In this document: piece after piece, positions 1-64,000 of the stretch
Layout: every line of letters begins with the position of its first letter
Position numbering within the stretch: the stretch's first letter is position 1
From: Isoetes taiwanensis
Taxonomy: Eukaryota > Streptophyta > Lycopodiopsida > Isoetales > Isoetaceae
Assembly: GCA_021234155.1 (NCBI GenBank)
Contig: JAJEKV010000021.1
Coordinates: forward strand, 12,523,760-12,587,759
Direction of reading: 5' to 3'
Length of the DNA: 64,000 nt
Made by a program: the position numbers and the translations under genes
The notes under the pieces: generated by a model
Told to the model about the DNA's origin: nothing
The model's database searches: none
Seen by the model: the letters and a program-made list of their open reading frames with translations, nothing else

Positions 1-120
1 AAAGATGAGGGAAAAAATGCATATATTGTTAATAACAGATTGGTTGTACGCAACCGAGCATAGGGAAACGATGCCTGCAGGCTTCTAATTTGAAATGTCC
101 ATGGTTTAAATGAGAATACC

Positions 121-419
121 ATCATCAGCAATGATGCTCTGTTTCAAAAATATGATATACTGGCCTTTTTAGAGACATGGGAATCAGAGACTAGCTGGTT
201 ATTGGCAATCTCTGGTTTTGATATCATTGATTCAGTCTTGAATACCATTGGAAACAGCAGAAGGGGATGGGGTGGGATAGCTTGCTATGCAAAGAAAAGC
301 ATTGTAAAATCTGTCACAATGGAGAAGAAAGATGCATATGCGCAGTATGCCTGGCTAAAAATTCACACAAATAAGGCAGATGTATACCTTGCAATTGCTT
401 ATTTTGCGCCGTTATATCA

Positions 420-468
<49 letters not shown>

Positions 469-1027
469 TCCACAGCCTGCTGCGGTCTATTCAAAAAAAG
501 GTTTGAGTCCTGATCATCCTTTTCTTCACCTAGCCTCTGATGTCTTGAAATATCAGCAAAAAGGACCGGTTTTCATAATGGGTGACTTAAATGGCAGAAT
601 CGGTAACATGCAAGCCACGCTGCTGTCAGGAGAAGGCACTGCTAAACATGATGCTTGGCCAAGAACATCCGTAGATTACATGCAAAATAAGATGGAAAAG
701 CATGTTCTTGCATTATGCGAATCATTTATTACGATAATTTACAATGGCCTTAAAAAATATCCTGGCTCTGGAGGACTTACATGCTTTCAGCCCAATGGTT
801 ACAGCACCGTTGATTTGTTAATTGGTGAACCAGGCAATATACAGCTCGTATCAGAATTTAGTGTTATGGACAGGAATCCAGACTCAGACCATGCACCATT
901 ACACATTTGTGTGGATATGAAATGCAATAAAAGTACGCCACCGATTCTGCCACAACCGAAATTAAGGGTGAGCTATAAATTAGCATCCAAGTATGAAGAT
1001 AGACGGCGCAAAAACTGGAAAACATAA
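121..1027 (+). pseudogene. LINE APE-like endonuclease domain (broken)
   Basis: The frame from about 121 reads an N-terminal endonuclease block containing ILAFLETWE, with the metal-binding Glu. It continues in the frame at 202-513 and then, after a frameshift, at 503-1027. That last part contains GDLNGRIG (GDxN motif), STVDLLI and SDHAPL (the SDH motif with the catalytic His). These blocks are diagnostic of the exonuclease-endonuclease-phosphatase fold that nicks target DNA for LINE insertion. An AAT-type microsatellite interrupts the domain at 420-468 and coincides with the frame change, so the domain is inactive. Confidence 0.8.
420..468. repeat. (AAT)n microsatellite inside the LINE endonuclease
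   Basis: About 16 uninterrupted copies of a trinucleotide AAT/TAA unit. It replaces endonuclease coding sequence between the blocks ending YFAPL and beginning near 503, and causes the frame change. Confidence 0.95.
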
Positions 1028-1059
1028 AATGGGATGGCAGCAAAGAAAGAAATCTGCAA

Positions 1060-3310
1060 GTGCAGCATTTGATACAGGATGTTGCATCCTCTGTTTTTGG
1101 ATATACAAACCCACAGGGAAAAAGGAAAAGAGATAGTAAATGCTTTGATAGAGAATGCTTTGACGCAAAGAGGTCATTTAAACAGAGTAAAGGGATGCGA
1201 GATCTGAAACATTATAAGAATATAGTTAAAAGAAAGAAAAGAGAATTGTTACGGCAGCATCAAGAGATTGTCATGAAGGAACAAGAGATAGATCCAAAAA
1301 AGTTTTTTAACAGATGCAAAAAGCATACGGGCATAGGTAATATACAAAGAGATGATCTCTTTATAATTTGGTCATGTAGATGGTTTTGCACATAGTGGAG
1401 AAACGTCATTGCTTTTTATACACACAGATGTCTCTGACGCACTTAAAAACATGGTAAATGGCCGAGCATGTGATTCAAATGGGCTGACAATTGAGCTTCT
1501 GAAATGGAGAGGATCCAAGTTACATGAAATTCTTGCTGATTTATGTAATGATGCTTTGAAAAATGGATTTCCAGATACATGGTGCTTGAATAGGATTGTA
1601 CCTGTTCATAAAACTGCTAGTAGAGATGATATGCAGAATTATCGGACCATTTTAGTAAGCAATGTATTTGCTAAATTATTTGCGTCTATGCTAGAACGGA
1701 AGTTGTCCTTATGGGCAGATGAAAATGATATTCGGGCCTTTAGTCAAGCAGGTTTTAGAACTTATCACTCCACTTTGGACCATCTAGTTATACTGCGAGT
1801 ACTATCTGAAAGTGCTAAGGGTGCCGGTAACAAAAGATATCTTGCTTTTATAGATCTCACCAAGGCCTTTGATACAGTTAAGAGGAAGGATCTTGCATGC
1901 AGATTGGAAATGCTACAAGTTCCAGAGGAACTTCGTCATGTAGTTGCGTGCTTATATGATAGGGTGCTAGTAGAACTATCTTTCCCATTTACAGGGCCAG
2001 AAAAAGTGCAGAATACGATTGGAGTAAAGCAAGGCTGTCCCTGTTCTCCAACTCTTTTTGGATTGTTCATAGATGAACTAGAAAATTGGATGACGAGGCT
2101 TGGAGGGTTAGGAGCCCATTTGGGAAGGTATGCTTTGCAGCTTCTGCTTTTTGCCGATGATATTGTATTAATTTCAAAGAACCCAGCTGGCTTGCAACGT
2201 CATCTAGATGTATTATGTGGTTTTTGTGAAGAAAAAAGCATGAGGGTAAATCCCGATAAATCAAAGATAATGGTGCTAGGGGGCCGGGATACCACAAAAT
2301 TTTATGTAGGTGGTGCTCCACTTGAACAGGTCACTAATTATAAGTATTTAGGAATCGAAGTGTCAAATAACTATAAGTGGACATTGGCAGCCCAGGAACG
2401 TGCATCAGGTGGTCTCAGAGCATTTTATAGTATGATGAATCAGTGTAAAATCAACAATTTTGAACATTGGCGACTGAAGAAACACTTTTTTGGGATACAA
2501 GTTAAGACAATGGTTCTTTATGGAAGCCCGGTTTAGGGGCCAGGCTTGTCTTTAAAGGGGTGGAGTGATCTAGAAAAGATTCAAAAAAGATTCTTGATAG
2601 GTGAATTGGGAGTCAAGGTGCAAACTCCTTATTGCATGATGTTGGCTGAAACAGGTCTGCTACCTCTTGAGGTAGAGGCATTGTGCAGAACCATTTCATT
2701 TGTTAACAGAGTTCTAGATATGGACACTGACCGGTTACCTTACCAAGTCCTTATGTATAGCACAAAAGGTTGGTATGCCGATGTCAAGAGATGGGCAAGG
2801 AAATGGCTTGGTGATGACAATTGGCCGTTATCCCAGAAATTTGAAGAAATACATGATTATGTGGCTGCACAGGCGATCCGCAAACTTTGGCGAGTAGACG
2901 ATGATAAGGATGTGAAAAAGAAGTTTTATTTGACTAATCTAAACAATCTAACAGAGTAGAGCAGCCTTATCTACTCTCATGTACTAGCAGGAAGAAACGC
3001 ATGCTTATTTCGCAAATGAGATTATCATCTCATAACTTGCGAATTGAGACTGGTAGGGGGGATGAAACACCTAAGGAGCGGTTTTGTCCAAGTTGCTTAG
3101 AACCAGCTATTGAAGATGAAGAAGAAATGCACAACATACGAACAGGTAAGGGCTCGTTATGGCATTATAGCCTTAACACTTGGTGAACTTTTTCTTCTGC
3201 CTGCACATACTTTGTATTCATATTTTAGAGATCTTTTGAAAGAAAGAGAAGACATAATTGAGCTTTTCACTCTTACGAGTAATTTTGATATTGAAGGCCC
3301 TCTGAACTAA
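1060..3310 (+). pseudogene. LINE reverse transcriptase and C-terminal region (broken)
   Basis: The frame at 1,409-2,536 holds the non-LTR RT core: FIDLTKAFDTV (motif A), GVKQGCPCSPTLF (motif B) and FADDIVLIS (the catalytic FADD box), then the thumb-like YKYLGIEV block. After an in-frame stop at 2,536 the same frame resumes at 2,546-2,959. A frameshift leads to 3,001-3,186 with FCPSC and a following His, the C-terminal Cys/His cluster common in I/Jockey-like LINEs. The preceding linker (1,060-1,395) is lysine- and arginine-rich. RT would copy the element RNA at the nicked target. Confidence 0.85.
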
Positions 3311-3376
3311 GTGCCAAAGTACTAATTCGTATATTTTTTTTTTGCCATAGAGGCCTGGGGGGCTAAATGGCTTGAT

Positions 3377-3399
3377 TAATAAATAAATAAATAAATAGA
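3377..3399 (+). repeat. (AAAT)n 3' tail of the LINE
   Basis: About five copies of AAAT/AATA directly after the LINE body. A short tandem tail in place of a long poly-A is usual for several non-LTR clades and marks the 3' end of the insertion. Confidence 0.7.
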
Positions 3400-3415
3400 G
3401 AATAACCGATCCTAT

Positions 3416-5521
3416 ATGACACCTGAAGTGGAGAGCAATAGTCAAATGAGAAGGCATATAGACCGAAGAAAGAAGGCAAAGCATACAACTCAGAGGTTGG
3501 ATTACGACACTGCTATTGGTCCTACAGAACGTCCTACTGGTAAAAGCGGTTTCAATAAGATAGCAAGGACGTGGAATTTACCTCCTCCTCATGACCTTGG
3601 TAATATGGACTATAGATGTTTGTATTGTGGGGCTATGCAATGGGTAGCAGAGCTCTCAGTTAAGAAGAAATGTCGGGCATGTGCAAATGGAAACATTCAG
3701 CTGCCATTGATTCCAGCACCACCACAGGCATTGTTTGACCTATACACGAGAACAGATGGTTTGGGTGATCACTTTCGCATGAACATTAGAAAGTATAATA
3801 ATATATTTTTATTTGCCTCATTGGGCGTGAAAATTGATGAGGCGTTGGCAAACGCTGTTGGTGGGGTCTATACTTTTAGAGTCAATGGCCGCATGTGCCA
3901 TAAGATGGGAACGCTATTGCCACTACAAGGGCATCAAGAGCATGCAAAATTCGCACAAATATACATCATGGATGGTGATGACATGCAAGTTGAGCGTAGG
4001 ATGTCCATTTTTGATGGATTAAGGCAAGAAATAGTTGTGCAATTGCAGGCCCTTATGACAGAGCACAATCCATTTATTAGCATATTTTTTAGTGCGGCAC
4101 AGATTATGCGTATTCATCCAACCATGGATATCCGTTTGCGTATACCTTCTTGCAACGTGCAAAATCCTGTGAGGAGGCAATATAATGCTCCAACTGTAAA
4201 TGAGGTGGCTATCTTAATGCCTATTGATGATAAGCCTGATGGTCAAAGGGATATTATTATACACTCTAAGGATGGTGGCTTGAAGCTAATAGATGCATAT
4301 CACTCAGCATATGATCCATTGCACTTTGTGTTACTTCTTCTCTATGGTACAGATGGATGGCATCTTAAAATACCTCATGGACGGAGTGGTGCAAAGGAAG
4401 TAACTATTATGGAGTACTACAGATATCCCCTGTTCACGCGTCATGGACATGCATCCCCCCTTCACATGGCTGGCCGGTTGTTTCAAGAATACATTTGTGG
4501 AATGTGCCTGTGGGGCGTTCCCGAGACACCGACATAAATGGGTAGAAGTGACTACTCATAAACATCTAGACGGTTTTGCCCAGTTGGTTAAGGGCATGTC
4601 GGTTAGGAACGTTACAGCTAGATTCAACAATCAGAAGTTTCCCACGATTGGACGCATGTACTTTGTAAACCCTTCAAAAGGAGAGTGATATTATCTACGT
4701 CTACTATTGACCCGTGTGACAGGTGTAGTTAGTTTTGAGGATCTGCGTTCTTTCGACGGGGAGTTGTGTGCAACATATAAAGAAGCTTGCATCCGTCGTG
4801 GATTGCTTCAAATGACACAGAATGGCTCAAGTCTCTTCAAGAAGCAGCAACATGGGGCATGCCACCACAATTGCGACACATGTTCGCCATGATAATTTTA
4901 AATTGCGAACCATCGAATCCGCTACAACTTGGGAAGAAGTCAAGCTTTCTATGGTCGATGACTTCTTGCATGAGCCACGAAGGGGTGCGGAGGATCAAAG
5001 TGTGCAAGTGTGTGATAGGTTTTTTGATATGGCACTTCTAGACATTGAAGACCATGAATTCTGTCAGATGATCTTTGAGAGAGTTTGAATGCATCGTTCC
5101 TGAGCGTGCCATAGATCCATATATGATATTTCGGGATGAGGTATTTCAAGAAGATATGGCGGAGGTGCAAGAAGATGTGGACCGCCTATATAACGACCAA
5201 CGTCTTATCTTTGGCTGTGTGATCGATGAGCACGCGATGTTGGAAAAAGGACGGGCGTTCTTTGTTCATGGTGCAGGTGGATCGGGAAAGAGTTTTCTTT
5301 TTAACACCATGTTATCTTATGTTCGTGCCAGAGGTATCATTGCACTTGCAGTTGCTTCCTCTAGAATTGCATCCACTTTATTGAAGGGCGGACGCACTGC
5401 ACATTCTAGTAATATAGTGCTTTTACTAACCTCTAATTATTTGTCTCTTTTATCAGATGACAAACGACACTGTGCACTGGTGAATTGGCATTTTAGTAGT
5501 AAAAGAACTCATCTGTGTTAG
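3416..5521 (+). pseudogene. Helitron Rep/helicase protein, remnant
   Basis: The 373-aa frame at 3,416-4,537 has the CxxC...CxxC cluster (residues 68-89), the FAFxS-type block (YNNIFLFASLGVKID) and MAGRLFQEY. After a frameshift (4,443-4,690) comes the FPTIGRMYFVNPSKGE block, then a TGA where an Arg codon is expected. This is followed by YYLRLLLTRV and SFEDLRSF. After further frame changes, 5,075-5,521 carries the Pif1-like helicase start with Walker A GAGGSGKS (about 5,270-5,293) and ALAVASS. The block holding the HUH nuclease motifs, which should lie between MAGRLFQEY and the IGRMYFV block, is absent, and the helicase stops after motif Ia. CGA-to-TGA decay fits cytosine deamination at methylated CpG. 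Confidence 0.8.
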
Positions 5522-5535
5522 AATATATAATAGAA
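3416..5535 (+). mobile_element. Helitron, decayed and internally deleted
   Basis: Conserved Helitron-protein blocks occur in the right order over about 2.1 kb, from the Cys-rich N-terminal region to the Pif1-type helicase P-loop, after which similarity stops. No Helitron 3' terminus (hairpin plus CTRR) or 5' TC end was found, so the limits are those of the coding similarity only. Confidence 0.8.
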
Positions 5536-6599
5536 TGCATTTTAGGGTCTTTTAATCGTTTCGTCTTGAGGCGGTATCTGATACCATTATATGAGTCTAC
5601 CTTCGAAATTAGTTGTCTCACGTGCTTGATAGTCATGAGACATCGCGACAGTTCAAATTAATGACCCGCATGTGTATTTTAGTTTTACCCTGGCTAAGAT
5701 GTTATCTGTAGGAGAAATGAAGCTATCACGGGAGCATCCAAAAAAGTACAATATTAGGCATTTGGTGATATGTGCCATGTGGTGATGTATACTTAGAGTT
5801 TCATCGTAAACTAAAGTATCCCGATGTACCAGGATACAACTACTTTTAAAGGTGACATTTTGAGCATAAGTTTTGGATCCGTTTTTTCAATTTTTCGTCT
5901 TTAGAGGTATATTAATTGCCTCCCTTCTTATAAAGCATCATTTCCTCTATTGAAAACCATAAATGGAAAGTTAATACATTGATGATACAGTCAGTAGACA
6001 ATTTCGATATAAAAATAATTACAAAATCAAATAATATTTATTCTTGGAAATATTAAGATGTGCTATTGATAAAAATTGCACATATGGATGTTAAACGCCG
6101 CATAAAGACATATACCAGCACATTAGCCCGGCAACACCGGGCATACGTTTACTAGTTATTAACTAAATTAATTCAATAGTTTACTATGTATTTTACAGGG
6201 ATAAATTTAGAATGATACGCAACTTTAGGGGTATATTTGGACGTTTTACTGTAATGGTGGCAACTCCACACATTCACCATCTGGGATGGTGTTAGAACAT
6301 TGAATGACCCACATCTGACTACCAAATATAATATACTAACTTCCAAAGGCTATGAAAATTGATCATTTCTTTAAACCTTATTATTTTTAACTTTATTATT
6401 AGTCCTTTAACATAGGATACCATTTTAAAGATGCATCTCCATTCACATGTAGGTAATAGTCATAGGTACTTGTTTTATGGGAAAGAGCATAAATATATGA
6501 GATGTACTTTTTTATTTTAATTGAAGGCTTCTATATATATTATTTTATGTATATATAATTACAAAAGGAGAATGCTTTTTTTTAAAGGGAAGCAATAAC
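5522..6599. other. Non-coding stretch, nothing recognised
   Basis: AT-rich sequence without a convincing frame, RNA gene or repeat. It may include more decayed Helitron sequence. Confidence 0.5.
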
Positions 6600-9541
6600 C
6601 CTTAAACCAAAAAAATGTATTTTTCAAGAATACAAGTCGACTAAAATGAGATCAGAACAACAGATAGTGTTCGGTTAATGATATGTTATCAAATTGAAAT
6701 TCCTCTTGCGCCCCCTCCCTTTCACAACCAGGCTTAAAGTGCAGAAGATGCACATACAAGAATTGGCCTTAGCAATATTAAACCTTCCCTTAGCATCCTT
6801 TGCCTTGCATGTATAGTCCCTTCTCAGCGGGTGCGTATCGCATATCCACATTTGCACGGGTCTTCATGCCCGTTCGGAGGTCCAAAAAAGTCCATCCATT
6901 TTTTATTAATGCTCAGGTCAATTCTCTTCCATTTGAATCTGCTAACCAATACCATTAGTAGCCCTGCATATGATATAAAATAAGCATGAGTATCGTGAGT
7001 ATCATGTTTGGATTTCATTAATCCAATGCACATCATATTGAAATTGCTTAATAATCCCTTCTAGATTGATGATTTCATGGTTAAAAATAAAGTTATTTCT
7101 TCCCTTCCATATCCTCCAGAGAGAATATAAATTCTCCAGTCTGTTGGATTCTCAGGTACGAAATAATCACTGTCGGAAATGTTAACCAGATCATAAGCAA
7201 AGATCGTGGAGTTTCTGCCCAAAGACAAGTTCTGAAGAGATGAAATTCATCCTCGGCTGTGTTAAGACATCTGACACAAATGTCAGAGTCCGCCATGTTC
7301 AATCTAAATCTTTTCATGTTCGTGGCTAATGCTTTATGCCACAGCTGCCAAATGAAAGATTTAATTTGTGATTGAATCGGGCTCTTCCACATAACATAAG
7401 ATTCTTCATGCATCTGTCGTGGCCAATATTCTATTTATTATGAAGCATAATCTGGAGATCTCTTGAAAGGTACCTGCAAGAGTTTTTTCACAGTGAAGTC
7501 AGTATTATCATTACAGTATCAAGACTTATCATTACCTGTCAAATCCCCAACCATAAGAGAGGTAAGGGTGTTATAATAAAGAGCTTCTGAATCTATACTC
7601 TCATTAGCCAGAGTGGAATTATTGAAAGGGATCAGCCTGCCATCATCATCAAATAAATCCCGAATGAAGTTGATACCGTTAGTGCCCCATTTTTTTACAT
7701 GATCTGGAAAATGACAGGCCAGGCATAGATTCGGATCATTCAGAAAATTGGCTGATCCATAGAGAGGCCCTCCTTCCATACATACATCCCCTTTACTTGC
7801 TGCCATGCCTCAATCTATTTCTTCAAAATACCCGGAATTGAGTTGGAGATAGAAAAAGGGAAATAAATGGAATGGGGGAGATCCATACAAAGGTATCTCT
7901 ATCCATAAGGATGACACTTTGGAAAGGTAGTGGTTGATTAAAATAGAAACAAGGTGCTTAATTAATCCATGGGCAGCCTTATAAAATACTTGGCTGCAAG
8001 AGCTATCCCTTTCTTCTCAATATCCATGACATCCAGCCCACCGTATTTCTTCTTCTTACAACATTCTATCATAGAAACTAGAGTCCAGCATCTCTTGTTC
8101 TGACCACATGAGATAAACCTGCTAATAATACTCTGGAGCTTGGTCGAGACCTTCTTGGGAGCGAGGATGACCGAAGACTGATAAACATGGGAGGAGGAAA
8201 TCATAAAGTTATCAATAATAGCCCTCCCATTTTCCGAAAGATACTTGGAATTGAGACTACTTATCTACAATTCCTTCCCAGAGTCCGAAATACTACTTTT
8301 AATGGCAAAGGGAATGCCTAAAATTTTAGACTTAGTGGTTGGAAGATCATACTTACATCCGAGGAGAGTTGATAATCTATCTCCACTTATCTGGCTCCTA
8401 GCCAAGACCTTGGATTTTGCATGATTGACTTTGCACCCCGAGACCCTGCCAAAATTCTCCAAAATAACCTGGGTATTAAGAATAAACTGATCATCCGTGG
8501 ACCATCAAAAAAGTGTCATCTGCGAAATGACCATTTAGCAATTGATCAGCCCAAGGATTTTGAGAAAGATTGAGGCCTTCAATAATATTAGCATTTTTTG
8601 TTGTCTCAAGCTTAAGATGTAGAGCTTCCATAATAATGAGGAAAAGGAAGGGAGCCAAGGGGCATCCTTGTTTCACCCCCCTTCTAATATAAAAAAAAGG
8701 GCTAGTTTCCCCATTAATCAAAACAGCAGATGTGGAATTGTTGAGGATAGCTCCCAAGAGAGGGATTACCTCATCAGAGAAGCCTAGAGCTCAACAACAC
8801 TTGAAAAAAAAGGCCAGCTTACCATATCAAAGGCTTTTGTAATATCTAGTTTAAGAAGAGCAATGTCCTACTTAGAATCTTTAGCCCATTGAAGCCTGAG
8901 AATTGCTGTAACCACATTATCCAGAATAAACATGTCCTTTAGATAGGCAGACTGAGAGGAGTTGATAATATTATCGCGGACAACCTTAAACTAGTACGCG
9001 ACAACCTTAAGCTAGTAGCCATAGTTCCTGAGATAATCTTATATATCACATTAGATAGAGAAATTGGACGATAATCAGAAAAAGTACTAGGCATACCTAT
9101 TTTAGGAATTAAAGCAATGAAACTAGTATTAATCCTAGTGTCTAGATACTTATACTCCATGTATTCATTGGCCAGATTGGTAATAAAATCTCCAATCAAG
9201 GGCCAGGCCTTTTGATACAATTCAGCAGGCAACCCATCAGGTCCACGATTTCCATTTTCCATATTTTTTACTATCTGCAAAAGCTCAAAGTTTGTAAACG
9301 ATTTATCCATGTCAATGTTATGAAGGTTAGTGACTTTAGCATTTAAGTTAATAAAGTCATCCATAGTGACTTGACAACTATCCTGATTGGTCCCCATAAC
9401 ATTTATAAAATTGTTGGATTTTCTTAGCGATCCAAAGCTGTTTTTTCGACTTAGATTCCTAAAACTGGACCTGAGATTTACCTTTTTCAATTGTAGAGTA
9501 TCTAAAAGGCATTTTGGAATAATTGAAATGAAGCACATCAC
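6600..9541 (-). mobile_element. L1-type plant LINE, 5'-truncated and decayed
   Basis: Reading the minus strand from 9,541 to 6,675 gives the usual plant L1 order: linker, RT, RT connection region, zf-RVT. The endonuclease domain that should lie upstream is not found beyond 9,541, so the copy is 5'-truncated, as is common for L1 insertions. A short T-run on the + strand near 6,572 may be the remains of the poly-A tail. Many frameshifts and stops make it inactive. Confidence 0.85.
6675..9541 (-). pseudogene. L1 reverse transcriptase with zf-RVT domain (broken)
   Basis: Frame 9,541-8,939 holds the pre-RT region and RT start (GPDGLPAELYQ, FIALIPKIG, DYRPISLSNVIYKI). Frame 8,757-8,491 holds RGVKQGCPLAPFLFL and the catalytic HFADDT. 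Frames 8,462-8,265 and 8,204-7,962 hold the L1 connection region (VSGCKVNHAKSK; YGGLDVMDIEKKG). Frame 7,413-7,093 is the zf-RVT domain with WQLWHKAL, ICVRC and EFHLFRTC. These are all plant L1 hallmarks. A local duplication at about 8,977-9,018 (two copies of a block near ACAACCTTAA) disrupts the RT finger region. Confidence 0.85.
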
Positions 9542-10268
9542 ATTTTGATCTACATAAATAGGTATAGTTCAATTCACACATTGTCATGCCTCTATACTCT
9601 CAAAAGTATCTTTACTAATGGATTTAGAAAAGAGAAATGTTCACAGCGGTTTTGGCTGCCGTTCTTGTATGTTCTAATCTATAATGAAAAAGCTTGATGT
9701 CAACGATTGATATTCCATATAAATGCCAACAATCAACAATTTCTTGCACAAGTATATATACTTGATGTATACATCAGAAGTATACAACTCAAGTATGCAT
9801 CCCATAAGTGAGAATAAGACATAAATGCTTACACGTAACCCATAGATCAATTTTCTCTAATTTCTAGATCTAGTCTTGCCAAGAGTGGACAAACCATCTT
9901 CCATTCCATTTCTTTAGTTACTCGCATTGTCCAACGATTGAGGGTGGGTATCAATTAGTCAATGACTTTATATGTTTTTGGATTCACAATTATCACAAGG
10001 AAATGCAATGTAAGGTGAATGTGGCACGACTCTTAAAGCATAGGTGGGTGAGTGGATGTTAAAAATCCTCCTCTTTATTATGCCATATAGAAAATTGCCC
10101 ACCTTTGGTGGGCGTTTCATGTGATTGTTTCAATTTGCATTTATAATGATGCATAAAAGGTCACGTGTAGAAGCTAAATATTAATAAGAAAAGTTGTAAG
10201 AGGAAAGAATAAAGCCTTTCTCAATATGCGAAAATAGAAGACATTTCCTCAACACATTTAATTCAAGA

Positions 10269-10290
10269 AGAATAGAATAGAATAGAATAG
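10269..10290. repeat. (AATAG)n microsatellite
   Basis: Four tandem copies of a pentanucleotide AATAG unit. Confidence 0.85.
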
Positions 10291-10657
10291 ATTTTTAACG
10301 TGCACGGAGACCAATAGGCCATGGATTCCATACAATGAGTTAGAACAACCCGAAACATCACCAAACATAATGAAAACATTACAAATCTTGGGCAAAATAC
10401 AAATGAAACTATGACTTGGCCTTTAAAGCATGATTTCATTGATTAGAGAAATTTTGTTTTCTCATTCGACAATGAAATAGGTCGCAATAAGCTCCTGGGA
10501 ACGGAAAATGTGTTACTGTCGAGCTAATTGCATGCGTAATAAGCACATGTTCGGCTCGCCAACTTTATAGCCGCAGAGAATTGATTGTACAGGCACACCT
10601 TCATGGTGTTGGAACATTAATTTTAAAGCAGGCATAGCCTCACAATTAATCATGGAA

Positions 10658-10671
10658 ATCGCCATGGCGAT
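10658..10671. repeat. Perfect palindrome ATCGCCATGGCGAT
   Basis: A 14-bp perfect palindrome in AT-rich DNA, followed 97 bp later (10,755-10,768) by ATCGC-CACT-GCGAT. Related motifs recur near 31.2, 31.3, 32.0 and 32.05 kb. Confidence 0.8.
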
Positions 10672-12020
10672 ATTTGTAACGCGAAGGCATAGCATATATT
10701 TAGAATGCGTGCCATATGGGAGCAGCATAAAGTATTGGAGTAAGTACTCTGAACATCGCCACTGCGATCTGGTCGACAAGTTACTATCACAATTCGGGTC
10801 TGACATAACTATTGAATAAGATAACAGGTAAACATACTCGAATAAATCTAACAAGAGAAGAGATAAAAACTCAAACATGATATTATAATGAAGATTCATA
10901 CACAATTTATTATCGTTGATGGGCGCTCTAGTGAATTCCCAGCCATTAGATAGGGGAATATTCTGAGGGATATGCCCTCTAGTGCGATCCCATCCCTACA
11001 CCTCATGGGGAGATGGGGTCAAACGCTGATGTGGCTCTATTCCTAAGGGGCAGTTGACATCCATTGCAAAGGATTTTGATGTCATTTGACTTCAAAATAG
11101 CAACTGCCTACTCGGAGGCATGCTACGCACTATTGGAGGCACTAAAGCAGCAGCGGATCATGCTTCTCAATTAGTAGGCAGTGAGGTTTGTCCCAGAAGC
11201 TTCCGTGCTACAGTAGCGAACCATCTCTTCTTATTTGTTCAAGCCGGGCATCTGCACAAAATCCACCGAATATCACATATCACATGGCTAGAACTCAGAT
11301 ATTTTACAGATGAAGCGGAAGCAGATTCAGCAGCCACGATTCAGCAACCGCCTTTGTTCCTCCATCTGTGCAAGTAGCAAAATATGCGATGCCATATCAG
11401 GCATTCAAACTATAAATCCGACTGCCAATACAGCAGAATCCAGTAAAAATAGCAATTCTTCAGTGCTCTTCCACTTCTCATCTGTAGCAGAACCCATTCC
11501 GGCACTGCCGAAGCTTCTTCAGCACCTGCAAAGAGAATGGACAAACAAACCGGGGAATTTGAACCCCCTGCCAATGCATTTTCCCATCCTTTTTTTAACT
11601 TTGATATGAGCCACAATAACAGAAAGTAACATCTCTCTGAAGCAAAGAAGAGGAATTACCTAAACGAAATTGCTAATGCACAAAGTGCATAACCCGGAAT
11701 CGCCCTGCCGCTCCTCCCTTACCTTCCAGATCCGTCCAAGAATGCCTCCTATGGAACTCTCTGCCCAGAGCGCATCCAGACACAACTACCTTCTAAACTT
11801 GGCGCCTGCATCAAACCATGGAACGAAGCTCCTCGACCCCAGCCATGCCACTCCAAGAATACAGGAAAGAAAAAGATTCGTTTTTGCCCTAAATCCATAC
11901 TCAAAAACATACAATACAACCCTAAAACCATTGAAACCAAATGTTACAAACATACGCTTTCATGAACTAGGAAACTATATCGAAGAACCAGAAATGCTAA
12001 ACACAATCGCTGGGGCGCTT

Positions 12021-12717
12021 TTACTGAGTTTTTTTTACAGAATCCGGATTAATGCCAAGCTCTGCGGCCATTCTCTCGGCGTGTTCTCTTGTGATGGCAA
12101 TGGTCTGAGACAAATCCATTTTAAAATATCCTATAATGTCTGGAATCTCAACATCTATTGCCACAGATAAGTTTTGAACACGATCCGAGCCTTTTGTATC
12201 TAGCAATTCATCTTCCAAATCTGTAGGGAACTCTATGCCGGCGACAAGTTTCATTTTCTTCCTTCCATGGCGAGCTTCTGGGTTTTCAGTATCAGAGATG
12301 GCATCAGACGTACCCTTGTTAAGAGAGCATCCGGGTTATCTACAGTAAGGCACTATCAAATTTCTTGTTAAGAACTTCGAGCTTTTCGAAGATAGGCTCA
12401 AGAGCAGCTGAGGCCTTTTTCGTCTTTTCTAGCAATGCCCGGGTTTCTTGTAGCCTCTGTTCGAACCCCTTTTCATCTAACTTATCCAGGATCTCTTCCA
12501 TTTTACTAAGGTCCATCTCCTGAGTTATTTTAATGTCCGGCATGTCTTCCTCTTTGCACGTAGGCCTTGCCATTTTCTCTAATGTCTCGAAGAAAGATCT
12601 TAAGAATCTGCACACCTTATCGTCATATTCAAAGGCAACGCTATGTTTTCCGTACAGCAGAACCATCCTAGAAGTTGTCCCAGCTGAGAAGAAATCAAGA
12701 ACACAACCGTCGTCAGA
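12021..12717 (-). pseudogene. Methyltransferase-like gene, 3' part, cut by LTR element
   Basis: Reading the minus strand from the insertion site at 12,717, the frame gives VLDFFSAGTTSR followed by VAFEYDDKVCRFL. This resembles motif I and the following acidic strand of N4-C/N6-A DNA methyltransferases (typically DPFxGSGTT...E.D). A charged, probably helical stretch follows and ends in a stop at 12,340. After a frame change, a second open stretch (about 12,300-12,021) encodes KMKLVAGIEFPTDLEDELL and ends with a stop. The upstream half lies at 25,805-26,503, beyond the retrotransposon. The family assignment rests on one motif; a transposon-borne gene is possible. It is interrupted by the 13-kb insertion and by stops, so it is a pseudogene. 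Confidence 0.45.
12713..12717. repeat. Target-site duplication TCAGA (left copy)
   Basis: TCAGA directly abuts the outer end of the LTR at 12,718 and is repeated at 25,805-25,809 next to the other LTR. A 5-bp duplication is what Ty3/gypsy integrases make. Confidence 0.95.
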
Positions 12718-14318
12718 TGTGACGCTCCCTGCTAAATATACGGCACTCGGCCGTACACTCGGCAGGAAATCCCCCATCTGGTCCTTCAACCGCACGGGCC
12801 CTCCGTCTATCCCGCACTCTGAGATGATCGTAGTGCGGGAATGGGACACGAAGGTGTCTTGCGTGCCCTTCCCCTATGGGCTTCTATCACAACGGAAGCA
12901 CAAACATCATCAGAACTAGCAATACAATACAATATACTACCTCGAAGGGTAGCTCAGCCACATATCCATAGGTGCAAAGAACATAATCATATGCCATAAA
13001 ACATGAGAGCTTCTACCCGTGGCTCTGACACATAAGAAAGTCGACTGACTGGATAGGCCTCAAGATAGAGCAGACCGAGTCATAACAATGGCGGGGCTGG
13101 CATAAGATAATGGCTAGGGTTGAGATCAGGCTCTGGGCTGACTCTAACCTTTCGGATACGCAATCCCATGGCATCACCCATCGGGACTACTCCAGGTTGC
13201 ATCTCCCTGGTCCGTCGAGGTAGGAAGGGTTGCATCTCCCCTTCCCGGGGTCTAGAGGCTCTACGGGCGGCTAGAGAATCGTGGCGACACACGATTCGTA
13301 CCCGACTGAACCCCCCAAAACAAGAGCCAAGCTGACACTTGCAACTCTTGAGAGGCAGGGCGACACCATCGCCCCAGGAGGTGTCGGACCCATGCTCGGC
13401 CCACACGAAGTGACCGACCATAAGCCTAGCTCACTATGGGATCCCCCGTAGCCCCCACTCGGCAGGGATCCTCCCTCCATCTTGCCTCTAGCCCCGTTGT
13501 GTAGTGCTGAGTCACATCATAGCTTCCATAGCCCGGTGGGTTCCTATGCACAGGCCGCATATAAATAGGAACTAAGGGATATACACTAGGAGCATACTAC
13601 ATATGGCCCTGGGTCTCTACCCCCCTTCCCAATACAAGAGGAGCAACATGATCAACCAACATCACATACATTATATCATGATAAATATCATAAGAACATC
13701 TTAACCTAATCATACCTATCTAACTTACAGTTAGGGTTCCTTGATTAGGGTTCAAGATGTTCAACAAGGGTTCTAGGATGGCTCTACTCTAGACACGAAA
13801 TACTAACTCATCTGGAGTGCTAACTTCCAGATGAACTAACATGAACTCCACTCCACCTACCTGCTCCAGAAGCGCTTCCTCCCATTCCTAGCGTCTCCAT
13901 GCTCCTTGACGTGGGTCGAAGGCTTGCTCCCTCTACGATCATGCACACCTTCCAGGGGCTGCTGCTCCAGGCTAGGCTATGATGAACGATGCTCGAAACG
14001 GGGTTTCGGGTACGTAGATGAGAGTTCAGGTGCTAGGGTCAGGAAAAAGGGTCTAGGGTTAGGGTTTGAGCCAATATAGGTGTGGGTCCACATGGGATGC
14101 CACGTGGCACCAATAGAATGAGGCCGTGTGGCGGTTGCCCAATAGGATAAGGCCATGTGGAAATGGGCCTTATCCTAAGGTTATCTAAGTTAATAAATTA
14201 ACTTAGATGTGCACCCCTTGCCACTTTCTAAGGCATATAAGGCTACATAGGTAGACTTGTATGGTGACGGGTCCAGGAATATACATATTTATAGCATATA
14301 TTCCCCTAGAACGTCACA
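12718..14318 (-). repeat. 3' LTR of element 1
   Basis: A 1,601-bp direct repeat of 24,172-25,804. On the + strand it begins TGTGACGCTCC and ends AACGTCACA. It holds the conserved block around 13,610-13,635 shared with the other LTRs of the window, and a palindrome (arms GGAATATA/TATATTCC) near its 14,3xx end. Open frames inside it (for example 13,080-13,480) are mirrored in the other LTR and are not genes. Confidence 0.97.
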
Positions 14319-14334
14319 TTCTCCCCCCCTTAGG
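14319..14334 (-). other. Polypurine tract (PPT) of element 1
   Basis: The minus strand reads TAAGGGGGGGAGAA immediately before the 3' LTR, the expected plus-strand primer for reverse transcription. Confidence 0.9.
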
Positions 14335-14335
14335 A

Positions 14336-14355
14336 CAATGCTGTCCTCAGCATTG
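14336..14355 (-). other. Stem-loop next to the PPT
   Basis: CAATGCTG-TCCT-CAGCATTG gives a perfect 8-bp stem with a 4-nt loop. Elements 2 and 3 have a related stem at the equivalent place (29,467-29,484 and 63,388-63,405) with changed base pairs and loop TCCG. Confidence 0.7.
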
Positions 14356-15119
14356 CGCTAAGGTGACGAGCTTACCCTATGCCTGCAAAACAACACATGA
14401 ACATACAGTTTAATTCAATTTAAACGATCAACTTCCTATTAAAGAGTTAAATGTCAAAATTTAGGCTATATTTGTATTTAGCCTTAACAAGGTTATTTCT
14501 TATAATAATTCAAAACATTACTATAAGAGTTATTAGGGTTCATAATCTAAATTATGGTTCCCCCATCTTCTCGTAATGCCCCCCACCTCGATGCTCACTT
14601 CTCACTTGCCTGCACAAGGAGCACATTACGTTAGTTTAATTAATAAATTTGTGGTTTTAGGGGACCACCCCCCTTACCAATACCTTGCACTCGATCATGG
14701 CCTTTTCGGATTTGAGCTTAAGGACCATTTAAGATGATCCCATCATTGCCCATGATCAAGTGCTACCTTGTACTCGGTTACCCGGTGCCGAGTACCCCTA
14801 GTGCATCATGCCCCAAGGGTTTTAAGCTAGGGAACGTCTCACGATCCGATCACTTTGACCTTCACCATGACCCCCCTATGGCCAGGTGTGCGACCCCCGC
14901 ATCGTGGCATAGGGAGCATCCGACTGATGTCCCATCATCGCACACCATGCCTTACTTCTCTCTCTCGCATGACCCTATTGGTCATGTGCACCTCTTGGTG
15001 CACGTTGGCCTAGAGAATGCCTTAAAGGCGTATCCCATCATCGCCCACACGTTCCAAGATTCTGGCACATGTGCTCTACTAACTAGAATACATGAGCCAG
15101 ACTTAAGGCTAACTAAAAG
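14356..15119. other. 3' untranslated interior of element 1
   Basis: About 760 bp between the chromodomain stop and the PPT region, without a supported gene. The 129-aa frame at 14,734-15,123 (+) is antisense to the element and has no recognisable domain. Confidence 0.6.
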
Positions 15120-15578
15120 CTAACCTTCTGGCAAGTCGGGGTCGACCAAGTTGGAGACGACTCGCCCATCAAACTCCTTCATAAACTCTGGGTATTGCTT
15201 CTCCAAATCTTGCTTCAATACCCATGTTGCGTCTTCCACGGGCAAGTGCTTCCATTTGACCAAATACTGGAGGAACTGGGACCTCCTAGTCTTCTTAAAT
15301 GACTTATCACGAAGTAGTTCAGGCACAATTTCAACTTGCTCTTCTGTCATTTCCAACAAAGTTGGAGTATCCAAGACCTCATCAGGGTTAGGATTGTGCC
15401 TTTTCAATAAACTTACGTGGAAAACCTTGTGAACCTTGAGATGGGCCGGAAGATCCAACTTGTAGGCTTGGGAGCCCACTCTCTCCAAAATCTTGAACGG
15501 ACCAGCCCACCTAGGGGCAAGCTTCATGCAACTCCCAATCTGAAGCTTTGCTTGCTTAACCTTGATCTTCAACCACAC
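15120..15578 (-). CDS. Integrase C-terminus with chromodomain (element 1)
   Basis: The 152-aa frame begins in the integrase C-terminal SH3-like region: CMKLAPRWAGPFKILERVG and VFHVSLLKRH, the standard Ty3/gypsy blocks. It ends in a chromodomain at residues about 87-135 (FLQYLVKWKHLPVEDATWV, then LEKQYPEF). Chromodomains on integrase direct insertion toward chromatin carrying particular histone H3 marks in chromoviruses. This is relevant because the same element encodes an H3-like protein. It is in a different frame from the integrase core ending at 15,752, so a frameshift separates them. Confidence 0.9.
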   Translation of the reverse strand: MWLKIKVKQAKLQIGSCMKLAPRWAGPFKILERVGSQAYKLDLPAHLKVHKVFHVSLLKRHNPNPDEVLDTPTLLEMTEEQVEIVPELLRDKSFKKTRRSQFLQYLVKWKHLPVEDATWVLKQDLEKQYPEFMKEFDGRVVSNLVDPDLPEG

Positions 15579-15751
15579 GCTATCGCCTACCTTGAACTCT
15601 CTTACGCTTCTGTGCCTGTCGGCTACACTCTTCTACCGACTTCTTGCTGCTAGGAGGTACCCCCTTACTTCTTCCACCAACTGCTGCATATCTCCTAGCA
15701 TCTGCTGGGATACTTCAACCTTAGACACAGGATTGTGCCAAGTATCCGGGG

Positions 15752-16477
15752 TTAGGCACTGGTCCCGTAATTAATCATGAAAGGAGACGACTCCTGCTTC
15801 GTATTATTGTAGGCGAATTCCACCAAGTGGATGAACTCATCCCACTTGGACTGCTTATTCCACACGTAGCTTCTAAGCATGTCTTCAATAATTCGATTCG
15901 TGCGCTCCGTCTGACCATCTGTCTGCGGATGATAAGCCGTGCTCATGGAGAGCTTCGTCTGAATGGTGCTAAAGAGGTCCTGCCAAAAGGCACTCATAAA
16001 CTTAGAGTCCCTGTCCGATATTATCTCCCGAGGCATACCATGGAGTCTAAAAATCTCCCTTACAAAAAGCTTGGCAGTATCTAATGCTGTGTCCGTAGTT
16101 TTGCAAGGCACAAAGTGCGCCATCTTAGATAATTTGTCTACGACAACCATTAATGCATCCTTGCCTCGAAGAGTTCTAGAAAGTCCTGTAATAAAATCCA
16201 TGCTTATGACCTCCCACTTAGCATTTGGCACCCCCAATGGCTCTAAGGCACCTGGAATTCGAAGTTGCTCCGCTTTCGTCTGCTGACACAACTGGCATTC
16301 CCGAATATATCTGGCTATCTGCTTCTTCATTCCCGGCCAGAAATAGCTACTCCGAATCTTGAAGTAGGTCTTCATGAACCCTGCATGCCCTGCTATTGGG
16401 CTGTTGTGTGTGTCATGAAGAATTAACTTCCTTATACCTGACGATTCGGGCACACACAACTTGTCCTTATGGTACAC
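15752..16477 (-). CDS. Integrase core (element 1 pol)
   Basis: The 241-aa frame contains the HHCC zinc-binding module (His at residues 24 and 31; Cys at 61 and 64, CQLC). The catalytic triad is Asp94 in SMDFITGL, Asp155 in IISDRDSKF and Glu191 in GQTERTNRI. The 35-residue gap between the last two fits D,D(35)E integrases. It would cut the target and join element ends with a 5-bp stagger, consistent with the TCAGA duplication. Frameshifts at both ends separate it from RNase H and from the chromodomain, so this copy cannot make a continuous Pol. Confidence 0.95.
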   Translation of the reverse strand: MYHKDKLCVPESSGIRKLILHDTHNSPIAGHAGFMKTYFKIRSSYFWPGMKKQIARYIRECQLCQQTKAEQLRIPGALEPLGVPNAKWEVISMDFITGLSRTLRGKDALMVVVDKLSKMAHFVPCKTTDTALDTAKLFVREIFRLHGMPREIISDRDSKFMSAFWQDLFSTIQTKLSMSTAYHPQTDGQTERTNRIIEDMLRSYVWNKQSKWDEFIHLVEFAYNNTKQESSPFMINYGTSA

Positions 16478-17037
16478 AAGTTGCCTTCCTTCCTATAATG
16501 CTTGAAGGCTTCTCGTTCCTTATCTGTTCTAGCCTCCCTAGAGAGGCTTGCCCATACCTCCTTGAAATCACCATCAGATGGTAATGTCTCCTCAATCTTC
16601 TTGCCATACCCACTCGAAAGAGTTGATATAGCATTACAATGTATTCTCGTATCAAGGGGTTTCCTAGAGAGGGCGTCAGCCACCACATTCAACTTACCCC
16701 GCTTATAAGCAATCTCAAAATCATACTCCTCAAGGAATTCCATCCACCTCCTTTGCCTTAGATTAAGAAGTGGTTGGGTAAAGATGTATTGGAGGCTCTG
16801 GTGATCAGTATCTAACTGAAATTTCCTCCCGAGCAAATAGTGCCTCCAAATACGAAGAGCTCTCACAATAGCTAGAAGTTCCTGATCATGGGTTGGATAG
16901 CGCTGTTCGGTGTCGTTCAACTTCTTGGAATCATAGGCTACTACTCTTCCTTCTTGCATAAGGACTCCACCTGTTGCTATCTTACTTGCATCTGTTGCTA
17001 CTATCTTGTCCTTATCTGGATCTGGCAGAACTAACAC
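16432..17037 (-). CDS. RNase H domain (element 1 pol)
   Basis: The 201-aa frame carries the Ty3-type RNase H: ATDAS (first catalytic Asp), VVAYDSKKLNDTEQRY, HDQELLAIVRAL (catalytic Glu), DTDHQSLQYI and VVADALSRKP. It overlaps the integrase frame by 46 bases in another register. Upstream, between RT and this frame (17,038-17,140), the coding register changes and an in-frame TAA occurs. Its role is to degrade the RNA strand after minus-strand synthesis. Confidence 0.93.
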   Translation of the reverse strand: MLVLPDPDKDKIVATDASKIATGGVLMQEGRVVAYDSKKLNDTEQRYPTHDQELLAIVRALRIWRHYLLGRKFQLDTDHQSLQYIFTQPLLNLRQRRWMEFLEEYDFEIAYKRGKLNVVADALSRKPLDTRIHCNAISTLSSGYGKKIEETLPSDGDFKEVWASLSREARTDKEREAFKHYRKEGNLCTIRTSCVCPNRQV

Positions 17038-17140
17038 TGGTGCTGTTGTTAAGGCTTCTTTAAGCTTTTAAAATGAAGCTTGAACATTTTCTAGCCAATG
17101 TGTTCTCCAATCTTTCACCTTAACACTCTTAGGAGATCCA

Positions 17141-18142
17141 TCAAGGGGATGCCCACTTAGCGAAGTCCTTCACGAACTTCCTGTAGTATCCCGCCAGACC
17201 AAGGAAACTCCTTACTTCTGCCACGTTCTTGGGAGCTGGCCAATCAACTACTGCTTCAATCTTAGATGGATCTGTAGAAATCCCTTCAGCTGTTACCACA
17301 TGTCCCAAGTATTCCACTCGACCTGTTGCAAAGTGGCACTTGGAGAGCTTCCCATACAACCGATGACGTATCAATTTCTCCAACACTTTCCTCAAATGCT
17401 GACAATGATCTTCAAGGGACTTGCTGTAGACTAGAATGTCGTCAAAGAAAACAATGACAAACTCATCCAAGAACTCTCTGAAGATGTCGTTCATGAGGCG
17501 CATAAAAGTTGCTGGAGCATTCGATAAGCCAAAGGGCATTACTGTAAACTCAAAGTGGCCATACCGCGTTCTAAAGGCGGTCTTATGGATATCCTCTTCT
17601 TTTATTCTTATCTGATGGTACCCTGACCTTAAGTCGATCTTAGAGAATACTTTTGCTCCTTGGAGCTGGTCCATCAAATCATCTGCCCTTGGCAAGGCAT
17701 ACTTATTCTTTATCGTCTGCTTGTTGAGCTGACGATAGTCTATGCACATTCTTAGGCTGTCATCTTTCTTCTTCACGAAGAGTATGGGTGCTCCAAAAGG
17801 AGACACACTTGCTCCAATAAATCCAAGCTCAAGCAATTCCTGGAGCTGCTTCTTGAGCTCTATCAACTCCGGGGTGCTCATTCTGTATGGTGCCTTGCTG
17901 GTAGGCTTAGCATCTGGAGCTAATGTGATCTCACATTCTAAACCTCTATAAGGTGGTAGCTGCTGGATTTCATCCGGGAATACATCCTTGAATTCTGAAA
18001 TGAGCCTTGCTACTGGCTTGGGCAACTGATTCCCCTTTTGGTCACTTCCATCCTGTTTATTTGGCTCAATTGCCTCTATCCTCAAAATATAGTCCACCTT
18101 ATTTCTTTCTATACTTTTCCTAGCTGCTTCAAAGAAATACAC
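17141..18142 (-). CDS. Reverse transcriptase (element 1 pol)
   Basis: The 333-aa frame shows the Ty3/gypsy RT order: [37 protein letters not shown] (motif A, first Asp), [12 protein letters not shown] (motif B), FFDDILVYS (residues 232-240, the catalytic YxDD equivalent), [15 protein letters not shown] and [12 protein letters not shown]. It ends early at 17,141 where the SPL block is expected, because of a frameshift. It has no ATG of its own: it opens with GTG inside the gag-protease frame, overlapping it by 34 bases in the -1 register. Ribosomal frameshifting or a mutation in a once continuous gag-pol are both possible; I see no canonical slippery heptamer. Confidence 0.95.
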
Positions 18143-19839
18143 TGCATGGGAGAAGCTGCCTTCTTACCTTTCACTATGAATTTGATGCCGTCCGGTGCAG
18201 TCATGGAGATCTCGTTACGGTCGCAGTCGATCATGGCTTTCGCTAGCTTTAGCAACTCCATTCCTACTATAAGGTCATACCTTCCAATTTCCATGACCTC
18301 TGCCTCCATAGGCCACTTACTTCCACTAAGGTCTATGTCAAATGTGATCCTCCTCCCCTTAGTGTGCCGGATGGCACCGTTTGCCATGCTAACTGGCCTT
18401 GGCTTAGACTTCAAGACTTTATTCTTCATTAGGGCAGCCAGCCTAGGAGATGCAAAGTTATGAGAGCTACCTGTATCTATCAACACTAGATATGGACTGC
18501 TATCTATGATCCCCTCAGCCGCAATGACTGTGGACTGATTTTCAATATCGTCTGACTCAATGTTTGCACATATATGGCACTCACCCTCTATGAAGTCCTG
18601 GCCGTCCTGCTGGTTGTCGTCTTCGTCTGCTTCTGTTGGTGAATCCCAATCCCCAAGCTCTGCCAAAGCTACCTGCATGACGAATGGACAATCATGTGTT
18701 CGGTGCCCTGGCTGGAAGCACCTAAAACATAGCTTCTTCTCGATACACTCCTGTCTCTTCTCTTTCCGCAGACTGTCTAAAAGATGCTTTAGGGCACTGC
18801 CCCCTGATCCACTTTGCGTTTTACGATCCCCAAAGGTCTTACCCTGAGCTCTTCCTTGCTGCTGGCCTGCTGATGGTGTAGTTGTTGATTGTTTACTCTG
18901 GTACTGCCCTTGGTACTGACCTGCTGATTTACCTTTGAAGGCTGACTGTTTCTCCCCTGGGTTTTGTGGTGCTTCTTCCAAACTTATGGCTTTATCCTTG
19001 ACTTCTGCCACTGACTTTGGGTTGATTGCCCAGACTAGCCTTTTGATATTGCTGTTCAATCCTTCAATGTAGGTTTCAACCGCTTGTCTTTCCGAAACTC
19101 CGGGGACATGGAGCCTGAGCCGCATGAATTCCTCTGTGTACTTTGCTACTGACAAGGTACCCTGGTTCAATCTGTAGAATTGCTGGATCTGCCTGCTGGT
19201 ATGTGATCTTGGCACATAATGCTTGCGAAAGGCCTTGCTAAAGGTCTTGAATCTGCAACTGTTCCTTTTAAGCTTATTGGACTTTGCGTAGCCTTTCCAC
19301 CAAATTCTAGCTGCTCCTATTAAGTTTGCTGTAGCAACCTTCCCTATATCCTTGTCCTTCATGCCATAAGAGTTGCCAAACTCCTCCATCTCGTCAAGCC
19401 AGGCTTCTGCCTCCATACCTGACCTGTCCTTCCCTGAGAACTGACCCAACTTCCTAGTCTTCCACACATTGCTCATAGCACTGTCAACTTTCTTCTGATA
19501 GTCATCTGCCTTCCTTGCCCTGGCTCTTACCTGTGAAGTATCGGACTCACTCTCTGAGCTAGAACTGTCTTGGCTGTCCGAAGTGTCTGATGAACTGGAG
19601 CTAGGTGGTGTTGGGGTCCTTCTGTTTCTCCTTTTCCTCTTTTTGTCTCTGACATTTCCCTGATTGTCTTGCCCCTCTGGCTGTGGACCTTCCTCAATGC
19701 CTTGCTGAGGTAGTGGTAGAGGAGGTGGTGGTGCAGGTGCATATTCTTGGGCATTCATCAACGGGGTGGCCCAGTGAATCAGCTGATGCATCTGATTCCT
19801 CATCTGGGTGAGCCTTGCGTTGATTGATTCCACCGTCAT
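18109..19839 (-). CDS. gag: Gag-protease polyprotein (element 1)
   Basis: An intact 576-aa frame. Residues 38-45 are proline-rich. Residues 64-102 are a basic then Ser/Asp/Glu-rich SR-like stretch. Residues about 130-290 are the retrotransposon gag domain ([30 protein letters not shown]). Residues 371-384 form a CCHC zinc knuckle ([14 protein letters not shown]). Residues 451-540 form an aspartic protease with DTGSS at 455-459 and a late [10 protein letters not shown] flap/second-strand block. Gag would form the particle, the knuckle would bind RNA and the protease would process the polyprotein. A Met at 19,839 is a natural start. It is the best preserved gene of the element. Confidence 0.95.
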
Positions 19840-20160
19840 TTCCTCGTTGTTGTCATCTTCTTCACGTCCAAATAGGTTTCTGGGTACCCACTGGTGATGT
19901 CGGCCCTGGCCTTGAGAACCTGAGCCGGTGTTCCTTGCTGCAAGGATTAATCATCAATGCTTGTTATTTAGGTTACACATCAATCATATCCATTTACAAT
20001 TATTGTTAGGTACAAAAGAAATCATGTGAAAATTCCACTTACAAGTCAAGATCATAATAAGACATTAATATATATAGAAATACATTTCATGAATTACATG
20101 ATAATAGCTGAAGAGAGAATTTTCAATACAATTTAATTAATCTACAAGGCAATTTTTCCA

Positions 20161-21399
20161 TCATCGATGCCCCCCCATGGACTTGAAGAAGTTCTTAACA
20201 TTCTTCAATCGTAGCCCTTTGCCGACGTTCTGCAAGATCCTTGCAGCCGATCCCCCTTCAAGTGCTCTTGCCATCTGAGGTGCAGGAAGTTCGGGTGCCG
20301 TCGCCGCCACTACTGACAAGTGTGCGTCCCTGAGATGGCCCCTGGCGAAGTCGAGACAATGGAGAACTACAGATCTCTTGAAGAGGATAACATGATCTAC
20401 AACATAATCTATTTTGGCATGCTGTCTGAAGCCTGAGAGTGCTATAAGGAGCGCCACCGACTCTTCCCCTCTTGGGCTGAACTCCTTATGGAAAACTATC
20501 ATCTGCCCTTGACTAAGGGCCGGAAGATAGTATCTGAGTGCCTTGCCCTTCAATGAGCCCCCGGTTCCCGTGCCTTTCCTCTGAGCTGCTTCGCCGAAGA
20601 CATCTAATGCGAAGAGATCTTCGTGGTCCCTCCACATTGTTGTTGCATTCTCCAAGTTGATGCTGCTAGATGCTTCGCGCATGCTCCTGGAGCGCACTGA
20701 TCTGCTGGAGCTTGGGCCTCTTCCCGGCTTGTACAACCTGCTTTGAATCTGCTGGAATTCTTCTTCTGGAATGATGGGTTCCTGATGCTGATACATCTGC
20801 CTTATCTGTTGATAAGCTTGAATATCCGACATTGTTTCGCCGGCGTAGGAGTGTCGCTCCGCTACTTCCCTTGGGATTTCCTGGTAGGAGTAGTCGATGA
20901 AGTCACTGCCCTGCTCTTGTGCAATTAAGCCTAAGAGCTCGTCGATCCTGAGACCTTCTTCTTGGCAATAAGAAAGGTTGAGGACGTCGTTGGCCAGTAT
21001 GTACTCCTCGCCGACGATGATGACTGGAGTCAGGGCTGTGATACCAATTGGCGGTACGAAATCTCGCCTTAATATGCCTTCTTGCCGGGCTATTCGCCTC
21101 TCCATCCTCCTTGCTTCTCTCATCTCCCAACTCGGGTTCTCCTCCCCTTGCTGCTCGTAGTCTTGCTCAATCTGCAGCGTCGGTGTTCCTGAGGTGGAGC
21201 CATAGTATTCGTACTCCGAAGACTCGATCTCATGGATGCTGATCTGCTCCCTCTGGGTGTCGAGAGGTGCCAAATCTAAAGGTTGAATTGACGGCTCCCC
21301 TGGCTTATTGATTGCCTTATACTGCATGAACAAGGCTAAGGCTGCAGGAGCTGAGAGATATCTATGCCTATGATGCTTGCAGGTCATGTAATCTGGCAT
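20161..21399 (-). CDS. Unknown 412-aa ORF between H3-like gene and gag
   Basis: A long intact frame on the coding strand of the element, so it is likely element-encoded. It is acidic and Glu/Gln-rich in its first half (EIESSEYEYYGS, EEENPSWEMREARR-type segments). Basic/Ser-rich residues follow about 230-250 (RSVRSRSMREASSS). The C-terminal part is more hydrophobic (YYLPALSQGQMIVFHKEF, YVVDHVILFKRSVVLHCL) and ends in a basic tail (LRLKNVKNFFKSMGGHR). I recognise no family: it is not gag, protease, RT or envelope-like, and has no clear membrane segment. The small frame at 21,468-21,707, in another register, is probably its broken N-terminal part. Confidence 0.7.
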   Translation of the reverse strand: MPDYMTCKHHRHRYLSAPAALALFMQYKAINKPGEPSIQPLDLAPLDTQREQISIHEIESSEYEYYGSTSGTPTLQIEQDYEQQGEENPSWEMREARRMERRIARQEGILRRDFVPPIGITALTPVIIVGEEYILANDVLNLSYCQEEGLRIDELLGLIAQEQGSDFIDYSYQEIPREVAERHSYAGETMSDIQAYQQIRQMYQHQEPIIPEEEFQQIQSRLYKPGRGPSSSRSVRSRSMREASSSINLENATTMWRDHEDLFALDVFGEAAQRKGTGTGGSLKGKALRYYLPALSQGQMIVFHKEFSPRGEESVALLIALSGFRQHAKIDYVVDHVILFKRSVVLHCLDFARGHLRDAHLSVVAATAPELPAPQMARALEGGSAARILQNVGKGLRLKNVKNFFKSMGGHR

Positions 21400-21467
21400 A
21401 TTTCTGGTCCTGTCCCACAGCCTACTCTTGCCCCTGGATCCTCCCCCTACAGTTTGGGTAAGCGAAT

Positions 21468-21707
21468 CTAGGGATACCCATTTGGTGGCAAGCTAACTTC
21501 CCAGGGTAGAATCTGCTGGTCATACTGGCAAATGATATCAGTATAGAAGGGAGTTCTGGTCAATGTTGCATGAAGATCGAAGAGGTGGTCGAAGACATGG
21601 AAGGCTTGGTCAGCAGGAAGATCACGGATATGATTGGCAGCATCATACCATTTGACGAAGCTAGAAGGCGCCATGGAGCAGAGATGGATGTAGAAAATGG
21701 TTTGCAA
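21468..21707 (-). pseudogene. Probable N-terminal part of the unknown element ORF
   Basis: A 79-aa frame in which MAPSSFVKWYDAANHIRDL is the most likely start. It ends LPWEVSLPPNGYP just before a frame change into the 412-aa ORF that begins at 21,399. No domain is recognised. The sequence between the two frames contains stops in each register, so at least one indel is required to join them. Confidence 0.5.
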
Positions 21708-21976
21708 AGATCAATGGGAGACTGAAAAATCGCCTAGGATGCTAAGAGCAATTCCGAGGAAGGAAAAATGACAAATGGAGCCCCCTTTTATAGACTAAGG
21801 TTGTCTCGGGTTCCGTGCACAAGGGTTCTTGATGGGAAAAACTTTTGTTCAAAGGCTATGGATGTCCAAATGAGCTACCATGAAGTGCAAATCTAAGCAA
21901 AACAAGGCAAGAAATACTACATGGCAGGTTGTTGGGGTCAAAATTGGTTAAATTTGGCAAAAGACGGCCAAACCAG

Positions 21977-22243
21977 GTTGGTTCGCGCCAAACGCCTCTG
22001 CGTTGCGAACGCAAGTGGTTTTCGCGCGGTCCGACCCGATTTGGGTCATTTTTGGTTCAGATGAGGATTTCTAGGAATTTTGAGATGCTAACATGACTAT
22101 TTGGCTCGATTCTGATCTAACTAGCAACTTTTCTCATGCAAATTGGACATGGAATGGTGTAAATTCGGCCAAATCGGGTTGGTTCGCGCCAAACGCCTCC
22201 GCGTTGCGAACGCAGGTGGCTTTCGCGCGGTCCGACCCGATTT
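21977..22243. repeat. Two CpG-rich units, 202 bp apart (element 1)
   Basis: Two copies of a roughly 65-bp unit start at about 21,977 and 22,179. They are nearly identical and rich in CpG in an otherwise AT-rich leader. Each contains the inverted repeat GCGTT-GCG-AACGC plus TTCGCG motifs on both sides. They lie directly downstream of the H3-like gene. Confidence 0.85.
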
Positions 22244-22475
22244 CGCGAATTTTTGACTTAATTTACAAAATTTTTTTTCTAAAATTATCTAATACTTGGC
22301 CTGCTATGGGTGTTTTAATCATATTAGAAAAAAAAACTATACTACAATTTGAACTATTAACTAGATTTTCATGCAAAAAAAATTGAATCAATTTATAAGG
22401 ACAAGATTTATGTATTTATAGGGAAAAACAGTCTAATTACATTAACTTTTAATAACTGTACAAAATTTTGGAGAC

Positions 22476-23601
22476 TCATGGGTACTCCTTGCGGATCCTC
22501 CGCGCCAAATGGAGGTCCTTGGGCATCACGGTCACCCTTTTGGCGTGGATTGCGCACATGTTCCCCTCCTCAAAAAGTTGGGTCAGCTCCGCCTCGGCTG
22601 CCACTTGCAGGACCCGTGTCGTCAACGACGTTACCCTGTAGTCGGTGACGAACTCCTGCATGACTTCCCGCATCAGGCGCTCGAAAGGAGCCTTCCTGAT
22701 CAGGAGATTAGTGCACTGCTGAAAGTGCCTAATCTCCCGAAAAACACGGGCGTGCCGAGAATTAGGCCCATGATGGACCTTCTTCGGCTTTTCAGGACGT
22801 GGAGGTGGCGTTCAGCTGGTTCTTCTTCGGCCGGCCGCCTTTGACGTAGCGCTCCACGTTCTGCTTGCAATACCAATCGTTGTACCTCGTCCAGCGACGA
22901 AGGTACTCCTGGTATGCCTTCAAGCGGCGCTTGAATTTGCGGTCCTCACGGAGCACGAATGCCCGCTCGCCCACCTTCTGCTTCTTAACTACCTTCGGTG
23001 GCTTGGGCCACTTCGGGTAGGGTGGGCGTGCGTTGGGGTCTGAAGACTCCCCAACGACTTCCTCTCCCTCCTCGGCTTCCTCCTCGTCATCACCTCCTCC
23101 TTCTTCCTCTTCCTCCTTGTGCGGGGGAGGCTCCTCGATCACGACGGTCCCTCGGGGCCTATCGTTCCTCCTCTTCGTTCTTCGCTCCTTCTCCCTAAGT
23201 TCCCGCTCCCTCTCCCTCTTCTTTCTTGCCGCCGCTTCTTCTGGCCACTCCGCCAACTTGTTCTTGCACTTCTTCTTTGCTGACGAAGGGCCCGCCTCCT
23301 GGATCTGGTGCTGCGGCTGCTCTTGGTCGTCCTCCTGCTCTTCTTCTCGGCCGGAGAGATCGCCGACGTGTACTGTCTGGTCGGTCTGCTGGGACTGAGC
23401 CGATGAAGAGCTACTGCTGGAGCTAGGGCTGCCCTCCTCTGAAGGCTGGAAGGTCTCGTCTGATGACGACTGCGCTTCCTCCCCTGGTTTCGGCCGAAGG
23501 TGTGGCGGGATCTGCTTAGTGTGACGACCTGCTGTTGCTTGCGCCATCGAAAGTGTAGGTCTCTCACCAAACTTCCTGGCTGTCTGCTTGGTGCGTGCCA
23601 T
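22476..23601 (-). pseudogene. Retrotransposon-encoded histone H3-like protein (one frameshift)
   Basis: Frame 23,601-22,792 (269 aa) starts MARTKQTARK, identical to the H3 tail through K9, including R2, K4, R8 and K9. Ser10 is replaced by Phe. A long linker follows: Ser-rich (about 58-70), acidic, then KKKRKR-type basic clusters, another acidic run (about 160-185) and a basic segment ending [10 protein letters not shown]. In the next register the H3 fold follows (22,790-22,476): REIRHFQ (alphaN), [17 protein letters not shown] (end of alphaN, loop, alpha1), an alpha2 segment with canonical loop-1 length, [14 protein letters not shown] (loop 2) and LARRIR. It ends KEYP and stop. A +1 shift near 22,800 separates tail-linker from fold. 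A normal H3 is about 136 aa; this would be about 375. It lies about 570 bp inside the PBS, on the coding strand of the element. A host H3 gene is excluded by the linker and position. Confidence 0.9.
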
Positions 23602-24147
23602 ATTTAACGGTCTAAGAAATGGATGACGTAAGGCTGAGCAAGAGAGATAAGGTGGAGGAAAGAGTTGGGGGGAAATGAGGTGGCAAAGATATTTAAAAGG
23701 AGGGTCCCCTGGGAATATTCTCCTACCATTAATAGGCCTACTTATTAGCCCCCCTTATTAATTACTCCAATATAACCTAATTATCAGTATATATTTAATT
23801 TTTAGTATGTGTACCTAATTTCGTATTATACTTTTCAAATTTCCTAATAGTTTAGAGTGTTAATTATAAATTTGCACCATTTTTCACTCAGGTCTCAGAT
23901 TGGCATGATTCTTCGACCTATTTTAGGTGAAATTTGATGCAGATGCATAATTTTCATTCCAAATTTACTAGAAGGTGAATTTGACTCATTCTTTCTTCGT
24001 CTAACACTTAACCTATTTTCGGGCCTGCTACCTAGGAGAAAAATTTTCCCCTATTTTCGAGGTTTGGTGGTGGAAATTTTTCATTTCTCACCCTATTAGG
24101 CCTGTTAGACTACTTCATGGTTATGGTCAGTGCTAGTTCTTGGTCAA

Positions 24148-24170
24148 CCAAGAACATGGCTCTGATACCA
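24148..24170 (-). other. Primer-binding site (initiator tRNA-Met), element 1
   Basis: The minus strand reads TGGTATCAGAGCCATG one base inside the 5' LTR. The first 12 bases match the complement of the 3' end of plant initiator tRNA-Met. Confidence 0.95.
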
Positions 24171-24171
24171 T

Positions 24172-25804
24172 TGTGACGCTCCCTGCTAAATATACGGCAC
24201 TCGGCCGTATACTCGGCAGGAAATCCCCCATCCGGTCCTTCAACCGCACGGGCCCTCCGTCTATCCCGCACTCTGGGATGATCGTAGTGCGGGGAGGGGA
24301 CACGAAGGTGTCTTGCGTGCCCTTCCCCTATGGGCTCCTATCACAGCGGAAGCACAAACATCGTCAGAACTAGCAATACAATACAACACACTACCTCGAT
24401 GGGTAGTTCAGCCACATATCCATAGGTGCAAAGAACATAATCATATGCAATAAAACATGAGAGCTTCTACCCGTGGCTCCGATACATAAGGAAGACTGAC
24501 TGGATAGGCCTCAAGATAGAGCAGACCGAGTCATAACAATGGCGGCGCGGGCATAAGATAATGGCTAGGGTTGACCACTCCATCCGCCCCTCCTGTGCAT
24601 ACTTTGCAGATGGGCTAGATCAGGCTCTGGCATGACTCTAACCTTCCGGATACGCAATCCCATGGCATCACACATCGGGACTACTCCAGGTTGCATCTCC
24701 CTGGTCCGTCGAGGTAGGAAGGGTTGCATCTCCCCTTCCCGGGGTCTAGAGGCTCCACGGGCGGCTAGAGAATCGTGGCGACACACGATTCGTACCCGAC
24801 TGACCCCCTCAAAACAAGAGCCAAGCTGACACTTGCAACTCTTGAGAGGCAGGGCGACACCATCGCCCTAGGAGGTGTCGGACCCATGCTCGGCCCACAC
24901 GAAGTGACCGACCATAAGCCTAGCTCACTATGGGATCCCCCGTAGCCCCCACTCGGCAGGGATCCTCCCTCCATCTTGCCTCTAGCCCCGTTGTGTAGTG
25001 CTGAGTCACATCATAGCTTCCATAGCCCGGTGGGTTCCTATGCACAGGCCGCATATAAATAGGAACTAAGGGATCTACACTAGGAGCATACTACATATGG
25101 CCCTGGGTCTCTACCCCCCCTTCCCAATACAAGAGAAGCAACATGATCAACCAACATCACATACATCATATCATGATAAATATCATAAGAACATCTTAAC
25201 CTAATCATACCTATCTAACTTACAGTTAGGGTTCCTTGATTAGAGTTCAAGATGTTCAACAAGGGTTCTAGGATGGCTCTACTCTAGACACGAAATACTA
25301 ACTCATCTGGAGTGCTAACTTCCAAATGAACTAACATGAACTCCACTCCACCTACCTGCTCCAGAAGCGCTTCCTCCCATTCATGGCGTCTCCATGCTCC
25401 TTGACGTGGGTCGAAGGCTTGCTCCCTCTACGATCATGCATACCTTCGAGGGGCAGGCTAGGCTATGACGAACGATGCTCGAAACGGGGTTTCGGGCACG
25501 TAGATGAGAGTTCAGGTGCTAGGGTCAGAAAAAAGGGTCTAGGGTTAGGGTTTGAGCCAATATAGGTGTGGGTCCACATGGGATGCCACGTGGCACCAAT
25601 AGAATGAGGCCGTGTGGCGGATGCCCAATAGGATAAGGCCATGTGGAAATGGGCCTTATCCTAAGGTTATCTAAGTTAATCAATTAACTTAGATGTGCAC
25701 CCCTTGCCACTTTCTAAGGCATACAAGGCTACATAGGTAGACTTGTATGGTGACGGGTCCAGGAATATACGTATTTATAGCATATATTCCCCTGGAACGT
25801 CACA
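24172..25804 (-). repeat. 5' LTR of element 1
   Basis: 1,633 bp, TGTGACG...CGTCACA. It is nearly the same as the 3' LTR except for an extra segment around 24,575-24,617 that resembles the LTR of element 2 at 47,114-47,152. It has palindromes at both ends: TATACGGC/GCCGTATA (24,191-24,211) and GGAATATA/TATATTCC (25,762-25,790). Confidence 0.97.
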
Positions 25805-25809
25805 TCAGA
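25805..25809. repeat. Target-site duplication TCAGA (right copy)
   Basis: Matches 12,713-12,717 exactly. Confidence 0.95.
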
Positions 25810-26503
25810 GACCAACTCTTTAACCATGGCAGGAGCGGAAGACAATACTGGTTCTTTTGGTGCAGATGCTTCCCCAAGAATAGCCAATGTCACAACCGTC
25901 CTTTTTTTGGCCACTGCACGCAACTAATTTGTATCCATGCGAGAAGGCATCTTGTTGCCTTTAGTAGCCTTTATGGCACAGGAAGGAGGCCTCTTGTCTG
26001 CCAATAATCCCTTTCTGCACTTGCTGAAGCCCACGATAATATCCTTGTTGCATTTGATGCCAGATAGGCTCAGGGAATCGTATGATGGCAGAATCCAACC
26101 GTACCCTTTGCACTGGTTGGCACACCCTTGCCACTAACCAGCTTGTTTTGTTTGCTAGCCATCATTATGGATGGTCGTAGTTCTGCCATCGCAAGATATA
26201 CTCTACGAATTGCAGTTGCTGCGTATCCTCCACGCTACAAATGATAGCATCCTGCACGTTATTCTTTGTCCCTTCCCACATGGCTACAATTATACCCATC
26301 TGTTCAAAGTCTTTTGCACCCTTTTCTGTCCTCAGGAAGAGGCAGAGGTCCTTCTGGCGGTCCCCTTTTATATGTGGTATTGCCTGGACAATTTCCATGC
26401 ACCACTTCCGGCTTCTGTCGGGAGTGACAATGCGCATTGGCTCCACATTAGGTCCTCTAAAGAGATCAAATGCTGGAATAAAATTATAAAAGTGGTCAAG
26501 CAT
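25805..26503 (-). pseudogene. Methyltransferase-like gene, 5' part, cut by LTR element
   Basis: A frame at 26,503-26,165 (112 aa; WCMEIVQAIPHIKGDRQKD, FLRTEKGAKDFEQMG) ends in a stop. In another register the frame continues with SGKGVPTSAKGTVGWILPS and KCNKDIIVGFSKCRKGL, then meets an in-frame TAG, then AVAKKRTVVTLAILGEA up to VKELVSD at the insertion point. Removing the 13-kb element and one TCAGA copy brings that end next to the VLDFF motif at 12,7xx in the same register. The gene was therefore already open across this point before insertion. Function is uncertain; see the 3' part. Confidence 0.45.
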
Positions 26504-26509
26504 ATCGCC

Positions 26510-28401
26510 ATCGCAATCCTATTTACCTGAAATTACTTAAAACGGACATCTTTAAGATAAGATGCCTCAAAGAAACGTGGTCGCGATCTTTGTGAGAACA
26601 CCTCGTGAAGAAATGCTCTCGCGATCCTCGAGACAAGTATATGCTCTATTTCAATGCTATAAATCTCTATGGGAATCACGACCATGATTTCCACAACTAA
26701 TCTAATCCAAAAATGAATACTTGCAGAGATGAACAAGGTCGCGGTGATGATCTTGTTCAGCTATTTACACCCAAAAAAAAAGACTAATACGGTCTAAGAC
26801 TACCAATGTTAGAGAAAAGCGCGGAAAATACCTTCTTTGAGGGCGATAGATCGAGACATGATTGCGCAAGACTTTTCGAAGGCGCTAATTTTTTCGAAGG
26901 TGCAGAATTTCCGAAGATGAAGAATTCCGGGAAAATGGATCCTTAAGTAAACGCCTGGCTCATTAATACCTTGCAATTAATTGCGACAGGAACCTTAAGT
27001 AGACGCCTGCCTCATTAATACCATGCAATGAATTGCGACGGGAGCATTTATTACGGACAGCACCTGGCATTAATTGCCCGTCATAATGATGGGTTGGTGC
27101 ACTAAAAACTCACGGCCCCTGAAAATTCGGTGGGAAGCAAAAGAATATTCTAGAATGTATCAAAGATTGATGTTGACACCCAAGAATGACGTACGTATTG
27201 AAGCATGCCAAATGTACGACGAGTTGGAAATGTGGATGCTGGAGGAACAGAACCGTAATGCCCACGACAGTTGAGTTTGTTTGAGACAGAGGCAGGGTTA
27301 ATGCAGACCTTTAAGGCGCAAAGGAAAGGACATGAATTTAAAATTTGAAAATCAGATTGCCCGCCTAAGCGCCTGGCTCATTCATTCCAAACAAAATACA
27401 GTCATTCAATTGAGGTGTTAAGGAGAATTCAATTGAGGCACTGGGGAGGTGATTGCTGGCGCTCACCAAATTCTCGAGGTTCTAGGACGTAATACAGATT
27501 GTGCAACTATTTGAGGCGCATTTGCAGGCAAGATGTGCTGTTTAACTGGCAATTCAATATGTATGTACCGATTTTGTTCCATTGTTCCGTTGCATGCTCC
27601 AAATTTACCTTCCAATGTTCTTTAGCATGGTCTTTTGCATGCTTTTGACATCTCTATTTCCCTTTTCATCCATTGTTTTGTTTCATGCCTGAAATGCACT
27701 ATCCTATGTACCCTAAAGAGCACACACCACACAGGATTTGTAGAAAACGTCATATTTTATATATAGCCAGATGACTTGCATGGCATTTTAACTATTTTTA
27801 GCAAATCCAAATGTTAAGTGCGCTAGCCTGCAACATGACTCATGTTGGGTGACGTGAGTTCTCAATAGGATCACGGTGGCATTTCTATGTAGCAATCACC
27901 GGGTACTCATCTCGCTCTATCTTCGCGTATTTTTCCACTAGAAATTTTGATTACTTACCAAAACCAGGTGCTAGGTGCGGAACCCTGAGGCTTGCAAGGG
28001 TTTTAGGGACCAGACTACTCAATCAGTTTGAGATCGTGTTCCTGGTCAGCACTTACCAGGTATTTGCATAGCATTATCACTGTAGAATGACATTGAATGC
28101 TCCCGATCATGGCAACGGCGATTTCTCATAGCAGTCGTTGCTGTTTTTATTTTAGGATGGCTGAATTGAAGTCCATTCTTCTCAATGGAATGAAGGTTGG
28201 CGAGGGTAGACTACAGGGTGAAAGCATGCTAGGGTGTACCATCTAAAGTTCTTTTTAGGGAGTGCAAAACTACCCAAAAAAGTACCCAGCACTGGGTACT
28301 AAGAACTTGCATAAATGCCTCAATAAACAATAAGTTTGAGAGTTGGTTCATTCATTTTAGTCTCTAATAGTATTGTTATCCTCTACTACTATAGATTGCA
28401 G
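26510..28401. other. Intergenic region without recognised genes
   Basis: AT-rich, with scattered TCGCGATC-type motifs (26,577-26,590, 26,618-26,627) and a 52-bp tandem duplication at 26,941-27,044. Open frames at 26,533-26,736 (-) and 27,074-27,274 (+) have no recognisable domain. Confidence 0.5.
26941..27044. repeat. 52-bp tandem duplication
   Basis: Two adjacent copies begin CCTTAAGTAAACGCC (26,941) and CCTTAAGTAGACGCC (26,993). A partial third relative (CGCCTGGCTCATT) occurs near 27,370. Confidence 0.8.
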
Positions 28402-29448
28402 AGTAGGTTGAAGAGTGTTGGGACCTGACTGTAGCCTGCCGGATGCATAGCCAAAGGGGCTATTCCTGGGTTACATCTCCCCAGTTCCGATGGGGCAGGT
28501 AGGGATCACTCCCTCCAGAGATCTACATGCTGACTCAAGGTTACTAGAGGGCCACTGCCCTTATTCGACTTGAACCCAATGGAGAGTGACGCATCACCCC
28601 ACGGGTGTCGAGCCCATGCCTTACCCACACTCAGTGGCAAGCCATTAGACCTAGTCCACAGTGATCCCCGGTAGACTTTACACACAAGGGGGATCGTTCA
28701 AGAGTCAGAACACGAACCTCCTTATAAGCCAGTCTGGCCCCTTCACCCACAACCAGGTGTGATTCTTGTACACAGGCCGAATACTAGTAATGCACTAAAG
28801 GTACTAGCTAGGAGCATCAACTACTAGGCTGTAGGTCTCTACCCCCCTTCCCAATACAATGAGTCCACAGAGATCGTCCATACATCAGTATCATCACAGA
28901 ACTAAAGAATAATATCTAATCTATATAAAGGGTTCTATGTGGCTGCTATGGGCAATTCAATAGGCTAAACCTGCTAACTCTGTGCCCGGAAGGCGGATTA
29001 GGCTATTGAATTGACGAAATACCTGGTCCTTGGTTCGCTCCTCTTGCTCCGAATGCGTCCATGTCGCTGTCTTGCTTCGAGATACGGTCGGAAAGGAAAT
29101 TTGACGAGCTAGGGCGCTCAGGCAGATCTTGGGAGTCGGGATTGACTCTTGAGGCGCGCGAAACGGAGCTCGGAAGGTTCGTGGGCGAAAAAAGGGAAAG
29201 TTAGGGTTTGGTGGCCTTATGTAGGCTATCAGTTAGGGTTAGGGTTTCCATGACCCTTGGTATGCCCACTTAATGGTTAGAGGTCTAAAGTGCGCACATT
29301 GATAAATGTGTGCACACTTGCAAGTTGCCCCCTAGGGCGCTACTTGCTTGGCTATACGTTGGCATACACGTCAATCGGGATGGCGTGTACGCGTGACGAG
29401 GCAGTACAGTATACATCTTAGGACCGTATACTGTGCTGGAACGTCACA
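28402..29448 (-). repeat. Truncated 3' LTR of element 2
   Basis: 1,047 bp matching 47,146-48,232 closely. Differences are few, the largest being about 40 bases absent near 28,925. It ends AACGTCACA and is followed by a purine tract on the minus strand. The first ~430 bp of the LTR (as numbered on the + strand) are missing. Confidence 0.9.
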
Positions 29449-29501
29449 TTCTCCCCACCTTAAAATGATGATGTCCGCAGCATCAAGGTTCTCCCCACCT
29501 T
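29449..29501 (-). other. PPT, adjacent stem-loop and second PPT-like tract
   Basis: The minus strand reads TTAAGGTGGGGAGAA next to the LTR. The near-perfect stem GATGATG-TCCG-CAGCATC follows at 29,467-29,484, and a second AAGGTGGGGAGAA tract at about 29,489-29,501. The same three-part arrangement is present after the LTR at 63,369. Confidence 0.8.
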
Positions 29502-32500
29502 GGGATCTTCCTGTCCTGCACCCAACTTGATGCATACAATTATTATTATAGTTACACAGTTACTAGAGTTACTCTAAGGTAATGTTTAAGACATTACTGT
29601 ACTATTTCATTATCCACTTAACTTATCACTTCATAACTTAATCAACGCAAGGTAATTACTAACCTTACTTAATACAACATTTAAGTTTATCAAAGTTTAT
29701 CAAAGTTTACCAAAGTTTATCAATTTCATACAAAATTTACACTTCCAAGGTACTCTTCATTCCTTGCAACACATTATAACAAAAATTCGTGTTGCAAGTC
29801 TTTGCACCTTGAAATCCTGCATTAATTTTACAATATCTATAATTACATATTTACTAGCTTACACAAGATTTAAGCGATTAGTTTCAATGGTAGAAATCAC
29901 AACTACTCTAGAACTATCTATACAAGTGCTCGTGGTGCGGCTCCCTGCCAGTTCTTCGTTCTCATTGGCCTCCTGGATTCACACCACGCTAGAATATTAA
30001 TGTAAAGTTGGTTATAAGGGAACCACCCCATCTATCTACATGAATGCATGACTAATCTCCCGGCGTAGGAAGAGGATGCTTCTTCCATCGTGGTCGTGGA
30101 GACAACGCCCTATAATGCCTATATGACGCTCATGCCTACACCTTTAGTTGCCTGAGACATGGAGGATAGGGTCCTTCCCGTATTTGGGCGTGAAGGATAG
30201 GGTCCTTCCCGTAGGCATTGACTAGAGGTGCTTTCCTATCAATGCATTCCTGAATGACCTCTTATCTCTCGAGGTCGTCTACTTCCGTGAGACGGAAGTA
30301 GACTTTTTAATCTACCTTCTAACTCCTTTAAACAAAACCGCGGTCATGCCTACAATGACATTACACCACGTCCTAGAGATCACCGTAGTGGTCCCATCAT
30401 CGGTAATTACGCATGCAACCCATACCTGGCATAGGTTGTATGCGTAGATTAATCTTAACTACACATGAAATTAATCTAAACACAAATCGACATGCCTGAG
30501 CCGATTTTTTTGCTGGCTCCTTTAATGCATGTGATTAACATAATTACCCTAAGGTAATATTTATGAATTAACATTATCATAGTATCGGATACATTACTTC
30601 CGATCGTAACAATTATATTTACTCTAAGCTTTGCAATATTTAACGACTTTTAGATCGCGATTATTTAAACAATAGCCCTAATTTAGACCTATTGTTACAT
30701 AGACAAGATTTTAATTATCATACACAAGAATTAGGTGTGCTTCTTATTCTCTTCCTTGGGTCCTGCATTACCCTTGGAAGTATATCCCTAAGATGCACTT
30801 AAGTATATCTGAATTCTATTTTCTATTTATATTTATAAGGACCCGAGGTCATATAGCTATCCTTGGAAGGAATTGCATCCTTGCGAAGGATTAATTAATA
30901 TGCTACCTCACATTACCATTGTTATTTAACTTATTTCCCTATGATACATATACGTACAACAAATTCTATGCAGTTATTAGGATCTATATTTAACTTGTCA
31001 ATAAGACACATTAAAGCTTATTATACATAAGCACGAATTCATTATATTGAGAAATTTGGAATTCTCGTTTAGCTTGAAATAGGTTGCAGCGGCCATATAA
31101 ATCGCAAAAATACCTTCACGAGGACCTCATTGGTGACCCAAACACAAGAAAAAAAGGTTGGACAAATCGCGGTCGCGAGCATTTTGCACTTGGAAGACCA
31201 ATATATTTAATTTTTAAGGCATATTTATAATATATGGTATTGTAATTGACGTAGATATTGCACATGATGGGCTTGAAAAGATCGCCGTTGCGATCTTTTA
31301 GAACAAGAAATGGGTGCATATTAGACACCCAAAGACAATATAACAATTTTATTTTATACATCTTAAATGCAATTTTGTTTATCCAATATTGAAAAAAACA
31401 TTAAATAACAATTTTTTTCGGCTCAAAACCATTAGAGGAAAAATGAGATCACATTTTGTCCCATTAAGGGATGCTTAAAATGCCATGTCAGCTTTTTAAA
31501 CTGTCCAATAAGAGAAGAGCTCCAGTATATCTCATTCTAGTATTATGTGGCAGCCTGTAATTAATGCAGCTGCAACTAACTTCTGTGGTATCATTTTTTC
31601 ATTATAACTTTTGATCCAGAACTCCGATTCAAAAACTTTTTGTAGGAATGGATTCGTCTTCACAAGATCTATCTAGTGATAACCCATTTATACATCTTTT
31701 ACGATATAAATATATAAGAAATAAGCAAAAAATCATATTTTTTTAAGATTAACGCATATGACCATATTGAAATACATCATAACCATATATCATTGGAAAG
31801 ATCTTTTCATTCCACATCTAATGCAACAAACGCCGCAACATTTTGACAAGTGGATCAAAAGTTATGGGGGAAAAACAACAGCAATGAAGTTGTTGGTGCT
31901 GCATTAATTGCAGTTAATAGAGGGTAGCCATTCCATTGGAGGATTCTTATGGGGATGAAATGAGATCTCAAATTTCCTCTAATGAATCGCGGCCGCGATT
32001 TGCTTGAGCAAGAATATAGTTGTGTCCCCCTGGTTGTGTTCATCCAAATCGCCATGGCGATTTCATGGACCATTAACCTTCCATAAATTAGAGCTTGCTT
32101 GATCCTGTACGGATGGTAAGCTTGCAATCAGATGGTAAGAATCATCTACATAGCGAAAAGACAAATGAATTATCAGAACTTACCAGTAATTGAGTGAGAA
32201 AACCTCCTGTTTCTCTAATGTTTCTCTGATGTTTCTCTGATATTTTGCTATAGAACGCCTTAATCTTCTCTAGTCCATACATCGGTGTAGGTGTATAATA
32301 GCTAGATATGCAGTACAGAAATAAGTCCAGCCCAAATGCTTGGCAGAATGATTTTACAGAATGATTTTAAGCAACTAACAGCCCAAATGCTAAGCAGAAT
32401 GATTTTACAGAACTGGAGACTAAAGAAGGAATAATCTTTGCTATTTCTCTGGTCTGTGGAATACCTTGGCTATAGAAATTTTATTGAGATTACGGAGCTG

Positions 32501-33170
32501 TTGTGATTAACCCATGGAGTGGCAAACGGATAGCAGACCTGGGTATTTGAAGGCTCCTTATCACAGATTTGAGAGTTCTGTTCTGCATGCGCAAAGGCAA
32601 CCGATTTGCCTCAGTAAATGTAGAAACAAGAAAACAAGGAAAGATATCAGCATTGCGATCCAGAAGCCCTATAACCTGAGCCCTCGCTATGGTCGCTACA
32701 TAAAACTTGGAGATCAGAAGTTCTGTAATAAAAGCCCTAAGATCTTACCTTTCTTTTATGGCCGCTGCAGAAATTTTGAGATTCGAAACCCTGTAATAAA
32801 AGCCGTGGCTAAGGCTGCTGCAAAAAACTTTGGAGATCCGGAAGCCCTGTAAGAAATCCTTGGCTATGGCGATGAGATCCTGCAATGGCTGGAAGAGAAG
32901 GAAATGGAAGAGAAAATCCGGAAGAAGAGGAAGTCGGCATGGTCGCTCGCGACCACTCATGGTCGCTACCCCCACTCAAATTTAAATGAAATTGGATAAC
33001 TATTATGCACCTAATTCTCTATTCCCGCCCATGTTGGGCGGGACAATTTCAAATTGAAGTGAACCACTTTTTGCTTATGGTGGACCCCGAGAGCTGTATT
33101 CAAAATTCTCAAAATCCCGCTGTTTTATCTAATTAATGAATTCGTGCTTACATGGGCACACCTTACGCCC
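29502..33170. other. Non-coding interior, AT-rich, with GC-rich palindromes
   Basis: The first ~1.5 kb resembles the sequence after the third LTR (63.4-64.0 kb), for example the Asn/AT-rich blocks around AAGGTAATTACTAACC, so it is element 2 interior. From 31.1 to 33.0 kb there are palindromes of the ATCGC-N4-GCGAT type. No gene is recognised; short minus frames at 31,116-31,361 and 31,855-32,127 are probably chance. Confidence 0.55.
31276..32063. repeat. Cluster of ATCGC-N4-GCGAT palindromes
   Basis: AAAAGATCGC-CGTT-GCGATCTTTT (31,276-31,299, perfect 10-bp arms), AATCGCGGCCGCGATT (31,985-32,000, perfect) and AAATCGCCATGGCGATTT (32,046-32,063, perfect 18 bp). An imperfect relative lies at 31,166-31,179. 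Confidence 0.85.
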
Positions 33171-33172
33171 AC

Positions 33173-33600
33173 TTTATTGGCTCCCGAATCCAAGTTCGCG
33201 AACCAAGTGGGTTCGCCCGCCTAACCCTTAAAATTCTCGGCTTTGGGCGAACCCACTTGGTTCGGCGAGGGCCGTGATGGCGTGGGCGTCGGGGGCTTGG
33301 CGGATCGGCGTGTCTCCCTACCGGGTTCGCTTGGGCGAACCCGCAACCCGGGTTAGTTGCAGGCTTGGCGGGCTCACGGGCGGGCGCGGCGATTCTGGCG
33401 GGACCCGGCTACAGGGTTCGCTGGGGGCTAACCCCGGCCGGTAAGACGGCGCCATGGCCAGTGGGCCGCAGGGTAGTGGGTCAGGTGGGTTTACGGTTAC
33501 GCTACCGGGTTCGCTTTGGGCGAACCCGGTCGTGTCTACTACCGACGGGCCGGGTGTGGGGGGCTGACCGCCGGGCGGGCCGGCCACACCCGGTTTCGCG
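33173..33600. repeat. Left subterminal GGTTCGC palindrome region of the MULE
   Basis: An abrupt rise in GC. It contains CGGGTTCGC-TTGG-GCGAACCCG (33,322-33,343) and ACCGGGTTCGC-TTTGG-GCGAACCCGGT (33,504-33,530), plus several half-sites GGTTCGC/GCGAACC. Similar palindromes occur at 40,036-40,510, on the other side of the transposase genes. Confidence 0.7.
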
Positions 33601-34212
33601 GAGCCGCGGAGCATCGGGCCCATGGAATCGTGGCCCGCAGGATTATAACAATGGAAGCAAAATTTTTTCTAGAGAATTTTTGCGCTCGCTCTGACGCTCC
33701 TTTCAGGCAAATTAGAGAACGAGCTCCTCCGGCAAGAAGAAGCTCCGTATAAACTCGGTTGGATCGATTGTGAACGTGGCCATTTTGTTGGCTCCTTTGT
33801 TGGATCGATTGGAGAACGTGGCTCCTTAGCCTGTTAAAAACAAGTATTTCGCCTTCCTTTTTTCTTTGTTTGGAACGATTTTGAGTTGCATTGAGCGATT
33901 TTGAGTCTTGTTTTGAGCTCCATTGACAAAATTATAAGTGTGCTCGTACAAGTGCATCTAGGTTCCCTATTGCCATCCCTATTGCTACAGTTGGTGAGAG
34001 TTGCCCATCATAATAAAGTTTGTTTCCTTAAGTGGGCGCTTATTTATATTTGTTGAAGCTTATTTGTATTTGCTGAACGTTCGGAACTTATTTTTATTTG
34101 TTGAAGCTTTCTTTTTATTTATTTTTTCTTAAAGCTTCTCTTCGTCTGACTCATAATCACCTGGAATTCAGATATCTATTTCAGAGCAATCTACATTTAT
34201 CCGCCAAAGACC

Positions 34213-36706
34213 ATGTCTCAGCCAGAGGCAGTTCCCCCAGTCGGCATGGATGAGCGTCCCTTGCCATTTGGCCTGCAGAGCGGCGCTGATGTCCCCGGAC
34301 GCATCGGTAGCATTGTTGAATGGTACCCCAACTGGCACTGTCTTATCCCGCTAGGTATGTTTTGTGTGCTTGTTAACCGTATTTGTTTTGTGACAGGGAA
34401 TACCATGGCATTTGGTGCCTGGTGCGCAGGGTCACGTCTGTTGAGAGCGGTCGGGCCCACACCGTTGCCCAGCGGTGGATTTGCACAGCACCTGGGTGTA
34501 CACACTTTGTGGATAGAAGTCGCCGCGACCCCGGATTTCCGGGATTGACCCGCGATGGGGCTTGGGGGCACCATCAGAGCCACCATGCAGATCAATGGTG
34601 GCCCACAGACAGACATTCCGGGCCAAGGGGTGCAACCCCGCGAATTGCAGAGAGAGTGGTGTCCGAGCGGGAGAGGGCTGCAAAACGTCGAGAAGATCCT
34701 GCAAAAGCTGCACGTATGATGGAGGCCGCGGCGAGACATAGAGAGGCGAGGAGACAAGGAGCAACAACGATGCGCCTACAGCATGTCCTTACCCCTGAGG
34801 CGGCCCTAGATGCCTTCCCTGAGGGGCCGGACGCCATGTTTTATGAGGCCAAAGACACAAAGACAAAAGGGAGCGAGAGGATGCAGCCCTATCATGAAGG
34901 TCGATTAGAGTAAGAGCTAGTGGGCACCCGGTGGCGTTAAGCGGTGAAGACTGGACCGCACATGCTATGCTCAATGACTGGGCCATTGCACAGAGGATCG
35001 GTGGCCATTTTCCCACAGAGGAGGAGTTGCTAGCTGAGCTCCACAGGATACGGGAGTCTCAGCCAGGTTACGAGGCGGAGTCATCTTTGCCACTGAGCAT
35101 CCACACTCCAACTGATCCCTCCATTGCCCGGGAGGTGAGTGGCTTGCAGGGCGACAGGGAAGAGTTCCAGTCAGAGGTAGGGACCACTTCAGATCCAGCC
35201 CCCAGTCATGAGACACGTCCGCTGCCGGCCGATCTGTACATGGCCACCCCTCCTTCCATAGGGCGCCTGCGCGGTGACAGGGCTGACCCGCCGAGGGGTC
35301 GCCAGGTCCTCGATGATATCATGAGGACGGCGATGGCAGGCACGGGCATGGCACACACATTGACTTCCCCATTTCCGCCTGATCGCAATGTCGAGGGAGC
35401 AGAGGCATGGATAAGAGACCGAGCACGCGGTTTTTTCATGTACCACGCTGGAGAGTTCGACAGGCACACCATCTGGAGCTACCTGGTGTGTGTACCCATT
35501 CGAGGATGGTCTCAGCCCCACAGACGGTCGGCACAGTTCCCAGAGCACTTACAGATCCCGGCTAGGTTACATCTTCAGTCCCTTTTCTGGGAAGAGGTTA
35601 GGGTGTTCACGCACTTTTACGGCCAGCAGATCACCGAACACCTTGCCATGGTTGCGAGCAGGGCGTCAGATGGTGCGGCGACTTGGATATTGCAAGAGGG
35701 CGCCGGGCCAGCATGCGGCGTACAGCTAACATCTGACCTCCTCGAGGCGTGCGCCCCTGATGGACAGTGGGAGGAGGGGCACATTCGAGTGTTGATGAGG
35801 TACGTGTCGGGTTTATGTTTAGTTTGTATGGATCGACAAAATCTGATATTTGGCGTGTGCTTATATGTAGCGTGTTGCGGCAGATGCTTGGAGATTTGGC
35901 GCCGTGGAGCTGTTGATGATAGACCCCGTTACTATCACGACTATGTTTGGTCGGTGTCGAAACGTCCCTCCCAGGAGTCGTCTCCCACCTTCTTCCGCCG
36001 AGCATCCCGGGGGGGTGCACTACGCCCGGTGCTCGGCCCATCGTCCACGGGGTAAGTACTTTCGATTCTTTGCTTTACTTTCAATTCGAGGCAATCCTCG
36101 ACTTAAGGGGAAGCGAAAGTCATACATCTTTGGCGTGTCGCGGTGGTCATTGGATGCTTGTTGCTCTCATACGATCCGCCCGGCGCTTTTCGCCTAGGCC
36201 TCGAGAGATGGCGATCACGTGGGCTGGTGGTACCGACAACATGCCTTCACTACGGGGTTTTGGAGTGCGCATCAACCTACCGCCGGCTTCGTGAGTGTTT
36301 CTAGTCCCCCTGTCTTTCCCACTGTGCCCGCCACTAGTGATCTGACCTGTACTCTCTTTGTACAGCGCGACCGCTTGGGTCTTCGAGCGAATGGGGGCAC
36401 CAGCGGGTTACATCCGATGGGTCTTTGCCTCAAATGTCGCGACCCGCATTGTGCCCGCTGCAGGTCGACAACAATACCTGTGGCATGCACATTGGTTTCA
36501 TCATGCGCCACCTCGTGCGGGACGTGTGGCAAACCCGGCCGGATACTGTTATACCGATAAGCCGGGGTTGGTACACGGCGGGCGATGTGCGACTGTTTAG
36601 GAGTGAGTGGCCCGTAGTAGTCGGGCTGCTTTATTGTAGGGTGTACTGGTACCAACAAAGGCTCGATGGTCCTTTGTTAGTCTTTGTTTGGGATCTACCT
36701 AGCTAG
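34213..36706 (+). pseudogene. ULP1-like (C48) cysteine protease gene of the MULE
   Basis: The first exon-like frame (34,213-34,548) starts MSQPEAVPPVG. A long frame at 34,931-35,8xx follows (HFPTEEELLAELHRI; GAEAWIRDRARGFF), and later parts are in other registers. Around 36,148 is GGHWMLVALI with the catalytic His-Trp pair. At 36,462-36,515 is QVDNNTCGMHIGFIMRHL, the C-terminal catalytic Cys block of ULP1/SENP peptidases (Cys codon 36,479-36,481). Plausible GT-AG boundaries (for example after 36,051, GTAAGTAC) suggest some breaks are introns. ULP1 proteases cut SUMO-like tags; in MULEs their job is unknown. It is convergent with the transposase. The intron-versus-frameshift status is open. 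Confidence 0.55.
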
Positions 36707-36790
36707 AAGCTTTTCTCCGTAATCATGTAATCATGTATGTAACATTATATGCGACATTATTTATGTGACAATGCTATGAGTGATGGCATA

Positions 36791-39135
36791 TCAGTTTGCT
36801 GTGTGGCCTCTCATTCGTGCGCGAGGTCGTGGTGGTTGTTCCCTCGCTGCGGTCGGCCTTGCACGCCATCTGTGGACTCCACTGCGGGCATGTTCTTGCT
36901 GCCTATCGTAACCGCCATGAAAGACGTGAACCGGGGGGCCGGCTGCGTCTCTATAGAACTCCACGTAGTTTGTTGTGTCGACGTTGGCATGGTTGAACAG
37001 CCGTTTGTGTCTCTGCCATTTACCATCCCACGTCGCCCCATTCAACCAGTTGTGATTCAAGTACCCTTGGATGATGTGGTTTTGTCCATAGAGAAGCTGA
37101 AATTGTGCCAGCTGGGCATTGTAGGCGTTGGCATTTGGCTCTGTCATCAACTTCGACAGCCGCAAGGCCACGTCTTTCCTTAGCATCTCCCCGCCCGGCG
37201 GGAGCGAGATATTTTTTGCCACGACGCGCCCGGCGTGGAACCAACATGCAAGAACATTGCCTGCAACCTTTTTGCAAAACCGAGGCTATTGTTACGAATG
37301 TGTTGATACAATCAATGCACGGTCAAGCATACCCGCCGCCATCTTCCCAACAATGTTCGTCTTCGACACAACCTCGGTGATAGCGAGTCTCTCACGTACC
37401 GTCCATGTCAATGGTGATTGACCTCGGCCCGATTGTGCCCATTCGCCAAGACAAGGCGAAGCGCTATCTTCGGGCATGTCGTTGGTGCCCTCGTCGGCCT
37501 CCACGCCGCATAGCATGTAAAACACTGGGTACCCCACACCCCGGCAATCGGTACAACCGCCCGCATGTGGGAAACTTCCACGATTTGTACGTAAGGTTGA
37601 ATCCATGGCCCAACCACCGCCAACGCTCCATCTCACAAAGCCAGCCTCCAACATCCCCGTCATCTTGATGACTAGGATCCATGGTCGGTCCAACGCTTTC
37701 GGCGAACATGCGGATTCCAAGGCTGGTGAAAAATCACCTTCCCGGAGGCTTTCCAATCGTCAATCCCGCTCTCGAGGCTTTCCCGGTGCACTACCCAAAC
37801 TCCGCCCACGATGCATAAAATGATAAAATATTTACTTCAAATTCATTACTATTCGCAAATGAACTAATCATTCTCATAAATCTACAACAACGCCAATTGT
37901 TCCATAGTAAAAGATTTATCGCTGGAGCTTACCCAAAGTATTCTCTGCCGGTAGATAATTGCCACACATCCTCCTGCGCCATCGCGGAAGCGGTATGTGA
38001 CTCTCTCAAGCCCCGGGCTCACCGTCGTGCGTATTTGTGGTCCCCGTGCTCTTGCGATGTCCCACGCAAAGACGGGTCATTCCAATACTTCTAAGCTCTA
38101 GTGCATGTACCGTATAAAGGAGTTCGGGATGCACGGGCATGGACCAATCTTCCGCATTGGTGAAAGGATCATGGCGGTGTGTTCGGTGCTAACGTATATC
38201 CGTGCACCATTTCCATTATCTTTCACCGTCATAAAGCGAAACAAGCAACCCTGCGGTGGGACCGTCTCGATTTGCCTATCCCCCCGGGTCCCTCTCCTGC
38301 GTGGTTGCCTCCATCGGTGGCAGGCATAGTCATCCACAATCTCGCCCGTCGCCGCCCTGACACGTTGATGTCCATGGACCAAACGGACACGATGAGTGGT
38401 TTGAAGCTCAATCACCCTTTGCTCGAGGAGGTCCACGGTGGTCTCCTCCGCGTAGTTGAAGTCGTTGTCCTTCATGGTGCGACCACTTTTGCACGTGCAC
38501 ACTTCCATGCATGCAGTTATGTATTCCTGTGGGATGCCATGGCGCCGCAGACCAATTTCCCATTCCTCTGAAATCTTTTCAAACGTGGCAGAGGGGGACC
38601 GATGGGTGCTTCCATTCAAGTGGCCCATGGCAACCAACTGGCTCCAAAACTCCACGTAAGGGACTAACTTATGAGGCCCAGTTGCGCGCCGGTACAACCA
38701 GCCGTTGGAGTCATCGTCAACTGCAAACTCCTCACAATATGCAGCCCATCGGTACATCAACCTGACATGGTGCTCGATGGGTGGCCTCCCGCTTCTCTGC
38801 GAGACCGGGGGCAAGAGGGGATCAGCAGCACTTATTTCGGCCGGGTGGGGAACATAGTGTTCCTGTAGGCACAGCCTCATCAACCCATACACAGACTCGT
38901 TGAGGGCATAACCACCCTGGGGGGCAACACGTAGCCATTGAACAAGCAGTTCTTGGGAATTTTGGCTGGGAGTAACTTCTGGAGCAACCTGACCAGGCGG
39001 GTTCCACCCGTCATCTACAATATCCCCGGTGTCCTCCTCCAACATTGTGTCATCCTCGTTGTCAGGAAGGTCATACTCACTATCATTTTCATCTGACATC
39101 TCACTGACTGAGTCGTCAGTGACTACCTCAGCCAT
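36791..39135 (-). pseudogene. MULE-type transposase, broken
   Basis: Frame 39,135-38,098 (345 aa) has an acidic N-terminus, then a Cys-rich block (EVCTCKSGRT; DDYACHRW; GCLFRFMTV; STEHTAMI). The last part looks like the WRKY/FLYWCH-type zinc finger of FAR1/MULE proteins. Further along the minus strand, WAMDSTLRTN (about 37,600, the first catalytic Asp block xMDSTxKTN) and VGYPVFYMLCGVEA occur in one register. ERLAITEVVSKTNIV follows, and NHNWLNGATWDGKWQRH...VDTTNYVE at 37,222-36,791 matches the C-terminal W/NT.N-E part of MULE transposases. Several register changes separate these pieces. Together they indicate a cut-and-paste DDE transposase that is no longer continuous; introns could explain some breaks. 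Confidence 0.6.
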
Positions 39136-40035
39136 TCTCCTGCTATAGCAACTGCGCCTGCTCTAGCACCGACGATCTCGAATAGATATCTGAGGTACAG
39201 TCGAACATGAATACACGCCTGAGTACAAAGCTATAGATACATTGGGGTCTTCACAAAACACAAATATGAATTATAAAGCAACACATTATGCTACTTGTTT
39301 CCCATTCATAAAAAATATTATACATTGTTTTTGTCCATTCTGAGGACTTGACAATTGGATGCAACGACTTGCATCATTATCTGCACAGCCAACACTGTTT
39401 CATCCTTATTTGGCTCGGTGAGCCATTCTACCAGTCGTTCCCCGCAGGGAACGCCGGACGTTAAAGCAATCAGAAGCTCCCTTTCACTCATCGTTGCAAC
39501 GACGGTGAAAGGAGCGGGAGGAGTAGGGGGAAGAGGAGGAGGAGGAGGAAGCGGGGGATTGCTGGAGATGTCCCTGGGAGGAAGAGGAGGAGGAGCATTC
39601 GCTAGAAGGGACACAACGCGTCGAAAAGCGGTCTTCAATGGCGGACCATTGTAACAAGATGGGCAAGAAGAATGGCAACAGATTTTTCCCTGAGAAAATG
39701 ACAATATCAAGCAATTTCCCCGCCATTTTTAGAATAAAACATTTTAACAAAATATGGACCGAACAAAGGAAAAATTGCCCACCAAGCGGATAGAAACTCA
39801 CTTGAGCGGATAGACGTTGCGGCTGAGATTGGCTTCAAGATCGGCCGCTGAACTTGAACCGCCGAGCCACCGGCTTCACATACAAACTCAAGCCTCGAAG
39901 GTATGAATATATACCGGTGAGGTCGCACTCAAAATTCATAGATTCCTTTCGTGGAATTGCAAAGACCGAAAGTTGATTCAAAGAAGCACCGAAAGTTGGA
40001 TTTCCTCCACCAAAGCGGGCAGTCTGGCCAGGCCC
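39136..40035. other. Upstream region of the transposase
   Basis: Contains a purine-rich run on the + strand (39,505-39,600) antisense to a proline-rich open frame (39,318-39,710, -). No domain is recognised. Confidence 0.4.
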
Positions 40036-40510
40036 TCGATTCGCCTGGGCGAACCCGTTAGGGTGCCTGTGCACGCGACCGCCACCGACTTGCGGCCATA
40101 ATAGGGCTGTTTATGCGAGGGCCTGCCACCTCGATTCGGGCCGGGCGAACCGGCAGAGGGTGGCTGTGTTCCCCGCCGGTGTGTACCGGCCATAATGGCT
40201 CTGCCAGACGGGCCGCCACCCAGATTCGCCTGGCGAACCCGTAGGGTGGCCCGCACCCACCGACGCATCTCGACGCCGCCATCATGCACGCCGCGGGATT
40301 CGGGCCTGGGCGAACCGATTAGGGGGGTGGCTGTGCACCAGATCGACGCTCCACCGACGCTTCCTGCAGAGGTAACAGGGTTAGGGGTTCGCTTAACCCG
40401 AACCGGCAGCAATGCCAAGTAAGCCCGGCCGCCATAGCCACGTCAAGCGACCGGCAGGTTCGGGGTTCGGCTTGGCGATTCTCGGGGTTCGCAGGCGAAC
40501 CGGTTGGATG
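40036..40510. repeat. Right subterminal GGTTCGC palindrome region of the MULE
   Basis: Several copies of ATTCGCCTGGGCGAACCC-like palindromes: about 40,038-40,057, 40,223-40,240, 40,300-40,320 and 40,485-40,502 (GGGGTTCGC-AG-GCGAACCGG). GC-rich sequence ends just after. Confidence 0.7.
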
Positions 40511-40520
40511 GCCAACTTCC

Positions 40521-43500
40521 TTTCGGGTGCCATTCGAAGCACCGCACACCTTACCTACGGCTAGGACGCATCCACCCATTGAGTCGGCGTGGAGTAATTT
40601 GGAGATGACTTGGTCGTTGCATTGCTCCCATAGTTTTGCTCCACTTCATTGGTGTAGTTAGCTATTACGTCAGTCTCGCATGTTGAAGGCCTCCTGAGCA
40701 CTAAGGTATCTATCTATTTTACGCTCTATTCGCCGGCCATTGCGAGTGAACTCTATTCTATTCGGTCAATTCGATGCAAACGCGTTCAATCATAAGATTG
40801 AGCCCTCCCACTTTCTTCGAAAAGAAAATGGTCCTACACCCCTTCAATGACGTTGTACACAACGCCATATCTATTCTCTCCCCTTAAGAGGTTATACGCT
40901 TCTTACTTAAGCGTATTAATTTACTAGCCTTAGCTGACATATATAACCATCTAAGATGGATATACATATTATGTTATCATTTATTTCAATATAGTTATGG
41001 GTTACCTACTTAGTTAGAACGATTCTAAACCACAAGGTTTTGTCATCATGACAATTCCTTTTGTCTCAAAAGACTATTTGATTACTATAATTCTTATTTT
41101 AGATGTACCTTACATGTATTATTCTTTTATATTCTAGAGATTCCCCCTTTCTTAGTTATTTAAACTCTTGGAATATTCCTACCAATCGAATTGATGTCAT
41201 CGTAACAAGTTGGCCGGACTTGTTAGATTACTTCTTTTCTTTCATTTGGATTATTCTTTTGGAGGTACTAGATTTATACATGGTCAACAATTATCCTAGT
41301 AATGATTCCTTCTTAGCGAGGTGATCAATCTCACCAAGTGGTCTCAATATGTTGGATGTCTGTTAACAATCATGTATAATTTTAGTTACTCCTATGCGTT
41401 TCCTTCCCAATCCTTGACGCTTAGCCCAATCTTGGGGCAATCCTTTCAACGAGAATATCTGGAAATGCCTTCTAATCCCCATATGGATGTTACCGTCCAT
41501 ACATTTAATCTACTAGGCCCCATGGCCTTAGATGCTTGAGCTTGCTAGAAGCTCATCCACTCGTTGCCTGCTTGAAGTAGCAAGGTAACGTTCTTCCGAG
41601 TCGCTCGATACTTCAGTCTCTTTGACGGTGGATCCTCTTTGATGTAGAGGTTGACTTTGTTCGTTAGAAACCTCTCATTGCTGGTGGCTTGATGGTGTAG
41701 TTGATCACTTGGAATCTTCCATGCCGCTTTTCAAAAGCCTGAAGGTGGCGCCGTTGAAAAAGATCTTTCATCTTGAACTCTTTGTCTTGGCAGCTAAAGG
41801 ACGACTCTGTATCCGATATTGTTTCTTCGACTCCATCGACGTCTCATACGTCGAGTCCTCTTGTCGTTATCGTGTTGCCCGAAGAGTGTTGACAATGTTG
41901 GTTGCTTCACCCCTGCAAATTGCCTGACATCTCTTCCTTTGATCTGTTACGCTATGGGAGGGAAGGAATAACAAGGGAACTATATATGCAAAGCATATAA
42001 CTTACATAATTACAATTACTACTAGAGCTATTAGGTCCCCCTTGTGCCTCCCTTCGAGTTGCACACTTACTCCTTGGTAATGTCATCGGTGTTCCTCCCG
42101 GTGCAATGGTGTTGACGATCTGTATCCTCCTATTTGTACGTCAGCTCGTACTCCGGGGTAACTTGTTGATATACTTGGGCCCTCCGATGTTTGTCGGCTA
42201 TGGCACAACACGCTTTGCATCACATTCTAACTAAACGTGTGCTGGTCGTTGATGCTTCGACATTTCGGTCTGCAACCTGATCCTGTTCTCGGGCGGTAAT
42301 TGTTCCCCCCTTCATGATACTTGAAGCTATTTGGAGGCGTCTCTTGAGGCTGTGCGCGATTCCTTTGGCTATACTCCTCTGGAGTTGTTCTTTGAATCGT
42401 CCATCCTTGGGTTCATCAAGTTGCATGCAAGTCCGCGTGCAAGTCATCGGCTCGCCTCGCCTCACCTAGTTGCTTCTCCATCGAGCTTCCAATCTTCCTT
42501 GTTTGATCCCCTCGGTCACATGGCTTGGACATTGTCACGTTCCTCAGTGCTATGTCATCTTCTTGTCTTGAGGTACCTTCCGGTGGTTTTGATTGTGCTC
42601 GTCAGTTTTGATCCTCCTGTTGCCTCTAGGGAGCTCGTGGAAGAAGTCGGTTGCTAGCACTTCTCCAGCTTTCAGTTCCTGACCTTTGTCCCTCTATGCA
42701 TGTCGGTCTCTCTGTCAAGTAAAGCATCATTGCTCTCCTCCCTGCTGGCTATATTGTCAGGATGATGGATCCTTATATCTGCGCAGCTTGACCCTTGAGT
42801 TGAAGAAGTACTTGCCTTAGATATACTCTTGTCGTTGAATAGCCTGGCTATTATCTTGCTCTCTTTTTGCCGAAGGTGCTCCAGTTGCTATCCTTGTCGT
42901 TAAGGTGTCGAATGCTTCTACCTTGGGCGTTTGATGTGCCACATGTCGGAGATATGATCGGCTTCTTCTCTTCTAATTACTGGTAGGAATACGTGACGAA
43001 GCCATCACCTAGTTGTTGAAGGCATATCTCCTCGTCGCAGTGCCTTTCGTAAGTGCATCTCCATCTAATACACGTGTCATAGCGCATCACCCTATATTAC
43101 CACAAGGTGGAATTATGGTCGTCGAGATGTTGCCTTCTTAGTTGGCTCATTGATGTCGGGTCATTCCTCCTTCTATTGTTGAGGCCACTCGTGTCATAAG
43201 TTCGTCAAGTGCTGCCGCTGCCACAAGAGGTAGTGTTGCGCCCTGACGATGTCCTGGTGCAGCGCTGATGATCTTGACATGACCGGTGTTGTCTCTTATT
43301 CTGACATTGGGCGGACGAGCGGTCTTCTACTTGAGGGCACTTCCGGAAGTGTTGGGAGTCGAAGGTTTGCTTGGGCTCTGATCGTTTCTCCCTCGTACGT
43401 GCTCTTCCATTTTGATCTTGGGCTATCGTTGTGCTTCCTTGCTTCCTTATTTGGTAGTCGAAGTGAAGGAGCTTCCTGATCTAAGCGCTAAATCCGTAAA

Positions 43501-45740
43501 ACATGACTCTAAACTGATGTTTCTCCACTATATGTGTGAACGCCCGAGATATACAATAGACATATATGCATTTACCTTGGGATTTTAATTCATCCACTTT
43601 TCCAAAACAACTACGAAGATCTACTTAAATGTTTATACTCCTTTAGGGTTTCCCCTCCTCCTATCGCTTTTGATTCTTTGGTTTTGCTGCATCTTCTTCG
43701 TCTGGTTGACTCCGGAATTCCTTGAGATGCTGCTACTATTGTTCAGCTTCATGTCTGATCCGAGCTCGTCACCCCAAGTTGCGAAGAGTATTCATCGATG
43801 TGATCTCTTGAAAAAGATGCTCCTCCTTAATGTGTATGTCCGTCGTAAGGAATGCGGTGACCGCTCAACGTCCCTACATGCGGTGTATTGTTGCAAGATT
43901 GCCGATGTGCGGTGCCATTGATCGCTTGAGTAGGGTCACCTGGCTGTTGCAGTCGGGCATTCTTGAATGTCTTCGAAGCTCTGAGATCGTGGTCGGTAGG
44001 CAGGCATTGTCATTCCTCCGCAGGTTGGATTTCTGAGTGCGACTCCTGTTGCTTGGGCTTTGCTTCATTCCGAGGTGCCTCTCCTGTGCCTGGAAGTGTG
44101 GTCATCTCCATTGCCCCTACTATGGTTCCTTCTAGTCGCATTTGCGTGATTTGTACCTGCTGGCTAGGTCGTCTCCTCCGTCCCTTGGGTCCTATCCATT
44201 CGAGTCTCGCACTCCTTGGCTGACGTAGTAAAGTCGTCCTTCCTTTGGTTTCTAGGTGTTTCTGGGTCCGGAATTCTTGTTCGAGCAGAATATTCTCCTC
44301 CTTGATATTGTCTCTAATGCTGATATAGGCCTTCAAGTTGGAGATGTTCCCTGATATGCGTCTCCTCCCCCTCATGGTCTCCTACTTTTTGGAACCGATG
44401 AAAGTTCTCCTGCTGGTGCAAGGGAGCTGGAAGCTCGTCCTGGTCAGCCTTAGGTGCTTTGTGGTTGCCTAGCCTGGTTGCTCCTTTTGTCGACGTTGCA
44501 TGACATTCGCTTGAGCTGCTGGGCTGCAAGGTCGTGGTTGTCTTCCCTCCAGTATCTGTACGCTCCTGTGTCGCCATGACTTCTCTCCTCGACGGAAGAT
44601 TATGCCCTCTGGCCCTAGCTCGTGATGCTAACGCGGCATCGATGTCTGACGTCTTCCTGCATCTGTATTTTTCTGCCTTGCGTTCTTCCATTTGAAACTC
44701 AAGTGCGTCGAGTTGGTGAAGGCGTCGAGACTCGAGATCCTCTTTCTGATGTGAGCTCGTGGACGTGGCAGCCGGGAGGTTGACATCTAGAAAATTCTTG
44801 ATGTCGTTGGTTACCAAATATTCTTCCCATTTGATGAACATTGATGATAGGCCGGTGGTGTTCTGTTCTACTCGTTTGTCGGTTGAGGTGTTTGTCGTTA
44901 TGCTTCCCTCTCTTGGGTCTGTCTTTTTGGTCTCTTCTCCTTATCTGTCTGTAGATCGGCTGGGTCCTCGATTTCTTCAAGAAGTTGCGCCTCTAGCTCT
45001 TCTTTGGCTCTGGCCCTGTACTTCGAAAGCGATGCTCGTATATTCTAGAGTCTAAGGAGCTACTTGAAGGGCTCTCCTACAACATTCTGGGCTCTATAAG
45101 CAAGCAAGATGGCTCGAGCAGAATTACTAGAGACATATCTATAATCTACAAGTCTATGGACATTAGGACGTATGTTATGGCATGAAATGGGGTTTGTTTT
45201 GCAAAACCTCCATGATGTTTGAGGCATACTCTAAGGTCCTAGCAAAGTTAGTTTGGGGGAGTCCAATCTCTACACATGGAGTGACTTGGGCAGCTCTAGA
45301 CTCTAGCTCCTTTCTAGGTATCCTGGCAATAGGGAGTGTCAATGTGGCGGCTGTATAAGTCAAACTCTATTAGATGGACACAAAATTAGGTCAAGGTTTA
45401 TGCCTTTGGCATGAGCAGAGGTGATGTACCAACAGTTGGACTTGGGTTGCTATGCTGAGGTATGTGTTCTTGAGCATTTCTATCTTGGAGTGAGGCATCA
45501 GCTTCGAGCCGAGAGCAATACTTGCGAGGTACTAATGGGATATGCTTCTATTTACAAACGAACCACAGTTTGGAAAAACAATTCAAGGGTTTGAGCAATT
45601 TTGGTCATTTTGAGCTGGAGTTTGACATTTCTAGCCTAATTTGAGGTCATAAATGGATTCTAGGCTGTCTAACGGTCCTACTGCAACAAATTTCAGGCGA
45701 TTTGGAGCTCTGTAGCTCAAGTTATGGAGGTTCAAAGTTT
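40521..45740. other. Decayed sequence, probably element 2 interior
   Basis: About 5 kb without an intact gene. On the minus strand, 44,841-44,314 (175 aa: FIKWEEYLVTNDIKNFLDV; LDALEFQMEERKAEKYR) and 44,375-44,010 are charged, Gln-rich frames. They could be remains of a structural or linker protein of the element, but no gag knuckle, protease or RT motif is visible. Frames at 41-43.5 kb are short and unsupported. Confidence 0.45.
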
Positions 45741-45744
45741 GGAG

Positions 45745-46539
45745 GTCTCACACATTGCGCCTAGATAAAAAATGGGAGTTCCATTTTTGCTCCTGGTGCG
45801 ACGTGTGAGACATTGACTCTAATTGGGTTAAACTTGTCCAATTTGGGTGATATGAGGGTCTAATCATGCTAGATTCATCGAGTAGGCAGAATTGACCCCT
45901 TACTTGGTCGATTTGGAGGTGTTTTGGTCTAGTTTAGGACTAGTTTAGGTATGAAGGTCTCACACGTTGCACCCAGATCGAAAATAAGAGTTTCATTTTT
46001 GCTCCTGGCACAACGTGTGAGACATCCTCTCAAATTGGTCTAAAATGTCTGTTTTGACTAAAACAAAAGCTGGAACTTACTAACTCAACTTAATTAAGTA
46101 AGATTACACACGTTACTTAGTCTAAAACTCTTTATATTAACAAAAATTTTCCATCATTTACAAAATTTTACTGTGGATCTCCCTTGATGTAGCTGGCAAG
46201 CTGCATGTCCTTCTTCATTAGTGTCACCCTCTTCGCATGAACTGTGCAGGCTGTCGAATCTTCAAAATGCTGCACTAGTTTTTGCTCTGTCGCTTCTTGA
46301 ACCTTGGTCTCCTGGTCTCGTTCTGCCCTCTCCTCTTCTTGTATCTCTCGCTCTATCTGCTCGTACACTTCTTGGGTCTAATATACAAATCTAACTAATT
46401 CTTACCTTAAAACTCGATCTAGCATGTTACCTTATTAAAATTCATCAAGTATTAAGGTGTTTATGGCTTAATGTCTCACATGTTACGCCCAGATCAAAAA
46501 TGGGAGTTTCATTTTTGCTCTTGGCGCGACGTGTGAGAC
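45745..46539. repeat. Three 67-bp inverted-repeat units (element 2 leader)
   Basis: Units at 45,745-45,811, 45,957-46,023 and 46,473-46,539 are all exactly 67 bp. Each has outer arms of the form GTCTCACACGTTGCGCC / GGCGCGACGTGTGAGAC around an A/T-rich centre. The first two are 212 bp apart; the third lies on the other side of the H3-like remnant. Confidence 0.9.
46168..46368 (-). pseudogene. Histone H3-like alpha2-alpha3 remnant (element 2)
   Basis: The 66-aa frame starts with a highly charged segment (YEQIEREIQEEERAERDQE). It then matches H3 from the second half of alpha2 to the end: QEATEQKLVQHFEDS, then TVHAKRVTLMKKDMQLA (loop 2 and alpha3), ending KGDPQ and stop. The H3 tail, alphaN and alpha1 are not found upstream toward the PBS, where only an inverted-repeat unit and AT-rich sequence lie. 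Position (about 350 bp inside the PBS) and orientation match the complete H3-like gene of element 1. Sequence divergence between the two shows that the gene was present before the two families separated, unless it was gained twice. Confidence 0.8.
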
Positions 46540-46689
46540 CTTCTTGCTTTTGAAGGTTTTGGCTCACTATTTTTAATCTTTTTATGTTCTAATTCACTTA
46601 CTGTTACTAGCTTAGCATCCATTTTTCGAGGTTTGAGGATCCTATCAAGTTAGTACTACTGGGAGCATGGTCAGTGCTTTGCTCTTGGT

Positions 46690-46714
46690 CTCCAAGAACA
46701 TTGCTCTGATGCCA
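46690..46714 (-). other. Primer-binding site, element 2
   Basis: The minus strand reads TGGCATCAGAGCAATG one base inside the LTR: the initiator tRNA-Met complement with one mismatch (TGGC instead of TGGT). Confidence 0.85.
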
Positions 46715-46715
46715 T

Positions 46716-48232
46716 TGTGACGTCCCCTACTCATATACGGTGCCCGCACCATATACAAACAGGAGTTCATCCCCCATACCAGCTCCATACTGATACAGGG
46801 CCCTCCACGTATCACTGCAACCTGGATGAGTTCCAGTGGGAAGAATGAAGGGGTCATTTACCCTGTCTTCCTCAGGGCCTACCTAGCTGCGGAAGCATAA
46901 ACATACATGTCAGTATACAACATCAACATCACATAACCATCTCGAAGGATGGCTCATCACATATCTGCATAGACAAAGATCAGTACATCACATCGGGGAT
47001 CCTACCCAAGGCTCAGACTCAAAGGAATGACTGACGGCTTGGGTCTCCAGAGTTCATTGCAGACAGAATTCATGGCAATGGATTTGGCTGGCATGAGAAC
47101 ATGACTTAGGGTGGTCCACTCCATCCGCCCCTCCTGTGCACACTTTGCAGAGTAGGTTGAAGAGTGTTGGGACCTGACTGTAGCCCGCCGGATGCATAGC
47201 CAGAGGGGCTATTCCTGGGTTACATCTCCCCAGTTCCGATGGGGCAGGTAGGGATCACTCCCTCCAGAGATCTACATGCTGACTCAAGGTGACTAGAGGG
47301 CCACTGCCCTTATTCGACTTGAACCCAATGGAGAGTGACGCATCACCCCACGGGGGTCGAGCCCATGCCTTACCCACACGCAGTGGCAAGCTATTAGACC
47401 TAGTCCACAGTGATCCCCGGTAGACTTTACACACCAGGGGGATCGTTCAAGAGTCAGAACACGAACCTCCTTATAAGCCAGTCTGGCCCCTTCACCCACA
47501 ACCAGGTGGGGTTCTTGTACACAGGCCGAATACTAGTAATGCACTAAAGGGACTAGCTAGGAGCATCAACTACTAGGCTGTAGGTCTCTACCCCCCTTCC
47601 CAATACAATGAGTCCACAGAGATCGTCCATACATCAGTATCATCACAGAACTAAAGAATAATATCTAATCTATATCATAGAAGTTATGTTCTTTAGTTAG
47701 GGCTCGCTATCTAGGGTTCTATGTGGCTGCTATGGGCAATTCAATAGGCTAAACCTGCTAACTCTGTGCCCCAAAGGCGGATTAGGCTATTGAATTGACG
47801 AAATACCTGGTCCTTGGTTCGCTCCTCTTGCTCCGAATGCGTCCATGTCGCTGTCTTGCTTCGAGGTGCGGTCGGAAAGGAAATTTGACGAGCTAGGGCG
47901 CTCAGGCAGATCTTGGGAGTTGGGATTGACTCTTGAGGCGCGCGAAACAGAGCTCAGAAGGTTCGTGGGCGAAAAAAGGGAAAGTTAGGGTTTGGTGGCC
48001 TTATGTAGGCTATCAGTTAGGGTTAGGGTTTCCATGACCCTTGGTATGCCCACTTAATAGTTAGAGGTCTAAAGTGCGCACATTGATAAATGTGTGCACA
48101 CTTGCAAGTTGCCCCCTAGGGCGCTACTTGCTTGGCTATACGTCGGCGTACACGTCAATCGGGATGGCGTGTACACATGACGAGGTAGTACAGTATACAT
48201 CTTAGGACCGTATACTGTGCTGGAACGTCACA
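46716..48232 (-). repeat. 5' LTR of element 2
   Basis: 1,517 bp, TGTGACG...CGTCACA. It shares with the LTRs of elements 1 and 3 the block around GGTCTCTACCCCCCTTCC and both termini, but differs strongly in between. Palindromes lie near both ends: TATACGGTGC/GCACCATATA (46,734-46,755) and CAGTATAC/GTATACTG (48,191-48,217). Confidence 0.93.
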
Positions 48233-48234
48233 TC

Positions 48235-49260
48235 GGGCCTGCAAAGGATAAACCCCGAAACCCAGTTGAAATATTCGACCCATACCAGGATGTGAACAAA
48301 GGCATGCTTTTTCTCATTAGACCAGCGGACTCATGTCCTACGTGGATGGCCTTTGCTGAAGAGGACCCTGTGCAAGACCCCACTCTTCCTTATTAGTGTT
48401 TGTATCTTGGTAGGGGCCTGTAGCAAGGAAAGGCGCGTCTTATGCTCAACAGTATGGAGATTGCTGGAATAAAAGGTAGAGGCAGAATCCAAACGATAGG
48501 CCTTGCTATCAACATCTCAAAACCATAGACTATGGTTGATCAGTTAAGGACAGGCTGCAAATGGTTGTGATACCCACAACTGTAGCGGTGCAGCTATAGG
48601 AATTATTGACCAAAGGGGCAGCAGATGAGAGGGAAGATACTTAAGCATCAAAAACAATAGAGATTACACTTTCCAGGTACAATAAATTAGTTACTTTTTA
48701 TTATGCTCTGCATTCTTCATATAAACACAAAAGCACTTATACATTACTACATTATATATCGATGAATAGATGTTGGATACACCTAAACTACACAAGCATC
48801 ACAGGAGTTACTCGTCCTGACCACGCAAGGTCAACGAGTTAATCTCGTAGGCGTCGCGCTCTGGAAGCGATGTTAGCAGAGGCATTTAGAGTTGGTAATA
48901 ATTTTGTTGTCGTTGCTCCCAAAGGCAATGATGAGGATGCTGAATTTTGGATTTTGATATGCACAAAACCAAAATGGATAGTGAAAAAAAGACTTTCAAC
49001 TCAATGGAACATGCTAGCTTGTCGGTATAGTGTCATAGAAGATATGTATTACAAGAAGGGCGCGAGATCAACCGTCAGCTATGATTTTTGCAGTAAAAAC
49101 GCTAAGAACATACTACTCACAACATAGATCTGTGCAATTAGACTTCAAATGCCACCAACTAAACGTCAGAACAGGACTGTATATAGGTTGGATTCTTTAG
49201 ATGGGGAGAAATTTTATAGAAATTAACCGAAGTTCTTTCTGATGACGATGAAATGTAAAA
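48235..49260 (+). pseudogene. Unknown transposon-like C-terminal coding remnant
   Basis: Immediately after the LTR, the + strand has an open stretch to a stop at about 48,394: NPVEIFDPYQDVNKGMLFLI, then DSCPTWMAFAEEDP. From 48,870 a second open frame (85 aa) contains NFVVVAPKGNDEDAEFWILI and VSYDFCSKNAKN. In the next register follow MPPTKRQNRTVYRLDSLDG and, after another shift, a short acidic tail ending about 49,257. The repeated pattern of a hydrophobic strand and a W residue suggests small beta-barrel modules of a chromatin- or integrase-associated kind. I cannot name a family. It is decayed and was apparently the target into which element 2 inserted. Confidence 0.4.
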
Positions 49261-49602
49261 CCTATAATTCTGTAATTTTCAGAACTCATCTCAAGTTCTA
49301 TGCTTCAGCTGTGAAAATGAGTTTGTATTGAGTTAATGTTCAACAAGTGAATGTCAACGTGCTTTGTTCTTTACTTTGTGTAATCTTGCTTTTTTTTGAA
49401 GTTTTAAATCTTTTTTAACACGATGCCTTATTTTGTGACAATACATATACTATATTACAAAACCTTAGACACGTCTATATTTCATATATCTTATGAACCA
49501 TAGATGCCCCTAATCATAAATGACCACATTCAAAAGAAGAGGTGCGCCCAAAGGCCCTAATATACACCTTGGTCGTAGGATCATCGTATCCAACAATCGA
49601 GA

Positions 49603-50582
49603 TACTCCAGGGGTGCACCTCATCCAGCCACAAATCTCTGAAATTTAGGTGTTACTTTGATGTATATTTCCATGACGATGTGGAATGGCAGTTGGTCTGC
49701 CATTTCCACGTCTCATGATGCCCAACAGTTTCTAACAAAGCTGGTCGTCCCTAATGAGGCTTTCAATTTGTTGCCATAAAGCCATTCCGCATAACCAAAT
49801 TTATATATAGTACACTCACCTACTTTTAATTCACCTTTATCATACATACAACACATATTGCAAATTCATCATCAATCATTCTCATCATCACTAGCTATGA
49901 ACTAAACCATGTGCAAGCTTAAAATATCAGAATTTATAATCTTCATTACTAAATTGATGTTAGTTATACTTGAATCCGATATGTCAGCTAGAAAGTCCAC
50001 TACATGTTACGTATACTTGAACTCATGATCTTGAGGTGGTAACCTAGACAGTGAATTCACATTAGTCCTATTCCTTATTACAATCTTGATGTTAATCATA
50101 CTTGATAGTCCAGGGCACACCTCATGTAGCCAGAAATGACCTTAAATTAGGTGTTAATTTGATGTCAGCTTCAATGACGATGTGGAATGGCAATTGGTCC
50201 GCCATTTTCACATCTCAAGTTGTCCAACAGTTTCCAACAAAGTCCTCCAGTTTTTTACCACACAAAACCATTCCGCATAATAAAATTTATATGTAGCACA
50301 ATAACCTACTTCTTATTCATCTTTATATCACATGTAGCCATTGCATCCTCTCAGTGATGCTTCATCATCATTAGCTATGAACTAAATAGATGTTGTGCAA
50401 CCTAGCAATAATAGTATTTTCACGTTCAATAGTGGATTGATGTTAGTTACTTGTTTTGTCGACTAGTGTACATAGAGTCCATTACATGATAGGCATACTT
50501 GAAGGCATGATTTTGAGATGGTGACCTCAATAGAGAATTTTCCTAGTCCTTATTACAATGTTGATATTAGTCATACTTGAAC
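49603..50582. repeat. Two diverged ~490-bp tandem repeat units
   Basis: Unit 1 (about 49,603-50,101) and unit 2 (about 50,105-50,582) share, in the same order, the blocks GACGATGTGGAATGGCA, CCAACAGTTTC, CCATTCCGCATAA, TAGCTATGAACTAAA and ATCATACTTGA. Each contains the small inverted repeat GTGGAATGGCAG/CTGCCATTTCCAC or a relative. Confidence 0.85.
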
Positions 50583-50599
50583 ATAATTAGTGTTCTCAT

Positions 50600-52730
50600 T
50601 ATTGGGTTAATATTTCATTCGTGACCTTAAGGTGATGAATTAAGATCGCACTACATGTTAAAGTCAAATTTGAACTTGTGACCGGATTGTGAATCTAAGG
50701 TTCCACATTAGTGTGAATTTACTTATTTTAGTAGGTTTTCCAAGATTCCACACTAGACCATGCAACATATGCTCAAAATATTTTGTGGTTTTTTGAAACA
50801 TATATCCAAATTTAGAGGTTCCTTTTGCATTTCTTTGGTATGTTTTTCTACATAATGATGCAAAAGTTTGATGGTAAAACATCATTGGTTCTTTTTATCA
50901 ACAAGTCTATAAGTAGCCCAATATAAAAATAAAATGATGTCCATATAACCACCCACCCACCCTTCCATCCATCCTCAGATTAATATACAATTTGCGAGTT
51001 TCAAATAAGAAGACAAGTTGGCAATCTTGGCCATACGAAAGAGCATCTTGATTATCACGTGAAAGCATTGTTGATCACAATGCGATGTAAAAGCATTAAA
51101 GTATTAAAAACATAATCCAGCATTGCCCATGGTATTGGTTCAATGGCACATGGCAAACCGACCATTGTTGAAGCCTTTTGAAACCCCTTGAAACCAACTT
51201 GAAAATGAGATGAGCACATGTTGGTCTGTCACAAGTTGGGGTGTCATTATTTGGTGTGACATGGATACTCCTTTTGTTACATCTTAGTCTAATCAAATAA
51301 GACATTGTATAAGATTCCTGATAGTGGTTGCATAAAATATAGAATCTCACCTACTCTTGGCGACCAAGTAATGACATTATGTACTTCCTCGTCTACAACC
51401 AAGGGGGCAAATCTAGTCAAAGAATTTTATGGGAGTTTGGAAAGGAAAAGGTCTAGTTTGTCTCAAAAAACCCCAGGACTTTAGCCAAATCTTTGAAGAT
51501 CCACAATTTAGATCTACTTGCACATGGATGAAATGTCAATATATCCTTACACCAAAGGATTGGGTTGTTCAGTATACAATTTATCTAAAAATTGTCAATA
51601 TTAGGTGCCAAGTAGTAATCTTGACGAGAATTGTTATTTCTCAGTACCAGTCCCTCTCATTTAGCATCATCACGCTGAATCGCATATGCGGATTGGATGG
51701 TGGGTCTCTTACGGCTGCTACTTCAAGCAATTGCGAAAGAAACATCAACCAACAACACATATGTCGCAACCACCATATGACCCTTGCAACTACCATATTC
51801 TGCCATGTAAAGTTAGCCGCCTTATACTATGGAATAATTAAGGGAAATTTCAAAATATACCACACAAATTTGCAAATATTCCAGAAATACCCTCTAAATG
51901 AGAGAGATTTTTCAATATATGATAACGTAATTTTTGTGGCTTATCAAATTCAAAATTCGTTTTCACAAAATATCATAGATTAAGATAAGGTCTTACCAAC
52001 AAAATCCGATTATCTAGACCAGAGTTAAAATTCATCAATTATGATTATGCATGTTGTTTCTTAATAAAAGTTTTTTAAAATACTGTAATACTGTAATTTA
52101 AAGAAATCAATTATGCTTTATATGATTCTAAAGCTACTGGATAGGTCTCATTTTCATCTATAAGTTTCATGAAGGGTATTATTTCATTTGATGGATCACA
52201 AAAAGATTATTGCTCTTGGATCCAACTACTCTGTTTTTTAGGTTCTCTTAATACTTGGACTTTTTTTAGATCTCAAAAAGATTATTGCTCCATTGTTTTT
52301 TTGGAATACCTGCAAAATTGATATTTTTTACATCACAAAAAGGTCATTGCTATTTGAGCCAAATGCTTTGTTTTTTAGGGTTTTTTGAAATATCTACAAA
52401 CTTGAGGAATATATTTGTATTTCTTTTAAAAGTGAATAGACCAGGCCTCTAATTTAGAATTTCACTTAACTAGAATATTACCGATCTAATCGGATTCTAA
52501 AAATATGAACCAAAAATGGCCACGCCTGTTGCAACTTATGCATTTTACAAGGAATAGATATATTAGATTATTACATATTTTTCCTTCAACATTTTTGAGC
52601 AACTTATAAACTTTCCCTTCTAAAAACGCCTCTATACTCTACAATATCGTCTAAGGAAAAAGGGGGAAGGGGAAGTATTTTCTATTTATTTATATTATAT
52701 ATAAATGTAATGAAGCATACAAATTTAAAA
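50600..52730. other. Intergenic, nothing recognised
   Basis: AT-rich. The 184-aa open frame at 51,429-51,983 (+) has no domain and amino-acid content like translated AT-rich DNA. Confidence 0.5.
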
Positions 52731-53056
52731 GGTAAGGTTATCTGTTCGCCGAGGTCGATAACCAAAAAATGCATGACCGAGGTCGGTATTTTCGAGGCCA
52801 AATATTTGGCACGTAAGGCCGAGGCCCGCTAGGGCCGAAGGCCGGGCCTCGGCCTTACGTGCCAAATATCTAGCCGAGGACGTACAACCGAGGTCATGCA
52901 TTTTTGGTTATCGGCCGAGGCGAAGACCGGTAACCACCTTATCGGGCTGATAACTAATTATCTCCTAGTACTGATAACTAGTTATCACTCCTAGGAGCTA
53001 GGAGTGATAACTTAGTTATCGGACTCTTCCTTTACACTAGAGAGTCCGATAAGGGG
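52731..53056. repeat. Foldback/MITE-like element with two nested hairpins
   Basis: A first long hairpin at about 52,731-52,941 has arms close to 100 bp, including the perfect core GGCACGTAAGGCCGAGGCCCG (52,808-52,828) and its complement (52,843-52,863), with a 14-nt centre. A second, from CCTTATCGG (52,937) to CCGATAAGG (53,046-53,055), contains further GATAACTAGTTATC palindromes. Related AT-rich segments flank the whole (52,690-52,730 and 53,058-53,105). Confidence 0.8.
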
Positions 53057-53126
53057 TGTATTTTATTCATATTATAAATGTATGTAGTAAAGCATAAAAA
53101 AATTTTCACCTATTTCACGCTAACAA

Positions 53127-53285
53127 AGTATTTTGTCAAGAAGGGGGTTACAACATCTTTGCTACAAATCGGAATTTAAGAATTGAACATTTTTGAATTT
53201 TTCTATTTTGTCAGGAAGGGGGTTAGCACATCTTTGCTACAAATCGGATTTTAAGTAGGGGGGAACCTCCGCCACCTGGCAGTTT
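53127..53285. repeat. 77-bp tandem duplication
   Basis: Two copies of a unit beginning TTTTGTCAAGAAGGGGG (about 53,131) and TTTTGTCAGGAAGGGGG (about 53,208). The second copy is broken at 53,255 by a ~700-bp insertion and resumes at 53,955. Confidence 0.8.
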
Positions 53286-53954
53286 TCGGGTGGAAATCCG
53301 CAGGTGGCGCCATCAATCGCCAGGTGGCAGAGGTTCCCCTATGTGGCCTACGCCACCTGCAAATTCCCCCTGCCACGTCGGCAGGGGTATAAAGTAGATT
53401 TTTTTTATTGTTATTATTCCTTTTTTTTGTGCCGACGTGTATTCCGGCAATCGAGCTCCAGAGGTGTTTCATCGGCGCTAGGGTGTCGGAGTCGGCGGTA
53501 GGGCGTCAGAGTGGCGTCAATCGAGGCACGGGGATCTCAGCTTCAATTTGAAGTAGTTTTTTCTTTAGTATTCTGTGTTTTTTTGTGTTTTCTTGATTAC
53601 TTATATGATTTTGTGATGTTTTTGTAGGTTTTCGTGTAGATCTGCTCCTGTGTAGTTCTGTTTGGCAGTAAATCTTCGGATTTAGTGTAGTGGAACTTTG
53701 AAATGTGAAACTTTTTCAACTTGAAATGTGAAGTTGTTGATCTTCAATATGAAGGATTTTAACTCTCGAATTTAAGCTGTATTAAAAAATTAAGTTGTAT
53801 TATAATGTTATTGTATATTGTGGTGGCGGCGCCACTAGAGCGTCGCCTGAAATTTAACACTGAATAAACACTCAAAAACACTTAAAAATAAAAAAAAAAA
53901 CATGAAAAAAACTTAGGAGATAATCTTAAGGAATTTGCAGGTGGTGTAGGTTAC
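53256..53954. mobile_element. Small non-autonomous element with ~19-bp inverted ends
   Basis: The left end (GGGGAACCTCCGCCACCTGG) and the reverse complement of the right end (GTAACCTACACCACCTGC) match well. Subterminal inverted repeats occur at 53,260-53,280/53,319-53,339 and 53,348-53,367/53,930-53,949. The neighbouring 77-bp repeat unit preserves the uninterrupted sequence, so the insertion can be delimited. No coding capacity is seen. Confidence 0.6.
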
Positions 53955-54599
53955 GAATTGAACATTTTTGAATTTTTCCCAAAAAAGGATGGAACTATTT
54001 AGTATTTTCGATGGTGCATCTCGGCGTCAAAGCTTCCATAGAAACTTTTCGTGTCATTGTCGAACACTCAAAAATGGGATGTAAAGCTTTAGTTTATATT
54101 TAGAGGGTGTTTTGTTTCCTTTTTTCCCTTATAGAATATAAGGAACAAATTGTTTAAAACATGAAAAGGCGAGCGCCAACCCACATGGCAATGTTAGGGC
54201 CATAAAATTCCATCATCATCATCAACTTAGGGAAAAAGTTCTTTATAGAAAACAAGTAATATTTTAGATATAAAGGCAATCTTCAAAGTACAACATTAAC
54301 GAGAAAATTTTGAGGCAGCCGTTAGAAAGTGGAATCCTTAAAACAATTGGACTAATAACATATTGAGAGAGACAAAAAAGGTGGAGAAAGTGTGATTGTA
54401 TGTAATAAAAAAAGAGTACAAAAGTGATGGGCTCAGTTAAAAAGTGTCCAGATGAAGTGCACCAACTAAGATTTGCCGAGTAGGTGGTCAAAACGTGAAC
54501 CAGTATTAACAAGGATATGCCGCCCAGTGGATGTAATATGGTACAAATGATGCTAGTTTGGATATTCTAAGAAGAACCGAGTAAAAAAAGAACTGCCGG

Positions 54600-57500
54600 T
54601 TACTCACATGTGGGCCAAACGTTTTCTGGCCAGCCATATTGTTGAAGCATTGCTAGTACAACCCCATTGCTCCAGCCAAACCCAGCCTGTAAGAGTTGAG
54701 AAAGGTTATAGTATAGTTTTTGAGAAAACCTTTGTCCCTGCACAGCAATAAGTTTTTGACTTTTTGGTACCAAACCTACCTGTGGAGTATATTCTCCACC
54801 CCTGCCCACCTGGCCGCATACTGTAGCGTCATACTTTTCTTGCATCTCCCCTGTAGCGTTAAATGTCACATAGCTTGTTCTTATCCATCTCCTTGTTATT
54901 CTCTCTGCAATAACTTTTCCTTCTTTTAAGTTCGTGGCTGCAAATCCTTCAACAATCATGTGTTGCAATGGAGCCCACGCATTTGGATAATCCCTGCAGA
55001 ATTGTCCTTTCTTATGTATTAGATTTAGAACTAATCCCAAAGCCGTCAAGTCAGTCAGTTCAGTTTCCTAAAATTCTATTTGAATTAAAACTCACTCCAA
55101 GGGAAAGTCCTCCCTTTAAATCAGAATCTATACCAAACAAACATTTAACAAGCCAAGCAGGGGGTGTGAAAGAAAGAAAGAAAGAAAGATTTATTAACGT
55201 CTACGTAAGACCCGAAGGGTCTATGAGACCATACACGTACAGACCCCAAGAGAGAGAGAAAGCTAACCATTGTTGTCCTGTATATTTCAGAGAAGTGACC
55301 ACTCCTGCAGGCAATAGGAGCCCAGAACTGTTAAATGCCTTGACGACGGAGATAAGTCTAGAATCACCTGCATCAAATATCCGAGAAGCAAGCAATGAAC
55401 AAATAGATCCAACCATATACTCTCCAAAAGTAAATAATGAGATGTATGCATATCAAGCAGCATTTAGATCAACCTGGAAAAAGTACTCCGCACCAAACTG
55501 GAACAAAATTAGAAGCAAAGATATTCTTGTTCTGGTGGCCATCTTCAAAGTTGCATATCACCTGAAGATCAGAAAGTATAGAATAAGCAAAACGTTGGAA
55601 GCCCCTAAACACTTTCAATAACGCCCCGTATAGATCACCTTTTCGCAATCAGACGTTCTCAGGTTGTGACAATTAGCAGGAAGCCAATAATCAAACCATT
55701 GCCCCTTCTCATCGCTCCAGAAGATAGAATTAATTGCGACCCTCCTATCTTCGGCTCTTAGATTAAAGTGCTGAGAATCTGCATTTCTTCCCAGTAATTT
55801 CGCGAAAAATGCCAGATTCCTCTCCATCTAGGCAAAGCAAGGGATGAACCAATTAGCAGCTCAAAATCTACAAAATATATTGAATTAAGAAAAAAAAGTG
55901 TTACGCACCTGCATTAGAAATGCATTCAAGTCGACAGGAATGATACGTGAGGTCCTCAAGGTACGAAGATGCTGCTCATCACTGCAAAACGGCTTTCTGT
56001 TAGATTGACCAATAAAATCAGAATCGGATCCACAAATTTGTCCCAATTTACCCCATCCATCTGGAGCTAAAATCCCAGCCAGATTCTGCAGCTGTGGCAA
56101 TATCATGGTAAAGCCTCTGTTGGCTCTTTGAATTGGAGAAGTATTTTGCTATTTCCTCATCCTGTGTAGCTTAGTTAGTTGTTGAAGGCATTCAGAATAA
56201 AAGGTAATAAATAAACACACATTCTTACAGTGGTGAAAGATTCTGGACGAGGTTCATCCCACTTTGCAGAGTATCGGGTAAGCCTATGCTCAATACCTTT
56301 GTTATCCTGTATCCAGACTTCATGAAGATCTGTGCAATTGCAGGGGCGAGCTTAAAATTTGCAAATATCCCAAACTATTAGATAACAGAGGAATTCCAGT
56401 TATACCTGAGCACCAGAAATTGTACTCCCGCAGAAGCACAGGAAATGCCCTTTCCACTAACTTCTGATCGCCAGAGGCTTCATATAAGGCTCGAATCATT
56501 TGGCTGAGCAGGGGAGGTTGGCTACACAAACATAACAAAAAGATAAACTTACAAAAAGATCAACTTACCATGACATGGAAAAAATTGTAATACCACAGAT
56601 CATACCACATGTCTTTTATGTCAGATATAAAATATTGCAGAGAAAGGACACAAAAAGAGAAGATCCAAAACGTTTAAGTAACAGATCATTACCTGCGATT
56701 CGTGTAGTATGTTCTTGCTCCATTAGGAACAAATCCGTACGTTTCAACTAACAAAAGAAGATTCTCAGCAATTCCTCTGGCAGTGTCCAGCATTCGGCTC
56801 ACAATCAAGCCCCTTTTGTCACAAACAGTTGCATATTAGAAGAAAAAGAACCATAATTTAACCAGAACGGATTAGAAACAAATAAATCACCTGATTATCC
56901 AGTAGCTATCCCAGTAATAGACCTCGTTAAACCGAGCTCCAGGAACGACAACTACATGAGGCAAAGGAAGTAACGTGTGCTGTTCAGGATGGTTAAGGAC
57001 GTCATCCGATACCTTGCGCGCAAGTTTGAGCCATAAGGAATGGACGTTTAGGGCCCATTCCCTGATTTTCCTATTCTTAACCAACGGCAAAAATCCTTCC
57101 GGTTCTGGAACATAATCCCCCAAAGTTGCTGGCAATAGATCACTTCCTGGCTGTGCAAAATACTCCTTCAAGAATTGCCTGAGTTCTCCTGCACAAATCA
57201 ATTCCCAAAGATCAATACTCAGAAGCAAAACCTTGATATATTATCCAACACTTATATTAGTACAGAATGCATTTGCAAAAGGAAGATCGGACAGAAGAAT
57301 TTTTGCAATGCAATGAAAGAAAGAAAAAAAGAGAGGGAAAAACGAGTTCACAAACCAGCAGGTATGAACTTCTGATTTTTCTCTGCCAATGCTTGGAAAG
57401 CGTCCCGGGTTGAGTTTAAAGATTTTGTGAGTGACAGATCTACATAGAATTTGGGATCAAAATCCATATCTGTGAAACTGTTTAGAGCCGCAGCTTGCAC

Positions 57501-57779
57501 GGCCACCAAAAGGGATTCTAGCTCCGTCTGACGACCTGCCATAGATTTAGCATCCGCCACATTGCTAGGAAAAGGGTATTCAACGGCATTTCCCATTGCC
57601 GATTTTGCGAAGGCTATAGATCTGGCTAAAGATTCCCAAGGCAAAGACGCAGTGCATCCAGAACCAGAAACAATTACCGTCCCAAACATGAAAAAGGCCG
57701 CAAGAACAATCTGCAGCCAAAAAAAAGAGAGAAGAAAACAAAGAGAGGAATGCTTCGAAGTCAGGGTTTTTAAAGCCAT
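54600..57779 (-). CDS. Trehalase (glycoside hydrolase family 37), 12 exons
   Basis: Hydrolyses trehalose to two glucose. Exons on the minus strand by GT-AG sites: 57,779-57,356; 57,188-56,891; 56,812-56,693; 56,521-56,406; 56,329-56,229; 56,161-56,052; 55,981-55,909; 55,827-55,639; 55,561-55,474; 55,367-55,268; 54,993-54,780; 54,686-54,600. All phases join without a stop, giving 639 aa, close to Arabidopsis TRE1 (626). An N-terminal hydrophobic segment (about residues 12-38) suggests a signal anchor or secretion, so an apoplastic/plasma-membrane location. GH37 motifs: PGARFNEVYYWDSYWIIR (signature 1), AESGWDFSSRW (catalytic Asp), IIPVDLNAF, QWDYPNAWAP (signature 2), EMQEKYD (catalytic Glu) and GFGWSNGV. 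An AAAG microsatellite lies in intron 10. It is the only intact host gene recognised. Splice sites are read by eye; the first Met could be preceded by an untranslated intron. Confidence 0.95.
55170..55192. repeat. (GAAA)n microsatellite in trehalase intron 10
   Basis: Five to six tandem GAAA units between exons 10 and 11. Confidence 0.85.
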
Positions 57780-58310
57780 TCCTGACCTTGCGGCGGGTCA
57801 GATATTCAATGCTTTACTCGTAAGATTAACTAAGACAAAGCCAAATTCACACTAAAAAATACTTCCGGTACTAAATTAGGTCCGTAAGTCACCGGAATAG
57901 CCCTCATTCAAGAAACCAAAAACGTGCTGAAATTAAGGGGCCCAACAGACGAAACTGCCTCCTGGAAGCATAACTTCCGCTCTGTTCTGGTCCAACTTCT
58001 GAGTGAGTTCTGACTCTGGTTCCGAAAAATGGATAGAGTACCTTTCGCACAGTATTGAAGGGGATTCGGATTTGTGGGCCAAAGGAAAACGGCAAAAACG
58101 GGTATATACCAGTATAGGACTGCTAGAACAAACTTAACGTGGTGTCAGGAAGGGATGATACTCACACTGTTTGTTCGACTAAAGGGCGAGTCCTTTTCGC
58201 CATAGCCAAAAGCTTCCTCCGGCATTGATCGCGGCAATATTGGCGGGTCTCCCTTTCCGCCCTTTTTGTCCGAAATGACGGGCCATTTGCCGGCAGTCAC
58301 CATTTTCTGA

Positions 58311-58508
58311 CACGTGGAGTAGCTTTTCAATCATGCACGTCGAACTCGGTGACGTGGCGTCCTCTACTTTTTGCTATTATTTTTGGCGGACTATTGCCAG
58401 CCGTTAGATCTCTATGTTTCGAACGGTTCAGATGTTGGATATTCTGTATCCATAGAGTCCAGATCGTGCAACGTGGAAGGTTCTTATATGCTGATTCTTG
58501 ACACGTCA
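58311..58508 (-). promoter_or_regulatory. Cluster of ACGT-core (G-box/ABRE-like) sites upstream of trehalase
   Basis: Four ACGT-core elements lie within 200 bp, 530-730 bp upstream of the trehalase ATG: CACGTGG (58,311), GACGTGGC (58,351), AACGTGG (58,470) and GACACGTCA (58,500). Such sites bind bZIP factors of the ABA/stress pathway. The clustering is seen in the sequence; the function is inferred. A TATATA motif near 58,104 could be part of the core promoter. Confidence 0.45.
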
Positions 58509-58544
58509 ACCTTATAGGTAGTTAGGATAATGGATATGGTTGTG

Positions 58545-60630
58545 GTCCATAGTTCTTTTCCTTTTGGATATAGTTTGTGGGCATGTTCTAGGTTGACCCT
58601 CAACTTTTCCTTCTTTTTTTTTTTGGTCTTCGTGGACGATAAAAACTCAAGAAGAATATCCTCAGGCCCTAGCCTTCATCCTCAATTTTCTTTGCCCTCC
58701 ATCCTCCATCGACCACCGACATTGAGACAGTTTTGACATTGCCAGCATCAAGCTGTACAGCACCACCATTATCCTTTTCTACTGCCTACTTGCCTGTAAC
58801 TTATTCCTGCTCGTAATTCCCTCGAGACGTGTCAGCTTTTTAAGTTCACATCTCATGCACTATAAGTACCTTGAATTTGTCCTTGCCCCAAACCCTTCCC
58901 ATCGTATGCAACATAAACATCTGGAATATGTCCATACTGAATATACCTTGTGGATAAGCTCTATATCTAAAGGAACTTTACACAGGACACCTCATTTCTT
59001 TTTTATGATGTTTGACAACACAAAGGCTAGCTTTTTATACCATTTGGATCTTGTGATGAAATATATGAATCAATTAAGCATATTGAGTAGCAAGAGTTGA
59101 ATAAATTTAACAAACATTCTATATGTCCAAACATTCCTAACCATGTTTCAAATGCCACATGGCCAATTTTAAGGTAGGTAATGGAATTTTGAACACTTAA
59201 ACTGTTCAACAATAGTCTTATGTATATATGCAAAAGATTTTTTGCATGGTAAGGTTCCTTAAGCTTATGAAACACCATACTAAAATAAAACAGTATTTGA
59301 ATGACATGTGTCTGCATGCGGGCATGCGTGTATGCTTCATTTCCATTTTCTTCTTCTGAAAATTGAGAGAGGAGGTATTAATGCTGGCCACATGCGATGA
59401 AAGGTCGGGGACCTCCACCCCTACAGCCTTCCCTAATCAGCAACAACAGAGATGACCTTTCACTGTCTGGCCCTTTTTGGAAAACTATGGGGGCTGATGG
59501 AGGTATACTGCAAACTGGCCTCTACTGAATTGTCTCTCATATACGGATGCCTCCATCTCTGACTTCTAATCTAATATTGCCATGTTGCCTGGCCTTTATA
59601 CTAGGCAGTCCATAACATTAAAGAGTTGGGCCACATTCAGGAATGGTGGTGCTATTTCTTGCTGCCATGTCCCCTACCTCAATAGTCAGAATTGCATTTG
59701 GAGCATCACATTCTCCCTGCTGGCATCAGATATAAATTAAACTATTAATAATTGTCAACAAGTTGCACTCCCCAACTGTTAGGGTAAGCGAACAGGCAGC
59801 GATGCCAATCGACCAAGCAGAAATTGAGTTCATGATAGCTTACTCTTATACAACCACATAAGTTCAAAACATGATATAAAGAAAAGTAGAAAGGTATTAA
59901 GGAACCCTTCTCCTTATGGCTTTGGTCTAGTGTCTAAAACATTGTGTTTGGATTGTTTCGTGATGCCTATCCCTCATCCTGATAGATGACCCATATTTTT
60001 CCATATGGCACACATTATTTGTACAAAATTGTGCCACATGTTATTGTAAAAAAATGGAGGGCACTGTCTAAATAAGGTGCTTTTGCACCGTGGGTTGCCT
60101 GCCAGCCTAAAGGAATAGATGTCATACTAAATTCCATTCTTCCTTTCTTTTTTTCCTGAAGGCAAGGAGACACCATGAAGGTGCCATTTTTATATTATCA
60201 GAATATAAGAGTACATGCATCAACAATATGGGAAGTTACTACAGGAGCATACCTCAACATCTTCGCTAAGCTTATTCAGAACCCCTTTAAGAGTTAAGTT
60301 GGAAATATTTTAACAGATCAGATAGCCCTCTTATGGATTGATAAAAGTAAGCACAAAAGCTTTCACAAATAACAAAAAATATACCAGATAAAGGGACATG
60401 TTTTGTAGAAAAGCCTGCCATACCGTTCCAAAGAGCTGCCACTGCTCACTGCCCTCTAAGATCCGCATCCAACTATAGACACCAAAGAAGGATCTTGATG
60501 CAAATGCTGCATTGTTGAGAAAATACGGTCATCCTAAATTTGGCTAGGCTTAGAACAAGCCCAGTCGCCAAACTCCTCTCTCAAAAGCCCCGTGCATAAT
60601 ATATCTCTGCATTTGGATGTCCCTAACTCG
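58545..60630. other. Intergenic region, nothing recognised
   Basis: AT-rich sequence without a supported gene; short open frames only. Confidence 0.5.
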
Positions 60631-60636
60631 GCATTA

Positions 60637-60900
60637 TCATCTCAATCCATTCCGATAAATCCAATATGTCAAAGAACTAACCTGAATAAAACAAACTTGA
60701 GGCGCCCAGAGAATTCTCAAGATTGCAAAACTGACATGGAACCTTGTACCACGAAGCCCATTCTCTAGGAGCTCGTCTCTAGGTAGATTTAAATAAAAAT
60801 AATCTCCAACAGTGCCGCATTCTTGAGAAATTTCTTTCTTATCCAAGTTCGCAATTCGTGCAACCTCCCTGACAAAGAATCTACTGCATATAGTATTCAA
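60637..60900 (-). other. Unassigned open frame, possible exon
   Basis: Encodes FVREVARIANLDKKEISQEC and DYFYLNLPRDELLENGLRGT, then reaches a good donor (CAG|GTTAGT) at 60,682. The composition looks like real protein rather than translated AT-rich DNA. A possible upstream exon at about 61,145-61,235 reads GRSPYGTLARLVEDDAVFSK before an AAG|GTTT donor. The pieces could not be joined unambiguously and I recognise no family. It may be part of a second host gene or a pseudogene. Confidence 0.25.
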
Positions 60901-61974
60901 GAAATCTAGAGGGATAAAATACCATGTCCTCTTCGGTCTGCAGATACAATCTGAAACTCTTTGCCAGTAAAAGAGTGTGAAAGATAAAGGAAGATCCTAC
61001 GATGCCAGACCTGCTCCAAAATGAATATACATGGAGGACCCAAAGAAGATTATGTGCTGCAAAGAAAACCTGCCCCCCAATCGATCCAGATCCAAGACAT
61101 ACTAAAGACCTCTTGAAATCTGCAAGAAACTGGTTCTATTTGTAGCATAATCAAACCTTGGAGAAAACTGCATCATCTTCAACCAGTCGTGCCAAAGTGC
61201 CATAAGGACTCCTGCCTGGTTCCAGAGAACATAGAAAGATCGCTCACCACCGCAACAGTGCCGATTTGGAGAGGCGGCAAGAAGCCGCCTAACCTTGCCA
61301 CCCTACCTGCGCCTTCTCGCCCATTCTTCAAAACTATTAAAACTAGTCTCCATTCTTCTTTCCAAGTCAGCTTCTAGGCAAATTTCGCGAAATGCTTCAA
61401 GGTATTCAATATATTTTCCTTTCTGCAATCTGAATCCACATTGCCCAATTGCTCGAAACAACTCGTACAACAAACTCCATCAAACTGGGAACAAATCACA
61501 CAAAGAAAACAAAATTATGGATCTAATCTAACTATCTAAAGCTTCAAAACATCAAATTCTAAAGGCAACCAACAAATAACTACCATTAACATTAATTAAC
61601 ACAAACCATTATATCCAACATGCATATTCACACGGGGGGTTATTCCGGGCACCGAGAGCTGTCGAATGGGCATATTTGCCCTTTATTCCTCGATCTGGAC
61701 CGTACATAGCGATCCTCGTTTGTGGGGTATGTCTGTACAAGTTTTTGTATACTGTATATTGAGGTTTGCAGAATACTATAAGGTTTGAGGGGATGTACTT
61801 AATGGTGTTAATCTTGTACATGTATTTTAAGTTTTTTGTGAATATGTAGCAAAATAACAGGGGGTTCCAGGGGGATTTGATATGGATGTAAAAAATAAGA
61901 ATTCCTGAAACATCCCTCTGGCAACCAAGCTGATAGAGGCCATCCACCTAATACCAATCCCTTGACAAGGAATC

Positions 61975-63369
61975 GATGGGGAAGAATGGACGTGTCATTC
62001 ACCCCGTCTCCCCTCGGGACCGTCCTAGTTGTGGAAGTGTAAGTAAACATGAGCACATAACATCAAATATACATAACTCCACTTCGAAGGATGGCTCATC
62101 ATAACATACATATGTAAGAACATCAATAACATCAACATGGAAGAAGTCCTACCCAAGGCTCAGACTCAAGGGGAATGGACTGACGGCTTGGGTTTCTAGA
62201 AGTCATTGCAGACGGAATTCATGGCAATTAAATTGGGCTGGCATAGGAACATGGTTGTCAGGTAGTCCTCTCCATCTGCCCCTGTTATGCATACTTTGCA
62301 GAATAGGCTGAACTTGATCGTAGCCTGCCGGATGCATAACCAAGGGGCTACTCCTGGGTTGCATCTCCCCAGCCCCGATGAGGCAGGAGGACATTGCTCC
62401 CTCTAGAGGTACGCATGCCCAATGCAGGCGGCTAGAGGGCCACTGCCCATTTACCACTTGAACCCCATGGAAGGTGACGCATCACCCCAGAGGTGTCGAG
62501 CTCATGCGTTGCCCACACGCAGTGGCAAACTATCAGGCCTAGCCCGCAAAGATCCCCAGTAGGCTTTACACAACAGAGGGATCAATCTGCCATGAGACAT
62601 GTCCTCCGTATCTGCCAGTCTATACCACCCACAGCCAGGCGGGCTCTTATGCACAGGCCGCATTAATTGAAAATTAATGAGGCTATCTAGATACATCAAC
62701 TACCAAGACTTCCAGGGTCTCTACCCCCCTTCCCAATACATAGGAGTGCGTATAGAATGGAACGTCATCATCCATAGAACTGAAATGTAGAATAACATCT
62801 AATCTATCTACCTAAACATACATGGTTAGGTTCCTTATTAGGGCTTGTGATCTCATAGTCTAAAAGGCCTCTAAGGCTAAATTAACATGCTAATCTAGCT
62901 CATTGCCAGACTAAAAGTCGGCGTGGCACAACAGAATTGATGTTTACTTGGATCTTAGCTTGCTCCAGCTCCTCGGAATGCATCCATGCTTCTGTTCAAG
63001 GCGAAGGCGACCGAATCTTGGAGATCTGTTGTGCAAAGCCAATTTGACGGCGTCTGGCAATGTGAAATAGCGACTTGGCTTGGCCGGAATGGCTCAAGGA
63101 AGCTGAAATGCGAAAAGGAAAAAAGTTTAGGGTTTCCTTTTGGTTCCTTTTACATGACCCTTTTAGGGTTAGGGCCAAAAGAGCATATAGGGTTTTGCCA
63201 TGTGGCAAAGGGATTAAATGCACATTTAAAGATATGTGCAACCTAGGAAGTTGCCCCCTAGGGGGCAACCCTTTATGGTTTCCAAGTACATGTCGTTAAG
63301 GCGACATGTAAGAGCGATGTAGCCTTATAATATACGAATTTGTATCATATATTATGTTGGAACGTCACA
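61975..63369 (-). repeat. Truncated 3' LTR of a third related element
   Basis: Starts within LTR homology (GGGAAGAATGG..., compare 46,838) and ends TGGAACGTCACA. It shares the GGTCTCTACCCCCCTTCC block (62,718-62,740) and many other stretches with element 2 but is clearly a different subfamily. The arms ATAATATA/TATATTAT form a palindrome at 63,327-63,355. Confidence 0.88.
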
Positions 63370-64000
63370 ATCTCCCCACCTTGAATTGATGTTGTCCGCA
63401 GCATCACGAGTCTCCCCACCTTGGAAACTTGCATGGTCCCTGCAACACATTCCATGCATGCAATTCCAACAATTACCTCGAGGTAATATTTAAGTTAATT
63501 ATTACAATCCATCTCTTATTTCATAACTTGTTATAGTAAGGTAATTTCTCAACCCTTACTTAAAATTAACACTTAATATCCACAAAAGTTGTATAACTTT
63601 TCACACTTAATATCCACAAAGTTTTTATAATTTTATAGTTTAAAGGATTATTTCATATCCTTGAAACACATTATGACAAAATATGTGTTGTAAGCCTTCG
63701 CAGCGCGCCCTCCTGCCGTCTAGATCCTTCTATTGGCCTTCAGGTCCAACACTACGTCAGTACACATTTATTTATTATAAAGTTGGTTATTAGGGAATCA
63801 CCTATTCAATTACAATTAAATTAATTAAATGGATGCAAGACTAATCTTTCAGTGTAGGAAGAGTATGCTTGGAGACAGCGCCCTACAATGCCTAGGATGA
63901 CCAATAATGCCTACACCTTTCATCGCCCTTGGCATAGAGGATGGCGTCCTCCCCATAGTAGACATTGACTAGAGGTGCTTTCCTATCAATGTATGAACTA
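61975..64000 (-). mobile_element. Third LTR retrotransposon, 3' end only
   Basis: The LTR at 61,975-63,369 is followed by a PPT (63,370-63,383), a stem-loop (63,388-63,405), a second purine tract (about 63,411-63,423) and interior sequence similar to 29.5-30.3 kb. The PPT side marks it as a 3' LTR read on the minus strand, so the rest of the element lies beyond the right edge of the window. Confidence 0.85.

Follow-up and report, generated by a model that had tools for sequence, protein, structure and literature searches.

Capture of histone H3 by a transposable element is already known from fungi, and the hAT DNA transposons concerned are the nearest precedent for an H3 gene borne by an LTR retrotransposon. 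The sections of two published accounts that were consulted describe H3L genes in such transposons of Dothideomycetes, namely in Pyrenophora tritici-repentis (PMC3538342) and in Pseudocercospora fijiensis and others (PMC6710886). In Pyrenophora, H3L lies beside a full-length transposase gene and is represented by ESTs (PMC3538342); the P. fijiensis copies are inactivated by RIP (PMC6710886). The elements described here share with these the carriage and multiplication of an H3-like gene by a mobile element, but are LTR retrotransposons rather than fungal DNA transposons and lack a hAT transposase and terminal inverted repeats. The same sections of the fungal accounts contain neither a tail insertion of about 300 aa nor a comparison of selection with that on the element enzymes (PMC3538342, PMC6710886). 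Plant LTR retrotransposons are also known to carry extra ORFs (aORFs), which, according to the main text of a review, lie more often between pol and the 3' LTR and are env-like or antisense (PMC7264820). Such aORFs are conserved among the copies of a lineage, and the same may be true of the H3 gene, which is present in the sampled copies, a sample itself drawn by H3; unlike the aORFs of that review, it stands between the primer binding site (PBS) and gag, and it is a histone.

Three further systems invite comparison. Chromoviruses have the LTRs, the PBS, the gag-pro-RT-RH-IN order and the chromodomain after the integrase that are found here, but not the two extra ORFs before gag, an H3 ORF and a second ORF that we call orfX. 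Large DNA viruses encode histones, including fused core doublets. They too are selfish elements with a histone of their own, although their doublets differ from the single H3-type core with a tail insert found in this retroelement. Centromeric H3 (CenH3) and other H3 variants likewise place a changing N-terminus on a histone core, and the H3 fold described below has EIRHFQ..TNLLI in common with what we take to be the Arabidopsis CenH3 sequence; it differs in being encoded by a transposon and in lacking the longer CenH3 loop 1, as its alignment to canonical H3 is ungapped.

Among the matches listed in full-text searches of the open-access literature, none described an H3 gene in an LTR element. 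The word 'histone' is absent from the main texts of the review of extra ORFs in plant LTR elements (PMC7264820) and of the genome papers of Isoetes taiwanensis (PMC8566536) and I. sinensis (PMC10541799), and 'histone H3' is absent from the consulted text of a survey of chromodomain elements in non-seed plants (PMC2864245).

A split H3 gene in a chromodomain element

The window, by which we mean the whole stretch of 64,000 nucleotides of I. taiwanensis DNA that was analysed, contains a chromodomain Ty3/gypsy element on its minus strand (12718-25804), flanked on both sides by the 5-bp target repeat TCAGA (Table 1). LTRs, target site duplication (TSD), PBS, gag-pol genes in the order PR-RT-RH-IN and a chromodomain are all present, so that the delimited LTR element with chromodomain described in an earlier note, which had been made from the sequence alone, is borne out, and the H3 ORF sits between the 5' LTR and gag. 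The PBS is presumably of the initiator-Met tRNA type. Divergence between the two LTRs amounts to a K2P distance of 0.0276 (1590 aligned columns with 29 transitions and 14 transversions). The ORF at the orfX position has no match above cut-off in a Pfam profile search, and the orfX of a sister element, L009, has no tblastn match within the window element at E 1e-8. A direct repeat of 95 bp, 88% identical, lies between this ORF and the H3 ORF (21960-22054 and 22161-22255).

Table 1. Features of the window element and of the H3 remnant in a second element (window coordinates)
Feature	Position	Strand	Basis
3' LTR	12718..14318	-	TG...CA ends; TSD TCAGA at 12713-12717; LTR pair alignment
Polypurine tract adjoining 3' LTR	14319..14333	-	direct sequence inspection
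Integrase C-terminus, Tf2-1-like SH3 domain and chromodomain	15123..15632	-	PF24626, 81 bits; PF00385 Chromo, 43.2 bits
Integrase zinc-binding and core domains	15755..16492	-	PF17921, 72.5 bits; PF00665, 41.9 bits
RNase H	16435..17067	-	PF17917, 120.2 bits
Reverse transcriptase	17144..18163	-	PF00078, 133.9 bits
Gag capsid and aspartic protease	18112..19950	-	PF03732, 62.8 bits; PF19259, 54.6 bits; PF08284, 37.4 bits
ORF between H3 ORF and gag, at orfX position of sister families	20164..21492	-	no Pfam match over cut-off
H3 core fold, own frame, stop at 22476-22478	22476..22796	-	Pfam Histone; PDB H3 chains; ungapped 85-codon alignment
ORF with exact H3 start MARTKQTARK and charged linker	22792..23601	-	other frame than fold
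PBS TGGTATCAGAGCC	24158..24170	-	one base after 5' LTR
5' LTR	24172..25804	-	TSD TCAGA at 25805-25809; LTR pair alignment
Decayed C-terminal half of H3 fold, second window element	46174..46374	-	tblastn E 2.6e-13

Read on the minus strand from 23601 to 22792, the window encodes MARTKQTARKFGERPTL..., an ORF of 269 aa (P0002) that keeps R2, K4, R8 and K9 of H3 exactly. Both the extent of the feature given in the earlier note (22476..23601) and its exact MARTKQTARK start are correct on direct reading of the minus strand. Ten residues of H3 at an ATG upstream of an H3 core on the same strand would hardly be a chance match. The charged, low-complexity linker that follows, put at about 250 aa in that note, measures about 260 aa, with 55 K+R and 50 D+E among the 269 residues of the ORF. 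The fold itself (22796-22476, minus strand) comprises 106 aa and a stop, in the next frame relative to tail and linker (P0003). That this is an H3 fold was confirmed by the HMM search which the note had proposed, with 99.7 bits against Pfam PF00125 (E 1.8e-28; cut-off 26.4); the fold thus lies far beyond a chance match, and the ORF P0001 scores 147.2 bits. The best PDB match of the window fold is a histone-domain chain (E 4.9e-30), with nucleosomal H3 chains close behind at about 5e-30, and the best 60 of the 176 matches are all H3 or histone-domain chains.

Over 85 codons (query codons 13-97) the window core aligns with H3 without gaps, departing from it at K53 (H), K56 (Q), L65 (A), K79 (V), F84 (V), Q85 (T) and I119 (V); H3 positions R40 and R42 fall outside this alignment. 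An AlphaFold model of the window fold is poor (pLDDT 54), with helices roughly at the positions of the H3 helices. As tail and linker are in one frame and the fold in another, the window copy as it stands does not encode a single protein. The earlier claim that the element supplies its own H3 variant is supported for the wider family, in which one-frame ORFs under purifying selection are found.

H3 as the first gene of many elements

Chromodomain Ty3/gypsy elements of this genome carry a captured H3 as the first gene behind the PBS. A six-frame search of the assembly (1,658,258,908 bases in 1110 contigs) with PF00125 gave 8705 candidates, a loose first look rather than a gene count, and the best 150 were scored, all of them above the PF00125 cut-off. 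Fifteen of these start at profile position 2, in frames of 139-232 aa, and the eight that were retrieved (L001-L008) are canonical H3, 97-98% identical to the plant H3 query. These host genes read A31, Y41, E77, S or T87, and L90, which we take to be a mix of the residues that separate H3.1 from H3.3 in flowering plants. From the other 135 scored matches 44 were retrieved, the remaining 91 lying outside the sample. All 44 carry related cores, which fall into families A (29), B (8), C (3), D (2) and E (2), and every core stands behind a longer ORF or the remains of one. Open frames of at least 300 aa are seen in 38 of the 44, a sample drawn by H3 score and hence biased toward conserved cores. 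One copy (L030) has a stop codon within the H3 core, and in several others a stop further upstream interrupts the frame. In 21 ORFs a single open frame includes both a placed start and the H3 core.

The sequence downstream of the H3 ORF was followed in 20 stretches of about 10 kb (L009-L028) on 19 contigs, and at least one of gag, orfX and RT was found in each: a gag capsid of the L009 type in 18, orfX in 19 and RT in 13, the last count being affected by stretches that often end before or within RT. A PBS of the TGGTATCAGAGC type lies right behind an LTR end (...TCACAG or ...TCACAA), 1.6-1.8 kb before the H3 core, in 15 of the 20; it was not found in the other five. The gene order of these sister elements is LTR - PBS - H3 ORF - orfX - gag - pol. 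Their orfX, an ORF of about 300 aa between the H3 ORF and gag (L009:4993-5916, minus strand, and equivalents), travels with the H3 ORF and has no Pfam match. The window element is 65% identical to L009 in the capsid and 73% in the RT region, which makes it a distant cousin, and among the matches listed parts of its LTR are 73-80% identical to stretches from families A-D.

A second LTR element in the window is delimited by LTR pieces at 28396-29449 and 47145-48233 (K2P 0.023). It contains a decayed remnant of H3 just inside its 5' LTR (Table 1), with a PBS-like site at 46714 that has one mismatch, so that H3 sequence occurs in both two-LTR elements found within the window. A third LTR piece, 76% similar, lies at 61979-62747, and further pol fragments are present in the 9.9-kb right flank of the window (L050), in which no H3 match was found.

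From its sequence, the element ORF reads as an H3 gene whose tail is split by an insertion. The layout of H3 start, long insertion and core is the same in the window copy and in its sister families, although the inserted sequence differs. The ORF begins with MARTKGTK in both copies of family E, MANTK in C, MPRFKLT (once MSRFKLT) in A and D, and METPK, METVK or MEEVK in B. Lysine is residue 4 in all 21 starts placed by script and, by eye, in four further starts that the script motif missed (L010, L041, L049 and L051); around K4, family B has lost the ARTK sequence. After the insert the H3 tail resumes as HP(S/T/G)TGGK(S/T) and similar, followed by the core. The K9 position was scored in 43 ORFs (44 examined, L030 set aside) and is P in 42 and S in one. 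None of ARKS, RKST and AARK occurs within 45 residues before the core in these 43 ORFs, so no K27 motif is found there. A K14-type lysine is present in 43 of 43, a count that equals the number of motifs found because the search pattern requires it. The exact tail of the window copy means that the K9 loss of families A-E is not universal. The proteins have a core histone fold with H3-specific sequence, and in place of a continuous ARTKQTARKS...ARKS tail they have one split by about 260-300 aa.

The insert of about 300 residues in families A-D has 30 invariant columns among nine ORFs. Searches of 5.8 billion proteins returned no relative of it, either at E 0.001 among 1015 candidates (residues 1-230 of P0001) or at E 0.01 among 4058 candidates (the nine-ORF alignment). 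Pfam likewise gave no credible match to the insert: five families appear up to E 1, the best at E 0.031, one of them matched by two of the nine members and the other four by one. A search with the whole P0001 ORF gave 4586 proteins among 7935 scored candidates; four that were examined proved to be gene models in which H3 is repeated or combined with pieces of other histones, and not relatives of the insert.

Within the core, the residues that we take to make DNA contacts or to form the H3-H3' bundle (R49, R52, R63, R69, R72, R83, K115, R116, V117, T118, C110, H113, D123, L126 and I130) are kept in nearly all of 40 element cores, and all 15 are kept in the window fold. Over a wider list of such residues, most are retained in the window fold, the exceptions being K53, K56, L65, F84, Q85 and I119.

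Selection and descent

Purifying selection acts on the H3 gene of families A and B and on that of the few sampled copies from C, D and E. By the Nei-Gojobori method, the H3 core of family A (28 copies) has a median dS of 0.718 and dN of 0.028 (378 pairs, 8 saturated), and that of family B a median dS of 0.279 and dN of 0.005 (28 pairs); the eight host H3 genes give 0.794 and 0.018 (28 pairs, 6 saturated). These element copies come from the best-scoring H3 matches and have mostly long open frames, which lowers core dN. The values for gag, RT and the insert, which were not scored for in the sampling, nevertheless agree with the H3-core result, and lucky neutral copies would hardly yield a core that differs by about 40% at synonymous and about 3% at nonsynonymous sites. 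Pairs from the smaller families agree, with dN 0 at dS 0.69 (C), dN 0.005 at dS 0.16 (D) and dN 0 at dS about 0.3 (E). In comparisons between families, most pairs other than A-D are saturated at synonymous sites, and median pN is 0.045-0.125.

In the 13 family-A stretches, the H3 core (13 copies, 78 pairs) has a median dN/dS of 0.047, as against 0.045 for the capsid (11 copies) and 0.045 for the RT/integrase piece (8 copies); the family-A core is constrained as strongly as capsid and RT. The median for orfX is 0.103 (12 copies). Along 14 family-A ORFs of at least 390 aa, the region preceding the core gives a dN/dS of 0.113 over its first 55% and 0.173 over the remainder, as against 0.032 for the core, and the corresponding values for five family-B ORFs are 0.162, 0.118 and 0.015. 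Compared with family C, the window fold shows differences of 0.34, 0.19 and 0.57 at the first, second and third codon positions, which points to past constraint of a less tight kind. The earlier note had let its claim depend on other copies with the ORF and on their evolution being other than neutral: families A and B supply both, as do C, D and E with two to three copies each.

Families A-E have a derived state in common, alanine at position 107 in 44 of 44, along with changes at 86 and 105 relative to the eight host genes. They form one clade in the best tree, apart from host H3 and CenH3, with support of 75/98 (not starred), or 97/97 when family E is left out. The window fold is a long branch, which the free tree places with CenH3 at weak support (65/70); the AU test rejects neither a grouping with families A-E (p-AU 0.31) nor one with host H3 (p-AU 0.22).

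Different parts of the elements have different histories. The two family-C stretches (L027 and L028) differ from family A by a pS of 0.46 in gag and 0.43 in RT, and A copies differ among themselves by 0.46 and 0.48; between C and A, however, pS is 0.80 in the H3 core and 0.81 in orfX. Being near in gag and RT and far in H3 and orfX, they imply that a 5' module of H3 ORF and orfX was exchanged between gag-pol backbones. The breakpoint lies between orfX and gag (L027 and L028 versus L009-L023).

Possible roles of an element-made H3

Transposon silencing in plants depends largely on methylation of H3K9 and of DNA, and methylation of K9 and K27 provides the marks that underlie transposon and Polycomb silencing. 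Our preferred reading, to which we give a probability of about 0.4, is that the element-made H3 builds variant nucleosomes refractory to silencing. The ORF1 protein would be translated from element RNA, its conserved core would pair with host H4, and the resulting nucleosome could be placed on the DNA of the element, whether new cDNA or inserted copies, or beyond it. With the lysines gone, the tail of families A-E would be unable to take H3K9 or H3K27 methylation, K4 and the K14-type lysine remaining; the chromatin of the element might for this reason be kept expressible and plant silencing be opposed. The inserted domain may give specificity, for example by binding Gag, integrase or a chaperone. 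Kept contact and bundle residues together with lost K9 and K27 appear to fit a nucleosomal, silencing-refractory H3 better than a pure mimic of the tail, although tail mimicry may also play a part, given the exact ARTKQTARK of the window copy and the ARTK with which family E begins. The variant-nucleosome mechanism gains nothing in itself from the exchange of the H3-orfX module. More tentatively, a whole clade of LTR retrotransposons may build its own chromatin from an H3 that keeps K4 and K14, has shed K9 and K27 and carries an orphan domain in its tail, with H3 and orfX moving between gag-pol backbones as an exchangeable cassette against silencing, part of an arms race between element and host.

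The same conserved contact surfaces could serve a chromatin tether, in which the core enters host nucleosomes (new, H3.3-like or centromeric) and the insert recruits a Gag/integrase complex, so that the element marks its own landing sites. The chromodomain on the integrase of the window element would suit such a role, and an orphan insert conserved between families A-D could be a partner-binding module, but the exchange of H3-orfX against gag-pol argues against tight co-evolution of ORF1 with Gag or integrase and the loss of K9 and K27 is left unexplained; we regard the tether as doubtful. A decoy or dominant negative would weaken silencing outside nucleosomes by titrating H4, chaperones or, in the window lineage and family E, the readers and writers of the H3 tail. 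The exact tail of the window copy, MARTKGTK in two family-E copies and the constant K4 are what such a decoy would show; near-perfect DNA-contact residues are not needed for it, however, and in families A-C the start of the tail has decayed while the core has not, which makes it unlikely. That the H3 ORF is the first gene of the element and retains its DNA-contact residues would also agree with a packaging histone, one that, in the manner of virus-encoded histones, compacts or shields cDNA within the particle or the pre-integration complex for delivery in chromatin form. Host H4 or another partner would be needed in the particle for this distinctly unlikely reading.

Two explanations would deprive the H3 gene of any role. 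A captured host H3 might be a passenger without function, as described for most transposon gene captures, and the broken frame of the window copy and the decayed H3 of the second element look like it. Against this stand a core dN/dS equal to that of capsid and RT, synonymous sites largely saturated between families, and five families with derived residues in common and many ORFs open, which leave a passenger very improbable overall: it is rejected for families A and B by dN/dS and is unlikely for C, D and E, with two to three copies each, and the window lineage may be an exception. An assembly join or contamination, in favour of which nothing was found, has a negligible chance of accounting for the gene, since element genes follow the H3 ORF in every one of the long stretches, across 19 contigs, and the window element is bounded by LTRs and a TSD; an assembly artefact is rejected on these grounds.

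If the preferred reading of a silencing-refractory element H3 is true, a histone stripped of its silencing lysines and preserved like a polymerase would represent a direct attack on the silencing code, and the families would amount to a test, set by nature, of which residues of H3 are important. Numerous H3 genes in a genome can be other than those of the host, with consequences in such plants for histone annotation, histone proteomics and ChIP.
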